Source of the DNA: Prescottella defluvii
GTDB lineage: Bacteria > Actinomycetota > Actinomycetes > Mycobacteriales > Mycobacteriaceae
Reading direction: 5' to 3'
Assembly (NCBI RefSeq): GCF_000738775.1
Contig: NZ_JPOC01000014.1
Coordinates: 1 to 63,101 of the forward strand
DNA: 63,101 nt
Positions 1-63,101 of the stretch are shown here, in pieces. The translations under genes were made by a program, and so were the position numbers. A model generated the notes under the pieces. It was not told the origin of the DNA, did not search any database, and saw only the letters and a program-made list of their open reading frames with translations. Within the stretch, counting starts at the first letter, position 1. Every line of letters starts with the position of its first letter.

Positions 1-174
1 GCGAATCCCGGGATCAACGGCCCCTCCCCGCGGGAAGTCGGCGAGGGATTCGCCAAGGCCGCCAACGGGATCGGCCAGGGACTCGGTGCCGCCGCAACCG
101 GCATCGGGACCGGAGTGGGAGGCATAGTCGGGGCGGTCGTGGACCCGTTGACCGGCGTCCTGATCGGAAAGTAG
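1..174 (+). CDS. C-terminal fragment of a glycine-rich protein (5' end outside window)
   Basis: An open frame runs from the first base to a TAG at 172-174 and encodes 57 residues. The tail is rich in Gly and Ala with a hydrophobic stretch (GIGTGVGGIVGAVVDPLTG), resembling the Gly-rich membrane-like segment of the protein encoded at 5715-6344. The LuxR-type regulator gene starts only 3 bases after the stop, so the two are probably co-transcribed. In Mycobacterium tuberculosis the equivalent regulator gene (Rv0339c) lies beside iniBAC, whose IniB is also Gly-rich; a relation to IniB is only a guess because the N-terminus is missing. Confidence 0.55.
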   Translation, partial: ANPGINGPSPREVGEGFAKAANGIGQGLGAAATGIGTGVGGIVGAVVDPLTGVLIGK

Positions 175-177
175 CCG

Positions 178-2694
178 ATGCCGACCGCGCAAATCCTCGG
201 GCCGGCTCCGGACGAACTCGTCGAAGGCGTCCCCGGCGCCCGCGAATTCCTCGACGCCGTCGACGTCGCGACACCCGGTTGTGTCCTGCTCCGAGGCAAC
301 TCCGGCAGCGGGAAGTCCCTCCTGCTCGCGGCGGCGCGCGCACTACTGGACACCCCGGTCGGCGACGTCCACACCACCGTCGGATCATGCGACGACACCA
401 GCGGCCCTTTGATACTCGACGGGGCGCACCTCCTTTCCGACGACGAACGCACCGCCCTCGTCGAACTGGTTCGACGCCGCGACCGCACCATCGTCGTCGC
501 GACCGAACCGCGCCCCCACGACCCGACGCTGGGCCTGCTCGTCGCGGCGGCCCAGTCCCTCGGAACGGTGGTCGATCTGCGAGCGCTGACCGCGGACGAG
601 ATCGCCGAACGCGCCCACCGACTCGGTCATCCGCCGACCGCGACTCTCGCGTCGACGCTGCACGAATCCACCGGGGGCGTACTCGCGGGCATCGACGCCG
701 GACTGGCCGCCGCCGCGACCGCCCCCGGCGACGACGACGTCGTCCGCGCCGCAGCGGTCACGCACCTGCTGGCCGCGCTCCGCCACCTCGATGCCGAGAT
801 GCTGGCCGCTCTTGCGCTGTGCTCGTACGGTTCCGGTGTCGACGCGAGCGACATCAGCACCGCCCTCGACGTCGATCCGCACCGGGGACAGGAGCTTGCC
901 GACCGAATCCGGGCGAGTGCCTTCGCCACCCGGACCGGCTCCGTGTTGCCCTTCGCCCGCCCGCACATCGCCGTCGCCACCGGCACCAGCCGGGTGCGCG
1001 ACCTTCAACTCCGATTGCTCACCACGCGACTCGACGCCGGAACGCTCGACGCGGAGACGGCCCTGGCCCTCGTCGAATCCGGCCTGGAGGATCCGCGATT
1101 GGCCGAATTCGTCTGCGCCTGCGCGGATGCGGCAGAGCCGACGGCAGCGTCCGTCCTGTACACCGCCGCGGTGCGGGCCGGCGCCGACGCCGACCGACTC
1201 GCCGTCCGGCACTGCGAGGCCAGTGCACTGAGCGGAGACCTCGACACCGCGGAACGGATCGCGGACTCGCTACTGACCCGCACCGACTCCCTCGATCCCA
1301 CGGAACTCACTGCAGCCGTTCGAATTTCCGCCAGCGTGGCGGCCTGTCGGGGCGCGGTCGACCGGAGTGCCGATCTCTACGAATGGCTCGGACCGGCACG
1401 GGTCGGCGCCGACACCGCCGTCTCCGCGACGATGCTGCTCGCTGCCGGACGACCCGACGCTGCGGCCGCCGCCCTCGCCGTCGGACGCCAGGGACCGCCC
1501 ACGTCGGGGGCCGCCGGCATCGCCCTGGTCGCCGAGGGGCTCGCGCAGTCCATCGCGGGTTCCGGTGCGGTCGCGATGAACTCACTGACACGCGCGATGT
1601 CGCTGATGTCCACCAGCGCCCACACCCGTCTGCTGCCCGACAGCGCGACCGCCGTCACGGCACTGCTGTGCCTGCACTCCGGGGAGCTTGCGCACGCCGA
1701 ATCGGTACTCGGCCGCGCCCTCGAATCGGACCCGCCGGGCAGCGTCGCCCACCTCAGGCACCGCGTGCTGGCTGCCTGGACCGCGATGGTCGGCGGCGAT
1801 CTCGCAGGTGCCGCCGCGCTCGTCGACCCGCTGCCCACCGACCGGCCCCTGCCCCACCGGGAGGCCCTGTTCGTCCACGGACTCCGGGTGGGACTCGCCC
1901 GGCGAAACGGCGATCTCGGTGCGCTGCAACACCAGTGGTCACTGGCCCAGCCGGTCGTCGCGGGATACTCGGTGGACCTGTTCAGCCTTCTTCCGCTGGG
2001 CGAACTGTGGCTCGCTGCCGTGCGACTCGGCGACGAACCGCGGATCACCCACCTGGTCGAGCAGGCCCAGGAACTACTGGCCCGCCTCGGGGAGCCGGCC
2101 CTGTGGGGCGCGTCGCTGCACTGGTACGGCGTGCAGGCGGCGATCCTCGGCGAGAACCCGGCGAAGCTGATGCCACACGCACGGGCCCTCGCCGCGTCCG
2201 CCGAGGTGAGTTCGTATGCCGCGGGACTCGCGGCGGCAGGCCGGGTCTGGCTCCGGGTGCTCCGCGAGGAGGCGGATGCGTCGGAGGTCGAGGCCGCAGC
2301 GCGGGCACTCGACCGGATCGGGTTGCCGTGGGACGGCGCACGGCTCGCCGGCGAAGCCGCACTACGGGTCTCGGACACCCGCGGCGCGACGACGCTCCTG
2401 CAGGTGGCCCGGTCGCTCCGGGACGCAACGGCAACCCCGCCCGCCACCGGCGCCGAGCCGAGCACCCCCGATCCCGCCGCCGGGACGCTCACCGACCGTG
2501 AGGGGGACGTGGCCGAACTACTGCTGCTGGGACTGACCCATCGTGAGATCGGCGCCCGCCTGTACATCGCCCCCAAGACGGTGGAGCACCACGTGGCGCG
2601 GATCCGGAGACGGCTCGGGGCCCACTCCCGGTCGGAGTTGCTGTCGATGTTGCGGGCACTCGGCCACGGCGTGCCCGAGTCACCGGCATCGTGA
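178..2694 (+). CDS. LuxR-family (LAL-type) transcriptional regulator with P-loop ATPase domain, IniR-like
   Basis: This 838-aa protein has the layout of large ATP-binding LuxR regulators. A Walker A motif (GNSGSGKS) lies near residues 40-47, a long helical repeat-like middle follows, and a C-terminal LuxR helix-turn-helix begins at LTDREGDVAELLLLG and contains APKTVEHHVARIRRRL. Such proteins bind an inducer through the middle region and activate transcription with the C-terminal domain. The downstream order (Fe-S reductase, aspC-like aminotransferase) matches M. tuberculosis Rv0338c and Rv0337c, next to Rv0339c (iniR), which regulates the cell-wall-stress iniBAC operon. The family call is firm; IniR orthology rests on length and gene order. 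The start is the ATG 3 bases after the previous stop. Confidence 0.85.
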   Translation: MPTAQILGPAPDELVEGVPGAREFLDAVDVATPGCVLLRGNSGSGKSLLLAAARALLDTPVGDVHTTVGSCDDTSGPLILDGAHLLSDDERTALVELVRRRDRTIVVATEPRPHDPTLGLLVAAAQSLGTVVDLRALTADEIAERAHRLGHPPTATLASTLHESTGGVLAGIDAGLAAAATAPGDDDVVRAAAVTHLLAALRHLDAEMLAALALCSYGSGVDASDISTALDVDPHRGQELADRIRASAFATRTGSVLPFARPHIAVATGTSRVRDLQLRLLTTRLDAGTLDAETALALVESGLEDPRLAEFVCACADAAEPTAASVLYTAAVRAGADADRLAVRHCEASALSGDLDTAERIADSLLTRTDSLDPTELTAAVRISASVAACRGAVDRSADLYEWLGPARVGADTAVSATMLLAAGRPDAAAAALAVGRQGPPTSGAAGIALVAEGLAQSIAGSGAVAMNSLTRAMSLMSTSAHTRLLPDSATAVTALLCLHSGELAHAESVLGRALESDPPGSVAHLRHRVLAAWTAMVGGDLAGAAALVDPLPTDRPLPHREALFVHGLRVGLARRNGDLGALQHQWSLAQPVVAGYSVDLFSLLPLGELWLAAVRLGDEPRITHLVEQAQELLARLGEPALWGASLHWYGVQAAILGENPAKLMPHARALAASAEVSSYAAGLAAAGRVWLRVLREEADASEVEAAARALDRIGLPWDGARLAGEAALRVSDTRGATTLLQVARSLRDATATPPATGAEPSTPDPAAGTLTDREGDVAELLLLGLTHREIGARLYIAPKTVEHHVARIRRRLGAHSRSELLSMLRALGHGVPESPAS

Positions 2695-2777
2695 ACTTCG
2701 GGACTTTGTTCCCGGGCGCCCCCACCACTCCTTGCCCTATTGTTGGTGGCTGATCCCGAAGACCCCGAAGGAATTCA

Positions 2778-4157
2778 ATGCGTACCTCGCCGGCGCCGCG
2801 CGCCGCTGCCCGTTCGTTGGCCCGCCGCGTCGCCGTCGCAGGATCCTCTGCGCTACTTCTCCTCGGACCATTCACCGCGGCCGCACAGGCAGCCCCCGAT
2901 ACCGCCACCGCGTCGTCCGTGACGCAGTTGCCGGTCGATCAACTGCCCGCAGATCTGGTCGAGGCGATCACCCGAGACCTGAAGATCAGTCCGCAGGAGT
3001 ACCTGGACCGCGCCGCCCGCGCGCAGGAGCTCGGGTCGTATGCCGAGGGCTTCCGCGCCGAACGCCCCGACGACTTCGCCGGCGCCTGGATGGGACTCGA
3101 CGGCCATCCCGTCGTCGCCGTCACCACCACCGAAGCGGCACTGGTCGCGGCGCGCGACGGCTACCGCACGCACCTGGCGCCGGTCTCCGCGTCCGGCCTC
3201 GAAGCCTCCCTCGCCGACTTCAACCGGTGGGTCGCGGACCTGCCCCGGGAGATCGCGGCGCAGGTCGGTGCAGCGTCGATCGACGTCCTGAACAACCAGG
3301 TCGTCGTGGACATCGCGAACAGCCCCACCGGGCGTGCGCTCGACCTTCCGACCCACATCGCGAACGTCAAGGTCCAAATCCAGTCGTTGGGCCCCGTTCC
3401 CGTCGAACGCGCACCGATGGGCGGCGACACCTACGTGACATCGGCGGTACCCCTGGCCTCCGGCGGCGACAGCGAGATCGGCGTCTGTTCCTTCGGATTC
3501 AACGGTGTCGATCGCAACGGCACCGCAATCAACATCAGCGCCGGTCACTGCGACCCGGCCCCCGGTGCCGCCGCCGGCGTCTACCTGCCCAGCCGCGAGA
3601 ACATCGACAACAGCCTCGAGGTCGGGAAGTTCGCCCGGTCCGTGGTGGGGACTGCGAACGCGCTCGACTACTCCCTGATCCGCATCAACGACGCCGGCGT
3701 GCGTGCCGGACTCGACCGCCCGGTGGTCCGCGGCGCCGCCGGCAGCACCCTCACCGTGACCGGCACGGCCGTCCCGGTGGTGGGCGCACCGATCTGCAAG
3801 TCCGGGCAGACGTCGTCGTTCACGTGCGGTGTCGTCTCCGCCGACCGCGTCCAGGCCGAGTTGATGATGGGTGACGGCAGCAGTCGGATCGTGCGCGGTT
3901 TCGCAGGCACCGCCTGCACACTCGCCGGCGACAGCGGCGGAGCGATCGTCACCGGCACACTGGCACTGGGCATCACGAGCGGTTCCAACAGCAGTGAAGC
4001 CCCGAACTGCGCCGAAGCCAACCTCGTCCTCGCATTCGACGGCGGCACATCGAACCTCGGTATTCCGATTCGGAACGTGCTCGACGCGGCGGATGCGTCG
4101 TCGGGCGGCGGCCTCGGAGCGGGCCTGTCGGTGCGCACCGGCCCCGCCGGCGACTGA
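2778..4157 (+). CDS. Secreted S1-family serine protease, alpha-lytic/streptogrisin-like (copy 1)
   Basis: The 459-aa precursor begins with an Arg-rich signal peptide with a hydrophobic core and a likely AQA cleavage site near residue 38. Residues of about 40-210 form a pro-region resembling alpha-lytic protease propeptides. The catalytic triad of a chymotrypsin fold is visible: His257 in NISAGHCDP, Asp297 in ALDYSLI and Ser386 in AGDSGGAIVTG. It should be exported and mature by self-cleavage. The next gene is a paralog with the triad at nearly the same positions, which indicates tandem duplication. The short gap after the regulator gene (83 bp) leaves open whether it has its own promoter. Confidence 0.88.
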   Translation: MRTSPAPRAAARSLARRVAVAGSSALLLLGPFTAAAQAAPDTATASSVTQLPVDQLPADLVEAITRDLKISPQEYLDRAARAQELGSYAEGFRAERPDDFAGAWMGLDGHPVVAVTTTEAALVAARDGYRTHLAPVSASGLEASLADFNRWVADLPREIAAQVGAASIDVLNNQVVVDIANSPTGRALDLPTHIANVKVQIQSLGPVPVERAPMGGDTYVTSAVPLASGGDSEIGVCSFGFNGVDRNGTAINISAGHCDPAPGAAAGVYLPSRENIDNSLEVGKFARSVVGTANALDYSLIRINDAGVRAGLDRPVVRGAAGSTLTVTGTAVPVVGAPICKSGQTSSFTCGVVSADRVQAELMMGDGSSRIVRGFAGTACTLAGDSGGAIVTGTLALGITSGSNSSEAPNCAEANLVLAFDGGTSNLGIPIRNVLDAADASSGGGLGAGLSVRTGPAGD

Positions 4158-4311
4158 CGATCGACCCCCGAGAAATTACGTAGATCGGGTGGGCACGGCC
4201 GTACCGAACCCATATAGTCGTAGCGACTCGGGGGGCACTCGCTGACGCCGGGCGATCATCCCTGCGCACGTCTGGATCCAGGGCGCAGGGGCACACAATA
4301 GAAAGGCCCAC

Positions 4312-5640
4312 ATGCGAAGCTCGCTCGCACGTCGCGCCGCGGTGTTCGGTTCTACCGCGCTCCTCCTCCTCGGCCCCGCAACCGCGGCCGCCCAGGCCGA
4401 TCCAGCCGAATCGTCGTCCACCGCGGGCGTATCGGATCAGGCGGCGCACCTACCGATCGAACTCGTCGACGCCCTGCAGCGGGATCTGCAGCTCACACCG
4501 GAGCAGTATCTCGAACGGTCCGAACTCGGGCAGAAGCTCGCGGAGTTCGCCGCGCTCGCCCGCTACGAGTTCCCCGACACGTTCGCGGGCGCATGGATCG
4601 ACCCGTCCGGAACTCCGATCGTCGGGCTCGCCGGCGAGGGCCGCGACGCCGCGCGTGCCGCCGTCGAGCAGGCCGGGTTCACGAGCAAGGACGTCGAGCG
4701 CAGCGAGAACCGACTGCAGTCCGACCGCGCCGCCCTGAGCAAGTGGATCGACACGCTGCCCCGCGAGATCGCCGACCTGGTGCGCGGCATCACCGTCGAC
4801 ATCGCCGGCAACACCCTGGTGCTTCGCGCGGACGATGCCGCGGGCGACCTGTTCGACCTGCTGCCCCCGTTCCTGCAGGGCGCCGCCCGGATCGCCCTCG
4901 GCCCCGCCCTCGGGTCACTGCAGCCGGCGGCACCGGGCCCGGACGCCGCCCGGTATGCACCCGACGCCTTCCTCGGCGGGGATCCGTACGTCGCGGCCGG
5001 CGGTGGCCTCGGGCTGCGTTGCTCGCTCGGATTCAACGCGATCGACCGCAACGGCGCCCCCGTCAACATCAGCGCCGGACACTGCGACCCCAACGGCGGC
5101 TCCGCCGGAACGGCCGCCGCATCCAAGGCGTACGCGGCGGCAGGCAACGCGACCGGACCCATGATCGGAACGTTCGAGAAGACCCGCCTCGACGGACTCG
5201 ACTACTCGGTGATCCGCCCCACCGCCGAATCCGCGCAGCGGTTCGCGAACAACGGCGTGCGGGTTCCCGGAGCAGCACCGATCTCCGTCACCGGCACCGC
5301 CGATCCCGTCGTGGGCGCCCCCGTCTGCAAGGCCGGCAACACGTCGGGCTTCAACTGCGGCGTCGTCACCGCCGCCAACCAGAACGTCAAGGTCGGTGCC
5401 CGCGTGCTCGCCGGCGGATTCGCCACCAACCTCTGCGCCCTCCAGGGCGACAGCGGCGGCACCATCGTCACCGGCACCCTCGCCCTCGGCATCTCGAGCG
5501 CGTCGACCGTCGGCGACTTGGGCTTCTGCGAGGTCGCCGGCTTCGTCAGCTCCGTCATGGGCCAGACCCCGGAACTCTTCGCGACCCCGATCAACGCGAT
5601 CCTCCGCGACAACCCGGGCGTCCGCCTCCGGACGTCGTAG
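4312..5640 (+). CDS. Secreted S1-family serine protease, alpha-lytic/streptogrisin-like (copy 2)
   Basis: This is a 442-aa paralog of the preceding gene. It has a matching Arg-rich signal peptide (cleavage near AQA, about residue 29) and a pro-region. The triad is His257 (NISAGHCDP), Asp297 (LDYSVI) and Ser381 (QGDSGGTIVTG). Conserved Cys pairs (RCSLGF/GHCD, PVCK/FNCG, NLCA/GFCE) suggest disulfides, as expected for an extracellular enzyme. The 154-bp gap from copy 1 is AT-richer around 4190-4250 and may carry its own promoter. Transcription should stop at the long hairpin just after the TAG. Confidence 0.88.
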   Translation: MRSSLARRAAVFGSTALLLLGPATAAAQADPAESSSTAGVSDQAAHLPIELVDALQRDLQLTPEQYLERSELGQKLAEFAALARYEFPDTFAGAWIDPSGTPIVGLAGEGRDAARAAVEQAGFTSKDVERSENRLQSDRAALSKWIDTLPREIADLVRGITVDIAGNTLVLRADDAAGDLFDLLPPFLQGAARIALGPALGSLQPAAPGPDAARYAPDAFLGGDPYVAAGGGLGLRCSLGFNAIDRNGAPVNISAGHCDPNGGSAGTAAASKAYAAAGNATGPMIGTFEKTRLDGLDYSVIRPTAESAQRFANNGVRVPGAAPISVTGTADPVVGAPVCKAGNTSGFNCGVVTAANQNVKVGARVLAGGFATNLCALQGDSGGTIVTGTLALGISSASTVGDLGFCEVAGFVSSVMGQTPELFATPINAILRDNPGVRLRTS

Positions 5641-5645
5641 CCCGT

Positions 5646-5714
5646 CCGGACACACAGACGAAGGAGCCCACTTCCGCGAGGAAGTGGGCTCCTTCGTCTG
5701 TGCGCGCTGTCCGG
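5646..5714. terminator. Bidirectional intrinsic-type terminator hairpin
   Basis: A perfect 23-bp stem (5653-5675 with 5680-5702) closes a 4-base loop (gcga). A further 7-bp outer stem (5646-5652 with 5708-5714) is separated by a 5-base bulge. It lies exactly between two convergent genes ending at 5640 and 5715 and can serve both. Confidence 0.85.
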
Positions 5715-6344
5715 TCAGGCTGCGGGCGCCGGAGCCGGGTTCATCGTCTGGAACACCTGCCAGCCGTTGTAAGCGAGGACGGGACCGGCGGCGAGGATCG
5801 TGCCGACCACCGCGCCGGTACCGGCGCCGGCCGCGATGCCCGCGAAGCAGGCGGCTGGGCCGGTGGAGCCACCCCCGACGCATCCGATGAGAGCCCCGAC
5901 GATCGTCCCGATGAGGCTGCCGACGGTGACCGCCGAGTCGACGCCGTCGGCCAGCTTGTCGAGCATCGAGAGGTCGATCGGCAGCGGCGGGAGGGTCGGT
6001 CCCGCGACGTCCACCGGGGTGGCCTTCGCCGGATCGGTCTCGGGCGACAGCGTCAACTGCCGTCCCTCGATGACCGGGGCGATCGAGAACTCGCGGTCGC
6101 CGATGCGGTACGACAGCGGCAGCGTCTGCAGGACGGCGCCGGCGTCGTTCGTGATCTCGACGAACTGTCCGTTCGATGCCACCTGGAATCCCCCGGCGTC
6201 GAGGACGGTCACGACCGCGCCGCCGTCGATGTGGGCCGCGTACCCGATCGCCTCCTGCGCGGGCGCGGCGTACGACGTACCCGCACCGATCCCCATCGCG
6301 GCGATCACCAGGGCCGAGGTTGCGGCAAGCTTCGTGAACTTCAT
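5715..6344 (-). CDS. Secreted hypothetical protein with Gly-rich membrane-like C-terminal segment
   Basis: The 209-aa reading frame starts at the ATG at 6342-6344 (MKFTKLAATSALVIAAM), chosen over an upstream in-frame ATG because it gives a clean signal peptide with cleavage near SYAAPA. Residues of about 30-110 look like a small beta-rich domain. Residues of about 130-190 are a Gly/Ala-rich hydrophobic stretch with GxxxG spacing and two Cys (GALIGCVGGGSTG, AACFAGIAAG), as in pore- or membrane-associated tails. Secreted proteins of this architecture are common in Rhodococcus and Nocardia with no known function. It is a single-gene unit ending at the shared terminator. Confidence 0.7.
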   Translation of the reverse strand: MKFTKLAATSALVIAAMGIGAGTSYAAPAQEAIGYAAHIDGGAVVTVLDAGGFQVASNGQFVEITNDAGAVLQTLPLSYRIGDREFSIAPVIEGRQLTLSPETDPAKATPVDVAGPTLPPLPIDLSMLDKLADGVDSAVTVGSLIGTIVGALIGCVGGGSTGPAACFAGIAAGAGTGAVVGTILAAGPVLAYNGWQVFQTMNPAPAPAA

Positions 6345-6569
6345 AAGGCTGTCATATCCGTTTCTGTGACTGCCACGAGTGGCTCCCCGAGCGAATAGGA
6401 ATTCGAATCTGCGAATCGCTCCCAGCACACCCCACCTGGACAAACGGGCCGCGAGAAGGTCTCCGATCCGCGGCGAATCATAACCCGACAGAACGCGGAA
6501 TCGTCATAAATTCATTTCGAATAATTAATGAACAAACGTCCATATCGACCCCGGATCGAACTCCCCCGC

Positions 6570-6588
6570 GCATGTTAGGCCTACCTAC
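6570..6588. promoter_or_regulatory. Weak IdeR/DtxR iron-box-like sequence
   Basis: By eye, 13 of 19 positions agree with the IdeR consensus TTAGGTTAGGCTAACCTAA, with the centre ttaggc and the right half cctac best matched. It is between a secreted-protein gene and an Fe-S protein gene, so iron control is plausible, but a 13/19 match is below typical functional boxes. Confidence 0.2.
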
Positions 6589-6765
6589 ACGACGTGCGTC
6601 ACACCGGTACCGCATACCGTGATCCGAACCCAGCCTCGAACCACGCGGACCGGGCCCGCCGCACAGGCGCTTCGGACCAGACGGTCTGTGCAACTGCGAC
6701 GAATTTTGCGGGCGAAGATGCAGGAAGCGGCGCTTCGCGCTATGTTACCGATGAGTACTGCTCAC

Positions 6766-6785
6766 AAGTTACCGGCGGGTAACTT
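6766..6785. promoter_or_regulatory. 8-bp inverted repeat, candidate operator for the Fe-S reductase gene
   Basis: The arms aagttacc (6766-6773) and ggtaactt (6778-6785) are perfect complements around a 4-base spacer. A related half-site, gttaccgatgagta, sits about 25 bases upstream (from about 6744). The repeat is 69 bases before the ATG of the Fe-S gene, a normal operator position. The cognate regulator is unknown. Confidence 0.4.
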
Positions 6786-6854
6786 ATTGGGCGCTAGGAT
6801 CTGTGGGCTGACCCCTGGTGGCACGCGTGCTGCCCCGAAACGAAAGGCCTCGAC

Positions 6855-9800
6855 ATGAATGCCCTGACGATTACGTTGGGCACCGTCGGCGTGCTGCTGA
6901 GCCTGGTCTGTTGGGCCTCATTCCTGAGTGGGGCCTGGCGGATGGCGAAGACCGTCCAGATCGGTCAACCGGCGCCCGACCGCTGGCGCCCCTTCTTCCC
7001 GCGCTTCAAGCAGATGATCGTCGAGTTCATCGTGCACACCCGGATGCAGAAGTTCCGCACCGTGGGCTGGGCGCACTGGCTCGTCATGATCGGCTTCCTC
7101 GGCGGCTTCCTGCTGTGGTTCGAGGCCTACGGTCAGACTTTCGATCCGACGTTCCACTGGCCCCTGTTCGGCAACACCGCGGCATGGCACCTGTGGGACG
7201 AGATCCTGGGCATCGGCACCGTGGTCGGCATGCTGACGCTCATCGTCATCCGGCAGCTCAACCATCCGCGCATCCCTGACCGGCTCTCGCGTTTCGGTGG
7301 ATCGAAGTTCGGTCCCGCGTACTTCGTCGAGGTCATCGTTCTGCTCGAGGGCCTCGGCATGATCATGGTGAAGGCCGGCCGCATCGCGATGACCGGCCAC
7401 GCCAACCCGTGGACCGACTTCTTCACGATGCAGATCGCGAAGCTGCTGCCGTCGAGCGCCGTGATGGTCTCGATCTTCGCGTTCGTCAAGCTGATGACCG
7501 GCATGATCTGGCTGTACGTCGTCGGCCGCAACATCACGTGGGGTGTCGCATGGCACCGCTTCTCGGCTTTCCCGAACATCTACTTCAAGCGTGAGGACGA
7601 CGGCGACGTCGCCCTCGGCGCCGCGAAGCCCATGATGTCCAAGGGCCGCGCCCTCGACATGGAGAACGTCGACCCCGACACCGACACGCTCGGCGCCGGG
7701 CGGGTCGAGGACTTCTCGTGGAAGGGCTGGCTGGACTTCACGACGTGTACCGAGTGTGGTCGCTGCCAGAGCCAGTGCCCCGCATGGAACACCGGTAAGC
7801 CGCTGTCGCCGAAGCTGCTGATCATGTCGCTGCGCGACCACGGCTACGCCAAGGCCCCGTACCTGCTGGCCGGTGGCCGCAAGGACATGGGCGGCGACGA
7901 GGTCGGACTGGTCGACGCCGAGGGCAACGCCGACGAGGCCGCGCTCGCGAAGATTCCCGCGGCAGCACTCGCCGAGGCCGAGCGTCCGCTGGTCGGCGAA
8001 TCCGTCGAGGGCGAACTGGGCGGCATCATCGACCCCGAGACCCTGTGGTCGTGCACCACGTGTGGTGCATGCGTCGAGCAGTGCCCGGTGGACATCGAGC
8101 ACGTCGACCACATCATCGACATGCGCCGCTACCAGGTGCTCATCGAATCGGAGTTCCCGTCCGAGCTCGCGGGTCTGTTCAAGAACCTCGAGAACAAGGG
8201 CAACCCCTGGGGCCAGAACTCCAAGGACCGCCTCAACTGGATCAACGAGATGGACTTCGAGATCCCGGTCTACGGCCAGGACGCGGATTCCTTCGAGGAC
8301 TACGAGTACCTGTTCTGGGTCGGCTGCGCCGGCGCCTACGAGGACCGCGCGAAGAAGACCACCAAGGCCGTCGCGGAACTCCTCGCGACCGCGGGCGTGA
8401 AGTTCATGGTCCTCGGCGCCGACGAGACCTGCACCGGCGACTCGGCTCGCCGCGCCGGCAACGAGTTCCTGTTCCAGCAGCTCGCGATGCAGAACATCGA
8501 ACTGCTGAACACCGTCTTCGACGGCACCCCGGACAACAAGCGCAAGATCGTCGTCACGTGTGCGCACTGCTTCAACGCGCTCGGCAACGAGTACCCCCAG
8601 GTCGGTGGCGTCTACGAGGTGGTCCACCACACGCAGCTGCTCAACCGCCTGGTCCGCTCGAAGAAGCTGGTCCCGGTCGCCAAGCTCGAAGAGGACGTCA
8701 CCTACCACGACCCCTGCTACCTGGGCCGTCACAACAAGGTGTACGACGCTCCTCGCGAGCTGATGGAGGCGTCGGGCGCGACTCTCAAGGAGATGCCGCG
8801 ACACGGCGAGCGGTCCATGTGCTGTGGTGCCGGTGGCGCCCGCATGTGGATGGAGGAGCAGCTCGGCAAGCGCATCAACGTCGACCGCGTCGACGAGGCA
8901 CTGTCGACGTCGCCCAAGAAGATCGCGACGGGCTGCCCGTTCTGCCGCGTCATGCTCACCGACGGCGTCACCGCCCGACAGGAGCAGGGCCAGGGCGAGG
9001 GCGTCGAGGTCGTCGACGTCGCGCAGATGATGCTCGAGACCGTCACCCGTCTCGATCCCGCGCAGCTGACCGCGAACATCAAGGTCGAGCCGCGCGAGAA
9101 GGCTCCCGTCGCCGCTGCTCCGGTTGCCGAGGCTGCTCCGGTTGCCGAGGCCGCTCCTGCTGCCGCGGCCCCGGTTGCTGAGGCCGAGGCGGCTCCGGCT
9201 GCACCGGCTGCCGGCAAGGGCCTGCAGATGAAGGGCCTGGGCAAGGCTCCGGGTGCGAAGGCACCGGGCGGCAAGGGCCTCCAGATGAAGGGCGCCGCCA
9301 AGGCACCGGGCGCCCAGGCCGAGGCCGCTCCGGCCGCCGCGGCCGAAGCTCCCGCCGCCGAGGCGTCGGCAGCGCCGGTCGCCAAGCCCGGCGGACTGGG
9401 CATGAAGGGCGGTGCCAAGGCACCCGGCGGCAAGGGCCTCCAGATGAAGGGCGCCGCCAAGGCACCCGGCGCCAAGGCTCCGGCCGCACCGGCTACCGAG
9501 ACTCCCGCGGCTCCCGCTGCCGAGGCACCGGCGGCTCCCGCCGCACCGGCCGCCAAGCCCGGCGGACTCGCCATGAAGGGCGGCGCCAAGGCACCCGGCG
9601 GCAAGGGCCTCCAGATGAAGGGCGCCGCCAAGGCACCCGGCGCCAAGGCTCCGGCCGCGCCAGCTGCCGAGGCTCCCGCGGCACCGGCCGCGGAGGCACC
9701 GACTGCTCCGGCCGCTCCGGCCGCCGAGGCCAAGCCGGCACCGCAGGCGAAGCCGGGCGGACTGGGCTTCAAGTCCGGCGCGAAGGCACCGGGCGCCCGC

Positions 9801-10001
9801 AAGGCCGCCCCCGCCGCTGCACCGGCACCGGCACCGGCTCCGGCCGCCGAGCCCGAGCAGCCTGCCGAGCCGCAGGCCGAGGCCGCACCGGCCGAGGCCC
9901 CGGCACCGAAGTCGGAGGCAGCCACCCCGCCGCCTCCGCAGGCCAAGCCCGGCGCGTTGGGCTTCAAGTCCGGCGCCAAGGCTCCGGGCCGCAAGAAGTA
10001 G
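6855..10001 (+). CDS. Membrane (Fe-S)-binding reductase with CCG domains and Ala/Pro/Lys repeat tail (Rv0338c-like)
   Basis: The 1048-aa protein has four parts. Residues 1-250 contain several membrane segments like the gamma subunit of nitrate reductase. Residues of about 298-308 (CTECGRCQSQCP) and 400-414 (CTTCGACVEQCPV) are two 4Fe-4S ferredoxin motifs. Residues of about 490-750 are paired cysteine-rich CCG domains (CAHCFNALG, CCGAGGARMW), as in HdrD/GlpC. From about residue 750 the chain becomes a repetitive Ala/Pro/Gly/Lys tail. The arrangement suits a membrane quinone-linked electron-transfer enzyme; its substrate is unknown. The M. tuberculosis relative Rv0338c is shorter, and most of the difference is this tail. 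The start has GAAAGG 7 bases upstream. Confidence 0.88.
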   Translation: MNALTITLGTVGVLLSLVCWASFLSGAWRMAKTVQIGQPAPDRWRPFFPRFKQMIVEFIVHTRMQKFRTVGWAHWLVMIGFLGGFLLWFEAYGQTFDPTFHWPLFGNTAAWHLWDEILGIGTVVGMLTLIVIRQLNHPRIPDRLSRFGGSKFGPAYFVEVIVLLEGLGMIMVKAGRIAMTGHANPWTDFFTMQIAKLLPSSAVMVSIFAFVKLMTGMIWLYVVGRNITWGVAWHRFSAFPNIYFKREDDGDVALGAAKPMMSKGRALDMENVDPDTDTLGAGRVEDFSWKGWLDFTTCTECGRCQSQCPAWNTGKPLSPKLLIMSLRDHGYAKAPYLLAGGRKDMGGDEVGLVDAEGNADEAALAKIPAAALAEAERPLVGESVEGELGGIIDPETLWSCTTCGACVEQCPVDIEHVDHIIDMRRYQVLIESEFPSELAGLFKNLENKGNPWGQNSKDRLNWINEMDFEIPVYGQDADSFEDYEYLFWVGCAGAYEDRAKKTTKAVAELLATAGVKFMVLGADETCTGDSARRAGNEFLFQQLAMQNIELLNTVFDGTPDNKRKIVVTCAHCFNALGNEYPQVGGVYEVVHHTQLLNRLVRSKKLVPVAKLEEDVTYHDPCYLGRHNKVYDAPRELMEASGATLKEMPRHGERSMCCGAGGARMWMEEQLGKRINVDRVDEALSTSPKKIATGCPFCRVMLTDGVTARQEQGQGEGVEVVDVAQMMLETVTRLDPAQLTANIKVEPREKAPVAAAPVAEAAPVAEAAPAAAAPVAEAEAAPAAPAAGKGLQMKGLGKAPGAKAPGGKGLQMKGAAKAPGAQAEAAPAAAAEAPAAEASAAPVAKPGGLGMKGGAKAPGGKGLQMKGAAKAPGAKAPAAPATETPAAPAAEAPAAPAAPAAKPGGLAMKGGAKAPGGKGLQMKGAAKAPGAKAPAAPAAEAPAAPAAEAPTAPAAPAAEAKPAPQAKPGGLGFKSGAKAPGARKAAPAAAPAPAPAPAAEPEQPAEPQAEAAPAEAPAPKSEAATPPPPQAKPGALGFKSGAKAPGRKK
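9387..9728 (+). repeat. Two 171-bp tandem coding repeats in the Fe-S reductase tail
   Basis: Copies begin at 9387 and 9558 (both cccggcggact) and encode 57-residue units containing MKGGAKAPGGKGLQMKGAAK. Partial copies lie before (about 9229-9320) and after (about 9752-9800, 9950-9998) the pair. The unit length is in frame, so copy-number change would lengthen the tail without breaking the protein. Confidence 0.8.
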
Positions 10002-10009
10002 TTCCCTGA

Positions 10010-10047
10010 CGACAGCGCCCTCACCGTCCGCGGTGGGGGCGCTGTCG
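10010..10047 (+). terminator. Terminator hairpin after the Fe-S reductase gene
   Basis: A 16-bp stem with one G-T wobble (10010-10025 with 10032-10047) closes a 6-base loop, beginning 9 bases after the TAG. Confidence 0.75.
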
Positions 10048-10103
10048 TCTGTGCGCACCCCGACACCACACACCACTTGTCCGCATCACATGGCCGTTCG
10101 GCG

Positions 10104-10139
10104 GGCAGAACCCGTGTGATTCCGCCACAACCTGTGTGC
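10104..10139. repeat. Flanking motif, upstream copy (GGCAGAA-CGTGTGA plus AACCTGTGTG)
   Basis: The block ggcagaacccgtgtga (10104-10119) recurs almost exactly as ggcagaagtcgtgtga beyond the other end of the neighbouring gene. The adjacent aacctgtgtg (10129-10138) recurs there as its inverse complement. The two blocks sit 90 bases before the start of the DUF559-like gene. Confidence 0.6.
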
Positions 10140-10228
10140 AGTCGAGTTGTCCACAGCCCGACGGCTATCCACAGGGCGCCGGCCGATTCAGGATTCGCGG
10201 GGCCGGCCGGGGGTCCGGGGTGGGCACG

Positions 10229-11197
10229 ATGGCCGGCATGGGGGCGAACATCATTCGACGGTCCGAGGCGCTGCGGCGCGGTGCCACCGATCAGGAACTG
10301 CAGCGGCAGTGCCGGAACGGCTCGTGGCTTCGACTACGGCCCGGGACGTACGCGTCGCAGGCCGAACTCGACGCACTCGATGCGGCCGCGGTGCATCGTC
10401 TGCAGGCCGAGGCCACTGCGTGCGCCGCGTCGCCGGGCGCGGTCCTGAGTTATCAGTCGGCCGCCGTCGTGCACGCCCTCGACATGTGGAACACCCCGCT
10501 GGACGTCGTGCACCTGACGCGTAATCGCCGGTCTGGTGGCAGCCGGACCCGACGCCGTCACGTCCATTCCGCGGCGTTGCGGCCCGACGAGGTGACGGCC
10601 GTCGGAGGTCTCCGGGTGACGACGGTGGCGCGGACGGTACTGGACCTGGCGCGATCGCTGCCGTTCGAGCAGGCGGTTGTCAGCGGTGATCATGCACTGC
10701 ATTCGACGGCTCTGACGCTCGCAGAACTGCAGGACGCCTCGGACGCACTGCCGGTACATGCCGGACGCAATCGTGCGCGACGCGTCGTCGACCTACTGGA
10801 CGGGCGCGCGGAGAGCGTCGGCGAATCCCGCAGCCGGGTCCTGCTGATCCGCGAACAACTGCCGATTCCGGCCTGCCAGCCGAACCTCTACGCGGCCGAC
10901 GGCACCCATCTGGGTCGCGTCGACTTCCTGTTCGAGGAGCGCGGTGTGGTCGGCGAGTTCGACGGACGCGTCAAGTACGGCCGGTTCGTACCCGAGGGCC
11001 GAACCGCGGCGGACGTGCTGTGGGCGGAGAAGCAGCGCGAGGACGCGATCCGGGCAGCGGGCTGGCAGGTGGTGCGGTGGGTCTGGGACGAGTTGGCGAC
11101 GCCGAGCGTGATCGTCGACCGGATCGCCGGGGCATTCGAACGCGCCCGGCTCTGCCCACGCCCGAGTGGACGCGTCGAACACACACCGCAGCCGTGA
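10229..11197 (+). CDS. AbiEi-like N-domain / DUF559-type (Vsr-like endonuclease fold) protein
   Basis: The 322-aa protein starts with a winged-helix-like segment (RRSEALRRGATDQEL, NGSWLRLRPGTYA) typical of type IV antitoxin AbiEi proteins. It ends with a PD-(D/E)xK-like region: RVDFLFEERGVVGEFDG, a Lys and Tyr shortly after, then KQREDAIRAAGWQVVRWVW. Such fusions are very common orphan genes in Actinobacteria; no partner toxin gene lies beside it. The ATG at 10229 was chosen because a G-rich stretch precedes it and an upstream ATG at 10136 would add a low-complexity leader; ATG 10238 is also possible. Function is unproven: a regulator or a nuclease-fold DNA-binding protein are both possible. 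Repeated motifs flank the gene. Confidence 0.72.
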   Translation: MAGMGANIIRRSEALRRGATDQELQRQCRNGSWLRLRPGTYASQAELDALDAAAVHRLQAEATACAASPGAVLSYQSAAVVHALDMWNTPLDVVHLTRNRRSGGSRTRRRHVHSAALRPDEVTAVGGLRVTTVARTVLDLARSLPFEQAVVSGDHALHSTALTLAELQDASDALPVHAGRNRARRVVDLLDGRAESVGESRSRVLLIREQLPIPACQPNLYAADGTHLGRVDFLFEERGVVGEFDGRVKYGRFVPEGRTAADVLWAEKQREDAIRAAGWQVVRWVWDELATPSVIVDRIAGAFERARLCPRPSGRVEHTPQP

Positions 11198-11200
11198 CAG

Positions 11201-11273
11201 CACACAGGTTCCGACGACGTCACACCCGTCTTCGCCACCGAAATCCGGTGTGATCCGGGCAGAAGTCGTGTGA
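11201..11273. repeat. Flanking motif, downstream copy
   Basis: This block contains cacacaggtt (11201-11210, inverse complement of 10129-10138), a 7-bp inverted repeat tcacacc/ggtgtga (11220-11226 and 11247-11253), and ggcagaagtcgtgtga (from 11258), the direct repeat of 10104-10119. It begins 3 bases after the DUF559-like gene stops. Confidence 0.6.
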
Positions 11274-11275
11274 CG

Positions 11276-13225
11276 CTACGGACGCCACAGTTCCAGCCGC
11301 GGCACGCCGGGTGTCTCGAAGCCGAGGACCTGACCGTAGAACGACAGTTCCGCTTCCCGCGCGCTGACGATGGTCTCGAGTTTTCGGAATCCGTGGGACT
11401 CTCCCTTGTACGCGAGGTACGCGTGCGGGATCCCCTTGGAGAGCAGTGCGCTCCGGAATCGTTCGGCCTGCGACGGCGGGACGATCGGGTCGGACAGGCC
11501 CTGGAGCAACAGCACCGGGCACGAGAGCCCGTCGACGTTGTTGACCGGCGCGCGCTGCGCGTACAGGTCGGCGGATTCCGGCAGCGGACCGATCAGGCCG
11601 TCGATGTACCGGGACTCGAAGTCGTGGGTTTCCTTCGCGAACTCGAGCAGTTCGGCGACGCCGTAATACGAGACGCCGCAAGCGAACACGTCGGACGTGG
11701 TGAGCGCGGACAGCACGGTCCAGCCGCCGGCCGAGCCGCCCTCGATCGCGAGGCGGGCGGGATCGGCGAGTCCCGCGTCGGCGAGCCCGCGCACGGCGGC
11801 GACGGTGTCCTCGACGTCGACGATTCCCCACTGTCCGCGCAGCCGGTTGCGGTACTCGCGGCCGAATCCGCTGGAGCCGCCGTAGTTGACGTCGACGACG
11901 CCGATCCCGCGGCTGGTGAAGTACGCGTACACCAGGTGTACCGCGGGTGCGACGTGCGCGGTCGGCCCACCGTGCACGAAGGCGACGTACGGCGGCAGTT
12001 CCCCGTCCGGCGCCGTGTAGTTCGGATTGCGTGGCGCGTACACGAGTGCGTGCACCTCGCGTTCCGGGCCCTCGAATGTGAGCGACTGCGCCTCCGGCAG
12101 GTATTCGACGTCGGGCAGGTCGTCGACGGACAGTCGGACGTCGGTGAGTGCACCGGTGTCGAGGTCGAGCAGTCGCAGCCCGGAGGCGACACGGGATCCC
12201 CCGCAGCGCAACAGGATCCGTCGCCCGTCGACGTCCGAGATCTGCACCGACGAGATGCCGGCGAGCGGGATGTCGTGGAGTCCACCGGTGTCGAGGTCGA
12301 GCACGGCGAGGGTGTCGGTTCCGACCGTGCGGGCGGTCAGCAGGGTGCCGTCCCCGAGGGCGGTGTGCCAGCGGGCGCCGAGCTGCCACAGTGGTGCGCC
12401 GAAGTCTGCGTCCGTCGGGCAGATCGGTTCCACGCCAGGGCCGTCCACCGGCACGCGGTAGAGGTTCCACCAGCCGCTGCGGTCGCTGATCACGTGCAGC
12501 GCCGAGTTGTCGGCCCACTCGGGCTGCAGCACCGATTCCTCCGGGCCGCCGAGCAGCACGTCCACCTTGCCCGTCGCGAGAGTGAGAACGCGCAGTTCGG
12601 TTCCGTCCCAGGGCATCTGCGGGTGATTCCAGGCGATCCAGGCGAGGCGAGTCCGGTCCGGGGACAGTCGCGGGTAGGCGAGGAAGTCGGATCCGCCGAC
12701 GATCGAACGCACCGCCGCCGGGTCGTCGACGGCCGATCCGTCGAGGGGCACCGCGCAGATGTCTCGGACGGGCGACGAGCCGCGGTGACGCTCGCGCACG
12801 CACCACACCTCGTCGCCGACGATCGTGAGGTCGCCGTAGCGGTCCGAGCCCGGGAGGTGCGCTGTCGGCGTGATCGGCACCGGAGCCGCGTCGACGCGTG
12901 GGTCGAACCGGTACAGCCGCTGGTCGCTGAACTCGGCGAACACCAGCACGCGGTCACCGGTCACCGTCCACGCGCCGCCCCCGTACTCGTGGACGCGGGT
13001 GCGGGCGTTCCACGGGGCCGGGAGGACGTCTCCCGGTTCACCGTCGGGTCCGTGTCGGCGGATCGCCGTCCGGCCGTTCTCGGTGGGGCGCTGCTCCGAC
13101 CACCACACCTGGTCGCCGACGAACCGGCCTCCGTCCACCTGGTGGCCACTGGCCGCCAGATCGGCGGCCGCAATGGGCGACATCCACGAGCCGTAGGGGG
13201 CGACGGTCCGAGCGGCAGGGGTCAT
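11276..13225 (-). CDS. S9-family serine peptidase (prolyl oligopeptidase / acylaminoacyl-peptidase type)
   Basis: The 649-aa protein has an N-terminal beta-propeller-like half (repeated Trp/Asp blade motifs such as LAWIAWNHPQMPW) and a C-terminal alpha/beta hydrolase domain from about residue 390. Catalytic residues are visible: Ser498 in EGGSAGGW, Asp579 in GLSDPIVP and His611 in GESHGF. It has no signal peptide, so it should act on short peptides in the cytosol. It is divergent from the PPOX-type gene, with 58 bp between the starts and a perfect 14-bp palindrome in that gap. Confidence 0.9.
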   Translation of the reverse strand: MTPAARTVAPYGSWMSPIAAADLAASGHQVDGGRFVGDQVWWSEQRPTENGRTAIRRHGPDGEPGDVLPAPWNARTRVHEYGGGAWTVTGDRVLVFAEFSDQRLYRFDPRVDAAPVPITPTAHLPGSDRYGDLTIVGDEVWCVRERHRGSSPVRDICAVPLDGSAVDDPAAVRSIVGGSDFLAYPRLSPDRTRLAWIAWNHPQMPWDGTELRVLTLATGKVDVLLGGPEESVLQPEWADNSALHVISDRSGWWNLYRVPVDGPGVEPICPTDADFGAPLWQLGARWHTALGDGTLLTARTVGTDTLAVLDLDTGGLHDIPLAGISSVQISDVDGRRILLRCGGSRVASGLRLLDLDTGALTDVRLSVDDLPDVEYLPEAQSLTFEGPEREVHALVYAPRNPNYTAPDGELPPYVAFVHGGPTAHVAPAVHLVYAYFTSRGIGVVDVNYGGSSGFGREYRNRLRGQWGIVDVEDTVAAVRGLADAGLADPARLAIEGGSAGGWTVLSALTTSDVFACGVSYYGVAELLEFAKETHDFESRYIDGLIGPLPESADLYAQRAPVNNVDGLSCPVLLLQGLSDPIVPPSQAERFRSALLSKGIPHAYLAYKGESHGFRKLETIVSAREAELSFYGQVLGFETPGVPRLELWRP

Positions 13226-13260
13226 GCGGACACCCTAGCCAGGAAGATCGCGGGGACACC

Positions 13261-13274
13261 GTACGTCGACGTAC
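13261..13274. promoter_or_regulatory. Perfect 14-bp palindrome in a divergent promoter gap
   Basis: gtacgtcgacgtac is fully self-complementary and ends 9 bases before the ATG at 13284. It lies between the divergent S9 peptidase and PPOX genes, a position where a bound dimeric regulator would affect both. Confidence 0.35.
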
Positions 13275-13283
13275 CGTTTCCTC

Positions 13284-13688
13284 ATGCAGGTGCCGCCACG
13301 GTTCGCCGACGCCCCGATCGCCCGGATGGCGACGGTGACGGAGGGCGGCGACCCGCACGTGGTGCCGGTGGTGTTCGCGGTCCGCGGAGAGACGATCTAC
13401 ACCGCGGTCGACGACAAGCCGAAGAGCACCCGGCGGCTGCGCCGGCTCGCGAACATCACCGCGACCGGACGGGTGAGCCTGCTCGTCGACCACTACGAGG
13501 ATGACTGGACGCGGCTGTGGTGGGTCCGGGTCGACGGGGCCGCACGGATCCTGTCCGGGGACGGCAGCGAGGGCCGGGCCGCGATCGACGCGCTGGTCGC
13601 GAAGTATCCGCAGTACCGATCGATGCGCCCGGCCGGTCCGGTCGTGGCCGTCGACGACCTCCGGTGCCGGGCATGGTCGGCGTCGTGA
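13284..13688 (+). CDS. PPOX-class F420-dependent oxidoreductase (TIGR03668-like)
   Basis: This 134-aa protein is a small split-barrel flavin/F420-binding protein. The start FADAPIARMATVTEGGDPHVVPVVF and the centre (STRRLRRLANI, VSLLVDHYEDDW) match actinobacterial PPOX-class F420 proteins, which reduce various substrates with F420H2. Its length is normal for the family. The physiological substrate is unknown. It is transcribed toward the aminotransferase gene but separated from it by 172 bp. Confidence 0.85.
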   Translation: MQVPPRFADAPIARMATVTEGGDPHVVPVVFAVRGETIYTAVDDKPKSTRRLRRLANITATGRVSLLVDHYEDDWTRLWWVRVDGAARILSGDGSEGRAAIDALVAKYPQYRSMRPAGPVVAVDDLRCRAWSAS

Positions 13689-13860
13689 ACGCTGCGGCAC
13701 CCGGCCCGTCCACGCGTGCCGACGGGCGTTCCCCGGGCCCGTTCCCGCACCCGGGATCGGCGGTCCCACCAGGCCGAACATGCTCGATCTCGACGCCGCT
13801 CCCGGGTCGCCGTTCGTGGGCGGCCGATTTCCGTTTGCGCACGAGTGGAATCATGGTTGC

Positions 13861-15114
13861 GTGAGCACTCCAGATTCCGTCCGCCACCGCCGGCCGCAGC
13901 GCGCTCTCGAGCAGTCCACCAAACTGCAGAACGTGCTGTACGAGATCCGGGGGCCGGTGCATGCGCACGCGGCGCGACTGGAGTCCGAGGGGCACCGAAT
14001 CCTCAAGCTCAACATCGGCAATCCCGCCCCGTTCGGGTTCGAGGCCCCCGATGTGATCATGCGCGACATGATCGCGGCTCTGCCCTATGCACAGGGCTAT
14101 TCGGAGTCCAAGGGCATCCTGTCCGCACGACGCGCGATCGTCACGCGGTACGAACTGGTGCCCGGATTCCCGGAACTCGACGTCGACGACATCTACCTCG
14201 GCAACGGCGTCTCCGAACTCATCACGATGACGATGCAGGCGCTGCTCGACGACGGTGACGAGGTTCTGATCCCGGCGCCGGACTACCCGCTGTGGACCGC
14301 GATGACGAGCCTGTCGGGCGGCACCCCGGTGCACTACCTGTGTGACGAGCAGAACGACTGGAACCCGGACATCGCGGACATCGAGTCCAAGATCACCGAG
14401 AAGACCAAGGCGCTGCTGGTCATCAATCCGAACAACCCGACGGGCGCCGTCTACTCGGCGGAGGTGCTCTCGCAGCTCGTCGACCTCGCCCGCAAGCACC
14501 AGTTGCTGCTGCTCGCCGACGAGATCTACGACAAGATCCTCTACGACGACGCCAAGCACATCTCGCTGGCCACGCTCGCGCCCGACCTGCTGTGCCTGAC
14601 GTTCAACGGCCTGTCGAAGGCGTACCGGGTCGCGGGCTACCGCTCGGGTTGGGTCGCGATCACCGGCCCGAAGGAGCATGCGGCCGGCTTCCTCGAGGGC
14701 CTGGACCTGCTGGCCTCCACCCGCCTGTGCCCCAACGTCCCCGGTCAGCACGCCATCCAGGTTGCGCTCGGCGGGCACCAGAGCATCGAGGATCTGATCC
14801 TGCCGGGCGGTCGGCTGCTCGAGCAGCGTGACGTCGCGTGGGAGCGGCTCAACATGATTCCCGGTGTCTCGTGCGTCAAGCCGCGCGGTGCGCTGTATGC
14901 GTTCCCGCGGTTGGATCCGAACGTCTACGAGATCCACGACGACGAGAAGCTGGTGCAGGACCTGCTGCTGCAGGAGAAGATCCTGATGGTCCAGGGCACC
15001 GGCTTCAACTGGCCCGACCATGATCACCTGCGGATCGTGACGTTGCCGTGGGCACGGGATCTCGCGGTGGCGATCGAACGGTTCGGCAACTTCCTCTCCA
15101 GCTACAAGCAGTAG
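13861..15114 (+). CDS. aspC: PLP-dependent aminotransferase, class I/II (AspC Rv0337c-like / AlaA type)
   Basis: The 417-aa enzyme starts with GTG (STPDSVRH). It carries the fold-type I signature: NPNNPTGAVYS, DEIYDKILYDD and the PLP-binding Lys253 in NGLSKAYRVAGYRSGW. The motif SKAYRVAGYRSGW and the N-terminal LNIGNPAPFGFEAP are closest to the alanine-glutamate transaminase AlaA, although the mycobacterial ortholog Rv0337c is named AspC. It should interconvert pyruvate or oxaloacetate with alanine or aspartate using glutamate. The longer open frame from 13501 is rejected because it overlaps the PPOX gene. A hairpin follows 38 bases after the stop. Confidence 0.9.
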   Translation: MSTPDSVRHRRPQRALEQSTKLQNVLYEIRGPVHAHAARLESEGHRILKLNIGNPAPFGFEAPDVIMRDMIAALPYAQGYSESKGILSARRAIVTRYELVPGFPELDVDDIYLGNGVSELITMTMQALLDDGDEVLIPAPDYPLWTAMTSLSGGTPVHYLCDEQNDWNPDIADIESKITEKTKALLVINPNNPTGAVYSAEVLSQLVDLARKHQLLLLADEIYDKILYDDAKHISLATLAPDLLCLTFNGLSKAYRVAGYRSGWVAITGPKEHAAGFLEGLDLLASTRLCPNVPGQHAIQVALGGHQSIEDLILPGGRLLEQRDVAWERLNMIPGVSCVKPRGALYAFPRLDPNVYEIHDDEKLVQDLLLQEKILMVQGTGFNWPDHDHLRIVTLPWARDLAVAIERFGNFLSSYKQ

Positions 15115-15426
15115 GCACCCGAACCCCTCCCGTGCTTGCCCGCCCGACCCGGTGCAGGTGCGTCCGACACGTCGGAAGCACCTGCATCCGAGCATGATCC
15201 GCCGCCTAGCGTGCAGTCGCGATGTCCCGTTCGGCTGCAAGCCTGCGGGATCGTCCCGGTATGGGTAGATTGACCGACTGGCACCCCAGGGTGTCCGCAA
15301 GCGCCTCGTCTTGCCCCCTCCCCCCTGGGCGACGAGGTATCGGTGGCGGGGACGACCCCCCCTGCTCCCCGCCACCGTCGCTTCGCTGCACCGCCGCTAG
15401 CCTGATGCGGTGAACAGGCCGATTCG
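15115..15426. other. 312-bp intergenic region with hairpins
   Basis: It holds the terminator at 15153-15186 and a perfect 12-bp hairpin (15341-15352 with 15366-15377, C-rich loop) about 50 bases before the YibE/F gene. A second small inverted repeat, cctcgtc/gacgagg, spans 15304-15337. No gene is visible. Confidence 0.5.
15153..15186 (+). terminator. Terminator hairpin after the aminotransferase gene
   Basis: The stem tgcaggtgc/gcacctgca (15153-15161 with 15178-15186) continues, after one mismatch, into tccgac/gtcgga with a 2-base loop. Confidence 0.65.
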
Positions 15427-16722
15427 ATGACACCCGATGCCCATCACGGCCTCAGCCACGGACACGGCCACGGCCACTTCGAGGGCCCCCTCCCGGTGGG
15501 GCCGACCGCAGCGCGTGTCGTGGTCGGGCTTCTCGTCGCGATCGCCGTCGTCGTCGTGGCGACCGCCGCCTTCCTGTGGCCGGGCAAGCAGCACATCGAC
15601 ATTCCCCTGCCGTTCCAGAACGCGGGCGGCGGCGCCGTCACCACCGAGGCCGGTACCGTCGTCGCACAGGACATCGCGCCGTGCGGCAGTCCCTCCGCGG
15701 GCCGCGCGTTTCCGGGTGAACCCGCACCACCCCCGAACGGTAGTTCGTTGGAATGCCGCCGCAGTGTGGTGACCATCGACTCTGGACCGAACTCGGGGAC
15801 CCGCACCCTCCTCGAGATCGTGCCGGGTCCCGGACAACCGAACCTGAGCGTCGGTGGGCACATCAGGCTCGTCCGCCAGACGGATTCGTCCGGCACCCCG
15901 ATCTACGCGTTCAACGACCACGCGCGCGGACTGCCCCTGCTACTCGTCGTCGCCGCGTTCGCCGTCGCCATCGTCGCGGTCGCCCGGTGGCGGGGCGCAC
16001 GCGCACTCCTCGGGCTCGGGATCACCTTCGGGGTTCTCGTCGCCTTCACCCTGCCGGCACTACTCGACGGAAAACCGGCGATGCCCGTCGCGCTCGTCTC
16101 GGGGGCCGCGATCCTGTATGCCGTGCTCTACCTGGCGCACGGCGTCAATCTCCGTACCAGTGCGGCACTGCTCGGCACGCTCGCCTCGATGCTCGTCGCG
16201 GCCGTGTTGTCCACGCTCGCGATTGGGATGACACATCTGACCGGGCTGTCCGAGGAACAGAACACCGACGTGCAGGCCTACATCCAGCAGGTCAGCATCA
16301 CCGGACTCCTCCTGGCCGGCTTCATCATCGGCTCGCTCGGTGTGCTGAACGACGTCACGATCACGCAGGCGTCGGCAGCCTTCGAGATCGCGTCGATGGA
16401 CGAGGCCGCGTCCCGGCGAACCATCTTCACCTCCGCGATGCGGGTGGGACGCGACCACATTGCGAGCACGGTCTACACGCTGGTGCTGGCGTACGCCGGC
16501 GGTGCGCTTCCGCTGTTGCTGCTGTTCAGTGTCGCGGGCGGACCCATCAGCGATGTCCTCACCGGTGACGCCGTGGCGATCGAGATCGTCCGCGCGTCGG
16601 TCGGTGGCATCGCACTCGCGCTCTCGGTGCCCCTGACAACCGGGATCGCGGCGCTCCTCGCCCGCCCCCGGATCGCGGGCCCGGCACCGCGGCGACGCGC
16701 GGCCGGACGGCACGCACGCTGA
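15427..16722 (+). CDS. YibE/F family multi-spanning membrane protein with His-rich N-terminus
   Basis: The 431-aa protein begins with a cytoplasmic His-rich segment (HHGLSHGHGHGHFEG), then a membrane segment (residues of about 30-55) and an extracytoplasmic domain of about 110 residues. The C-terminal half has about seven hydrophobic segments with the YibE/F-like LGVLNDVTITQASAAFE and GRDHIASTVYTLVLAYAG. The family is a widespread but uncharacterised transporter-like group. The His cluster suggests metal contact. It converges on the Hsp70-like gene with only 10 bases between the stops. Confidence 0.85.
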   Translation: MTPDAHHGLSHGHGHGHFEGPLPVGPTAARVVVGLLVAIAVVVVATAAFLWPGKQHIDIPLPFQNAGGGAVTTEAGTVVAQDIAPCGSPSAGRAFPGEPAPPPNGSSLECRRSVVTIDSGPNSGTRTLLEIVPGPGQPNLSVGGHIRLVRQTDSSGTPIYAFNDHARGLPLLLVVAAFAVAIVAVARWRGARALLGLGITFGVLVAFTLPALLDGKPAMPVALVSGAAILYAVLYLAHGVNLRTSAALLGTLASMLVAAVLSTLAIGMTHLTGLSEEQNTDVQAYIQQVSITGLLLAGFIIGSLGVLNDVTITQASAAFEIASMDEAASRRTIFTSAMRVGRDHIASTVYTLVLAYAGGALPLLLLFSVAGGPISDVLTGDAVAIEIVRASVGGIALALSVPLTTGIAALLARPRIAGPAPRRRAAGRHAR

Positions 16723-16732
16723 CCGACCGCAG

Positions 16733-17920
16733 TCACAGGCCCGGAATACTCGGAAGACGCGGCAGGGGCGGCAGTTCCACCGGAGGTAGCGGCAACTGCG
16801 GCAACTGCTCCAACTGGGGAATCGGCGGCAGCGACGGCAGCCCGGGTAGCTCCCACCAGCGCGGTGGATCCGCCGGCCGCGACTGGACTTGTGGGCGCGA
16901 TGCCGGGGCGCTTCCGCTCCCAGCGATCGGCTGCGACGCACCCGGATCGGGGGGCGGTGGAGTCTCGGCCGGCGGGGTGGTCGGCGGGAGCGAGGCCTGC
17001 GCGGTCGCCGAAGTACTCGGTGGTACCGAGGTCGTCGTGTCGGCGGTCGCCGCGGGATCGGATCCGAAAAGTGTTCTGCCGTAGCTCAACCCGAAACCGA
17101 TGACCGCGATGACGACGAGCGCGCCGCCGGCGATGCCGGCACCGCTGACCTGCCGTCGCGAGACCGGTCTCCGGTGCCGTCCCCGCGCCCTGGACGGACG
17201 CGGCCCCGCCGGTCCCACGACCGACACCGGTGTCGCCAGCAGTGCGGCACCACGAGCAGTCGCAAGTTCCGGCGCGTGCGGCGCGATGACCGGTAGACCG
17301 AGCCTCCACCCGAGCACGTCCCGCACGACCGGCAGGTGGGTTCCGCCACCGACGAGAACGACGGCGTCGGGCCGCTGCCCGGACTGCGCGATCAGTTCGG
17401 CCACCAGGTCCGCCGAGCGCTCGACCGCAGGACCCGCGACGCTGTCGAATGTTTCACGTGGCAGTCGGACCAGATCGTCGCCGCGCAGCATGCCGGTGCG
17501 CTCCGTTGCCGCGACAGCCCCCGTCGACCGGTCGACCACACTGACGGTCAGCCCGGAACTGCCGAGGTCGTAGAGCACGACCGTTCGGAACCCGGAGGCA
17601 CCGTCCGTCCCCCGCAGGTGTTCGAGGATCGCGGTCGCCTCGGGAACGAGGCGGAAGCCGGTGATGCCCTGCCGGCGCATCGCCATGTCGAGCGCGGCGG
17701 CCTGGGCCTCGTCGCTGTAGGAGATGCCCACGCCGACTGCCGATCCCGACCCGGCCGCATCCGCGAGGACGACGCCGACGGACTGCGCCGCGAGGTCCTC
17801 GGCGATCTGTCCACCGACCTCGATCGCCTGGTGCTCGAACACGCCGGATCCGTCCGGAGCGTCGGAGCGCACCAGACGAACGAATCCGGCCCCCACCGAC
17901 ACCCCTAGAACCCCACCCAT
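16733..17920 (-). CDS. Hsp70/actin-fold ATPase-like protein with C-terminal membrane anchor and Pro-rich tail
   Basis: The 395-aa protein has an N-terminal actin-like domain (residues 1-240): GVSVGAGFVRLV at phosphate 1, VVLYDLGSSGLTVSVVD at phosphate 2 and VVLVGGGTHLPVVRDVL at the adenosine motif. A basic linker (SRARGRHRRPVSRRQ) leads to one membrane helix near residue 280, then a Ser/Thr/Pro-rich tail with repeated LP and PP pairs. The substrate-binding half of DnaK is absent. Proteins of this shape occur in Rhodococcus and relatives without assigned function; a membrane-tethered ATPase acting at the cell envelope is a reasonable inference. Confidence 0.75.
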   Translation of the reverse strand: MGGVLGVSVGAGFVRLVRSDAPDGSGVFEHQAIEVGGQIAEDLAAQSVGVVLADAAGSGSAVGVGISYSDEAQAAALDMAMRRQGITGFRLVPEATAILEHLRGTDGASGFRTVVLYDLGSSGLTVSVVDRSTGAVAATERTGMLRGDDLVRLPRETFDSVAGPAVERSADLVAELIAQSGQRPDAVVLVGGGTHLPVVRDVLGWRLGLPVIAPHAPELATARGAALLATPVSVVGPAGPRPSRARGRHRRPVSRRQVSGAGIAGGALVVIAVIGFGLSYGRTLFGSDPAATADTTTSVPPSTSATAQASLPPTTPPAETPPPPDPGASQPIAGSGSAPASRPQVQSRPADPPRWWELPGLPSLPPIPQLEQLPQLPLPPVELPPLPRLPSIPGL

Positions 17921-18012
17921 GAGCCGCCTTCGATCGTGGTCGCGATGCGGTCGCCGCGCGAGCCGCGTGCTGGACCAGCCGAGTCTATACAGGCGCGCCT
18001 ACACTCACCCCC

Positions 18013-18528
18013 ATGCAACTACTGTTCGTCTGCACCGGCAACATCTGCCGATCCCCCACCGCCGAACGGATCACTGCGGCCTGGTCGGCCCGCACCGGGC
18101 GGAGCGATCTGGCCGCGTCCAGCGCAGGAACCCGCGCGGTCGTCGGCGGCTCGATGGAACCGACGGCAGCGCAGATCCTTTCGGACCTCGGTGGCTCCGC
18201 GGACGGATTCGCGGCACGCCAGTTGACGCCCGCGATCGCGTCGTCGGCCGACCTCGTCCTGACGATGACCGAGAGTCATCGAGACGCCGTGCTGCGCATG
18301 GCTCCCCGCCAGCTCAAGCGGACGTTCACCCTGCTGGAGGCGGCGCACCTGGCCTCCGCTCGCGGTTCGGCCACCGTCGCCGAACTCGCGATGGCACGGG
18401 GAACCGTCCCCCGACCCGGCAACGCCGACGTCCCCGACCCGATCGGCCGCAGCGCGATCGTGTTCGGGGACGTCGGCGATCAGATCGACCAGGCCCTACT
18501 CGACCTTCTGCCCCGCCTGCGCGACTAG
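18013..18528 (+). CDS. Low-molecular-weight protein-tyrosine phosphatase
   Basis: The 171-aa enzyme shows the P-loop CTGNICRS at residues 7-14 (nucleophile Cys7, Arg13) and the general-acid loop DVPDPIG near residue 138. It should dephosphorylate tyrosines in the cytosol. Its 3' end overlaps that of the convergent BY-kinase gene by 33 bp. In polysaccharide loci such phosphatases reset the Tyr-rich tail of the partner kinase, as in the Wzb/Wzc pair. The 171-aa length is slightly above the usual 150-160, from an insertion around residues 108-135. Confidence 0.92.
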   Translation: MQLLFVCTGNICRSPTAERITAAWSARTGRSDLAASSAGTRAVVGGSMEPTAAQILSDLGGSADGFAARQLTPAIASSADLVLTMTESHRDAVLRMAPRQLKRTFTLLEAAHLASARGSATVAELAMARGTVPRPGNADVPDPIGRSAIVFGDVGDQIDQALLDLLPRLRD

Positions 18529-19926
18529 AGGCGCGGGTTCGACGGGAGCCGGGGAGCCCTCCGTCTTCTGCACCGGCGCATCCGAGTCGTAGTAGTACTT
18601 GTACTCGTACGCCCCCGCACCCTTCGCCGGCGTCATCGTCAGGATCGTGCCGAGGACGGTCGCACCCACGTTGCGCAGGTTGCCGACCGCGCGCGACACC
18701 TGGTCACGCTTGGTCTGCCCGTGCTTCACCACGACCAACGCACCGTCCACCTTGACCGCCAGCACCGCCGCATCCGTCACCGGCAGCAGCGGTGAGGCGT
18801 CGATGATGACGAAGTCGAACCGCGAACGCAGATCCGCGAACAGCTTCTCGGCGTGCGTGGAACCGAGCAACTCGCTCGGGTTCGGCGGCAACGGACCCGA
18901 CGCCAGCACCGAGACGTTCGGGAACGGCGTGGACTGCACGACGTCGTCGATGTCGGCCTGCCCTGCCAGCACGGTGCTCATTCCGACCGACCCGATCAGA
19001 TCGAGGTACTTCGCGATACGCGGGCGACGCAGATCCGCGTCGACCAGAACCACCGAATACCCGGCCTCCGCGATCGCCAGCGACAGATTGATCGCCGTCG
19101 TCGTCTTACCTTCTCCGGGAAGCGAACTGGTGATCGCAATGACCCGGGGCGGATTGTCGACCTCGAGGAACTGCAGATTCGTGCGCAACTCGCGGAACGC
19201 CTCGGCACTGCCCGAGTACCCGTCCTGGAACGCGATCGCCGCCTTCTCCTCCCGGTCCTTGTCGAACGGCACCGTACCGACCAGACCGACACCGGCGAGC
19301 TCGTCGAGCACCTCACGACTCTTCACGGTGTTGTCGAGGCGATCACGCAGCACGGCGAGGGCGATACCGACCAGGAGTCCGATCACGAACCCGAGGCCGA
19401 GGTTGCGGTTCACCTTCGGGCTGACGGCGTCGGCCGGGACCTTGGCCGCCTCGACGACACTCGCCTTCGCCACGGGGGCCCCTCCGCGCGAGTCCGATTC
19501 CAGGCTCTCGATCGTGGCTGTCAGCGCGACGGCGACGGCATCCGCCAGGTCTCGTGCCATCACCGGATCGGTGTCGGTGACGCTGACGTCGAACAGCACG
19601 GTGTTCACCACCGGGGTGGCTTTGACCCTGGCTGCCAGATCGGAAGGCGCGATATCCAATCCGAGTGCGCCGATGGCGTTCTCCATGACCTCTTGTCCCG
19701 TCGCCAGCTTCGCGTAGGACGCCACGCGCTGCTGGGAGAACTGCGCTCCCTGCATAGCCTCCATCACCGACGAACCACTGGTGGAGACGAACAGTCGGGC
19801 TTTGGCCGCATACACCGGCGTCGCAACGAGCGACGCGACGAGTGCCGCAGCAACCGCCACCGCAGTGACCGCCACGATTATCCGCCACCGCGCCAGCACG
19901 ATACGGACGTAATCTTGAATCTCCAC
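18496..19926 (-). CDS. Wzz-domain polysaccharide co-polymerase / bacterial tyrosine autokinase (BY-kinase)
   Basis: The 476-aa protein has a Wzz-like N-terminal part with two membrane helices (about residues 15-40 and 170-195) around an external domain. A CpsD/CapB-type kinase follows: Walker A SSLPGEGKTT (about 267-276), Walker A' VVLVDADLRRPR and Walker B FVIIDASPLLP. The C-terminus has the autophosphorylation cluster YEYKYYYDSD. It should control polysaccharide chain length and export. The start is the GTG at 19926, which has AGGAG 8 bases upstream; the GTG at 19935 sits on top of that site. The NRPS gene ends 77 bases upstream on the same strand. Confidence 0.92.
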   Translation of the reverse strand: MEIQDYVRIVLARWRIIVAVTAVAVAAALVASLVATPVYAAKARLFVSTSGSSVMEAMQGAQFSQQRVASYAKLATGQEVMENAIGALGLDIAPSDLAARVKATPVVNTVLFDVSVTDTDPVMARDLADAVAVALTATIESLESDSRGGAPVAKASVVEAAKVPADAVSPKVNRNLGLGFVIGLLVGIALAVLRDRLDNTVKSREVLDELAGVGLVGTVPFDKDREEKAAIAFQDGYSGSAEAFRELRTNLQFLEVDNPPRVIAITSSLPGEGKTTTAINLSLAIAEAGYSVVLVDADLRRPRIAKYLDLIGSVGMSTVLAGQADIDDVVQSTPFPNVSVLASGPLPPNPSELLGSTHAEKLFADLRSRFDFVIIDASPLLPVTDAAVLAVKVDGALVVVKHGQTKRDQVSRAVGNLRNVGATVLGTILTMTPAKGAGAYEYKYYYDSDAPVQKTEGSPAPVEPAPLVAQAGQKVE

Positions 19927-20003
19927 CCCATACACTCCTGTCAGATCAGGCGACTATTGCCTGCTCGAAAATCGTCTTTCGGCCCCGTACCGCTCTCACG
20001 TCA

Positions 20004-23000
20004 TCAGGAAACCTCCGGTCTGCAGTGGCCGCGAGGGTCCCGGGCTCGAAGTTCCGCCGCGAGTATCGGGCCGATCACCGCGAGCGCCGTCGGCGCCGTC
20101 ATCTCTGCGTGAGTGCAGTCGACCGGCACCTCCCGTACCTTCCCCGTGACGTAGGCATCCCACTGACGCGGAGCGGCGATACCTTCACGACGATCTTTCG
20201 CTGCTGTGAAGAATACGAGATCCCCGGTGAATACGCTCGGCCGATGACGCCGCACCAACGTACCGGCGAGTAGCGAGTTCTCGTGCATGGCAGAGATACT
20301 GGCGGCGGTCAGGAACGAGAACGGGCTGTCGGCGCGGCGCAGAAGCTCGGTCGCGCGTTCGGGACCGAGGTCCTGCGGTTCCCCGGTGAGGTCCAACGAC
20401 GGTTCGAGTTCGGCCAGCAGATCGATCACGTCGTGCCCGCCGGAATCGGTGTCCTCACCGGCCGTGTGCTCGTCGACCTCGAGCAGGCTGTCGAGGGCCA
20501 CGAGGAGGGCCACCGGCTCGCCCTGGTCCTGGAGTTCGGTTGCGATTGCATGTGCGATCACACCGCCGAGCGACCAACCGGCAAGGTGGTAGGGGCCGTG
20601 CGGCTGGATCCGGCGGATCTCCCGGACATAGTCGGCCGCGAGATCCGCGATCTCTCCGGGGAATCGCAGGCCGTCCTCGAGTCCCGGCGCCTGGAGTCCG
20701 TACACCGACTGCTCCCCACCCAGGTACTGCACCAGTCCGGCGTAGCTCCAGGCGACTCCGGCCGCCGGGTGTACGCAGAACAGCGGGGCCCGTGTTCCGT
20801 TGGTCTGCAGGGGAAGAACCTTCCCCAACGCACCTGACGTCGGCAGTGACGAGTTCTCGATCGACTCGGCGAGGCGTGCCGGAGTCGCGTCAGGGAACAT
20901 CAGCGACACCGGCACTCGGCGGTCGAGTTGCCTCGAGAGCAGGGTCACCACCTGCAGAGCACCCAGCGAGGTTCCCCCGGCGTCGAAGAATCCGGTGTCA
21001 CGGCCGACGGGGCCGCCCCCGAGAACCTCCTCGAACACCGACGCCACCACCCGCTCGGTCGCGGTGCACGGAGGCGCTGCCGCCGCAGCCGTCGGGAGCG
21101 GCAGATCTGCGAGTGCCGCGCGGTCCACCTTGCCGTTGATCGAGAGCGGGATCTCGTCGACCGGCACGAAGACACCGGGAATCAGGTTGCGCGGTAGCCG
21201 AAGTGACAACTGCCGACGCAGGTCCCCGGCGACGTCACTCCCATCCGCGTCGTCGGTGAGCACCACGTACGCGACCAGACGCGCATCCCGCAGCAGTGTC
21301 ACCGACGTCGCGACGAATCGGGACGCGCCGAGCGCCGCATCGATCTCCGGCAGCTCCACCCGTGCGCCGGCGACCTGCACCTGATCGTCCGAGCGGCCGA
21401 CGAAGTGGAGTTCGCCGTTGTCCCCGACCCGAACCCGGTCGCCGGTGCGGTACAGACGCCCGCCGTCGATGCTCCGGGGGTCGGCGACGAACCGACTCGC
21501 GGTCAGCGGCGGCCTCCCCGGGTATCCCCGGGCGAGACCGGGCCCGGCCAGGTACAGATCGCCGACCGCCCCGGGTGGGGTCGGACGCAGTCGGTCGTCG
21601 AGCACGTCCGCGCGCACCCCGGCGATCGGTGCGCCGATCGGCACCGGGCTTCCGGGCTCCAGCTCCGCGAGCGGGCCGGTGCCCGTCGCCATGATCGTGA
21701 CCTCGCTGGGCCCGTACGCGTTGAAGAAGCGTCGGCCCGGGGTCCACCGCCGCGCCTGCTCGGGTGGGCAGATGTCCCCTGCACTGATCAGGACCCCGAG
21801 CCTGTCCAGACCGTGGGGGTCGAGAGTCGCCAGGACCGCCGGCGTGACGACCGCGTGGGTCACCTTCTCCTCGACCAGCAACCGGTGCAGCCCGGCACCG
21901 CCGAACTCGTTCGGCCCCGCGATCACCGAGGTCGCCCCGTTGGCAGCGGCCATGATCAGCTCGAACACGGATGCGTCGAAGCTCGGCGACGCGACCTGCA
22001 GGACGCGGGAGGTCGGTGTGAGGCGGTACCGCTCACGCTGCTCCGCCACCAGGTTCAGCAGGCCCCGGTGCGTGACGGCGGTTCCCTTCGGGACTCCGCT
22101 GGTGCCGGAGGTGTAGATGACGTACGCCGTCTGGTCGAGGTGCGTTCGGGGTGCCCGGGTGAGCGAACGGACCGCCGGGGGCAGGTCCCGGTCGAGGAGG
22201 ATCCAGCCCGGCTCGTGGGGTAGCCCGTCTGCGTGGAGGGAGGTCGTCAGCCCGGCGATCGCCCCGGAATCGGCGAGCATCAGGGCAATCCGCGCGGCCG
22301 GATGGCGCGGGTCGACGGACAGGAAGGCCGCCCCGGTCTTGGCCACCGCCCACATCGCGACCACGAACTCGACCGACCGGTCGAAGGCGAGCGCGACAAC
22401 GGTCTCCGGGCCGGCACCCCGCGTGGAGAGGTGTCCCGCAACGCGGTCCGACCACTCGTCGAGATCGCCGTAGGACAGATCGACACCGTTGCAGCGCAAC
22501 GCCACCCGATCGTGATGCACAGCGGCCGCAGCACGCAGTATCGCCGGGAGAGTTGCCTCGGCCGGGTCCGTCGCCCCCTGCGACGGGCCGCCGGTGATCG
22601 GCGTACCGCCCAGGTCGACGTCGCCGATCGCGACCGTCGGGTCCGCGAGGACGGCGTCGAGCATCCGCCCGAAGGCGTCGACGAGCCGATCGGCGGTACC
22701 CGCTGTGAACACGTCGGTCGCGTAGTCGAGCCGGACGTCGAGACCCGTCTCGCCCTGCGTGACGTCGAGTTCGAGGTCGAATCTGATGGCGTCGGAGGCG
22801 AGCTCCACAGGTTCGATCGCATTGTCCGACAGCACTCTCCGGTCCGCGGCGTTGCCCGCACCGAATGTCAGCATCACCTGCACGAGAGGATGGTGTGTGG
22901 TGACCCGCCGGGGACGGATGGTCTCGACCAGCCGGTCGAACGGCACGTCGCTGTGGGCGAAGGCGCCCAGATCCGTGTCGCGTACCGTCGCAAGGAGTTC

Positions 23001-26000
23001 CGCGAACGATGCACCGGTGTCGACGTCGGTGCGCAGTACCGTCGTGCCGACGAACATGCCCACCATGTCGTCGAGTTCACGCGGGCCACGGCCCGCGGTG
23101 GGCGTTGCGACCGCGATGTCACCGACGCCCGCGTACCGAGCGAGTACGGCAGCCCAGACCGCGTGCACGACCATGAACTGGCTGGCACCGTGCGCGCGCG
23201 CTGCGTCCATGAGTGACGCTGTACCGGTGTCGAACTCGCGTCGTACCGCCGCACCTCGATGCGACGGCGGTCCCGGCCGCTGTCGATCGAACGGCAGCGG
23301 CAGCCGATCGGGCAGGCGCTCGAGAGTGCGGATCCAGTAGTCGAGGCATCGCGCGACGACGGAATCCGGATCGTCCTCGGAGCCGAGCATGTCGGCACTC
23401 CACGCGCTGTAGTCGCGGTACCGCAGCGTCGGCGGGGTCCACGACGGCGCGTGCCCCGCCACTCGGGTCCGGTACGCGTCCACCAGATCTCGGCCGAACG
23501 GTCCCATCGACCACCCGTCGGCGGCGATGTGGTGCAGCTCCACGACCAGCAGGTCCACGCCGGCGCTCTCGGGGACCACGGCGATCCGCAGCGGCATCTC
23601 GGTGGTGAGGTCGAACGCTCGCGGATCCGGCACCGCGTCGTGATCGGTGATCGGCACCGAGAAGGGCGCGAGTACCACCTGGTGCGGTCCGTCGGCGGAG
23701 TCGGGGTGAATCGTCCGCAGAGTGTCGTGACGTTCCATCACGTCCGCAACGGCGAGGTCCAGGGCCGCGCGATCGAGCCCGCCGCGAACGCGCAGACCGA
23801 ACCTGATGTTGTACTCCGTCGATTCGGAATCGAGGCGGTTGACCAGCCACAGCCGGCGCTGCTGGGGCGCCAGCGGGATTCGTTCACCTCGCCTCCCCGC
23901 ACGAGGGAACGGACGCGGCGACGCGCCGCCTCTGTCCCGCAGGGCGGTGGCCAACCCCCGTGCGGTCGGGTTGTCGAACAGGTCCCGCACCGCGATACGG
24001 TGAGCGGACGCCGCCTCGATCCGGGCGACCGCGGACGTCGCCGACAGCGAGCTGCCGCCCAGGGCGAAGAAGTCGTCGTCGACACCCACCGCAGACAGCG
24101 CGAGCACGTCCGCGAATGCCTCGACGATCGTCTGTTGGAGGGAATCACCCGCTGCGGCCCAGCGTTCCGGGCCCTGTCGGGTACCCGGCAGCGCCGACAC
24201 GTCGAGCTTGCCGTTGCCGGTCAGCGGGATCTCGTCGAGCACCTCCACCCGCGACGGCACCAGGTGTGCCGGCAGAGCCGCGGCGGCGAACTTCCTGATC
24301 TCGTCCGGGTCCGGGCTCTCGCCGGTCCGTGCCGCCACGTACGACACCAGCACGTCCCGTTCGAGTACGGTGCGCGCGAGCGCGATCCCGGAATGGCCGA
24401 CGAGGATGCTGTCGATCTCGCCCGGCTCCACCCGATAACCCCGCACCTTGAGCTGACTGTCGGTGCGCCCGATGTACTCCAGACCGCCCCGGGCGTTCCA
24501 GCGCACGCGATCACCGGTCCGGTACATCCGCGTGCCGTATCCGCCGTACGGATCCGCGACGAACCGGGATGCGGTCGCGGCGAGATCACCGAGATAGCCA
24601 CGGGCCAGTCCGGCACCCGCCAGGTACAGTTCGCCGACCACGCCCCGGGGGACGGGACGCAACCGTCCGTCGAGAATCATGACGCTGGTTCCCGGAACGG
24701 GTGCGCCGATGTCCACGGCCCGCCCGCGTCGCACCAGGGCGGCCGTCGCGACCACGGTGGCCTCGGTGGGCCCGTATGCGTTGACCATCGACCGGGTGTC
24801 CCCGGCAGCCCACTGCTGGACGAGTTCGGGTGGGCACAGCTCGCCCCCGACCGCGACCGTTTCGAGCCGCGGCAGCCCCGTGGGGTCGACGGTCGCGAGC
24901 GCAGACGGCGTGGACAGCAGGTGCGTGACCCGCTCCTCCCGCAGCAGTCGCGTCAGCGCGGTCCCACCGAATCGTCCCGGCGGCGCGAACACCAGTGTCG
25001 CCCCGGCACCGAGGGCCAGGATCACCTCCAGCAACGCGGCATCGAAGTTCGCCGAATAGTTCTGCAGAACAACCGACTCCGGCCCCACACCGTAGTGCGT
25101 CACCGCGAGCGCGGTCAGGGCGCTCAGGCCGACATGCGTCACCACGACGCCCTTGGGGCGTCCCGTGGAGCCGGACGTGTAGACGACGTAGGCCGGGTGC
25201 TCCGCTCGCAGCGGGCGGATCCGGTCGACATCGGTGACCGGCGCCGCGGACGTGGACGTGGACGTCTCCACGAGCGCGTCGAGCGTCACCCACGCCGCCG
25301 CGCCCAGCGGCTCGTCCGGCAGCACGTCCGCGACGACGACGGTGGCGGCGCTGTCCGCCAGCAGGTACGCGATCCTGGCGGGCGGGTATTCGGGGTCGAT
25401 CGTGACGAACGCACCGCCGGCCTTGCTCACCGCCAGCATCGCGGTCACCCACTCCGGTGAACGCCCGAACGCGAGCGCCACCACGGTTTCCGGTCCCACC
25501 CCGAGACGGATCAGTTCGCGGGCGAGACGATTGGAGACGGAATCGAGCTGCCCGTAGCTCCTCTCCCACCCGTCCGCACGGAGCGCCGCCGCATGGCGTC
25601 CCACCGCGGCACCGGATGAGAACACTTCGGGCAGCAGCACCGTGTCGGGTGCACCTTCGCCCGACGTCCGGGCGATCTCCCCGGGCAGCGCGATGTCGCC
25701 GACGGCTCGGTGCGGATCCGACACGAACGCGCCCAGCACCCGGTCGAGGGTCTCCACGAGGCCGACCGCCGTCGACTCGTCGAAGAGATCCGTCGAATAG
25801 CCCAGGGCAACAGCCAGACCGGCCGGTCGCTCTCGATGATCCAAGTTCTCCGTAACCGAGAACTCCAGGTCGAAACGTGCAGCCTCGGGAGTCAGATCGA
25901 CCACGTCCACGGCAACCTCGTCGAGTGCCGCCGTCGCCGACGGCAGGTTCCCGAAGGCGAGGAATACCTGGAACAGCGGGTGCGCGCCCTCCACCCGTGG

Positions 26001-29000
26001 CGGATCCGTCGACTCCACCACCTGCTCGAACGGCAGCATCGAATGCTCGAGCGCGGCGAGGTCGCACGCCCGAACCTCCGCGAGGAGTCGCGACAGCGAC
26101 ATCGCGGGATCGATCCGGGTGCGCAGGACCAGGGTGTTCACGAACATGCCTACGGCGGTGTCCAATTCGGGTTCGCCTCGACCCGAGACCGACGTTCCGA
26201 TCGCGATGTCCCGGCTGCTGCCGAGCCGTGCGAGCACAACGGCCAGAGCGGCATGCACGACCATGAACAGGCTGACGCCGTGCTCGTGCGCCAGGTCCAG
26301 CAGCGCCCGGTGCCGGTCCGGGGTCAGGTGCGTTCGACGGAGCCCGCCCCGGAAGCTCGGGCGGTCCGGTCGCGGCCGGTCGGTCGGCACCGTGGAGAGG
26401 GCCGGCAGTCCCCGCAGAACCTCACGCCAGTGCTCCCGCTCGCGGGCGGCGGTCGAATCGGACTCCTCGATCGCACCGAGCAGCGTGATCCGCTGCAGGG
26501 TGTAGTCCGCGTACTGGGTGGGCGCGTCGTCCCACCGCGGCGCCTCGTCCACGAGACGGGCCGCGTACGCGCGGGCGACATCCCCGGCCAACGGTGCGAG
26601 CGACCATCCGTCGAAGGCGATGTGGTGGACCACGACCACCAGCAGATGATCCTCGTCGAGAGCGCTCAGCAGCACCGTGCGCACCGGTGGCGCCACCGCG
26701 AGGTCGAAGCCGTCCGCAGCCAGGACACCGGCCCGCGCCTCGAACTCGTCCGCGGGCACCGCGAGAACCCGGAGTTCGACCGGGCCCGGACGGTGCAGGT
26801 GCTGCCGGGGCCCGTGAGCGTCTCCGGGATAGGAGGTCCGGAGAATCTCGTGGCGGGTGTAGACGTCGCCGATCGCCCGCTCCAGGGCGTCGACGTCGAG
26901 GCGTCCGCGCATCCGCAGACCGAACGCGATGTTGTAGACGGCGGACCCGGGATCGAGTCGGTCGAGCAACCACAGTCGTTGCTGCGGCGGCGACAGCGGG
27001 ACGACGTCCGGCCGTGTCCGGGCAGGCACAACGGAGTTCTCGCGCGGCGCCTCCGCCAACCGGACGGCGAGCGCCGCGACCGTCGGGTACTCGAAGACGT
27101 CCCGCACGGAGACGTGCACGTGCAACTCGTTCCGCAGCCGACCGACCAGTCGCGTGGCCCCGAGAGAGCTTCCTCCCGAACGGAAGAAGTCGGTGTCGAC
27201 GCCCTCGATGCGCATCCCGAGCACCTCGGTGAATGCTCCGGCGACGGCGATCTCCCACTGTCCCGCCGGTTCCCGGCCCGCACCGCTGTCGAGCACCGGT
27301 GTCGGCAGCGCCGCGTAGTCGATCTTCCCGTTGACCGTCAACGGCAGTGAGTCCATCGGGGTCACCGTCGTCGGCACGATCGGCGCCGGGAGCGTCCGGC
27401 GCAGCATCGTGCGCACGTCGTCGATGTCGATGTCGGACGGTGTGGCGATGTACGAGACGAGAATCGCCTCGCCTCCCGGCCCCGGCCGTGCGACGGTCGC
27501 CGCCGACTCGATTCCCGCGTGGCCGGTCAGCACCGCGTCCACTTCGGCCGGGTCGATGCGGTGACCGCGGAGTTTGATCTGTCGGTCGCCCCGCCCGACG
27601 AAGACGATGCCGTCCGCGCTGCGGCGCACCAGATCTCCCGTCCGGTACATGCGCACACCGGCATCCCGGGGATGAGCGACGAAGCTGGCCGCGGTGGCCG
27701 CCGCCCGCCCGTGATAGCCCCGCGCCAGTGGGTTGCCGGCGAGGTACAGCTCGCCGATCGCGCCGACCGGGACCGGCCGCAATCGGGTGTCGAGGACGAG
27801 CGCCCCGACCCCTCGGATCGGGCCGCCGATGGTGATCGGACCGTCGGGCGTGAGCGGGTCACTGATCATCGACACGATGGTGGTTTCCGTCGGTCCGTAG
27901 GCATTGAACATCCGGCGGCCGGACGCCCAGTTCCGAACGACCCCCGCCGGCAGTGCTTCACCGCCGACGATCAGGGTGCGCAGATCCGGCAGTGTCCGAG
28001 GGTCGACGCCGATGGACGTCCACGCGGCCGTCGTGACGAAGGCGTGTGTCACGCCCTCACGACGCAGGAAAGCTGCCAGGTCGGGGCCACCGTAGAGCTC
28101 GGTCGGCGCGACGACGAGCGTCGCCCCGGCCGGCGCCGCGAGCAGGATCTCCAGGAGGGCACCGTCGAAGGTCGTCGGCGCGAAATGCAGTACCCGGCTG
28201 TCGGTGTCGACGGTGTAGCGCTCGCGCTGTTCCTCCGCGAAGGTGGCGAGCCCGCGATGGGTCACCAGGACTCCCTTGGGTGTGCCCGTCGACCCGGAGG
28301 TGAAGACCAGGTACGCCCCGCAGTCGAGTCCGTTCCGGGCGCCGGCGTCTCCGAGTGCTGCAGCGGGCAATTCGTCCAGGCGGATTCGCACGCCGGCGTC
28401 GTCCAGGCAGATCCACTCGTCGAGTTCCGGCAGCGCGTGGAGGTGGCGGCCGACGGTGATGCCACCGACCGCACCCGCGTCGGCGAGAAGTCGCGCGTTC
28501 CGTGCCGGTGGCGCCGCGGGATCGACGGGCGCGAACACGACGCCGGCCTTGGCGCACGCCCACACCGAGACCACGGACTCGAGCGAACGCGACAACGCCA
28601 CCGCCACCACGTCCTCGGTCCCCCAACCTCTCTCACGAAGGAGCCGTGCCAGACGGTTCGCGAGCCGGTCGAGCTGCCGGTAGGTGAGGGCGTCGGCACC
28701 GTCGCACACCGCGACACCATCGGGGTTCGCCGACACCGCGGCCTCGAGGATCTCCCCCAGGCTCCGCCTCGGAACGGCGTGCCGCCCACGCAGCACGTCG
28801 GGTTCCGTCGGTCCGAGCAGATCGAGGCCACCGATCGGCGCGGCCGGGTCGGCCGTGACCGCCGTCAGGACGCGGACGAAGGCGTCGGCGAAACCTCGGA
28901 CGCTCCTCTCGTCGTAGAGGTCGGTCGCGTAGTCCATCCGGCACTCGGCGCCGGACTCCGGGTCGGGCGTCACGGTCAACTGCAGGTCGAACTTGGCGAA

Positions 29001-32000
29001 CGTCGGCAGGTCGAGCTCGTCGATCATGGCCAGTCCCGGGACGCCCGGGACGACCCGGTCCTCCATCGACAACGCCACCTGGAACAGCGGATGGCGGGCC
29101 AGCGAGCGGGGATACCCGACTTCCTCGACCAAGCGGTCGAAGGGAATGTCGCTGCGCGAGAACGCCTCGGCATCCGTCGAGCGGACGCCGTCGAGCAGTT
29201 GCGTGAAGCCACCGTCGGGGTCGAGGCGCACCCGCAGTACCAGCGTGCCCGCGAACATCCCCACCACGTCGTCGAGGTCGCCGTGGCCACGCCCGGCGAC
29301 CGGGGTACCGATCGCAACGTCCGGCCCGGCACCGAATCGGCTCAGCAGTAGGGCGAGCGCCGCGTGCAGGACCATGAAGACCGTCGCGTCGTGGGCACGG
29401 GCCACCGCGGCGACCCTGGCGTACAGGTCGGCGTCGAGGCCGAATGCCACAGTGGCCCCCGCGCCGGATGCGGTGGCCGGACGCGCCCGGTCCGTCGGGA
29501 ACGTGACCTCCTCGGGCAGACCGTCGAGAGTTCGCGTCCAGTACGCCAGCTGCTCTGCCGCGAGCGAGGTTCCGGTCCCGTCGCCTTCGAGGATCCGGTG
29601 CTGCCACAGGCTGAAGTCCGGATACTGCACCGCGGGAAGCGGCAGCGACGGTGCCCGTCCGGCGGCCCGCGCACCGTAGGCCGCGGCCAGGTCGTGTGCG
29701 AGCACCCGCAGGGACCACCCGTCCGCGGCAATGTGGTGCACGACCAGCGCCAGGACGTCGTCGCCGCGACGGAACCGGTTCTCGAACAGCACCGCCCGGA
29801 ACGGGAGTTGCGTCGTGAGGTCGAAGCCGCCGCCTGCGACCACCGCGGCCGCGGCGACCGGATCGTCCGTCACATGGACGGCGAGCCCGACGCGGGCATC
29901 CTCGACCGGCACCACCGACTGGTACGGACCGGCGTCGTCGACGGGGTGGATCGTGCGCAGCGCCTCGTGCCGTGCGATGACGTCGGCGACGGCGAGCCGC
30001 AACGCCTCGACATCGGTGCCCGCGCCCAGACGGAGCGCGATCGGCAGGTTGTAGGCACCCGAGTCGGGGGACATCCGGTTGACCAGCCACAGCCGATGCT
30101 GCGCCGGGGACAGTGGGATCCGATCCGGCCGCGGACCGGATGACGGTGCCGGCCAAGCAATTCCGTCTCGGTCCAGAAGCCGGGTGAGACCGGCCACCGT
30201 CGGATGCTCGAACACGTCGCGGACCTCGACACGGCGGCCGGTGAGCGCACCGAGCCGGGCCGCGGCCCGCGCCGCGATCAGCGAGTTGCCGCCCACCTCG
30301 AACAGGCTCTCGTCCGGCCCCGGAGCGACGCCCCCCAGCAGGTCGGCGAACACTTCGGCAACCTGCTGCTCGACGGCGGACCGGGCCGTCTGCGCCGGAT
30401 GCTGCCGCGCGACGGGAGCAGGCAGGGCCTTCCGGTCGAGCTTGCCGTTCACCGTCACGGGCATCCGATCCAGGACGACGAGTTCCGCCGGGACCAGATA
30501 CGCGGGCACCTCGGTGCGCAGCTCGCGCAGGATCGATCCCGGATCGGCGCGGTGGTTCGCCGCCGCGCTGACGTACCCGACGATCTCGCCCCCCGAGTCG
30601 GTCCGACGCACGATCGCAGCCGCCTCACCGACCTCCGGACGCCGGCGCAGCACGCTCTCGACCTCGCCGAGCTCGATCCGCACACCCCTGATCTTCACCT
30701 GGTCGTCGATGCGGCCGACGAAGTCGACGGCTCCGTCCGACCGTCGGCGGGCCACATCGCCGGTCCGATACATGCGGTCCCCCGGCGAACCCCAGGGGTC
30801 CGCGACGAACCGCGACATGGTCGCGCCCGGGCGCCTCAGGTAGCCGCGAGCCAGTTGTGCGCCGCGCACATAGATTTCACCGGTCACGCCCGGCAGGACC
30901 GGGCGCAGACGCACGTCGAGGATCACCAGATCCAGCCCCGGGAGCGGACGGCCGATCGGACTGCCCACACCGGCCGGGGGCAACGCAATCTCGGCCATCT
31001 CGGCCACCTCGGCCATCTCGGCGTCGAGGTCGTGGAACGTCGCGTGCACCGTGGTCTCGGTGATGCCGTACATGTTGGCCAACCGCGGACGGGTGGGTCC
31101 GGCGGAGCGCCACCACGACCGCAGTCGCGGGATGTCCGACGCCTCGCCACCGAAGATCACCCACCGGACCGATGCCGGCAGCGTCGGCGTCGTCCGGATC
31201 AGTTCGTGGAACGCCGTCGGGGTCTGGTCGAGGATCGTGACCCGCTCACGTTCGAGGAGCGCACGGAAGTCCTCCGGGCTGCGCGCCACGAACGGATCGA
31301 CCACCACGAGGGTGCCGCCGTGCGCGAGTGCGCCCCACATCTCCCAGACGGCGAAGTCGAAGGCGTACGAGTGGAACATGGTCCACACGTCGGTCGGACC
31401 GGCGCCGATCCGGCCGCCCGCGGCGTCCAGGAGGGCGGTGACGTTTCCGTGGCTGACGACGACCGCCTTGGGGTGGCCGGTGGTTCCCGACGTGTACAGC
31501 ACGTAGGCCGCCTCGTCCGGGCGCGGGCGCCTCGACAGCGGACGGGTATCCCGGGCAGTGGCGTCGATCAGTACTTCGGGGACCGGACCGGCGGCCAGAC
31601 GTCCGCTCAGATCGAGGGTCGTGACGACAGCGACCGGACGCGCGTCGTCCAGAACGAAGCGGAGCCGTTCCGCGGGGTGGTCGAGGTCCAGCGGGACATA
31701 GGCACTCCCGGTCTTCAGCACCGCGAGCAGCGTCACCACCATCTCGATGCCCCGCGGCATCGCGACGGCAACGAGCCGGTCCGGGCCGGCGCCCGCCGCG
31801 ACGAGGCGGCGAGCCAGGGCGTTGGAGCACAGATCGAGATCGCGATAGGTGAGGCGGTCGTCGCCCGCGACGATCGCGGCCGAATCCGGCGCCTGCCGGA
31901 CACGGTCGTCGAACAGTGCCGTCAGCGACTGCGCCTCGCGCATCGTCCGATCCGCGCAATCGGATACCGGGCCCGGTGTTTCGGCACCGAGATCGATATC

Positions 32001-35000
32001 CCGCACCCGCACAGTCGGATCGGCCGCGACGGTAGCGAGGATCCGGAGCATCGCGTCGGCCAGCGCACGCATCGTCCGCAGCTCGAACAACTCGGTGGCG
32101 TAGGTGAAGGTGAGGGCCATCTCGCCGGTTGCCACGGGGTCGACGGCAAGTTCGAGATCGAACCGTGTGGCAGTGGTGGGCACCTCGAGCACTTCCACGT
32201 CCAGACCCGGAACCGCGACGGACGGCCGGCTCTGGTTCTGGAATGCGAGAGCCACCTGGAACACCGGGTGCTCGCCCGGAACACGCTCCGGCGCAAGATC
32301 GTCGACCAGGTCCTCGAACGGCAGATCCGTGTGCGCGAAGGCATCCAGTCCCACGCGCCGCGCACGCATCACCACATCGACGAACGGCTCGTCGGGGTCG
32401 ATTGTCGTGCGCAGCGGCACCGTCGCGACGAACATGCCGACGGCACGGTCCAACTCCGCCGCGCCCCGGCCCGCGACGGGCGCCCCCACGACGATGTCGT
32501 CCTCGTCGCTCACCCGGGACAGCAGGGCCGCGAAGGCGGCGTGCACGACCATGAACAGGCTCGAATCGTTCCCGGACGCCAACGCCTGGAGCTGCGACAC
32601 GGTCTCGAATCCCACGGTCGCCCGCACGCTCGCGCCCGCCCCCGTCGGCTGGGTGGGGCGTGGCCGGTCGAACGGTAGACCCGGGCGGGCCGGGGCGCCC
32701 GACAACACTCCGCGCCAGTAGTCGAGTTGCCGTCCACGCACGCTCGCCGGGTCGTCGACGCGGCCCAGCATCGAGTGCTGCCACAGCGCGTAGTCCGCGT
32801 ACTGGATCACCGGCGAATCCCACTGCGGCGCGGCACCGTCGACCCGCGCACGGTAGGCAACCAGCAGGTCGTCGGTCATCGGCGCCACCGACCACCCGTC
32901 GGCGGCGATGTGGTGGACACCGATCACCAGCACGTGCTCGTCGGGGGCCAGACGATAGAGCACCGTCCGAAGCGGCGGTTGAGTGCGCACATCGAGCGTG
33001 AATGCGGCGCGGTCGCGGAGCGCGGCGTCGAGTTCGTCGCCGGTGATGTCGACTGGACACAGGTCCGGAACGGCACGCTCGACCGCGACCAGCTCCTGGA
33101 CCGGCCCCGTGACGGTTTCCGGGTAGACCGTTCGCAGCACTTCGTGACGCGTCGCCACATCCGCGAAGGCCGCACGCAACGCATCGAGGTCGACCCCGCC
33201 GCGGACTCGCAGTGCCATCGGCACGAGATACGCCGACGACTCCGGATCCAGCCTGGCCAGGAACCACATCCTCAGTTGTGCGGCCGACAGCGGCAGCACG
33301 TCGGGCCGCATGCCGACCTCGAGCGGCGGCCGGATCGCCCGCGGACCGTCGGCGGCGGCATCGATGTGGGCGGCCAGCGCACGCACCGTCGGATTGTCGA
33401 AGATGTCGCGGACGCCCAGCTCGATCCCCGACACGGCAGTCAGGCGGGACCCGACCCGTGTGGCAGCCAGCGAATGCCCGCCGGACGCGAAGAAGTCGTC
33501 GTCGCGGCCGACCGGCCCAACTCTGAGCACGTCCGCGAAGACCTCCGCGACCGCCTCCTCGGTGCGCGTCCGTGCGGGCTCCGAACCGGCCTCGGCGGAA
33601 GCCCCCGACGGGGACGGAAGTGCGCGCCGGTCCACCTTGCCGTTCACCGTCGCCGGAACGTCGGTGAGCACGTGGATCCTGTTGGGGACCATGTAGTACG
33701 GCAGCGCGGCGGCCGCGTGCCGGCGGACTGCGTCCACCTCGAACACGTCGGGGTTCGCGGGCAGGATATGCACCGCGATCACCGATTCGCCGTCCGGGCC
33801 CCGTCCCGCGACGGCCACCGCCAGCACGACCGCGGCGTGCCGCTCGAAGACCGCCTCGATCTCGCCGAGTTCGACCCGGAACCCCCGAATCTGTATCTGG
33901 GTGTCGGCCCGCCCGACGAATTCGAGTTCGCCGAGCTCGGTCCAGCGGACCAGGTCACCGGTGCGATACAACCGGGAGCCCGGCGCTCCGTGGGGATCCG
34001 CGACGAACCGCGCCGCCGTCGCACCGGGAAGCCCGTGATAGCCGCGGGCGAGACCGACACCTCCGATGTAGAGCTCACCGACCGCATCCACGGACACGGC
34101 GTGCAGCCGTCGGTCCAGGACCACGACCGCGGTCCCCCGCACCGGCGTGCCGATCGGCGCCGGAGATCCGGGACGCAGAGGCTGGGACAGTGTCGCCAGC
34201 ACGGTGGTTTCCGTCGGCCCGTAGGCATTGAGCATCAATCGCCCGTCGGCCCACACGTCCGCCAGGCCGGCGGGAAGGCGGTCGCCACCGGCGTCAACCA
34301 CCTCGAGCGCGTCGAGGCCCGAGGGGTCGGTGACGGACAGCACCGCGGGAGAGGAGATGAAGTGCGAAACCGTGTGCTCACGCAGGAAGTCCCCGAGTTC
34401 CGGGCCACCGATCACACCCGCCGGGAGAAGCACCAGCGTCGCGCCGCTGGTGAAGGCCAGCAGCCATTCCTGTACCGCCGCATCGAAACCCGGCGACGCG
34501 GAGTGCAGCACGCGGGCGCGCGCCGAACCGCGATACCGGCACCGCACTTCCGCGGCGAGGCTGGCCAGTCCCCGATGGGTGACCGTCACGCCCTTGGGCC
34601 GACCAGTCGTACCCGAGGTGTAGATCATGTACGCGGCATTGTCGACCCGCACCTCGGCGCCGCGGAGGTCGTCGGAGCCGGCGAGCGGTACCGGGACCGT
34701 GCCCGGTCGGTCGCCCACCGCATCGTCCAGCAGAATCCACTCCGGCCCCGCGGGCACCACCACCGACCGCACGGTGAGCCCGAGCACGGCGCCGCTGTCG
34801 ACGACGATGCTGTGCAGGCGTTCGGCCGGCAGCTCCGGGTCCACCGGTACGAAGGCGGCCCCGCTCCTCGCCACCGCCCACATCGCGACGATCAGGTCGA
34901 TCGATCTCGGCAGCGCGAGCACCACGGATGTTTCCGGCTCGGCGCCCCGGTCGGCGAGCACCCGCGCCAGTCTCGCCGACCGGGCGTCCAGCTCTCCGTA

Positions 35001-36425
35001 CGTCAGCGTCACGGATCCGGATTCGACCGCCACCGCCCCCGGACGGAGCCGCGCACCGTCGAGCAGCAGCCGAGCCAGTGGACGCGGGGCCTCGGCGACG
35101 GATCCGTCCACGCGAACCGGATCGCCGGCCGCACCGACGAGCAGATCCTCGACGGCCGTCGCTCCCGGCACCGTCTCGAACAGCTCCAGGAGGGTCGCGA
35201 ATCGCTCGTGATGCCGGACGAGTTCGCTTCTCGTGTACAACGCCGGGTTGGCCTCGAGATCGACCCGCACCGCGGCACCGGGAACTCCGTCGTACACGTT
35301 CAGCGACAGGTCTTCGACCGGGCCGGTCGACAGGACGTGGAACTCGCCCACCGCGTCGGCGAGTTCGATCTCCCGGCGGAACAGCATCAGATTGACGACG
35401 GGGCCGAAGGACCGCAGCATCGATCCCGCCGAGCCGTCGAAGCGGTACCGCTGGTGCCGCAGGGCCCCGGTCAGTTCGACCGACACCTGCGACACCACCT
35501 CGTCGACCGTTGCGCCGGGTTCGATCCGGACCCGGACGGGAACGATGTTCGCGATCATGGCGCCCGAGCGGCGCATCTTCGCCGTCGTCCGCGCGGAGAC
35601 CGGGAGGCTCAGGACGATGTCGTCGCATCCGGTCATGCGGGCGAGGTAGCACGCCCACGCCGCGATCACGACCGGAGCAACGGATCCGTCACGGGGTTGC
35701 ACCGCACGGACCCGCGAACTCGCAACGAGCGGTACCGCCGAGGGGCGCGGGCGAAACGATTTGGCCGACAGGCTGACCGGGTCGGGAAGCGACGCCAGCC
35801 GGAGTCCCCAATATTCCTCGTCGATCACGAACCGCCGCGATCGTGGATACTCCTGCTCCAGGTCGTGGATCACCTCGAGGCCGGAGGCGGTCGAAGCGGG
35901 GACAGTCTCACCTCTCGCCTCGAGCGTGTACAGCTGGGCGATCCGGTTCATCAAGGTGGTTGCGCCGAACCCGTCGAGTGCGACGTGGTGAACCTTGCCG
36001 TACCAGTAGAAGTGCTCGGGGCCCAATCGAATTGCGGTTGCGGCGATCACACGGTCGGTCACCATGTCGAGCGGCCGGGACCGATCGCGGTCCATCCACG
36101 TGTGGGCCGCCTGCACGGGGTCGGCCGCCGAGCTCAGGTCCACGACGGAGAGCCCGTCCTCCAGGTCGTGGTGGACGAACTGCCTCGGCTCACCGTCCAC
36201 CTCGCACAGGCGCAGCACCGGTGACTGCAGTTCGCGGCTCGCGCGATCGGTTGCCCGCGCGAGCATCTCGACATCGAGGCTCCCCCGAACCTCCACGTAG
36301 TGTGCCATCACACAGGGGGTTTCGGGATCCAACTGCTGCGCGTACCACACGCCGAGCTGGGCTGCGGACAGCGGGAATCGCGCCGTCATCCCGTCGTAAT
36401 CAGGTTGCCACTCAGGAAGATTCAC
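20004..36425 (-). CDS. Five-module non-ribosomal peptide synthetase, (C-A-T)x5-TE
   Basis: The 5473-aa enzyme has five condensation-adenylation-carrier modules and a terminal thioesterase, all on one polypeptide. Condensation HHxxxDG motifs are near 35980 (VHHVALDG), 32910, 29730, 26620 and 23525. Adenylation YTSGTTG-type cores are near 34610, 31490, 28290, 25170 and 22100. Carrier GGxSL serines are near 33475, 30290, 27170, 24050 and 20970. The thioesterase GWSLGG is near 20570. There are no epimerization, methylation or reductase domains. Module 1 begins with a condensation domain, as in lipid-initiated synthetases. Module 2 pocket residues read DFWDIGMVH, one off the threonine code DFWNIGMVHK; the other pockets look hydrophobic and are unassigned. 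The GTG start at 36425 has GGAG 8 bases upstream; an in-frame ATG lies at 36491. No MbtH or phosphopantetheinyl transferase gene is in the window. Confidence 0.95.
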
Positions 36426-36595
36426 CACGACCACTCCCCCCGCGCACGATCGCGCGACGCGCTCACGAGTTCCACTGAAGTTGTGGGCCATCGGTGGGTG
36501 TGGCTAGGTTGTTCCCCACACTCCGAAACAGTCTCACTCGAGAGAGACTTGCGATAAGCCCAGTCCTGCAACATGTTCGACAGGAGTTCAACACG
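36426..36595. promoter_or_regulatory. Divergent promoter region between NRPS and DUF4012 genes
   Basis: This 170-bp gap must start both the 16.4-kb NRPS transcript and the rightward DUF4012 gene. It contains a 6-bp inverted repeat, agtctc (36530-36535) and gagact (36544-36549), and Shine-Dalgarno sequences at both ends (GGGGGGAG complement at 36434-36441; AGGAG at 36582-36586). No known operator was recognised. Confidence 0.5.
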
Positions 36596-38356
36596 GTGTC
36601 CGAACCTCGCCCCCTTTACCGCCGTCCGATCGTGATCACCACCGGTGTCGCCGCGGTCGCAGTCCTCGCCTGCGGCGGCTGGCTGGCCTATACGACCGTG
36701 CAGGTCCACTCCGATCTTCTCGCCGCGAGTGAGCAGGCGTCCGTCACGAAGGCCGCCCTGCTCGACGGCGACACGGCCACCGCGCAGGCCGCCCTCGGAC
36801 GCGTGCAGGAACATGCGTCGACCGCCGCAGAGGCCACCCACTCGTTTCCGTGGACCGTCGCAGAGAACATCCCGTTCGTCGGCGGGACGTTCGACGCCGT
36901 ACAGCAGATCGCCGACGTGGTCCGGGACCTCGGTCGCGACGTCCTGCCGAGTGCGCTCGAGGCGGGATCGGCACTCGAACCTCGCCTGCTCGTCGGCTCC
37001 GGCGGGCGTGTGAATCTCGATTCGCTCAGCTCCGCCCTGCCCGCCCTCGACGCTTCCTCCGCTGCGGCACAGGAGATCTCGGACAGAACTGCCGGAATCG
37101 AGGCATCGTCGCCGATCGGCGCGGTCGAGGACGCCGGCGCTCAACTGCAGGATCAGGTTCGGGAACTGAGCGGGATCCTGTCCAACACCCGGACCGCGGC
37201 CCAGCTCCTCCCGCAGATGCTCGGCGGCGACGGCGACCGAAGCTACTTCCTCGCCTTCCAGACCAACGCGGAAGCTCGTGGAACCGGCGGACTCATGGGG
37301 GGATTCGCCGTTCTGCGAGCTGAGGACGGCTCCGTGCGGGTCGACGAACTGGCCGCCAACAAGGAGATCTCGCTGAAGCAGCAGCCGATCGATCTCGGAT
37401 CCGACTACTCCGACCTGTACGGACGGCACCGGCCCACGACCGACTGGCGCAATGCCAACCTCAGTCCGCACTTCCCCTACGCCGGCCGCATCTGGCAGTC
37501 GATCTGGGCGCAGGAGAGCGGGTCCGTCGTCGACGGTGTGCTCGCGACCGATCCTGTCGCCCTGAGCTACGTGCTCGGCGCCATCGGGCCGATCAAGATG
37601 GCGGACGGCGAGGTCGTCGATGCGGACAACGTCGTCGAACTCACCGAATCGACGGCCTACATCCGATTCGCGGACGACAACGCGGCCCGTAAGGCCTATC
37701 TGCAGGAACTCGCCGCGCGGGTGGTCGCGAAGATAACCGGTGACGTGAAGAAGCCGACCGCCCTGCTCGAGGCGCTGGGACGTGCGGTGTCCGAGCGCCG
37801 GATCGCGGTCTGGAGTACGCATCCGGAGGAGCAGGAGGTCATCGCGCAGACCCCGCTGGGACACACCGTCCCCGACGACCCGGCGCCGTACGCGAACGTG
37901 ATCGTCAACAACGCCGCCGGGAACAAGCTCGACTACTACCTGACCCGCGACATCAGCTACACCGCGGAATCGTGCGACGCGGACACCCGCAAGTCGACCG
38001 TCACCGTCGCCCTCGGCAACGACACCCCCGATGCGGTGCTGCCGGACTACGTCGCCGGGATGGTCGACAACAACACCGGGGCCGAGGCCGGCACGGCACG
38101 GATGCTGGTGTCGCTGTACGGCACCCAGGGCGCCACGCTGAAGCGGGCGTCCGGCGACAACGGGTCGCTGTTCGCTCTCGCCGGGCGCGAGCAGGGCCGT
38201 CCCGTCTACACGGTCGACATCCAGATCCCGCGCGGACAGACACGCACCGTGACCTTCGAGCTGACCGAACCCACCGCCGCGGGCCCCGCGACCGTACCGG
38301 TGCAGCCGCTCGTCGCCCCGGTCACCGTCACCACCGACGTCCCGGTCTGCGACTAG
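36596..38356 (+). CDS. DUF4012 domain-containing membrane-anchored protein
   Basis: The 586-aa protein starts at a GTG with AGGAG 9 bases upstream. One N-terminal membrane helix (residues of about 12-32, VITTGVAAVAVLACGGWLA) is followed by a helical region, then the DUF4012 core with DRSYFLAFQTNAEARGTGG and LDYYLTRDISY. The bulk should lie outside the membrane. DUF4012 proteins are frequent in actinobacterial and cyanobacterial polysaccharide gene clusters but have no assigned activity. A strong terminator follows. Divergence from the NRPS gene suggests shared control. Confidence 0.85.
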   Translation: MSEPRPLYRRPIVITTGVAAVAVLACGGWLAYTTVQVHSDLLAASEQASVTKAALLDGDTATAQAALGRVQEHASTAAEATHSFPWTVAENIPFVGGTFDAVQQIADVVRDLGRDVLPSALEAGSALEPRLLVGSGGRVNLDSLSSALPALDASSAAAQEISDRTAGIEASSPIGAVEDAGAQLQDQVRELSGILSNTRTAAQLLPQMLGGDGDRSYFLAFQTNAEARGTGGLMGGFAVLRAEDGSVRVDELAANKEISLKQQPIDLGSDYSDLYGRHRPTTDWRNANLSPHFPYAGRIWQSIWAQESGSVVDGVLATDPVALSYVLGAIGPIKMADGEVVDADNVVELTESTAYIRFADDNAARKAYLQELAARVVAKITGDVKKPTALLEALGRAVSERRIAVWSTHPEEQEVIAQTPLGHTVPDDPAPYANVIVNNAAGNKLDYYLTRDISYTAESCDADTRKSTVTVALGNDTPDAVLPDYVAGMVDNNTGAEAGTARMLVSLYGTQGATLKRASGDNGSLFALAGREQGRPVYTVDIQIPRGQTRTVTFELTEPTAAGPATVPVQPLVAPVTVTTDVPVCD

Positions 38357-38377
38357 CCCACCGAGCACGACGGCGAT

Positions 38378-38413
38378 ACCCGCCCCGAGCCGGCTCACCG
38401 GCTCGGGGCGGGT
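38378..38413. terminator. Bidirectional terminator between convergent DUF4012 and acyltransferase genes
   Basis: A perfect 16-bp GC-rich stem (38378-38393 with 38398-38413) has a 4-base loop (ctca) and lies between gene ends at 38356 and 38431. Confidence 0.85.
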
Positions 38414-38430
38414 GTCCGCAACCATCGCCG

Positions 38431-39441
38431 TCACCGGCGGCTCAACCATGCCGGAGCGTCGTAGAGGCCGGGCACGCCCTTGGTCACCCGGTAGATACCC
38501 AGTGAGATCGCCACGGCAACAGCCGAGATGACGAGCACCAGCGCACCGGACACCGCCAGCGATCCCCCACCGAAGGTCGGGAGTGCGACGACGATGCCGG
38601 CGATCGCGAGGTAGTGAATGAGGTAGATCGGCAACGTGTTGCGTCCCAGGTACTGCAGTTGCCGCCCGACCTGCGAGTCGGAGACCAGACGTGCGACGAC
38701 GAGTGCGCCTGTGACGCCGACGAAGCTGGTGGCGAGGCGGACGCCCGGGATGTCCTGCAGGTCGAACAGGTACGACCCCACGGACGCGACCGCGAAGACC
38801 ACGATCAACCCGAACGCCAGCGGAACCGTGATGCGGTCGACCGTGTCCACGATCCGACCGCGGAGGTGGCAGCCGACGAGGAAGAAGACCAGATAGGTGG
38901 CCATGCTGTCCCACTCGTACACACCGGTCGAGATCAGTCCCGACCCGACGGCGGCCGAGAGGATTCCGCTGACTGTCAGGAGGATTACCGGGGACTGCGT
39001 CCGAGTAGCCCGGGCGATCACGAAGAACAGCGCGAGAGCGTAGACGAACCACAGCCCGCCGGAGGGCAGCACGAAGATCGACAGCAGGCTGGAGAGGGTT
39101 CCTGCATCACTCGAGTCCAGCGGCCACGGGACGACCGAGAAGAAGACGAAGCGGACCACCGACCACACGACGTACACCCACAGCAGCAGCGAGATCTTCC
39201 GCGACCACAGTGAACGCCAGGAGCCCGAGACCGGACCGAGCGCGAACAGGCCTGCGGCCAGGAAGAAGAGCGGCATCCGGATGGTCACGAGGACGTTGTT
39301 GGCCTTGACGATCGGCCCCATCGGGAACCCGACCGCCTCGAGGAAGATGATCGTGTGGTGCACGACGACGAGCAGGATCGCGGCGCCCTTCGCGACATCG
39401 ACCCACCCGACGCGCGTTGCCTTCTCGACCGTCTGGGTCAT
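38431..39441 (-). CDS. Acyltransferase family 3 membrane protein
   Basis: The 336-aa protein has about ten membrane helices and the acyltransferase-3 hallmarks: WVDVAKGAAILLVVVHHT near the N-terminus (catalytic His pair region) and RMPLFFLAAGLF. Members O-acetylate or otherwise O-acylate sugars during export. Its start overlaps the stop of the pyruvyl transferase gene by 4 bases (ATGA), so it is the last gene of the polysaccharide operon and probably decorates that polymer. Confidence 0.88.
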   Translation of the reverse strand: MTQTVEKATRVGWVDVAKGAAILLVVVHHTIIFLEAVGFPMGPIVKANNVLVTIRMPLFFLAAGLFALGPVSGSWRSLWSRKISLLLWVYVVWSVVRFVFFSVVPWPLDSSDAGTLSSLLSIFVLPSGGLWFVYALALFFVIARATRTQSPVILLTVSGILSAAVGSGLISTGVYEWDSMATYLVFFLVGCHLRGRIVDTVDRITVPLAFGLIVVFAVASVGSYLFDLQDIPGVRLATSFVGVTGALVVARLVSDSQVGRQLQYLGRNTLPIYLIHYLAIAGIVVALPTFGGGSLAVSGALVLVISAVAVAISLGIYRVTKGVPGLYDAPAWLSRR

Positions 39442-40760
39442 CGGATCGCCCCGGCATCCAGGACGCCGACCGGATCGGCCGGGTTCGCCTCGGCACCGAA
39501 GTTGCGCGCCGCGAGCGCACGGACGGCCGGCAGATCCTCGAGCAGACGAGCCCGGAGTTCGTCCAGCTGCTGGTCCACTCGCCCGATCGTCTCCACGACC
39601 TGCGACCCGAATCCGGGATTCGGGGCGACCTCGAGGTTGCCGATGTTCAGGAGCCGGTACAGACCTTCGACCTTGCCCTGCGTGCCGAGGGTGATCGGGA
39701 CGGCGCCCTGGCCGATACTCATGATGGCCAGGTGCATCCGGCCGGTCACCACCAGGTCGGCCCGCGCTGCCAGCCCACGGATCTGCAACGGCGACAACAG
39801 TTCGTCGATCACGAGAGCATTCGGGGCCAGTTCTGTGACTGGCAGCTTCGAGATCTCGGCACTGTCGTCACCGGACTCACGAATGACATGCGGCAGCATC
39901 ACGATCGCGAATCCGCGACGGTCGAGTTCCGAGACGATGAGGCGGTAGTCGGACACCTGATCCGATCGGGCACCGATGAGCGCGCTCATGTTCACCAGCG
40001 CGATCCGCCGTTCCGGCCCGAGCGAGGCGGACCACTTCACGAAGGGCTCGTAGGCTTCCTCGCCGCCGAGCGCGAAGACGGTGTCCGCAACCGATTCGAC
40101 GCGGGCGATTCCGCAGGCGCGGAGCCGCTCGGCACTGAGCGGCTCCCGGGCCATGCACTGAACCGACGAACCGGCCTCGCGCAGTGCCCGGATCGCCGAC
40201 GGATGGGCATCGGCCGACCAGCTGAATCCGACGATCCGCGCGGACGCACCGAGATCCAAGGCGCCTCGCAGGCAACTGCTCCGCGAGATGGATCCCGTCG
40301 GGTTGTACAGACCGTCCATGAGGTCTGCGCCGACGACGCTCACGTGGCCGGAGGTCCGGGCGAGGCGAACGAAGCGGACGACGTCCTGCGTTCGGGACAG
40401 CGGATTCCCGTCGATCAGCCGGGGCAGCGCCACCACGGTGACGCGGTCGCGGTGCCGGTCCGGAATCGTCGCCGCAGAAACCGCATTCAGAACCACGGTG
40501 ATCTTGCCGGAGGTGTTGTCGAGGAACGCCTCGAGCATGGCCTGGTCGCCGATGTTCCCGTGCCCGGTCGCGGCGATCAGGAGGGTCGAGTCCCGCGGAC
40601 CGATCGGCGCCGCATCCAGCCGCTCCACCAGCGCGGTGACCACGCGGTCGTGATTCCAGATCGCTCGGTACCACAGCCCCGAGCCGCGGAGCCTGCCCGC
40701 GAGATTGCGCGCCAGCTGTCGTGCGACGCTGCGGCCCCGATTCCGTGTTTCGGCAATCAT
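39438..40760 (-). CDS. Polysaccharide pyruvyl transferase family protein
   Basis: The 440-aa protein contains TGHGNIGDQAMLEAFLD early on and ADLVVTGRMHLAIMSIGQGAVPITLGTQGKVEGL near the C-terminus, both typical of CsaB/WcaK-type pyruvyl transferases. These use phosphoenolpyruvate to put ketal pyruvate on sugars. The ATG at 40760 overlaps the flippase stop as ATGA and has GGGGA upstream; it was preferred over an in-frame ATG at 40778. It predicts a negatively charged, pyruvylated surface polymer. Confidence 0.9.
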   Translation of the reverse strand: MIAETRNRGRSVARQLARNLAGRLRGSGLWYRAIWNHDRVVTALVERLDAAPIGPRDSTLLIAATGHGNIGDQAMLEAFLDNTSGKITVVLNAVSAATIPDRHRDRVTVVALPRLIDGNPLSRTQDVVRFVRLARTSGHVSVVGADLMDGLYNPTGSISRSSCLRGALDLGASARIVGFSWSADAHPSAIRALREAGSSVQCMAREPLSAERLRACGIARVESVADTVFALGGEEAYEPFVKWSASLGPERRIALVNMSALIGARSDQVSDYRLIVSELDRRGFAIVMLPHVIRESGDDSAEISKLPVTELAPNALVIDELLSPLQIRGLAARADLVVTGRMHLAIMSIGQGAVPITLGTQGKVEGLYRLLNIGNLEVAPNPGFGSQVVETIGRVDQQLDELRARLLEDLPAVRALAARNFGAEANPADPVGVLDAGAIR

Positions 40761-42004
40761 TTTCGTCCCCTGTTCCATAGTGCGAACTCTCGCCAGCTGC
40801 CGACCGCACGCCCGGTCTCGGCGGCCGCCAACGCGGCCTGCGATCCTGCCGCCCCGGCGGCCCAGCTCCCGAACACCACGAGCCCGAGTGAGATCGGTGC
40901 CAGGATCAGCTTGACCCGAACCACTTTCCGGATCATCCCGACGGATCGGAGGGCGAGACCGGCGCCCATCGCGATGCACAATCCGGCGGAGGCCGCGCCG
41001 GCGAACGGCAGCACCGTCATCGCCGCATCGGCGGTGTCGCCGAGCAGGGCCGACGTGAGCCGCTCGGGCGCGAGGTACATCGCGAGCACCACCACGGCCG
41101 ACCCGAGTGCACCTGCGGCGGAGTATCCGCATGCGAGCAGGAACAACCCCCGGTACCGGCACTGCTTCGCGAGGAGCGACGCTTCGGACCCCAGCGCCAC
41201 CAGGCCGCCACGGAGAACCAACTGCAGCGGCGCGAGCAGGATCTGTGCCCCACGCAGCGCGCCGGCAGCGGCCACGCCTCCGAAGATCGAGACGATGTAC
41301 ATCGCGGACTGGCTCACACCGTTGGTCGTGACGAAGTCCGCCAGGTAGGCACGCCCGCCGGGCCAGGTGACCCGAATCCATCGCAGTCCGTCCGCGAACC
41401 GAATCCGCACCGGGCACAACCAGAGTCCGACGCCGGCCGCCACCACGCTCGCGACCAGCCACGGCAGCAGGTAGACAGCGAGGTTCGGGGAACCCGCCAC
41501 GACGACGAGGCCGACGGCCTGCACTCCGAAGAACAGCAGATCGACGATCAACGCGGTCGTCGAACGCCGCTCGTGGACAAGGACGAAACGACAGTGGTCC
41601 TGCAGGATCGACGCCGGGACGACGGCACCCGCGACGAGCAACGCGAGCGCGTGCTCCGGGAAGATCGCGGCCGTGGCCGCGACGAGGACCCCGCCACCGC
41701 AGCCCAGGATCAGGTTCGCGGTGGTGCAGCCGTTGTACTGGCCGTCGGCGCCGTAGGCGCGCTCGGCGATCGAGTCACGGAAGACGATCAACTCGGTGGA
41801 CAGGGCCCGCACGACGCCGAGCATGATCACGATGGTCGCGCTGATCAACGAGAAGATCCCCAGCATGGCCTGGTCCAAGGATCGTGCCACCACGACGGCC
41901 AACAGGAGTGACGCCAGACTCGCACACGTCTGCGCTCCGACCGAGGATCCGAGCGCGACGACCTTGCCCACACGTGACCGTGTCGTGGCTCCGACGTCAC
42001 TCAT
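40757..42004 (-). CDS. Oligosaccharide flippase (Wzx/MATE-like)
   Basis: The 415-aa protein consists of about 11-12 hydrophobic helices with short polar loops, including SVGAQTCASLASLLLAVVVARSL near the N-terminus, as in the polysaccharide-transporter (PST) family. It should move lipid-linked repeat units across the membrane. The ATG at 42004 overlaps the stop of the polymerase gene (ATGA); the longer upstream frame is rejected. It is flanked by polymerase and pyruvyl transferase genes, as expected for a Wzx. Confidence 0.85.
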   Translation of the reverse strand: MSDVGATTRSRVGKVVALGSSVGAQTCASLASLLLAVVVARSLDQAMLGIFSLISATIVIMLGVVRALSTELIVFRDSIAERAYGADGQYNGCTTANLILGCGGGVLVAATAAIFPEHALALLVAGAVVPASILQDHCRFVLVHERRSTTALIVDLLFFGVQAVGLVVVAGSPNLAVYLLPWLVASVVAAGVGLWLCPVRIRFADGLRWIRVTWPGGRAYLADFVTTNGVSQSAMYIVSIFGGVAAAGALRGAQILLAPLQLVLRGGLVALGSEASLLAKQCRYRGLFLLACGYSAAGALGSAVVVLAMYLAPERLTSALLGDTADAAMTVLPFAGAASAGLCIAMGAGLALRSVGMIRKVVRVKLILAPISLGLVVFGSWAAGAAGSQAALAAAETGRAVGSWREFALWNRGRK

Positions 42005-43335
42005 CGGTGTCGGCGCTTCTGTGCTGCGGCCGCAGCCGCCGAGATTCCGACGAACACGAAGAACAGCTGCGAGATTCCGGCGTCGGTGAGATACGGGTGG
42101 ATGATCATGGCGCACAACAGGAGTGGGATGGTTGCCATCGTCGCGGTCGCGACCGACCCGGCGGCGCTCCACTCCGGCGAGGCGGCCTTCGAGCCGTGGT
42201 ACGACACGACGATGGCGACGACCATCAGCACCGCGAGCGCCAGCAACAGGAGTACGCCGCCGCGAAGCAGCACCGCGATGTACATCGACTCCGGATAGGC
42301 GAAGACCGCGTCGGCCTCCGACGTGGGGCCGTACCCCGTCCAGAAGTTCTCCCCGATCAGGGGGAGGAAGTCGCGTTGCCACACGTTGAGCCGATACGCG
42401 ATCGTCTGTGGCAACTCACCGCCACTGTTCGCGCTCTGCGCGATGACCCGCGAGTTCAGTTCCTGACCCACCTCGGTCTCGAAGAACACGATCAGGAACA
42501 CGAAGCTCGCGATGAGCAGGTGCGACAGCTTGTGACGCCACACGGTCACCACGGCTGCGCCGCCGAGGCCGATCGCGATGGGCGCGAAGGTCAGTGTAGT
42601 GAGCAGGCCGGCGAGGACCGCGCCGATCGGCAACCACAGCAGTCTCCGACCGCGGACCGTGCCGAGACTGCCCGCCATGACCGCAATACCCAGGATGAAG
42701 ACCAGCGCGAGGTAGCCGCCCAGGGCATGCCAGGCATAGAACAGCCCGAAGCTGCGCGGCGCCTTCCACAGCAACGGGTCGGCGATGTGGAGGTTGCCGG
42801 TGACGAAGGTGCCGAGGTCCCGGCTCGGCTGGAATCCCGCGAGCTGCAACACCGCGATGACGCCCATCGCGCCGCCGGCCCAGATCAGAATCTCGACGAA
42901 TCGTTCTACGACACCGGAGAATCCCGCGAGATTGAAGGCGACAACGAACAGGATCAGGTACTGAGCGACGCCCACGGAGTCCTGCACCAACAGCGACATC
43001 GGAAGATCCGACCGGCTCGATGCCGCGAGGAGTCCCGCCACCACGCTGCCCGCGGTGAACGCGAAGACCGCACCGAACACGGGGCCCGACGTGCGAACCC
43101 GACTCCCGAGGCGCACGACGCACCAGATGCCCAGTGCGACCGTTATCGCCTCGGACAAGCGGAGTCCGGGCACGAGCAGCCCTCGTGCGCTGCCCGCCGA
43201 CGTCGGCACAGCGGCCAACGCCAGGGCCACGATCCACGTTTCGGTCCGTGACAGTGACGGCTTGGCCGGCGGTCTGGTCGCTGTCGCGGCCACGTCGGAC
43301 GGATCCGTCGCGGTGGAGACGGCCTCGAGATGCAT
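42001..43335 (-). CDS. O-antigen ligase/polymerase-like membrane protein (Wzy type)
   Basis: The 444-aa protein has about 11 membrane helices and one large external loop between two helix groups (residues of about 310-380, with ELPQTIAYRLNVWQRDF and GYGPTSEADAVFAYPES), the pattern of Wzy/WaaL proteins. It should polymerise repeat units at the outer face of the membrane. The ATG at 43335 is 17 bases after the nitroreductase gene ends. A longer in-frame extension upstream would run through the nitroreductase gene and is rejected. Confidence 0.85.
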   Translation of the reverse strand: MHLEAVSTATDPSDVAATATRPPAKPSLSRTETWIVALALAAVPTSAGSARGLLVPGLRLSEAITVALGIWCVVRLGSRVRTSGPVFGAVFAFTAGSVVAGLLAASSRSDLPMSLLVQDSVGVAQYLILFVVAFNLAGFSGVVERFVEILIWAGGAMGVIAVLQLAGFQPSRDLGTFVTGNLHIADPLLWKAPRSFGLFYAWHALGGYLALVFILGIAVMAGSLGTVRGRRLLWLPIGAVLAGLLTTLTFAPIAIGLGGAAVVTVWRHKLSHLLIASFVFLIVFFETEVGQELNSRVIAQSANSGGELPQTIAYRLNVWQRDFLPLIGENFWTGYGPTSEADAVFAYPESMYIAVLLRGGVLLLLALAVLMVVAIVVSYHGSKAASPEWSAAGSVATATMATIPLLLCAMIIHPYLTDAGISQLFFVFVGISAAAAAAQKRRHR

Positions 43336-43352
43336 GTCGCTGCCGACCTTCG

Positions 43353-44360
43353 TCAACGGACGATGCCGGGACGCGACGGGGACCTCGCGACGAGTGCATC
43401 GCGAACCGGGAGACCGGCCACCATCAGGGTGACCACGACCTCGTTCGCCGGCAACCCCAGGGTGGCGCGCAGCTTCTTGTCGTCGGCGGCAGTCCGACTC
43501 CAGTTGAGCGCACACGAACCGATACCCGCAGCATGCAGCGCATACATGAGGGTCATGGCGAACATCCCACCGTCCACGAACGCCTGATTGCGTTCCCCCG
43601 GAGCGACGAAGGCCTCGATGTCCTGCGTCACGACGAGTACGTGGCTCGCGGTATGGCCGAATCCCTTGTTGCCGTTCTGGTGCGCGAGCACCGCATCCGC
43701 CGCGGGACCGCGGTCGAAGATCCGGACCCGCGAACCCTGGCGGTTGCAGACCGACGGGGACGTCCCCGCCAGCTCGATCGCCTCGACGATCGCCTGCCGG
43801 TCCGGAACGTCCGCCGTGTAGTTGCGGACGCTGTGACGCGAGCGCGTGAAGCTCGTGAAGGTCTCCGATGTGACGCCACTCGCCTCGAACGCGGAGGGGC
43901 CGATCGGCACCACGCCGCCGACATTCGCCGCGGAACGTGCCGGATGGTTCGCGGCCAGCTTGGCCGCCCGATCGCTCGCCGATCGTGCCCACGCCGGCGA
44001 TGCGGTGTCCGAGCCGTCGTTCGCCCGGAAGTACTCGCCGAGCGCGCCGATCGCCGCATCGACGATGTACTCGTCGACGTCGTCCATCGGGTGCGATCCG
44101 CAGTAGCGTTCGGTGTTGTCGAGAAGTCGCTCGATCACCTCACGGCCGAACCACACTCGTGGCTCGGGGAGCGCCAGCCCCTTCTCGAGGCGATGGGCAT
44201 CCATCACGATCTGTGCACGAAGTCCTCGGGCACCGTGTTCGGCCATCCCGGAATGCGACCGGAAGCGCGCCCAGTCACTCCAGTACGAGCCGGCGAGCAA
44301 CAGCTGATCGCGGGCCCGGCGCAGTTCGGGCCGCGACGCGAGCCACGCCCGCGCCTTCAC
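43353..44360 (-). CDS. Nitroreductase-family protein in the polysaccharide operon
   Basis: The 335-aa protein has an N-terminal helical extension (residues 1-160) and a nitroreductase FMN domain from about residue 165, starting TRSRHSVRNYTADVPDR (Arg/Ser FMN contacts) and containing SPSVCNRQGSRV and AGIGSCALNW. Its GTG start overlaps the stop of the glycosyltransferase gene (GTGA), so it is translated with the polymer genes. Family members are FMN oxidoreductases; a role in building or oxidising a sugar or substituent is inferred from context alone. Confidence 0.82.
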   Translation of the reverse strand: MKARAWLASRPELRRARDQLLLAGSYWSDWARFRSHSGMAEHGARGLRAQIVMDAHRLEKGLALPEPRVWFGREVIERLLDNTERYCGSHPMDDVDEYIVDAAIGALGEYFRANDGSDTASPAWARSASDRAAKLAANHPARSAANVGGVVPIGPSAFEASGVTSETFTSFTRSRHSVRNYTADVPDRQAIVEAIELAGTSPSVCNRQGSRVRIFDRGPAADAVLAHQNGNKGFGHTASHVLVVTQDIEAFVAPGERNQAFVDGGMFAMTLMYALHAAGIGSCALNWSRTAADDKKLRATLGLPANEVVVTLMVAGLPVRDALVARSPSRPGIVR

Positions 44361-45322
44361 CGGGCACCTACCGGGCCGGTGAGAATCCCTCGCACGTTGC
44401 CGATCTGACGATCCTGCTCGAGAATCTGGAGTTCGAGGACCTCGGCAGATTTGGCCCGCAGCTCCGCGTTCTCAGCGAAGGCCCGTGCCACCTTGTCGCG
44501 GATATCGGCCGCCGAGCAGTCGCTGTAGAGTGCCGCCTCCCCGAAGTAGTCACGCAGCAGGGCGAAGTCGGACGTCACGACGGGAACGCCCCACATGAGC
44601 GCCTCGTAGCCGGCACGCTGCATCGTGTGGTCTCGCGTGGTGAGCGCCAGTACGACACCCGCGCGCCGCATCGTGTCGTCGTAGTCGGCGTTCGACAGGT
44701 AGCCGGTGAACACGACGTTCGACGGTGCGCCCGACCGAACGTGCTCCGGAGCATTGCCGGTCAGCAGGAAGGTGATGTCCGGCAGCGACTGCGCGGCCTC
44801 CATCATCTCGGCGATCGGCTCGTCCGACGCGTACGCGAGCGGGCACAGTACGGTGCGATCGCTTTCCGCGGCATCGCCCGATTCCTCGGTCTTGCTCGAG
44901 ACGACGTCGTGCAGCGCGAAGGCACGCACGCCGTGGTCGGCGCAGACATCCACCAGTTCCGAGTTGGTCACGATCGCGAAGTCGCGTCCGATGATCTTCA
45001 TCGACGGGCCCAGCGCCCATTTCCACTTGGGGTCGGAGAAGACGCCGGTGTGCATGTCCGCGACCAGTGGCGTCCCACGCTTCTTGAACAGCTTCGCCAC
45101 CAACAGCAGCGGCGCGGGCGGCAGCATCACGATGACTGCGGACCAGTGTCCTTTCCGCAGCAGCCGTGCGGTGCGGACCGCCAGTTCCAGGTATCGCAAT
45201 GGAGCCGGGGCCTTCGGCCACCGGGACTCCATGAACACCGGTTCGGAACCGAGTCGCGCAGCCAACTCCGCACTACGACCGTGGAACTTGATCCAGCTGA
45301 TGAATACGCTCGTGTCGTTCAC
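44357..45322 (-). CDS. Glycosyltransferase, GT4-like
   Basis: The 321-aa protein shows a two-Rossmann GT-B layout. The acceptor half has MLPPAPLLLVAKLFKKRGTPLVADMHTG. The nucleotide-sugar half has DITFLLTGNAPEH, VVFTGYLSNADYDDTMRRAGVVLALTTRD and the E-x7-E-like segment RAGYEALMWGVPVVTSDF. It should add one sugar to the lipid-linked repeat unit on the cytoplasmic side. It overlaps both neighbours by 4 bases. Confidence 0.87.
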   Translation of the reverse strand: MNDTSVFISWIKFHGRSAELAARLGSEPVFMESRWPKAPAPLRYLELAVRTARLLRKGHWSAVIVMLPPAPLLLVAKLFKKRGTPLVADMHTGVFSDPKWKWALGPSMKIIGRDFAIVTNSELVDVCADHGVRAFALHDVVSSKTEESGDAAESDRTVLCPLAYASDEPIAEMMEAAQSLPDITFLLTGNAPEHVRSGAPSNVVFTGYLSNADYDDTMRRAGVVLALTTRDHTMQRAGYEALMWGVPVVTSDFALLRDYFGEAALYSDCSAADIRDKVARAFAENAELRAKSAEVLELQILEQDRQIGNVRGILTGPVGAR

Positions 45323-46272
45323 GCCACCCTCACAACCTTGCTGGACATCGCAGTCTCGATCGATGCGGCCGTGAGATCCTCCGGATCACAGACCACTCCG
45401 ATTCCCTTCTGATTCAGCGCCTTACAGAGTTCAAGTTGATGATCGTCGACGTGCTCGCCGCGACTCTTCCGCCGGGGAACGACGATCGGGAGCTTGCCGC
45501 GATCGAGAATCCGCAGCACGTTGCCGATGCCTGCGTGCGTGATGACGGCGTCGCTCTCGTCGATCAGGCGCTCGAAGTCGCCGGTCGACAGCTCGGGCAC
45601 CACGGTCCCCGACAGGTCATCCCGGTCGGTGACCCCGACCTGCCATGTCGTCTGTGCGTCGACCAGTCCGGTCCTGGACACGGAATCGATCAACGAGTCG
45701 AATCGATACGGCCGAATGGTACCGAGGCTGACCAGCATTCGCGGGTTCGCCGATCGCTCCACCGAATGGACTTCGTACCGGCCGAACACCGAGGGACCGG
45801 ACGTCCATCGTTCCGACCATGCCGGGCCGGGAGACAGACAGGTCAGTCCCGGGACCCGGCTGAGGATCCGACCCGTCACCGACGGTCCGTCGAACCGGCA
45901 CGCACTCTCGACGTACACCGACGGGATTCCACGCAGCCTCGTCGTCGGCAGCACGCTCAGTGCGATCCCCGACCCTGTGCTGATCGCACCGTCGAATGCG
46001 CTGTCGCGACGGAGCAGCCTGTCGACCGAACGTGCACCCCGTGCAACCGCTCCCACGTCTCGCGGTCGGACGTAGTCGAGGAAGTGCACGTTCCGGTCCG
46101 CGAGGACCGAGCGACTCTGAGGTGTGTCGAATGTGATCCACACCGAATCGTCGCTCATATTCAAACTGTCACTGAGCCTGATCATTTCATCGAGGTGGCC
46201 TCCCGTGGAGGCAGCCACCAGCAGACGTCGTCCGTCCGCGATCCCGTCAGGCCAGCCCTGAGACATGTTCAT
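45319..46272 (-). CDS. Fused Alg14/Alg13-like (PssD/PssE) glycosyltransferase
   Basis: The 317-aa protein begins LLVAASTGGHLDEMIRLSD, the Alg14/PssD glycine motif, and ends with an Alg13/PssE or MurG-like part (MLVSLGTIRPYRFDSL, ESDAVITHAGIGNVLRIL, LPIVVPRRKSRGEHVDDHQ). In many bacteria the two halves are separate genes; here they are one chain. It is expected to transfer the second sugar onto the polyprenyl-linked first sugar. Start ATG 46272 has GAGAGGG 5 bases upstream. Confidence 0.87.
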   Translation of the reverse strand: MNMSQGWPDGIADGRRLLVAASTGGHLDEMIRLSDSLNMSDDSVWITFDTPQSRSVLADRNVHFLDYVRPRDVGAVARGARSVDRLLRRDSAFDGAISTGSGIALSVLPTTRLRGIPSVYVESACRFDGPSVTGRILSRVPGLTCLSPGPAWSERWTSGPSVFGRYEVHSVERSANPRMLVSLGTIRPYRFDSLIDSVSRTGLVDAQTTWQVGVTDRDDLSGTVVPELSTGDFERLIDESDAVITHAGIGNVLRILDRGKLPIVVPRRKSRGEHVDDHQLELCKALNQKGIGVVCDPEDLTAASIETAMSSKVVRVA

Positions 46273-46337
46273 CCGACCCTCTCGAGCTTCGGGGTTGATG
46301 CAGAATTGATGGGTCCCGAGATTCGAGGTCCTCGACG

Positions 46338-47873
46338 TCAGTAGGCTCCGCTGCCCGCCGTGACGGCGCGGACGGTCTTGCCGACGATGAGGATGTCCTG
46401 CATCATCGACCAGTTCTCGACGTACGAGAGATCAAGCCGCACAGTCTCATCCCAGGAGAGGTCACTGCGACCGCTGACCTGCCACAGGCCGGTCAGGCCC
46501 GGCTTGACGAGCATCCGCCGGCGAACGGTGCCGTCGTAGGCTTCGACCTCCCGGCGCAGCGGGGGGCGGGGTCCGACGACGCTCATCTCACGGCGCAGCA
46601 CGTTCACGAACTGAGGAAGCTCGTCGAGGCTGTACTTGCGCAGGAACTTTCCGACCGGCGTGATGCGGGGGTCGTCCTTCATCTTGAACAGGACACCTGC
46701 GCCCTCGTTCTGTCCGAGCAGTGCCGAGACCTGCTTGTCGGCGCCGTCGACCATGGTCCGGAACTTCAGCATGGGGAATGGTCGCCCGTTGATCCCGATC
46801 CGCTCGGACTTGTAGAGGACCGGACCCCGGCTGGTGGCCTTGACCGCGATCGCGGCGACGAGCATCACCGGCGAGATCAGGATCAGCGCAGCCAGTGCGA
46901 AGAGGAAGTCGAATGCAGTCTTCCCGAAGCGCTTCGCGCCGTGGTACCGCGGCTTCTCGACGTGGATCAGGGGGAAACCCGCGACGGGGCGCATCACCAG
47001 GCGCGGGCCGGCGACGTCCACGACACCGGGTGCGACCACCAGGTCGACGTTGAGAGGCTCCAGATCCCATACGAGACCACGGATTCCGTCATGACCGAGT
47101 TGTTCGGTGGCGGTGACGACCACGGTGTCTGCGCCGCAGTCGCGCAGCGCGTCGACCACCGAGTACTCGTTGCCGAGCACCGGGATCTCACGGCCGTCGA
47201 CCACCACGTGCTCGTCGTTGCGGTAGCCGTAACCCGGCATGCAGACGCCGACCACGCGGTAGCCCGACGACGCGTCGCGTTCGAAGTTCCGCGTCATCGT
47301 CAGCACCGACTGCTGGCTTCCGACGACGAGCACCGAGGTGTGGCAGTCACCCTTGGTCCGCTTGTAGGTGACGACCTTCCGCATGACCCAGCGACCGGCC
47401 AGCAGCCCGGCCAGTCCGACCGGGAAGGCGATCGCCAGGTATCCCCGGGCGATGTCGACGCGGAACAGCAGGCTGACCATGGCGATCAGGCCGAAGAGTT
47501 GGAACGTCGCGGCACCGATGCGGCGGTATTCCTCGGCGCCGGCGCCGATGACCCGGGTCGATCGAGTGCGATGGATCGCGAGCATGGCGATCCACAGACC
47601 GGCCAGGCCGACCGACATCATCGTGTAGCTGAGCCCGGAGATCGCTCCGGCCGCCACCGACTCGGTGGTCGTACCGAATCGAACGATCTGCGCTGCCGCT
47701 ACCGCCAGACCGACGATGGCCGTATCGACCATCCGCAGTCGACTGACGTAGCAGTGCTGCCAAAGGCTGCGCGAATTATGTTGCGGAGAAGCTTCATCCA
47801 CCAGTCGAAGCGAGGCAGGACCTTCATCCATCCCCACCTCGGCTTCTGTTTCCAGGTAACGCGAAGCCGTCAC
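46338..47873 (-). CDS. Polyprenyl glycosylphosphotransferase (exopolysaccharide initiating enzyme)
   Basis: The 511-aa protein has four N-terminal membrane helices, a CoA-binding-like middle domain (VLVVGSQQSVLTMTRN) and the C-terminal bacterial sugar transferase domain: KRFGKTAFDFLFALAAL, LYKSERIGINGRPFPMLKFRTM, SLDELPQFVNVLRREMSVVGPRPP and KPGLTGLWQVSGRS. It transfers a sugar-1-phosphate to undecaprenyl phosphate, the first step of polymer assembly. Start is the GTG at 47873, with GGAGG 7 bases upstream; the in-frame ATG at 47894 lacks a ribosome site. It is the first gene of the operon. Confidence 0.92.
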   Translation of the reverse strand: MTASRYLETEAEVGMDEGPASLRLVDEASPQHNSRSLWQHCYVSRLRMVDTAIVGLAVAAAQIVRFGTTTESVAAGAISGLSYTMMSVGLAGLWIAMLAIHRTRSTRVIGAGAEEYRRIGAATFQLFGLIAMVSLLFRVDIARGYLAIAFPVGLAGLLAGRWVMRKVVTYKRTKGDCHTSVLVVGSQQSVLTMTRNFERDASSGYRVVGVCMPGYGYRNDEHVVVDGREIPVLGNEYSVVDALRDCGADTVVVTATEQLGHDGIRGLVWDLEPLNVDLVVAPGVVDVAGPRLVMRPVAGFPLIHVEKPRYHGAKRFGKTAFDFLFALAALILISPVMLVAAIAVKATSRGPVLYKSERIGINGRPFPMLKFRTMVDGADKQVSALLGQNEGAGVLFKMKDDPRITPVGKFLRKYSLDELPQFVNVLRREMSVVGPRPPLRREVEAYDGTVRRRMLVKPGLTGLWQVSGRSDLSWDETVRLDLSYVENWSMMQDILIVGKTVRAVTAGSGAY

Positions 47874-48655
47874 GCCTTCACCTCCATCGACCATTCACAT
47901 GACATGACCCCCGACGGGTCGATCTGTTGTCGAGCCCGGACCCCACGCTCGACACGGTCGAGACGCGCAGTCCGCATCACCTGCCCCAGTCCCCCCGGCC
48001 CGGCGCACGAAGGCGACGACACCGGCTCGGGATCCTCCCGGACCCGTCGGCTGGAAAGCCTGCGCGAGTCGTGAATTCACCCCTGAAACAGATGCGCATC
48101 GGGTGCTGATGTGGCCTACACCCTCTGCTGTACGGAATCGTTCTAGCACGGCCCGATGCTCGCCAAAAGTCGAAGAGACCGACTGGAAGAGTTGGGCATT
48201 CGTCCGGTTCACGGACTCCAAGATCTGGACGAACGTCCACAAAGATGATGCACCAGGGAACAAGGTCCCTACCTGAAATTTTCGGGGAGACTGACCTTTT
48301 AGTGATTACCGACCGACCTGCACTACTCCCGGGTAACCGAGGCGACCTGCGAGGACCACTCGCACCCGGCGCCTCGGCGCAGCCGTTTCGGCCACCCGAC
48401 GCACCGCCGTTCGCCGCCCCGCGGGCACATGACCTGCCCCGAACCGGCCCGAACGAGCGTCTGTATTGATTCACCTCCGCGGACGAAACGCCCCCGAAGT
48501 GGGCAGACCGCGCGGTCCGTCAATGTGGCACATCTCACACCGCTGGAGCGGGGAGCGTGCGTGGGCTCACCCGCTCACCGAACGCCGCATCGGCTCGTTG
48601 CCTGAATCTTCAACTATCCCAACGTAGCTCAGGCGAAGAGCTGCCGAGAGCGCTG
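47874..48655. other. Long gene-free leader upstream of the polysaccharide operon
   Basis: About 780 bp lie between dcd and the operon. Open frames here are poor in family-like sequence. There is an AT-richer patch at 48265-48315 and a 7-bp inverted repeat, ttcgtcc/ggacgaa (48199-48205 with 48227-48233). The operon promoter, and possibly a long 5' untranslated region, should be here, but no known riboswitch was recognised. Confidence 0.45.
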
Positions 48656-49243
48656 TCAGCGGGTGAGGCCGCCCGGATGCGTGGCGAAGTTCAGGTACGC
48701 CTTGGACGGGGTCGGACCACGCTGCCCCTGATACTTAGATCCCACCGCAGAACTGCCGTACGGGTTCTCCGCCGGACTCGTGAGGCGCAGCAGGCACAAC
48801 TGACCGATCTTCATGCCCGGCCACAGCGTGATCGGCAGATTCGCGACATTCGACAGCTCGAGCGTGATGTGGCCACTGAATCCCGGATCGATGAACCCGG
48901 CGGTGGAGTGGGTGAGCAGGCCGAGACGGCCGAGGCTCGACTTCCCCTCGAGCCGGCCGGCCAGATCGTCAGGCAGGGTGCACACCTCGAGCGTGGATCC
49001 GAGAACGAACTCCCCCGGGTGGAGCACGAACGGCTCCCCCGCCGTCGGCTCGACCAACGACGTCAACTCGTCCTGACGGAGCGCCGGATCGATGTGGGTG
49101 TACTTGGTGTTGTCGAAGACGCGGAACAGGCTGTCGAGCCGGACATCGACACTGGAGGGCTGCACCATCTCGGGATCGAACGGGTCGATACCAAGTCGTC
49201 CGGAGGAAATCTCGGCACGGAGGTCACGATCTGAGAGCAGCAC
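48656..49243 (-). CDS. dcd: dCTP deaminase (dUMP-forming type)
   Basis: The 195-aa enzyme starts at GTG ([12 protein letters not shown]). It shows the family signatures [38 protein letters not shown] and [13 protein letters not shown], the last with the catalytic Glu. It makes dUMP (or dUTP) from dCTP for thymidylate synthesis; mycobacterial relatives are bifunctional deaminase-dUTPases. The length is near the family's usual 190. It is divergent from the tRNA gene. Confidence 0.95.
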
Positions 49244-49403
49244 AGCACGAGGCTACCGGTGCTACCACTGTGACGGGCGCGACCCTGGCGATTGCAGGCC
49301 GACACCAGGACCGTCAGTGGTCTCGAACACGTGCACCGAGGGCGTCTGCTACAGTTGCCGCTTGCAAGGGCCGGATCCTCGGATCACGGTAAAACCCCTG
49401 CAT

Positions 49404-49474
49404 GCCGATGTAGTTCAATGGTAGAACATCAGCTTCCCAAGCTGAATACGCGGGTTCGATTCCCGTCATCGGCT
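49404..49474 (+). tRNA. tRNA-Gly (anticodon CCC)
   Basis: The 71-base sequence folds as a cloverleaf. The acceptor stem is gccgatg (49404-49410) with catcggc (49467-49473), the anticodon stem is tcagc/gctga, and the loop ttcccaa places CCC at 49436-49438. The T arm is gcggg-ttcgatt-cccgt. CCA is not encoded. A direct-repeat-bounded accessory segment begins 17 bases downstream. Confidence 0.96.
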
Positions 49475-49490
49475 CTCTAACAGACTCACG

Positions 49491-49701
49491 AATTGGAAGC
49501 GCAGCGCGGTCTCCGCCGCCTCAGTTGATGGTTTTAGGCCACGGTCTCGCTATCTACATAGTTTCGACCGCTGACGGTCGGATAGTCGCCGCGGTATCCG
49601 AACGGATGGCGGCTGTCTTCTGCCGTGTTCTATGGGGCGGACGAGGCGGATCGGCGAGATCCGGAAATTTCGCGGACGGGGCGCGCTGCTATCTGCCGGG
49701 C
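49491..49701. repeat. Direct repeat 1 (about 211 bp) at left edge of accessory segment
   Basis: From aattgga to ccgggc this stretch aligns end to end with 54302-54503: I count about 22 mismatches, mostly transitions, and one 9-base insertion (gacgaggcg) in this copy. Both copies hold the small hairpin cgaccg/cggtcg, conserved while its loop differs. It starts 17 bases after the tRNA gene. Confidence 0.85.
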
Positions 49702-49894
49702 GGAGGCGACGACCAGCCAGCCAGAAGAATGTCGCCACGCCGGCGATAATCGAAATCGCAACGTTCCCCAGGACATACGCGCCAAATTTGGCGAAGGTCA
49801 CGTCGCCGCGGAGGATGGCTCGCGGACGTCGTGAGTTCGAAACTAACCGGGCTGTGAACACGGCCTCGCCAGCCGCGGCGGCAGCATTGATCAA
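49550..49894 (-). CDS. Doubtful small membrane-protein frame
   Basis: A 114-aa minus-strand frame contains one convincing hydrophobic helix (GAYVLGNVAISIIAGVATFFWLAG). Its C-terminal half lies within direct repeat 1, and the matching frame is not kept in repeat 2. No ribosome site stands out. It may be a remnant or chance frame. Confidence 0.2.
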   Translation of the reverse strand: MINAAAAAGEAVFTARLVSNSRRPRAILRGDVTFAKFGAYVLGNVAISIIAGVATFFWLAGRRLRPADSSAPRPRNFRISPIRLVRPIEHGRRQPPSVRIPRRLSDRQRSKLCR

Positions 49895-50144
49895 CTGCTA
49901 TACGTGGCCCGTGACATGTCGACACCTCCCAGGCTGGCGATAGCCTGCGGGAACGCCACAAGCTGCGTGCGCGGCGAGGCCGGCGGGCAACGGTGCATCG
50001 CTCGGCGGGCCGGCGGCAAGGGTGCATCTCGCGTCGTCTCACCGACACCCAGCGTGACCATTCCTACCAAGGTGTAACACCAGGCTTGAACGGGTACTCG
50101 ACATCGTGCCGGACCTCACCGGCGCGTAGTGAGGAGCGCTGACA

Positions 50145-50555
50145 ATGAACGACAAGAATCGGACGCCGAGCGAAGAACCCCAATCCGCGCGGGGCGCGCC
50201 CGGGTCCCGTGACGCAGGCTCGGACGAACCCGGAGGCGGCGAGACAGACAGGCCATCCGGTTCGTTCGACGACGATATCGTCACCTCGAGCGGTGAGCCC
50301 GGGTGGACTCGGCCCGACACTCGGAGGGCGAGCCCAGGCGCGGCCGAGGTACCCCCGTACGAGGGACGCACCCGCACAGCAAAGCCTGTCGAGGAACAAG
50401 AAGCCAAGGCTGGAAAGTCGGTGCGAGGAGCAAACTCTGGCGACACGAGCACCCCGGCCGAGGAAGCCAAGCCCACAGAAACCGACGAAGGGACAGGACC
50501 GGCGCACCAGTCTGGCGTACGGCGCGGTGAAGATCACCCTCGCGAAGCAGATTGA
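50145..50555 (+). CDS. Hydrophilic low-complexity hypothetical protein
   Basis: The 136-aa product is rich in Glu, Asp, Ser, Gly, Pro and Arg, with no hydrophobic core, and is probably disordered. A gaggag ribosome site precedes the ATG by about 10 bases. It heads a run of small plus-strand genes (50607, 51157) and the desaturase. No family was recognised. Confidence 0.5.
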   Translation: MNDKNRTPSEEPQSARGAPGSRDAGSDEPGGGETDRPSGSFDDDIVTSSGEPGWTRPDTRRASPGAAEVPPYEGRTRTAKPVEEQEAKAGKSVRGANSGDTSTPAEEAKPTETDEGTGPAHQSGVRRGEDHPREAD

Positions 50556-50606
50556 GCCACCGATCTCACGCCCGAAATCAGTTCCACGAAATGATCGGGA
50601 GCGGTC

Positions 50607-51035
50607 ATGATCCTCATCGGCCTCATCATTATGGTCGCCGCCATCGTCATCGGAGTCGCGGGAGTAATCGCCAACGCGGGTGCCGAACACGCGTTGACCG
50701 GCGACTTCACACTGTTCGGCTACCACGTCACCGGATCCACAGGAGCGCTGTTCCTCTACGGAATCGTCGTCGGCGCGGTGGGCGTCCTCGGACTCAGCCT
50801 CCTCCTCACAGGGGCTCGGCGGACATCACGACGGGAACGCGTCGCGCGAACCCAGCTCAAACAATCACGCCGCAACGAGGCCGCTTTGGCTCAACAGCGC
50901 GACGACCTCGCTGACACGGGGGCACAAACAAGCACCGTCCGGCATGCCGACACCACCACCGGCAGTGCGCGGAGTTGGAAACACCCCTTCGGAGGACAGC
51001 AGGGGCCTCCGTCCACTCCCCGGCCGGCACATTGA
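50607..51035 (+). CDS. Small membrane protein with two N-terminal helices
   Basis: The 142-aa product has two membrane helices (residues of about 2-24, ILIGLIIMVAAIVIGVAGVIA, and 45-68) joined by a loop with FTLFGYHVTGSTG, followed by a basic, Gln-rich cytoplasmic tail. GGGAG lies 5 bases before the ATG. Similar small proteins are common in Rhodococcus and Mycobacterium next to stress-related genes; no function is assigned. Confidence 0.65.
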   Translation: MILIGLIIMVAAIVIGVAGVIANAGAEHALTGDFTLFGYHVTGSTGALFLYGIVVGAVGVLGLSLLLTGARRTSRRERVARTQLKQSRRNEAALAQQRDDLADTGAQTSTVRHADTTTGSARSWKHPFGGQQGPPSTPRPAH

Positions 51036-51156
51036 GACGAAGCAGGGCTCGGTTGAACCATCAGGTCGCGCAATTCACCTCGGTGCCGTGCAGCATCCAG
51101 CATCGCCGGGCGCATCGGACCTCTTCTCTTCCCACAACCGAAAGCAGGTAGACGTC

Positions 51157-51312
51157 ATGATCATTCTAGGAATCGTCCTCGCAGTCGTGGGTGCGGTCGT
51201 CAGCGTCCCCATCCTCTTGTACGTCGGGGTCGCGCTGATCGTCGTCGGTGTGGTGCTCGAGATCATGGGAATGACGGGCCACCCGGTGGCCGGTCGACGT
51301 CACTACTACTGA
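51157..51312 (+). CDS. DUF6131-like small membrane peptide
   Basis: This 51-aa product is two hydrophobic helices (IILGIVLAVVGAVVSVPI and LYVGVALIVVGVVLEIMG) ending in a polar HPVAGRRHYY tail, the typical look of actinobacterial DUF6131 peptides. The ATG at 51157 was chosen inside a longer frame because it gives this clean family-like peptide. It lies 75 bases before the desaturase gene on the same strand. Confidence 0.7.
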   Translation: MIILGIVLAVVGAVVSVPILLYVGVALIVVGVVLEIMGMTGHPVAGRRHYY

Positions 51313-51387
51313 CCCCGTCGGCAGCGTCGCGCCTGGGAACGACATAACTTCCCCTGGCGGGCAAGCCTCGACCCCATAGGAGTGTGT

Positions 51388-52608
51388 ATGGCGATCTCCG
51401 ATATCAGGGAGTATGCGCACCTGACCGGGGAAGATGTCGAGGCGCTCAGCGACGAACTGAACCGGATTCGCTGCGATGTCGCCGCGTCCCTCGGTGGGTC
51501 AGACGCGGCCTACATTCGCCGCGTCGTTGCCTCCCAGAGAGTGCTCGATGCCGCGGCACGATTGGTCATCTACGGCAGCCGGAGCCCAGCCGGCTGGATT
51601 CTCGGAACGGCGGCCCTTGCAGTGGCCAAGAGTGTGGAGAACATGGAGCTTGGGCACAACATCTCCCACGGGCAATGGGACTGGATGAACGACCCGGAAA
51701 TCCACTCCCTCAACTGGGAATGGGACATGGCAGGCCTTTCGTCGCAGTGGCGCTACTCCCACAACTATCGCCACCACGTGTTCAGCAACGTCGTCGGGAT
51801 GGACGAGGACCTCGGCTACGGCGTCCTCCGCGTCACCCGCGACCAACCGTGGAAGCCGCACCATCTGCTGCAACCGCTGCGGAATATGGTGCTGGCTGCC
51901 ACGTTCGAATGGGGCATCGCTCTGCACGGCTTACATTCAGAACACGACCGCACCAACACCGACGGCGAGAAGTCCGCCCACACCCGGGCACTGATCGGCA
52001 AGATCGCCCGCCAGACCGGCAAGGACTACCTGCTCTTTCCCAGCCTCAGCGGGCGGCGCTGGCGACGAACCCTGAAAGCGAATCTGGCCGCGAATCTTCT
52101 GAGGAACGTGTGGGCCTACGTGGTGATCTTTTGCGGGCATTTTCCTGACGGCGCTGAGAAATTCACCCCCACCGAACTCGATAACGAAAGCCAGGCTGAA
52201 TGGTATCTGCGGCAGATACTCGGCGCGGCGAACTTCCGTGCCGGGCCGGTGCTGGCGTTCCTCAGCGGCAACCTCTGCTACCAGATCGAGCATCACCTGT
52301 TTCCCGACCTCCCCAGCAACCGGTACGAGCAGATCGCCCCTCGAGTGCGCGCACTGTGCGACAGGTACGACCTGCCGTACACCACCGGTTCCCTTGCCCA
52401 GCAGTATCTTCTGACCCTGCGAACCATCCACAAACTCACGTTGCCCGACCGGTTCCTGGCCGCGACCCCCGACGACGCCCCGGAGACCGCCTCGGAACTG
52501 AAATTCCACCGCACACCCATGCACGAGCAGGTCGGAACGGGTCCAGCTTCCCGATACGGGCTTCGGACCGCGCTACAGGCACTGGCCGCTTCCCCCCGCA
52601 CCCGCTGA
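51388..52608 (+). CDS. Membrane fatty-acid desaturase
   Basis: The 406-aa protein has the three His boxes of membrane acyl desaturases: HNISHGQWD, HNYRHHVFSN and, late in the chain, QIEHHLFPDLPSNRY, which bind the diiron centre. It should introduce a double bond into acyl-CoA or phospholipid acyl chains and resembles mycobacterial DesA3-type enzymes. The ATG at 51388 has AGGAG 5 bases upstream. The reductase partner seen beside some desaturases is absent here. It lies inside the direct-repeat-bounded segment. Confidence 0.9.
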   Translation: MAISDIREYAHLTGEDVEALSDELNRIRCDVAASLGGSDAAYIRRVVASQRVLDAAARLVIYGSRSPAGWILGTAALAVAKSVENMELGHNISHGQWDWMNDPEIHSLNWEWDMAGLSSQWRYSHNYRHHVFSNVVGMDEDLGYGVLRVTRDQPWKPHHLLQPLRNMVLAATFEWGIALHGLHSEHDRTNTDGEKSAHTRALIGKIARQTGKDYLLFPSLSGRRWRRTLKANLAANLLRNVWAYVVIFCGHFPDGAEKFTPTELDNESQAEWYLRQILGAANFRAGPVLAFLSGNLCYQIEHHLFPDLPSNRYEQIAPRVRALCDRYDLPYTTGSLAQQYLLTLRTIHKLTLPDRFLAATPDDAPETASELKFHRTPMHEQVGTGPASRYGLRTALQALAASPRTR

Positions 52609-52936
52609 CATCACGGGTAAACCAAGCAGAGCCGTGCCGACGCCTCAAACTCGGAGGCAGAGGCGTTGCGCGGCTTCGTCACTGAGTCCGCCGCCGAAGC
52701 CCTGCGCGTCAGGGTGAGTTGAGTCCACTGGTTCACAGCAACCCCGCCTACAGGGCGAGATGCGGATCAACCCGACGATGACGATTTCCACCAACTTGTC
52801 GGTCGAGGACAATGACCGCATGGCCTCTGACCATCCGGGGGTCCTGCGGACGGCGTCGACTGCCAGGTCCGATCCCGCAGAGAGTCCGCGCACGTCGCGG
52901 TGTTCTCCGCGATCCTGAAACGAGAGCACGGGATCT
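52609..52936. other. 328-bp intergenic region
   Basis: A small inverted repeat (cgcct/aggcg near 52650-52676) follows the desaturase gene. Otherwise I see no gene, operator or terminator that stands out. Confidence 0.4.
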
Positions 52937-54088
52937 ATGGGGGCTACGTCTGTGCGAGACCTGCGATACGTTTTCGTCGTGTCTCAACTCGGAACGGTCG
53001 ACGCGGACCACTACCAGTTTGTGCTGGGCTCACCCACCGGGGAGACGTACCTGCCGGAGGAAACCGGCAGCGTCATCGAAGTCGGCCCCAACTTCGCCAC
53101 CATCATGACCGGCATCGCCTACGGACCGGTCACACTGACCATCGACGTCCTCGACGCTGAACCAGCTGCGGTCGGCGACACCGGAGCATGGGGCGTCATC
53201 GAGGAAGCCACAGTCAACCTCACCAAACCGGCGTACGTGCTCACCTTGGACGGCGAGAGAGTTCCGGACTTTCAGAAGTTGCCGATCAAACGAGGCCTGC
53301 ACCGATTCCGGGTGTTCGGCCGCGGACGCGACACCAACGCAGGACAGACCGTCTCCGAGCCGACGGAGCATTACCTGGTCCAGATCTGGAAGACGACGCG
53401 ACCGCAAGAGATGCTGCGGCTGCACAAGACCGACGCCGCATGGGACCAGAGCATCGTCACCCACCCCAAACGCAACTGGTGGGATCCAGATCCGGCCGGC
53501 GACGCCACCCTGTATCTGAAATACGGATATGACCAGATGGCTCAGTGGGCGAAAGACGAAGCGATCCGCTGGGGCGGACGGCCACCGTCGGAGAAGCTCC
53601 GCTCCAACTTCCACGCGATGGGCATCGCCGGTCTCGACCGTCCACTGGCCGATGCAATCACCCGAGCTCGGCCCCCGAAACTGCGTCGCATCGCGGCTTG
53701 GGCTGCCCGCCGCGCATACACGACTGCAGGTATCGCAGAGATCAAGTGGATCCGGCCCGCACTGACAGCCCTGGACCAGGGTGGACCACTACCGCACCCT
53801 TTCGGCGAGCACGAGTCCATGGCGCTATACAAGGCGCTCGAAGACGACCCGGCCATCGATACGACCGTCACCGGCGACGACGTCAGGAACGCCAACGTAC
53901 CCGCTGCCCTACTAGCCATGTACGCCATCTCCACAGCGGTCAAACAAGATCCATTGAACGCCGCCTTCCAGTGCCTGGACATCGCTGCGAAGACCGACGA
54001 CTCCGACTACGCATCTCTCATCAGGGATCTGCGGCGTGAGCTCTTCCCGAAATTGATGCCTGTAGACCAGTACGAGCGATGGATCTGA
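52937..54088 (+). CDS. Unrecognised 383-aa hypothetical protein
   Basis: The N-terminal 170 residues look like a beta-rich domain ending in HYLVQIWKTTRPQEMLRLHKTDAAWDQ, a Trp-containing pattern reminiscent of small immunity or ComJ-like proteins. After NWWDPDP comes a helical, Ala-rich C-terminal part (WAKDEAIRWGG, WAARRAYTTAG, VPAALLAMYAISTAV). There is no signal peptide or membrane helix. It is the last gene of the accessory segment, followed by a 10-bp hairpin and direct repeat 2. I do not recognise the family. Confidence 0.65.
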   Translation: MGATSVRDLRYVFVVSQLGTVDADHYQFVLGSPTGETYLPEETGSVIEVGPNFATIMTGIAYGPVTLTIDVLDAEPAAVGDTGAWGVIEEATVNLTKPAYVLTLDGERVPDFQKLPIKRGLHRFRVFGRGRDTNAGQTVSEPTEHYLVQIWKTTRPQEMLRLHKTDAAWDQSIVTHPKRNWWDPDPAGDATLYLKYGYDQMAQWAKDEAIRWGGRPPSEKLRSNFHAMGIAGLDRPLADAITRARPPKLRRIAAWAARRAYTTAGIAEIKWIRPALTALDQGGPLPHPFGEHESMALYKALEDDPAIDTTVTGDDVRNANVPAALLAMYAISTAVKQDPLNAAFQCLDIAAKTDDSDYASLIRDLRRELFPKLMPVDQYERWI

Positions 54089-54249
54089 CTGACTTCGCGG
54101 CTCACCAACGGCCGGACAACGAAGCTCTCGCGCATCGAATGGCGGACGGCGAATCCACTCTGATCCGTGTGATCGGCGAGCGCCACTCGGTGTGACTACC
54201 CGCGAGTCAGTTCCACCAGTGTGCCTGCGGCCCGGGACAGTACGGCATA

Positions 54250-54278
54250 GGTGAACACCTCTCTCTAGGGTGTTCACC
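54250..54278. terminator. Hairpin after the 383-aa gene
   Basis: The perfect 10-bp arms ggtgaacacc and ggtgttcacc enclose a 9-base loop. There is no T-run, so factor-independent activity is uncertain. Confidence 0.5.
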
Positions 54279-54301
54279 CATTCATGCCCGTTGTGGTCAC
54301 C

Positions 54302-54503
54302 AATTGGATGGGCAGCGCGGTCTCCGCCGCCCCAGTTGGTGGTTTCAGGCCAAGGTCTCGCTATCTGCATAGTTTCGACCGTTGACGGTCGGATAGTTGT
54401 TGCGGTATCCGAGTGGACGGCGGCTGTCTTCTGCCGTGTTCCCTGGGGCGGATCGGCGAGATCCGGAGATTTCGCGGACGGGGCATGCGGTTATCCGCCG
54501 GGC
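54302..54503. repeat. Direct repeat 2 (about 202 bp) at right edge of accessory segment
   Basis: This is the partner of 49491-49701, in the same orientation, about 89% identical by hand alignment. The bases just before it do not match the tRNA-Gly 3' end, so it is not a simple tRNA-site duplication. Confidence 0.85.
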
Positions 54504-54805
54504 ATCACACCGAGAGTCGTAGCGGGGGCGACACGCCGTACATGCACTGACCGGCGAGGTGTACGGGCGGTGTGGGCCAGTTCGGGTTCGCCGAGGTACC
54601 GACCCACACGGATCCAAACAGCGCACGACTCGAGGTCGCGGCGACTTCGAGCCACTGCGACGACCTGGAACATCACTGCGCCACCTTCGGATCAACGGTG
54701 GTCATTTCACTGCCGTGCATGGCACAACTTCGGTGGCGTAATCCTCGGCTACGCCGGGACCGTCGTGGAGTAGTCGGTCCCGGCGCCTGGGATGCGGACC
54801 TGCTG

Positions 54806-55363
54806 TCAGCTGCGCCGGCTCCTGTCGAGAATGTCGATGTCGGTGCGGAAGTCGGCCAGCGTGACCACTGGCGCGTTCGGGTCCTTGCCGAGATCGTCGA
54901 ACTTGCGCAGTTGCACCGCCTGCTCCGCGAATCGTTCCGATTCGAATGCGGCAACTTCATCGGCGTCCATCGTGCCGCCTTGGACTGCCATCGTGTATTT
55001 CGAAGCGTCGGAGAGCTTCTCGTAGTAGCTCGGGTCGACGGCACAGAGGTAACGCTTGGCTGCAACGTGCAGCCTGATCGGTTCCGTCACTGCTTCGTCG
55101 AACCACTGGGACAGCCACGTGGCGGCTGCGGTGTCGTGATGGTTGTCGCTTCCCCGCATGAGGTCGCGTCCGCTTACTGCGCCGGAGAAGTGCCCTACGT
55201 CGTGGAGTACGGCTGCGACGACGACCGTGATCGGCGCTCCCGCCTCGCGGGCCACCCGGCCGGTCTGCAGCATGTGCTGTGCCATCGAGACCTGCTCGCC
55301 GAGGTAGTCCTGGCTCCCTTCCCCCTCGAAGAGGGTGACGATAGCGTCGTAAGCCGAGGTCAT
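54806..55363 (-). CDS. HD-domain oxygenase, PhnZ/TmpB-like (phosphonate C-P bond cleavage)
   Basis: The 185-aa protein keeps the residues that mark PhnZ-type mixed-valent diiron oxygenases. These are the substrate-lid Tyr20 and Glu23 in YLGEQVS, metal ligands His30, His54, Asp55 and His58 (LHDVGH), His76, His99, Lys103 (HVAAK) and an Asp at 156-157 (RKFDD). These enzymes split a 1-hydroxyphosphonate with O2, releasing phosphate and a carboxylate (glycine from PhnZ, glycine betaine from TmpB). Its ATG overlaps the dioxygenase stop (ATGA), so the two steps are co-translated. It could instead be another HD oxygenase such as a myo-inositol-oxygenase relative, but the Y-x-G-E lid motif argues against that. 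Confidence 0.85.
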   Translation of the reverse strand: MTSAYDAIVTLFEGEGSQDYLGEQVSMAQHMLQTGRVAREAGAPITVVVAAVLHDVGHFSGAVSGRDLMRGSDNHHDTAAATWLSQWFDEAVTEPIRLHVAAKRYLCAVDPSYYEKLSDASKYTMAVQGGTMDADEVAAFESERFAEQAVQLRKFDDLGKDPNAPVVTLADFRTDIDILDRSRRS

Positions 55364-56487
55364 CGGTTCCCCTCCGCGACCTGGAGGGTGCTGAGGAGCC
55401 CATCGAGATCTGCGTACGCACCCTGGAGATGCCGTCCGCCGGCCGATGCGAAGGCGGTACGGGAGTGCAGCAGCCTGGTGTTGTCGAAGATGAGACAGTC
55501 GCCCGGGTCGAGTTGGAAATTCAGCTGCGCCTCCGGGGCGTAGATCAGCTCGGCGAAGGACCTGTAGGCGGCGTAGAAGCGCCGCTGCTGATCCGTTGCC
55601 ATCCGGGGGACCTCGATGGATCGGTTGTTGAACCTGATCTCCCGGATCCGCCGCTGGGAGTCGAGGGAGATGAGCGGTACCTGCGCAGCCAGGCGGGTGT
55701 TCTCGCTGCCGAAGCGGTAGACGACCTGGGTGGTGGTGAGGACCTCGAACGATTCGGGGTCGGTTTCGCGGAGCGCGACTGCGGCGGCGAAACCGTCGAC
55801 GAGCCCGGACTCGCCACCGACGGCGGTGTTGTGCAGGCAGTGCAGCAATTGGAGGGTCGGCACGGGGTCGCGATAGGGGTTGTCCGTGTGGGGGCTGATG
55901 GCGCGGCCGGTGAACGCCAAGTTCACCGGGTTCTCCTCGACTCGAACATCGAAGATTTTGCCGTAGTTGGTCTCTCGCACGAACCCGAACCTCTCGGCCA
56001 CGGAGACAACCTGGCCGGGTTCGGTCGGGACGCCACAGAGTACCGCGAACCCGCGGTCGACGACCGACTGCAGGGCATGCGACGGATCGGAAAGGTAAGC
56101 CTCCCAGTCCACCCGCTCCACAGTCGGCAGGTCCGCGGCACGGAACCACAGTTGCTTCGACTCGTGGGCCCGCGCGTCCGCGTATCCGGAACCGGCGTTC
56201 GACAGTAGCTGTCGCAGGCTGAATGTCGAGCGATGTCCGTCGGGCGCGAACTCGACCTCGACATTATCCCCGCGGATCTGCGCATCGGCGATGCGCACGT
56301 CCGCGGGAAGATCGACGATATTGAACAATCGCTGCCCACTGCTGGAGTCTCGACTGTCCTGGCCTTGACATGTGTCCCGCAGCCAGATGGCGGCGATGTC
56401 GATCCGAGCGGTGGGGGTGTTCAGTCGGAGATCACCGTCGGCGACCGACACTGAAACCTGAATGTCTTCCTCGACTTGGCTATACAT
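55360..56487 (-). CDS. GBBH-like Fe(II)/2-oxoglutarate dioxygenase, TmpA-like
   Basis: The 375-aa protein has the gamma-butyrobetaine-hydroxylase layout. An N-terminal DUF971-like domain (AIWLRDTC, residues of about 25-95, with Cys/His zinc-type positions) is followed by a TauD domain. Iron ligands are His200 and Asp202 (PHTDNPY) and His341 (LLHSRTAF), nearly the same spacing as in human GBBH. TmpA, from this subfamily, hydroxylates 2-(trimethylammonio)ethylphosphonate at C1. Coupling to a PhnZ/TmpB-like gene makes that role more likely than carnitine synthesis. The ATG at 56487 gives a family-length protein; an upstream ATG adds an unrelated leader. Confidence 0.85.
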   Translation of the reverse strand: MYSQVEEDIQVSVSVADGDLRLNTPTARIDIAAIWLRDTCQGQDSRDSSSGQRLFNIVDLPADVRIADAQIRGDNVEVEFAPDGHRSTFSLRQLLSNAGSGYADARAHESKQLWFRAADLPTVERVDWEAYLSDPSHALQSVVDRGFAVLCGVPTEPGQVVSVAERFGFVRETNYGKIFDVRVEENPVNLAFTGRAISPHTDNPYRDPVPTLQLLHCLHNTAVGGESGLVDGFAAAVALRETDPESFEVLTTTQVVYRFGSENTRLAAQVPLISLDSQRRIREIRFNNRSIEVPRMATDQQRRFYAAYRSFAELIYAPEAQLNFQLDPGDCLIFDNTRLLHSRTAFASAGGRHLQGAYADLDGLLSTLQVAEGNR

Positions 56488-56765
56488 GTTTGAGGACCTT
56501 GCACGGCAACTGAGACCGGGCAACGAAGTGTCGGTGAACGGGCGGTTTCCGATTGGCGAATCCTGCGGTCCGGCAACTGCGAAGTGCTGGCCGGACGATT
56601 CTTCCGCGCGGTTCAGAGGTAGGAGGATTCGCCGTCGCGTCATGTTCAGGACGTGTTCACCTTGCATACGCGCGAGATATCTTGGCTAGCCAACTTGCGC
56701 ACGGAGAGTCTGTACAACCTGGCCGCGACGACCGACGAGAACGTCCCCCTTCCTTGGAGTTACAC
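56488..56765. promoter_or_regulatory. Divergent promoter region of the phosphonate cluster
   Basis: This 278-bp gap separates the leftward oxygenase genes from the rightward transporter-regulator operon. It contains the palindrome at 56682-56693 and, for the lipoprotein gene, GGAG at 56756-56759 six bases before its GTG. Confidence 0.6.
56682..56693. promoter_or_regulatory. Candidate GntR/HutC-type operator palindrome
   Basis: ttggctagccaa is perfectly self-complementary. Its TGG-CTAG-CCA skeleton resembles operators of HutC-subfamily regulators, for example DasR (TGGTCTAGACCA) and PhnF (TGGTATAGACCA). The local operon encodes a HutC-type regulator. It lies 72 bases before the transporter start codon. 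Confidence 0.5.
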
Positions 56766-57914
56766 GTGCGCAGAGCAACTATCCACAAGAAGTTTCGAGC
56801 CGCCCTGGTCTTTGCCGCAGCGGGAGCTGTAGCCCTGACCTCCGCAGGCTGCACCACGAAGTCCGAGGCATCCGGTTCCGCCGCCGCCACCGCGACCTCC
56901 GCGGTCGAGGCCGGTGGAATGGACGCCCTCATCGCCGCGGCCCAAGCCGAGGGCGCCCTGAATCTCATTGCTACTCCTCGCGACTGGGCCGGCTACGGCG
57001 AGTTGATGGACAAGTTCGCGGCCAAGTACGGAATCACGGTCACGATGGACAACCCGGAGGCCAGTAGTGCCGACGTCGTCAACGCGGTCAAGACCCTTCG
57101 TGGCCAGGACCGGGCGCCGGATGCGGTCGATGTAGGCACCGCGTACGCGATCAGCGGTGACGCGGAGGGGCTGTACGCCCCCTACAAGGTCTCGACCTGG
57201 GACGACATTCCCGAGTCGCACAAGTCGCCGACCGGCACCTGGCATGCGGACTACGGCGGCTACATCTCCATCGGTTGTGATGCCGCGCGGGTTCCTTTGT
57301 GCCCCACTTCGTTCGCCGATCTCGCCAAGCCCGAGTACAAGGGAAAGGTGGCGCTCACCGGAGATCCACTCAAGAGCACCTCGGCGATGATGGCGGTGTG
57401 GTCCGCTGCGCTCGCCAACGGCGGCTCGCTCGACGACGTCGGCCCGGGCATCGACTACTTCGGACGGCTCAAGTCGGCCGGCAACTACGTCCCGGTCAAG
57501 GCGACCGCGGCAACCATTCAGTCCGGTGAGACACCGATCGTCGTGGACTGGGACTACCTGAACGCCGCGCAGGCAAAGGATCTCGCGAAATCGGGAGTCC
57601 AGTGGACCGTCGCGGTCACCGACGACGCGACGATCGGCTCCTACTATGCGCAGGCCGTCAGCGCCACGGCACCGCATCCCGCCGCCGCCCGCCTCTGGCA
57701 GGAGTTTCTGTACAGCGACGAAGGTCAGAACGGCTACCTCGCGGGCTACGCGCGGCCGATCCGGATGCCGGCAATGGAGGCGGCGGGCACCGTCGACCCG
57801 GCGTTGTCCGGCCTTCTCCCGGAGGTCAACGTGCCGGTCGAGTATCCCACCGATGCGCAGTCGGTCGCGGCCAAGACGATGCTGACCCAGTCCTGGGCGA
57901 GCACGGTGCGATAG
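56766..57914 (+). CDS. ABC transporter substrate-binding lipoprotein (phosphonate importer, PhnS-like)
   Basis: The 382-aa precursor starts at GTG and has a basic N-terminus, hydrophobic core and lipobox LTSAGC, giving a lipid-anchored Cys near residue 28. The mature part is a family-1/iron-putrescine-type binding protein (LNLIATPRDWAGYGELMDKFAAKYGI, GYISIGCDAARV, GETPIVVDWDYLN). Gene context (two permeases, ATPase, phosphonate oxygenases) indicates that it binds an aminoalkylphosphonate, possibly a quaternary-ammonium one. It is the first gene of a five-gene operon. Confidence 0.88.
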   Translation: MRRATIHKKFRAALVFAAAGAVALTSAGCTTKSEASGSAAATATSAVEAGGMDALIAAAQAEGALNLIATPRDWAGYGELMDKFAAKYGITVTMDNPEASSADVVNAVKTLRGQDRAPDAVDVGTAYAISGDAEGLYAPYKVSTWDDIPESHKSPTGTWHADYGGYISIGCDAARVPLCPTSFADLAKPEYKGKVALTGDPLKSTSAMMAVWSAALANGGSLDDVGPGIDYFGRLKSAGNYVPVKATAATIQSGETPIVVDWDYLNAAQAKDLAKSGVQWTVAVTDDATIGSYYAQAVSATAPHPAAARLWQEFLYSDEGQNGYLAGYARPIRMPAMEAAGTVDPALSGLLPEVNVPVEYPTDAQSVAAKTMLTQSWASTVR

Positions 57915-58802
57915 ATGAGCGCGCAACTGACGGCACGACGCTCGCGGCGGGCATGGAGCTGGCTCGGTCTCGCTCCCTTCTTCGGCTACCTGTCGGTGTT
58001 CTTCCTACTCCCCACCGCCGTCATCGGATACTCCGCGTTCCGGGTGGGAGGCCCGGACGAAGCGGAATCCTTCGGCGTCGCAAACATTGTCGCGGCACTG
58101 CAAGGCCCCTATCTCGACGGTCTGCGGAACACCGCGCTGATCGCCCTGGTCTGTGCCGTACTCGCCGCGGTTCTCGGCATGGCCCTCGCATACGCGGTCG
58201 CCACCAGCCGGCACAGCGTACTGCGACGTCTCGTGTCGACGAGTTCCGCGGTACTCGCGAACTTCGGTGGTCTGCCACTGGCGTTTCTGTTCGTCGCTGC
58301 GATCGGCAATGCCGGTGTCGTCACCACGTTCGTCCAGGGGCAGTGGGGAGTGTCGTTGAGCGAGGACCTCCACCTGAATCTGTACACCCGCAGTGGAGTT
58401 CAGTTCGTGTACCTGTACTTCCTGATTCCGCTCATGGTGCTCGTGATCACCCCCGCGATCGAGGGCCTACGTCCGGAGTGGCGCGAGGCGGCCGAAGGAC
58501 TCGGCTCACGCGGCTGGCAGTACTGGCGCTACGTCGCGGGGCCGGCGCTCGCCCCGCACTTCCTGGCCAGCATCGCACTGCTCTTCTGCACCGCGTTCTC
58601 TTCCTATGCCACCGCGGAGGCCCTGACGAACGGCACCCTGGCCATCACGCCGTTGCAGATCGACGCGGCCGTATCCGGAAACGTCCTCGTCGGCCAGGAG
58701 AACATCGGGGCCGCATTGGCGCTGACCATGATCGCAGTCGTCGTGCCACTGACGGTGCTCTACCAGTACATGCTCAAGAGGAGGTCGACGTGGTTGCAGT
58801 GA
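57915..58802 (+). CDS. ABC transporter permease 1 (phosphonate importer)
   Basis: The 295-aa protein has six membrane helices and the EAA coupling motif WREAAEGLGSRGWQYWRYVAGP (residues of about 190-211, split here by reading EAAEGLG then VAGP). Its ATG directly follows the lipoprotein stop. With permease 2 it forms the channel of the importer. Confidence 0.88.
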   Translation: MSAQLTARRSRRAWSWLGLAPFFGYLSVFFLLPTAVIGYSAFRVGGPDEAESFGVANIVAALQGPYLDGLRNTALIALVCAVLAAVLGMALAYAVATSRHSVLRRLVSTSSAVLANFGGLPLAFLFVAAIGNAGVVTTFVQGQWGVSLSEDLHLNLYTRSGVQFVYLYFLIPLMVLVITPAIEGLRPEWREAAEGLGSRGWQYWRYVAGPALAPHFLASIALLFCTAFSSYATAEALTNGTLAITPLQIDAAVSGNVLVGQENIGAALALTMIAVVVPLTVLYQYMLKRRSTWLQ

Positions 58803-59686
58803 TGGAGAGGGAGGTCCCGGGATCCGGGGCTGTGCCGGGGCGACCACCCCGACGACCGTCGCCCCGAAGCGGCCGGGTCGGACGTCCGCAGATTCGGTAC
58901 TGGCGCGGTCTCGTGCTGGGCGCTGCTGCGCTCTACTTCGTCGGTCCCGCACTGGTGGCGTTCTGGTTCACCGTCGACGGCCCCGACGGTCCCGCGCTGG
59001 ACACCTATACCCGCCTGACGTCCGCCCCCGGGTTCGGCGACGCGATGATCACGTCCCTGACGCTCGGGGTGCTGGCGGTGGCGATCACCCTCGGGCTCAT
59101 GGTTCCGACCATGCTGCTGGTCCATCTCCGCCTGCCGCGGATGCGGTCCTGGATCGAGGTATGCACGCTACTACCGATGGTGATCCCGCCGGTCGCGCTG
59201 GTCGTCGGGGTTCGCTCGATCCTCGGCTGGGGCAACACCAGTGACTACGTGGAGATCTCCGCCGTGTTCACCGCGCTGCAGGATCACTCCCTGCCGCTGA
59301 TCCTTGCACTGATGTATACGGTGCTGGCACTGCCGTTCACCTACCGCAGCCTCGACGCCGGCTTGCGCGGCTCCCAGCTCACGGTTCTGGTTGAAGCTGC
59401 ACAGAACCTGGGGGCGCGCTGGCCGACAATCCTGTGGCGCGTCGCGCTACCGGCCCTGCGCACGTCGATTCTCAATGCCGGATGTCTGACCTTCGCCCTC
59501 GTCATGGGCGAATACACCCTCGCCAAGATCCTGATCTTCCCGACCTTCCCGGTCTGGCTTGCACAGTCCGGCGCCACCGACGGCCAACTCCAGGTCGCAC
59601 TGTCCCTGCTGAGTCTGGTTGGAACCTGGGCACTCCTGCTGATCGTCGTGATGATCGCAGATCGAAACCGAAAGGTACGCCGATGA
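58790..59686 (+). CDS. ABC transporter permease 2 (phosphonate importer)
   Basis: The 298-aa protein has a Pro/Arg-rich N-terminal tail of about 35 residues, six membrane helices and the EAA motif EAAQNLGARWPTILWRVALP. The GTG at 58790 has GAGGAGG 5 bases upstream and overlaps permease 1 by 13 bases; ATG 58802 is an alternative but is farther from the ribosome site. Confidence 0.86.
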   Translation: MVAVMEREVPGSGAVPGRPPRRPSPRSGRVGRPQIRYWRGLVLGAAALYFVGPALVAFWFTVDGPDGPALDTYTRLTSAPGFGDAMITSLTLGVLAVAITLGLMVPTMLLVHLRLPRMRSWIEVCTLLPMVIPPVALVVGVRSILGWGNTSDYVEISAVFTALQDHSLPLILALMYTVLALPFTYRSLDAGLRGSQLTVLVEAAQNLGARWPTILWRVALPALRTSILNAGCLTFALVMGEYTLAKILIFPTFPVWLAQSGATDGQLQVALSLLSLVGTWALLLIVVMIADRNRKVRR

Positions 59687-60744
59687 TTTCCCCGAACAGA
59701 ATCGACGACATGGGCTCCTCCATCTCGTTCGTCGACGTCACCCGCACCTACGGTGCGGTCCACGCGCTGGACGGGCTCAGCCTCGACATCGCACCCGGCG
59801 AACTGATCGCCCTGCTCGGTCCGTCCGGATGCGGCAAGACAACCGCGCTGCGGATGCTGGCCGGTTTCGACCAACCGACCAGCGGTCAGATCCTCGTCGA
59901 CGGTCTCGACGCCTCGGGCCTGCCCGCCAACCGTCGCGGCATGGGAATGGTGTTCCAGGCCTACAGCCTGTTCCCCACCATGACCGCAGAGGACAACGTC
60001 GCGTTCGGTCTCGAGCTTCGGGGCCGCCGCCACCGTCGCGATCACCGCACCCGCGCCCGCGACCTGCTCGACCTGGTAGGACTCGCGGATCACGCCTCGA
60101 AGTTCCCGCACCAGATGTCGGGCGGTCAGCAACAGCGGGTCGCTCTGGCCCGGGCACTGGCAATAGCGCCACGAGTGCTGCTGCTGGACGAGCCGTTGTC
60201 CGCGCTCGACGCCAAGGTCCGCTACCAGTTGCGCGAAGAAATCCGTCGGCTGCAGCTCGAGTTGGGCGTCACTACGGTCCTGGTCACCCACGACCAGGAG
60301 GAGGCCCTGGCTGTCGGTGATCGCGTTGCGGTGATGCGGGCCGGACGAATGGAGCAGTGTGCACCGCCGAACCAGCTTTACCAACGGCCGGCGACACCGT
60401 TCGTCGCCGAATTCGTCGGCACCATGAACCACGTGCCCGCCACGGTCGTCGATGGGCAACGCGTTCGATTCGGAGATCAGATCCTCGACTGCGACGGTCC
60501 CGTCGAGAAGACCGGCGAGGTCACCGTTCTCGCTCGGCCGGAAGCAGTGCTGGTCGACGAGGCGCCGAACGGCGACACCATCGTCAAGGCCGCGACGTTC
60601 TACGGCGCGACAACTCGACTCCGCCTGGTTCGCCCCGACGGCACCGAGTTGCTCGCGGATGTGGCGAGCCATCGGGGTATTGACCTGCAACCCGGTGTAC
60701 GCGTCGCGGTTTCACTACTCGACAGGCCTGTACTGATCGCATGA
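59683..60744 (+). CDS. ABC transporter ATP-binding protein (phosphonate importer)
   Basis: The 353-aa ATPase shows Walker A GPSGCGKTT, Q-loop VFQAYSLFP, signature MSGGQQQR, Walker B LLLDEPLSALD and switch His in VTHDQEEAL, followed by a C-terminal TOBE-like domain (EVTVLARPEAVLV). It powers the importer. Its ATG overlaps the permease stop (ATGA), and its own stop overlaps the regulator start. Confidence 0.92.
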   Translation: MISPNRIDDMGSSISFVDVTRTYGAVHALDGLSLDIAPGELIALLGPSGCGKTTALRMLAGFDQPTSGQILVDGLDASGLPANRRGMGMVFQAYSLFPTMTAEDNVAFGLELRGRRHRRDHRTRARDLLDLVGLADHASKFPHQMSGGQQQRVALARALAIAPRVLLLDEPLSALDAKVRYQLREEIRRLQLELGVTTVLVTHDQEEALAVGDRVAVMRAGRMEQCAPPNQLYQRPATPFVAEFVGTMNHVPATVVDGQRVRFGDQILDCDGPVEKTGEVTVLARPEAVLVDEAPNGDTIVKAATFYGATTRLRLVRPDGTELLADVASHRGIDLQPGVRVAVSLLDRPVLIA

Positions 60745-61526
60745 GAGAGAATCTGGAGCAGGACCACAGGATGGCAAACGCATCGGCTTCGACGCCGCTG
60801 TACCGGTCCATCGCAGCAGACTTGCGAGCGGGGATCGAGCGCGGCGACTACGACGATGCCGCTCTACCTTCGGAGAACGACCTCGCCGCGAAGTACGGCG
60901 TCTCCCGCGGGACAATTAGGCAATCGTTCGCGTTCCTGCGAGCGACCGGGGTGGTCTCTTCGAGGCGCGGCGCCCGACGGCAAGTACGGAACGGTCCGCG
61001 GGTGCAGTCGATGACCGAACTGATCAGTTTCTCGCGGTGGGCAGTTGCGGTCGGCGAGCGCCCGAGCAGCAGGACGCTGCAGACCGCGTTGGTGGACCCC
61101 TCCGCGCTGGTCCAGGAGAAGCTCGGCCTGGCCGACGGCGAGAAGGCTCTCCACGTCGAGCGACTGCGTCTGCTGAGCGGAAACCCCGCGATGCTCGAAA
61201 GCACCTACTACCCGACGTGGCTCGGAACGGTGCTCGCTGAGATCGATCTCGATACCGAATCGATCACCGAACGACTGGAGGAACGGGGCATCGTCCTCGC
61301 GGATGCAGAACACTCCATTGACGCAGTCGCAGCAACAACGCGGGAGGCCGAGTTGATCGATACCCAGGCCGGGGCGCCACTGCTGCGCACCATACGCCGG
61401 ACGACCGATCCAGCCGGAGCAGTGCTCGAATGCTCGATCGACCTCTACCCCGGCTCTGCGGTGTCATTCGTCGTCCGCAACTCCATCGCGGCAGGAGCCA
61501 CAAGTCGGATCAACTCACCCAGGTGA
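60741..61526 (+). CDS. GntR-family (HutC subfamily) regulator with UTRA domain
   Basis: The 261-aa protein has an N-terminal winged helix (PLYRSIAADLRAGIERGDY, LPSENDLAAKYGVSRGTIRQSFAFLRATG) and a UTRA ligand domain from about residue 95 (LHVERLRLLSGNPAMLESTYYP). Its start overlaps the ATPase stop (ATGA). It probably represses the transporter and oxygenase genes and is relieved by the imported phosphonate or a product; the palindrome at 56682-56693 is the likely binding site. Confidence 0.9.
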   Translation: MRENLEQDHRMANASASTPLYRSIAADLRAGIERGDYDDAALPSENDLAAKYGVSRGTIRQSFAFLRATGVVSSRRGARRQVRNGPRVQSMTELISFSRWAVAVGERPSSRTLQTALVDPSALVQEKLGLADGEKALHVERLRLLSGNPAMLESTYYPTWLGTVLAEIDLDTESITERLEERGIVLADAEHSIDAVAATTREAELIDTQAGAPLLRTIRRTTDPAGAVLECSIDLYPGSAVSFVVRNSIAAGATSRINSPR

Positions 61527-62334
61527 TCCGTCTCCGCGCAAAAGCGCGAAAGTCCAGTTCGGAGCGCTGACGGTTCCCGGACTCGACCCGCGGGCTCAGC
61601 ATCGGCCGCACCCGGTGCTCGATCAAGCGGATCGAGAACAGGACCGCGAGGCATGCACGAATCGTAGATTAGCGTTCGCTCCGCCTGAGGCGCGTCTTTC
61701 CATCAGTTGCCCCCTCCAAGGGCGTTCGCCAATGAAGAAGCGTGGAGCCCGATGACTTCGGAAGCGGCAGTGGCATGTGAAGTGATCGGGAATTTCTCTC
61801 ATCGGAGCACTCACGGGCGTTTCACCGCACTGCGTTCGTTGGTTCCCGACGATGGCGGCGGATCGCTGCTGGCTCCGCTTCTGCTCACAGTTGCAGCCGA
61901 TGCCGCGGCGCACTGATGTCGGGGCCGCTCAACATGTTTCTCCGACGCCGCGACCCCGCCTAGTTCTATCCGCGGGAGATCTGAAGGTCACCAACCTGGA
62001 ACTCGTCCAGGCTTGTGCGATCACGGGGTCTCGCCATGGTTGACTACCGATCGGTCGGCGTAGCCAAAATGCCTGCTGCCCAATCCCGGCCACGATTGGT
62101 GAACAGGACACTCGCGTGCAGCACTGTGCGATTCAGAAGTCGGCCGCAGCGACAAGCTCTCGACACATTCCTGTGCGACCGATTGGTTCGCCTTGTGCCG
62201 GTTCAGGTCACAGGAACATCTCGTTTTCATGGGAAGCCGCGGGGGTTCTCGTCACAGATTGGTGAACTGTGCACGCAAGAAAGGCCGTCCGATCACGAAG
62301 TGAAGTTCTTTCCAGCTAGCGAGAGTGAGAGACC
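61527..62334. other. 808-bp region without a convincing gene
   Basis: It holds a small hairpin, cgcgc-aaaa-gcgcg (61535-61548), just after the regulator gene, and an 11-bp direct repeat, gattggtgaac, at 62094-62104 and 62257-62267, upstream of the pentapeptide-repeat gene. Base composition is less GC-rich than its surroundings. Open frames on both strands look like chance. Confidence 0.45.
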
Positions 62335-62991
62335 ATGACGTTCAAGACGGGCAATTCCGAATCCAGCACAAGACGGAGGGGCGCGAAAAGCCGCCGGATG
62401 GGTGCGGTCATCGCCAGTACCGCCATCCTGACGGTGGCCGGTCTGGCCTCTGCGGCCCCCGCGTCCGCCGCCCCCATCGTCATCGGCACCTGCACCATCT
62501 ACAACGCTGACATACCACCTGTCACCTCCTGCCCGGGAGCAGATCTCAGTAGAGCGGAGCTCCAAGGCGCGATGCTCGATGGTGCGAACCTCGCTGGCGC
62601 AAACCTCATCTACGCTGACCTCAGCGACGCGGATCTGCACCACATTGATCTACGCGGCGCGAACCTCGCTGGCGCAAACCTCGCGCGCGCGGAAATGCTC
62701 GGCGCGAACCTCGCTGGCGCAATCCTCCCTGACGCGTTCCTCGCCCATGCGAACCTCACTGGCGCGAACTTTTCTGGTGCGTTCCTGAATGGGGCGTATC
62801 TCGGTGGCGCGAACGTGTACGGCGCAAACTTCACGGATGCGGACTTCGTGGATCTCACCGGCACCGTTTCCATCCCTCCCGTGCAGCTACCGGGTCCTGC
62901 TGGCCCCGCCGGCCCTGCTGGCCCCGCCGGTCCTACCGGTCCTGGTTCGGTGGAGAGCCTGTTCGGTTCCCTCGGTTCTTCCGACTCCTGA
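62335..62991 (+). CDS. Secreted pentapeptide-repeat protein with short collagen-like tail
   Basis: The 218-aa precursor has a basic N-terminus with RRR and SRR, a hydrophobic segment (MGAVIASTAILTVAGLA) and a likely cleavage site near ASAAP (about residue 46), so it is exported. Residues of about 65-165 are pentapeptide repeats of the A(N/D)LxxA type, predicted to form a right-handed quadrilateral beta-helix. Residues of about 182-202 are Gly-Pro-Ala triplets like collagen. A GAGAG ribosome site precedes the ATG. Its function is unknown; the fold is best known from cytosolic gyrase-protecting proteins, and secretion points to a different, perhaps surface, role. Confidence 0.85.
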   Translation: MTFKTGNSESSTRRRGAKSRRMGAVIASTAILTVAGLASAAPASAAPIVIGTCTIYNADIPPVTSCPGADLSRAELQGAMLDGANLAGANLIYADLSDADLHHIDLRGANLAGANLARAEMLGANLAGAILPDAFLAHANLTGANFSGAFLNGAYLGGANVYGANFTDADFVDLTGTVSIPPVQLPGPAGPAGPAGPAGPTGPGSVESLFGSLGSSDS

Positions 62992-63003
62992 GCCGTGACA
63001 GAT

Positions 63004-63036
63004 CGTGTCCCGGGGCCGTTGCGGCTCCGGGGCACG
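63004..63036 (+). terminator. Terminator hairpin after the pentapeptide-repeat gene
   Basis: A 15-bp GC-rich stem with two G-T pairs (63004-63018 with 63022-63036) and a 3-base loop begins 12 bases after the stop. Confidence 0.75.
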
Positions 63037-63101
63037 GTTCCGCCCGGCACCGTCCGGGGAGCGTGCGCTCGGTCGTCTAGCTGTGATGTCCAGGGAGGTT
63101 G

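Follow-up and report, generated by a model that had tools for sequence, protein, structure and literature searches.

Do two adjacent oxygenase genes and a divergent ABC importer in the window (the whole stretch of 63,101 nucleotides analysed) form a phosphonate pathway, and if so for which phosphonate? Our reading is that they very probably constitute a regulated import-and-degrade module in which 2-(trimethylammonio)ethylphosphonate (TMAEP, phosphonocholine) is taken up and turned into glycine betaine and phosphate. Uptake of this quaternary-ammonium phosphonate would fall to the binding protein and ABC importer; TmpA would hydroxylate the carbon adjacent to phosphorus with Fe(II), O2 and 2-oxoglutarate, and the mixed-valent diiron centre of TmpB would then break the C-P bond, releasing phosphate and leaving glycine betaine. 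Both divergent units would be repressed by the GntR regulator via TTGGCTATACAA-type operators until a ligand releases it. We infer the substrate, products, stereochemistry and transport direction of this scheme from the genes, the catalytic and ligand residues, the clade placement and the operator conservation described below. The TMAEP pathway was characterised in Leisingera caerulea; a module of this kind would add a form of it that is tied to an importer, controlled by a regulator and common in actinobacteria, and would name specific candidates for the TMAEP importer, its regulator and the operator.

Organisation of the locus

The genes, their order and their strands are as the initial annotation had described them, and the divergence of the enzyme pair from an ABC importer and a regulator is borne out by strands and domains. 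The following features were annotated:

54806..55363, minus strand: tmpB-like HD-domain diiron oxygenase gene (structure match, motif, clade)
55360..56487, minus strand: tmpA-like Fe/2OG dioxygenase gene (NF049936, structure match, tree, residues)
56476..56487, no strand: proposed operator 1, TTGGCTATACAT, overlapping the tmpA start codon
56682..56693, no strand: proposed operator 2, the perfectly palindromic TTGGCTAGCCAA, ahead of the binding-protein gene
56766..57914, plus strand: lipoprotein solute-binding protein (PF13343, PhnS/AepX/AepS family; GTG start, lipobox by eye)
57915..58802, plus strand: ABC permease 1 (PF00528)
58799..59686, plus strand: ABC permease 2 (PF00528; PhnV-like at 52 bits, under cut-off)
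59683..60744, plus strand: ABC ATPase (PhnT2 best model, under cut-off; ATGA overlap)
60741..61526, plus strand: GntR/UTRA (HutC-type) regulator, presumed repressor (domains; ATGA overlap)
49404..49475, plus strand: tRNA-Gly(CCC), the end of the conserved left flank in genus relatives

The binding protein, two permeases, ATPase and regulator form a five-gene operon (56766-61526) divergent from tmpAB, in which the genes abut or overlap throughout. The proposed coupling of the dioxygenase and HD genes is visible as an ATGA shared between the tmpA and tmpB ends on the minus strand. The TmpA and TmpB of Leisingera caerulea (6NPB, 6NPA) are likewise encoded by two adjacent genes.

Distribution of TmpA homologues

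A genome scan for TmpA relatives (E <= 1e-3) gave at least 580 relatives among the matches listed, not all of which need be TmpA at this threshold. Among the best 80 of these at least 580 homologous loci, 71 are actinobacterial and nine proteobacterial, so that the idea of the system being rare in actinobacteria was rejected, and with it the earlier expectation that an actinobacterial version would be notable. TmpA is rare only near the window: it was found in one of 14 genomes of the window's genus, and the TmpA cut-off is passed in four of 397 genomes of the order, the window's own genome included. In 76 of the best 80 (of at least 580) loci a TmpB homologue lies no more than 300 nt behind TmpA and on its strand, and the pairing is therefore not due to chance.

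The 71 actinobacterial loci among the best 80 (of at least 580) show several gene orders; a GntR gene lies nearby in 60 of them, a solute-binding protein in 41, and 37 have the set. None of the nine proteobacterial loci in the same best 80 has a GntR/UTRA regulator with a linked ABC importer, and three plasmid TmpA loci have LysR-type regulators nearby instead. The window TmpA shares 40-41% identity with alphaproteobacterial TmpA encoded on plasmids and 44-49% with that of three proteobacterial loci.

The TmpA-like dioxygenase

The dioxygenase (residues numbered from the ATG at 56487) passes the curated TmpA model NF049936 with 420 bits against a cut-off of 400, a value that its Rhodococcus orthologue misses with 392 bits. 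Its PDB matches are TmpA at 1.8e-84 versus GBBH at 5e-47 and DfmD at 5e-33. The alignment agrees with the initial annotation in taking His200, Asp202 and His341 as the Fe ligands. In a quick tree with long branches, 83 rows including 6NPB and the window protein stand apart from human GBBH, DfmD and two GBBH-like rows (SH-aLRT 98), which answers the phylogenetic check proposed earlier in favour of TmpA rather than GBBH or DfmD.

The phosphonate ligands of TmpA are N187, N287 and R288 in the available part of PMC9296572, and N189, N288 and R289 of the window protein align with them, giving the same N,N,R set as in the Leisingera caerulea Fe/2OG dioxygenase. The R289 position is Arg in all 81 homologues, Ala in human GBBH and Thr in DfmD, while N189 is replaced by His in two of the 81 and N288 by Ser, Asp or His in seven. 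Positions Y175, F179, F192 and Y358, whose GBBH equivalents we take to form the cage, are all aromatic in the alignment. One cage residue is Tyr in TmpA, Phe in the window and in 68 of 81 homologues, and non-aromatic in four. Because ligand positions (N189, N288) and cage positions differ among the 81 homologues, substrate specificity may vary between them. The predicted role of the enzyme is C1 hydroxylation of TMAEP.

A DUF971-like N-domain, also claimed earlier, is present as a PF06155 match, but at 22.0 bits it falls just under the Pfam cut-off of 22.8. A Pfam search of the window's own genome for PF06155 gave no match there, nor in any control, and so carries no weight.

The TmpB-like HD oxygenase

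The best PDB match of the HD protein is TmpB (6NPA, 6.6e-40, versus 6.6e-26 for PhnZ). A 22-row alignment shows no variation at Y20, E23, H30, H54, D55, H76, H99 or D156, so that the YxxE loop, shared with the Leisingera caerulea HD diiron oxygenase, and all six diiron ligands (H..HD..H..H..D) are kept, as the initial annotation had noted for Tyr20, Glu23 and the ligands. The roles of loop and ligands in TmpB are given in the available part of PMC8177086; the motif is common to PhnZ and is therefore not TmpB-specific. A quick tree with long branches, again in line with the earlier proposal, places the protein inside the TmpB clade with 6NPA (82 rows, SH-aLRT 97), separate from PhnZ and from C-P-lyase-linked and PhyH-linked HD proteins.

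The HD protein lies under the cut-offs of the curated TmpB model NF049941 (183 versus 300 bits) and of the Phn-HD model (204 versus 214.6 bits). The Rhodococcus TmpB orthologue also scores 183 bits on NF049941, and the Labrenzia protein passes with 352. The window enzyme is predicted to split (R)-1-hydroxy-TMAEP into glycine betaine and phosphate. The C-P lyase marker PhnJ was not found in the window's own genome. The model, PDB, tree, residue and locus-context evidence supports the claim of a TmpA/TmpB pair with its own importer and a HutC-type regulator.

Importer, regulator and proposed operators

The importer resembles the 2-AEP importers PhnSTUV, AepXVW and AepSTU in combining a PF13343 binding protein with permease and ATPase components of the ABC type; it differs from them in that every subunit lies below the curated phosphonate-transporter (PhnSTUV) cut-offs, the ATPase scoring 393 bits on PhnT2 against 457.7. 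An order-wide survey of the binding protein took in 80 loci (one further listed place, G032, was left out). TmpAB was nearby in one locus and absent in 79, and a PLC gene was near the binding-protein gene in none of the 80, which rules out that every importer of this family pairs with either. Clustering the neighbours of the 80 loci, with families judged by eye, gave no nameable metabolic partner.

The regulator, earlier called a HutC regulator, has GntR and UTRA domains of the HutC kind but lies far under the cut-off of the HutC equivalog TIGR02018 (95 versus 220 bits). The proposed operator TTGGCTATACAA lies at the starts of both tmpA and the binding-protein gene. It recurs with at most one mismatch in 46 of the 60 actinobacterial TmpA loci with GntR, is lacking at that stringency in the other 14, and occurs in none of the 11 without GntR. 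The regulator is presumed to be the protein that binds operators 1 and 2, where it would act as a repressor that an inducer releases.

Alternative substrates

The PhnY*/PhnZ pathway for 2-AEP shares with the window an HD oxygenase family and a two-step logic, and the pair might act on AEP, N-methyl-AEP or N,N-dimethyl-AEP with an AEP importer. Several best-named models of the importer are indeed 2-AEP transporter components, PhnS, AepX and AepS are PF13343 proteins of 2-AEP transport in the available part of PMC8316502, and Phe in place of Tyr in the cage would fit; we nevertheless find this unlikely, as the importer matches stay under the AEP cut-offs, the portion of PMC10574752 available describes TmpA as highly substrate-specific, and a related importer clade accompanies a phosphocholine-specific phospholipase C (PC-PLC). 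The HD protein groups with TmpB rather than PhnZ. The 2-AEP hydroxylase PhnY* is PhyH-type, a different family from the GBBH-type first enzyme here. Far less probable still is a role in carnitine synthesis, with the dioxygenase acting as gamma-butyrobetaine hydroxylase and the HD protein as a hydrolase. Fold family, Fe ligands and aromatic cage positions are shared, and GBBH (352 bits) and trimethyllysine dioxygenase are the second-best models, yet the GBBH model TIGR02409 is missed (cut-off 414.75), and this score, the tree and R289 led us to reject GBBH identity; the conserved HD partner with its YxxE loop also argues against it.

A third reading, compatible with TmpA and TmpB as the two enzymes, takes the importer and repressor to serve mainly phosphocholine, with TmpAB as a rider for the phosphonate analogue. 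In four genus relatives, related GntR and importer operons with the same operator and without TmpA carry a HAD hydrolase and PC-PLC, and a HAD gene lies behind the ATPase gene in 28 of the best 80 (of at least 580) TmpA loci; against this, HAD and PLC are found neither in the window nor in the examined stretches of the Rhodococcus/Nocardia-group loci. We regard it as quite possible, though somewhat short of even.

A possible choline-phosph(on)ate regulon

The operator and the related importers elsewhere that share it without tmpAB are new here. Because operator sharing is combined with HAD and PC-PLC operons, a quaternary-ammonium ligand is supported, which gives the substrate preference proposed earlier independent context evidence, and a choline-phosph(on)ate regulon is suggested. 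The enzyme pair was already known; the accompanying importer, repressor and DNA switch may belong to a broader system for scavenging phosphates and phosphonates of choline. We hold evenly for and against an actinobacterial regulon of TTGGCTATACAA-bound GntR repressors, related importers and interchangeable phosphate-release modules, with a lipid source and a reduced form in the window. The modules suggested are TmpA/TmpB for TMAEP and HAD hydrolase with secreted PC-PLC for phosphocholine-type lipid head groups, apparently joined in some by an Exo_endo_phos protein. The secreted PLC may free TMAEP from phosphonolipids as its natural source, and the PC-PLC link makes the origin of TMAEP, and the reason why these bacteria degrade it, testable.

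An operator had been anticipated directly before the PLC gene, but none of 28 cases has one within 700 nt. It lies 1.6-2.1 kb upstream in six loci, before an Exo_endo_phos gene in the three of these six that were checked; the protein encoded upstream of PLC matches Exo_endo_phos only weakly and has no PDB relative that could be used. PLC and TmpA on one contig in L051 was disproved. The Pseudomonas aeruginosa plasmid locus L205, with a TmpA-like gene beside choline genes, is not counted as evidence because its HD neighbour matches no HD-oxygenase model at 1e-15, only PF01966.

The cluster sits in variable DNA beside tRNA-Gly: the conserved left flank stops at the 3' end of the tRNA in 12 of the 13 relatives within the genus, and in G010 at 49701. 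On the regulon reading, the window would hold a form reduced to the phosphonate module at this tRNA-Gly site.

Organization of the cluster

The window is an entire contig of 63,101 bases from a genome of 5.13 Mb in 265 contigs. Open reading frames and Pfam matches confirmed the gene set, strands and divergent arrangement proposed in the initial annotation.

54806-55363, minus: HD protein (TmpB-like), ORF and Pfam
55360-56487, minus: TauD-family dioxygenase (TmpA-like), ORF and Pfam
56476, putative operator 1, across the tmpA start
56682, putative operator 2, palindrome, ahead of the binding-protein gene
56766-61526, plus: PF13343 binding protein, two BPD_transp_1 permeases, ABC ATPase and GntR/UTRA regulator, ORFs and Pfam

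ATGA overlaps join tmpA to tmpB, permease 2 to the ATPase and the ATPase to the regulator, and permease 1 directly abuts the binding-protein gene. The dioxygenase frame has a possible alternative opening at 56667; the three closest homologues (Rhodococcus and Nocardia, among the best 80 of at least 580 matches) align from residue 1 and agree with a start at 56487. A search of the own genome found no PhnJ.

The enzyme pair

The dioxygenase passes the NCBIfam TmpA model (420 bits, cut-off 400) and lies under the cut-off of the GBBH model (352 bits, cut-off 414.75), and phmmer against the PDB gave TmpA at 1.8e-84, GBBH at 5e-47 and DfmD at 5e-33. The phosphonate ligands of TmpA are N187, N287 and R288 according to PMC9296572, and the residues aligned with them in the window are N189, N288 and R289. 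The arginine was found in all 81 collected homologues (rows longer than 250 residues, with loci L054 and L056 dropping out), the first asparagine in 79 and the second in 74, while the arginine position is occupied by alanine in human GBBH, threonine in DfmD and glutamine in two GBBH-like actinobacterial rows. Residues Y177, W181, Y194 and Y366 of human GBBH, which we take to be the cage residues, are matched by Y175, F179, F192 and Y358; position 192 is phenylalanine in 68 of the 81 homologues, tyrosine in nine and non-aromatic in four.

The HD protein has TmpB as its best PDB match (6.6e-40) and PhnZ as its second (6.6e-26). Y20, E23 and the ligands H30, H54, D55, H76, H99 and D156 are invariant across 22 rows; the roles of the YxxE loop and motif in HD oxygenases are described in PMC8177086.

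Phylogeny, which had been proposed as a check on both enzymes, placed each with its Tmp counterpart. In a quick maximum-likelihood tree of 87 rows with flagged long branches, the TmpA group (83 rows including 6NPB) is separated from GBBH, DfmD and the two GBBH-like rows (SH-aLRT 98), and the window's dioxygenase clusters with Rhodococcus and Nocardia (6 rows, SH-aLRT 100), nested in an actinobacterial group (72 rows, SH-aLRT 96) that leaves Frankia row L071 outside. A second quick tree, of 88 rows, puts the HD protein inside the TmpB clade (82 rows, 6NPA among them, SH-aLRT 97); PhnZ, one PhyH-linked, two C-P-lyase-linked and one PLC-linked HD protein lie outside, as does the HD protein of TmpA locus L023. 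The earlier assignment as a PhnZ/TmpB-type HD oxygenase is borne out by the YxxE residues, diiron ligands and clade but not by score, as the protein reaches neither the TmpB cut-off (183 bits against 300) nor that of Phn-HD (204 bits against 214.6). Judged by sequence, the pair is TmpA/TmpB in every tested respect except the strict TmpB score.

Two order genomes have GBBH-like genes (L191, L192) with glutamine at the TmpA arginine position and histidine at two cage positions. A TmpA-like gene on Pseudomonas aeruginosa plasmid pF045_1 (L205, 3959-9026; 347 bits, below cut-off) neighbours a divergent HD gene and genes for a choline-binding protein, choline dehydrogenase and an aldehyde dehydrogenase.

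Distribution and gene neighbourhood

One scan of genome contigs (tblastn, E <= 1e-3) gave at least 580 TmpA matches, which at this threshold may include GBBH-like relatives, and the best 80 were kept. An actinobacterial version had been expected to be notable; this was not upheld, as 71 of these best 80 loci are actinobacterial by record title, 45 of them from Streptomycetaceae. In 76 of the 80, TmpA is followed on its own strand by TmpB at a distance of 300 nt or less; TmpB lies 1 kb away in L023 and was not found in the examined stretch of L057, L061 and L079. Among the 71 actinobacterial loci, 60 have a GntR gene and 41 a binding protein, the set (with the second permease optional) is present in 37, and neither a GntR nor a binding protein was found in the nine proteobacterial loci; these counts are lower bounds because contig ends cut some stretches. 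Binding protein and TmpB occur together in 43 of 83 examined loci; several gene orders are seen among the 43, none of them exactly that of the window. Within the genus, TmpA is present in one of 14 genomes, the window's own. Across the order, matches of any kind, mostly short and TauD-like, occur in 101 of 397 genomes, and four genomes, the own one among them, exceed the TmpA cut-off.

A putative operator

The divergent intergenic region was compared with ten tmpA or binding-protein upstream regions from five Rhodococcus/Nocardia-group loci, giving a 16-mer with a total distance of 14, against 46-51 in four shuffles. Its core, TTGGCTATACAA, occurs at only two places in the whole window with up to two mismatches, 56476 and 56682. 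Among the best 80 loci, a site with at most one mismatch was found in 46 of the 60 GntR-bearing actinobacterial loci (43 of 57 out of sample, as discovery loci L001-L003 belong to the 46), in 45 of them near the tmpA, GntR or binding-protein start, and in none of the 11 actinobacterial loci without GntR (Fisher p 1.7e-6, indicative only because the rows are related). Twelve shuffled motifs gave 0-2 matches against 53 for the real one, and the 79 order-wide importer loci (1.39 Mb) contain no site with up to one mismatch and two with up to two.

Link to phosphocholine-specific phospholipase C

In four genus relatives that lack TmpA (G001, G002, G005, G007), related genes for GntR, binding protein, permeases and ATPase are followed by a HAD hydrolase and a phosphocholine-specific phospholipase C (PC-PLC), and the exact putative operator is present at this locus; the four count as one event because the locus is orthologous. 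The PC-PLC scores 666 and 672 bits against TIGR03396 (cut-off 580) in two scanned relatives; the G002 copy is fragmented. In a tree with thinned order-wide and tmp rows, the four binding proteins fall within a tmp-linked clade of 28 mainly streptomycete rows (SH-aLRT 98), from which all 26 sampled order-wide rows are absent, and the window's binding protein falls in a Rhodococcus/Nocardia tmp-linked group of six. In 28 of the best 80 TmpA loci the ATPase gene is followed by the HAD gene, which is absent from the 79 order-wide importer loci and from the window. SMR-family genes are present in 19 of the 80 and in six of the PLC loci.

The genus-relative PLC is 68% identical to the PLC adjoining TmpAB in TmpA locus L007 and in genome G696, and a more distant PLC (47%) adjoins TmpAB in L017. 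A family-wide search of 394 genomes gave 82 places at least 70% identical to the L007 PLC; ten of the 26 fetched (L209, L229, L232, L234, L240, L241, L243, L244, L247, L248) have TmpA/B, the importer or both at a distance of up to about 9 kb, against none of 33 fetched loci at or below 53% (Fisher p 8e-5, likewise indicative; both sets include a few short stretches). Three of these 33 have an ATPase match without a binding protein, two with a 32-33% GntR match. In G887, G848, G866 and G903 the region beyond GntR was confirmed to contain TmpAB; in G805 TmpAB was not found there within 3 kb. L007-type PLCs (at least 69%) occur in 18 of 49 searched TmpA-bearing genomes, including Rhodococcus tukisamuensis, and five of the 18 (L007, L058, L049, L035, L042) have PLC and TmpA on one contig at most 26 kb apart; a shared contig was disproved for L051, and the remaining 12 lie far away by their coordinates or fell outside this comparison. 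In six PLC loci the putative operator is found 1.6-2.1 kb ahead of the PLC match; three of the six have no TmpAB or binding protein in the stretch. In the three of them that were examined for this, L240, L243 and L245, it precedes an Exo_endo_phos gene adjoining the PLC gene, a weak match that is under Pfam's cut-off in L240. The own genome has two PC-PLCs, and the one compared is of generic type (36%; L208, L228). On a Novosphingobium plasmid (L204, 1635-4549), an HD-oxygenase gene (Phn-HD 204 bits, below cut-off) diverges from a PC-PLC gene.

Phosphocholine is the ester counterpart of 2-(trimethylammonio)ethylphosphonate (TMAEP), and the occurrence of related importers with the same operator next to PC-PLC therefore points to a choline-type ligand. 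We favour such a ligand over 2-aminoethylphosphonate for the importer, and infer that a single regulon may serve both TMAEP and phosphocholine. No description of this importer, operator or PLC link was found in the titles and abstract openings of the open-licence papers that the searches listed, and one may be in print elsewhere.

Genomic setting

The left flank is matched in each of the 13 genus relatives. In 12 of them the match stops at 49475-49478, the tRNA-Gly 3' end, and in G010 at 49701, which is the end of the first copy of a direct repeat. This repeat of about 210 bp (49486-49701 and 54297-54503, about 89% alike) flanks a desaturase and an orphan ORF, and the tmp cluster comes next. 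GC content is 64.3% to the right of the tRNA-Gly against 69.1% to the left.

The variable DNA (49476-63101) starts at the 3' end of this tRNA-Gly(CCC). The orphan ORF (52937-54088, 383 aa) has no Pfam or NCBIfam match at E 0.001; a 93% copy of it lies within 100 bases past the tRNA-Gly of G004, and the desaturase block recurs at 91% in G005, at another place. The stretch 52676-52827 is 87-89% like IS3-family transposase regions of Rhodococcus plasmids, is also found at contig ends in G012, and is probably an IS remnant. Downstream of the regulator gene, 62335-62991 encodes a pentapeptide-repeat protein with an apparent signal sequence, judged by eye. On the minus strand, an ORF of 5495 codons (20004-36491) perhaps encodes a giant multimodular enzyme.
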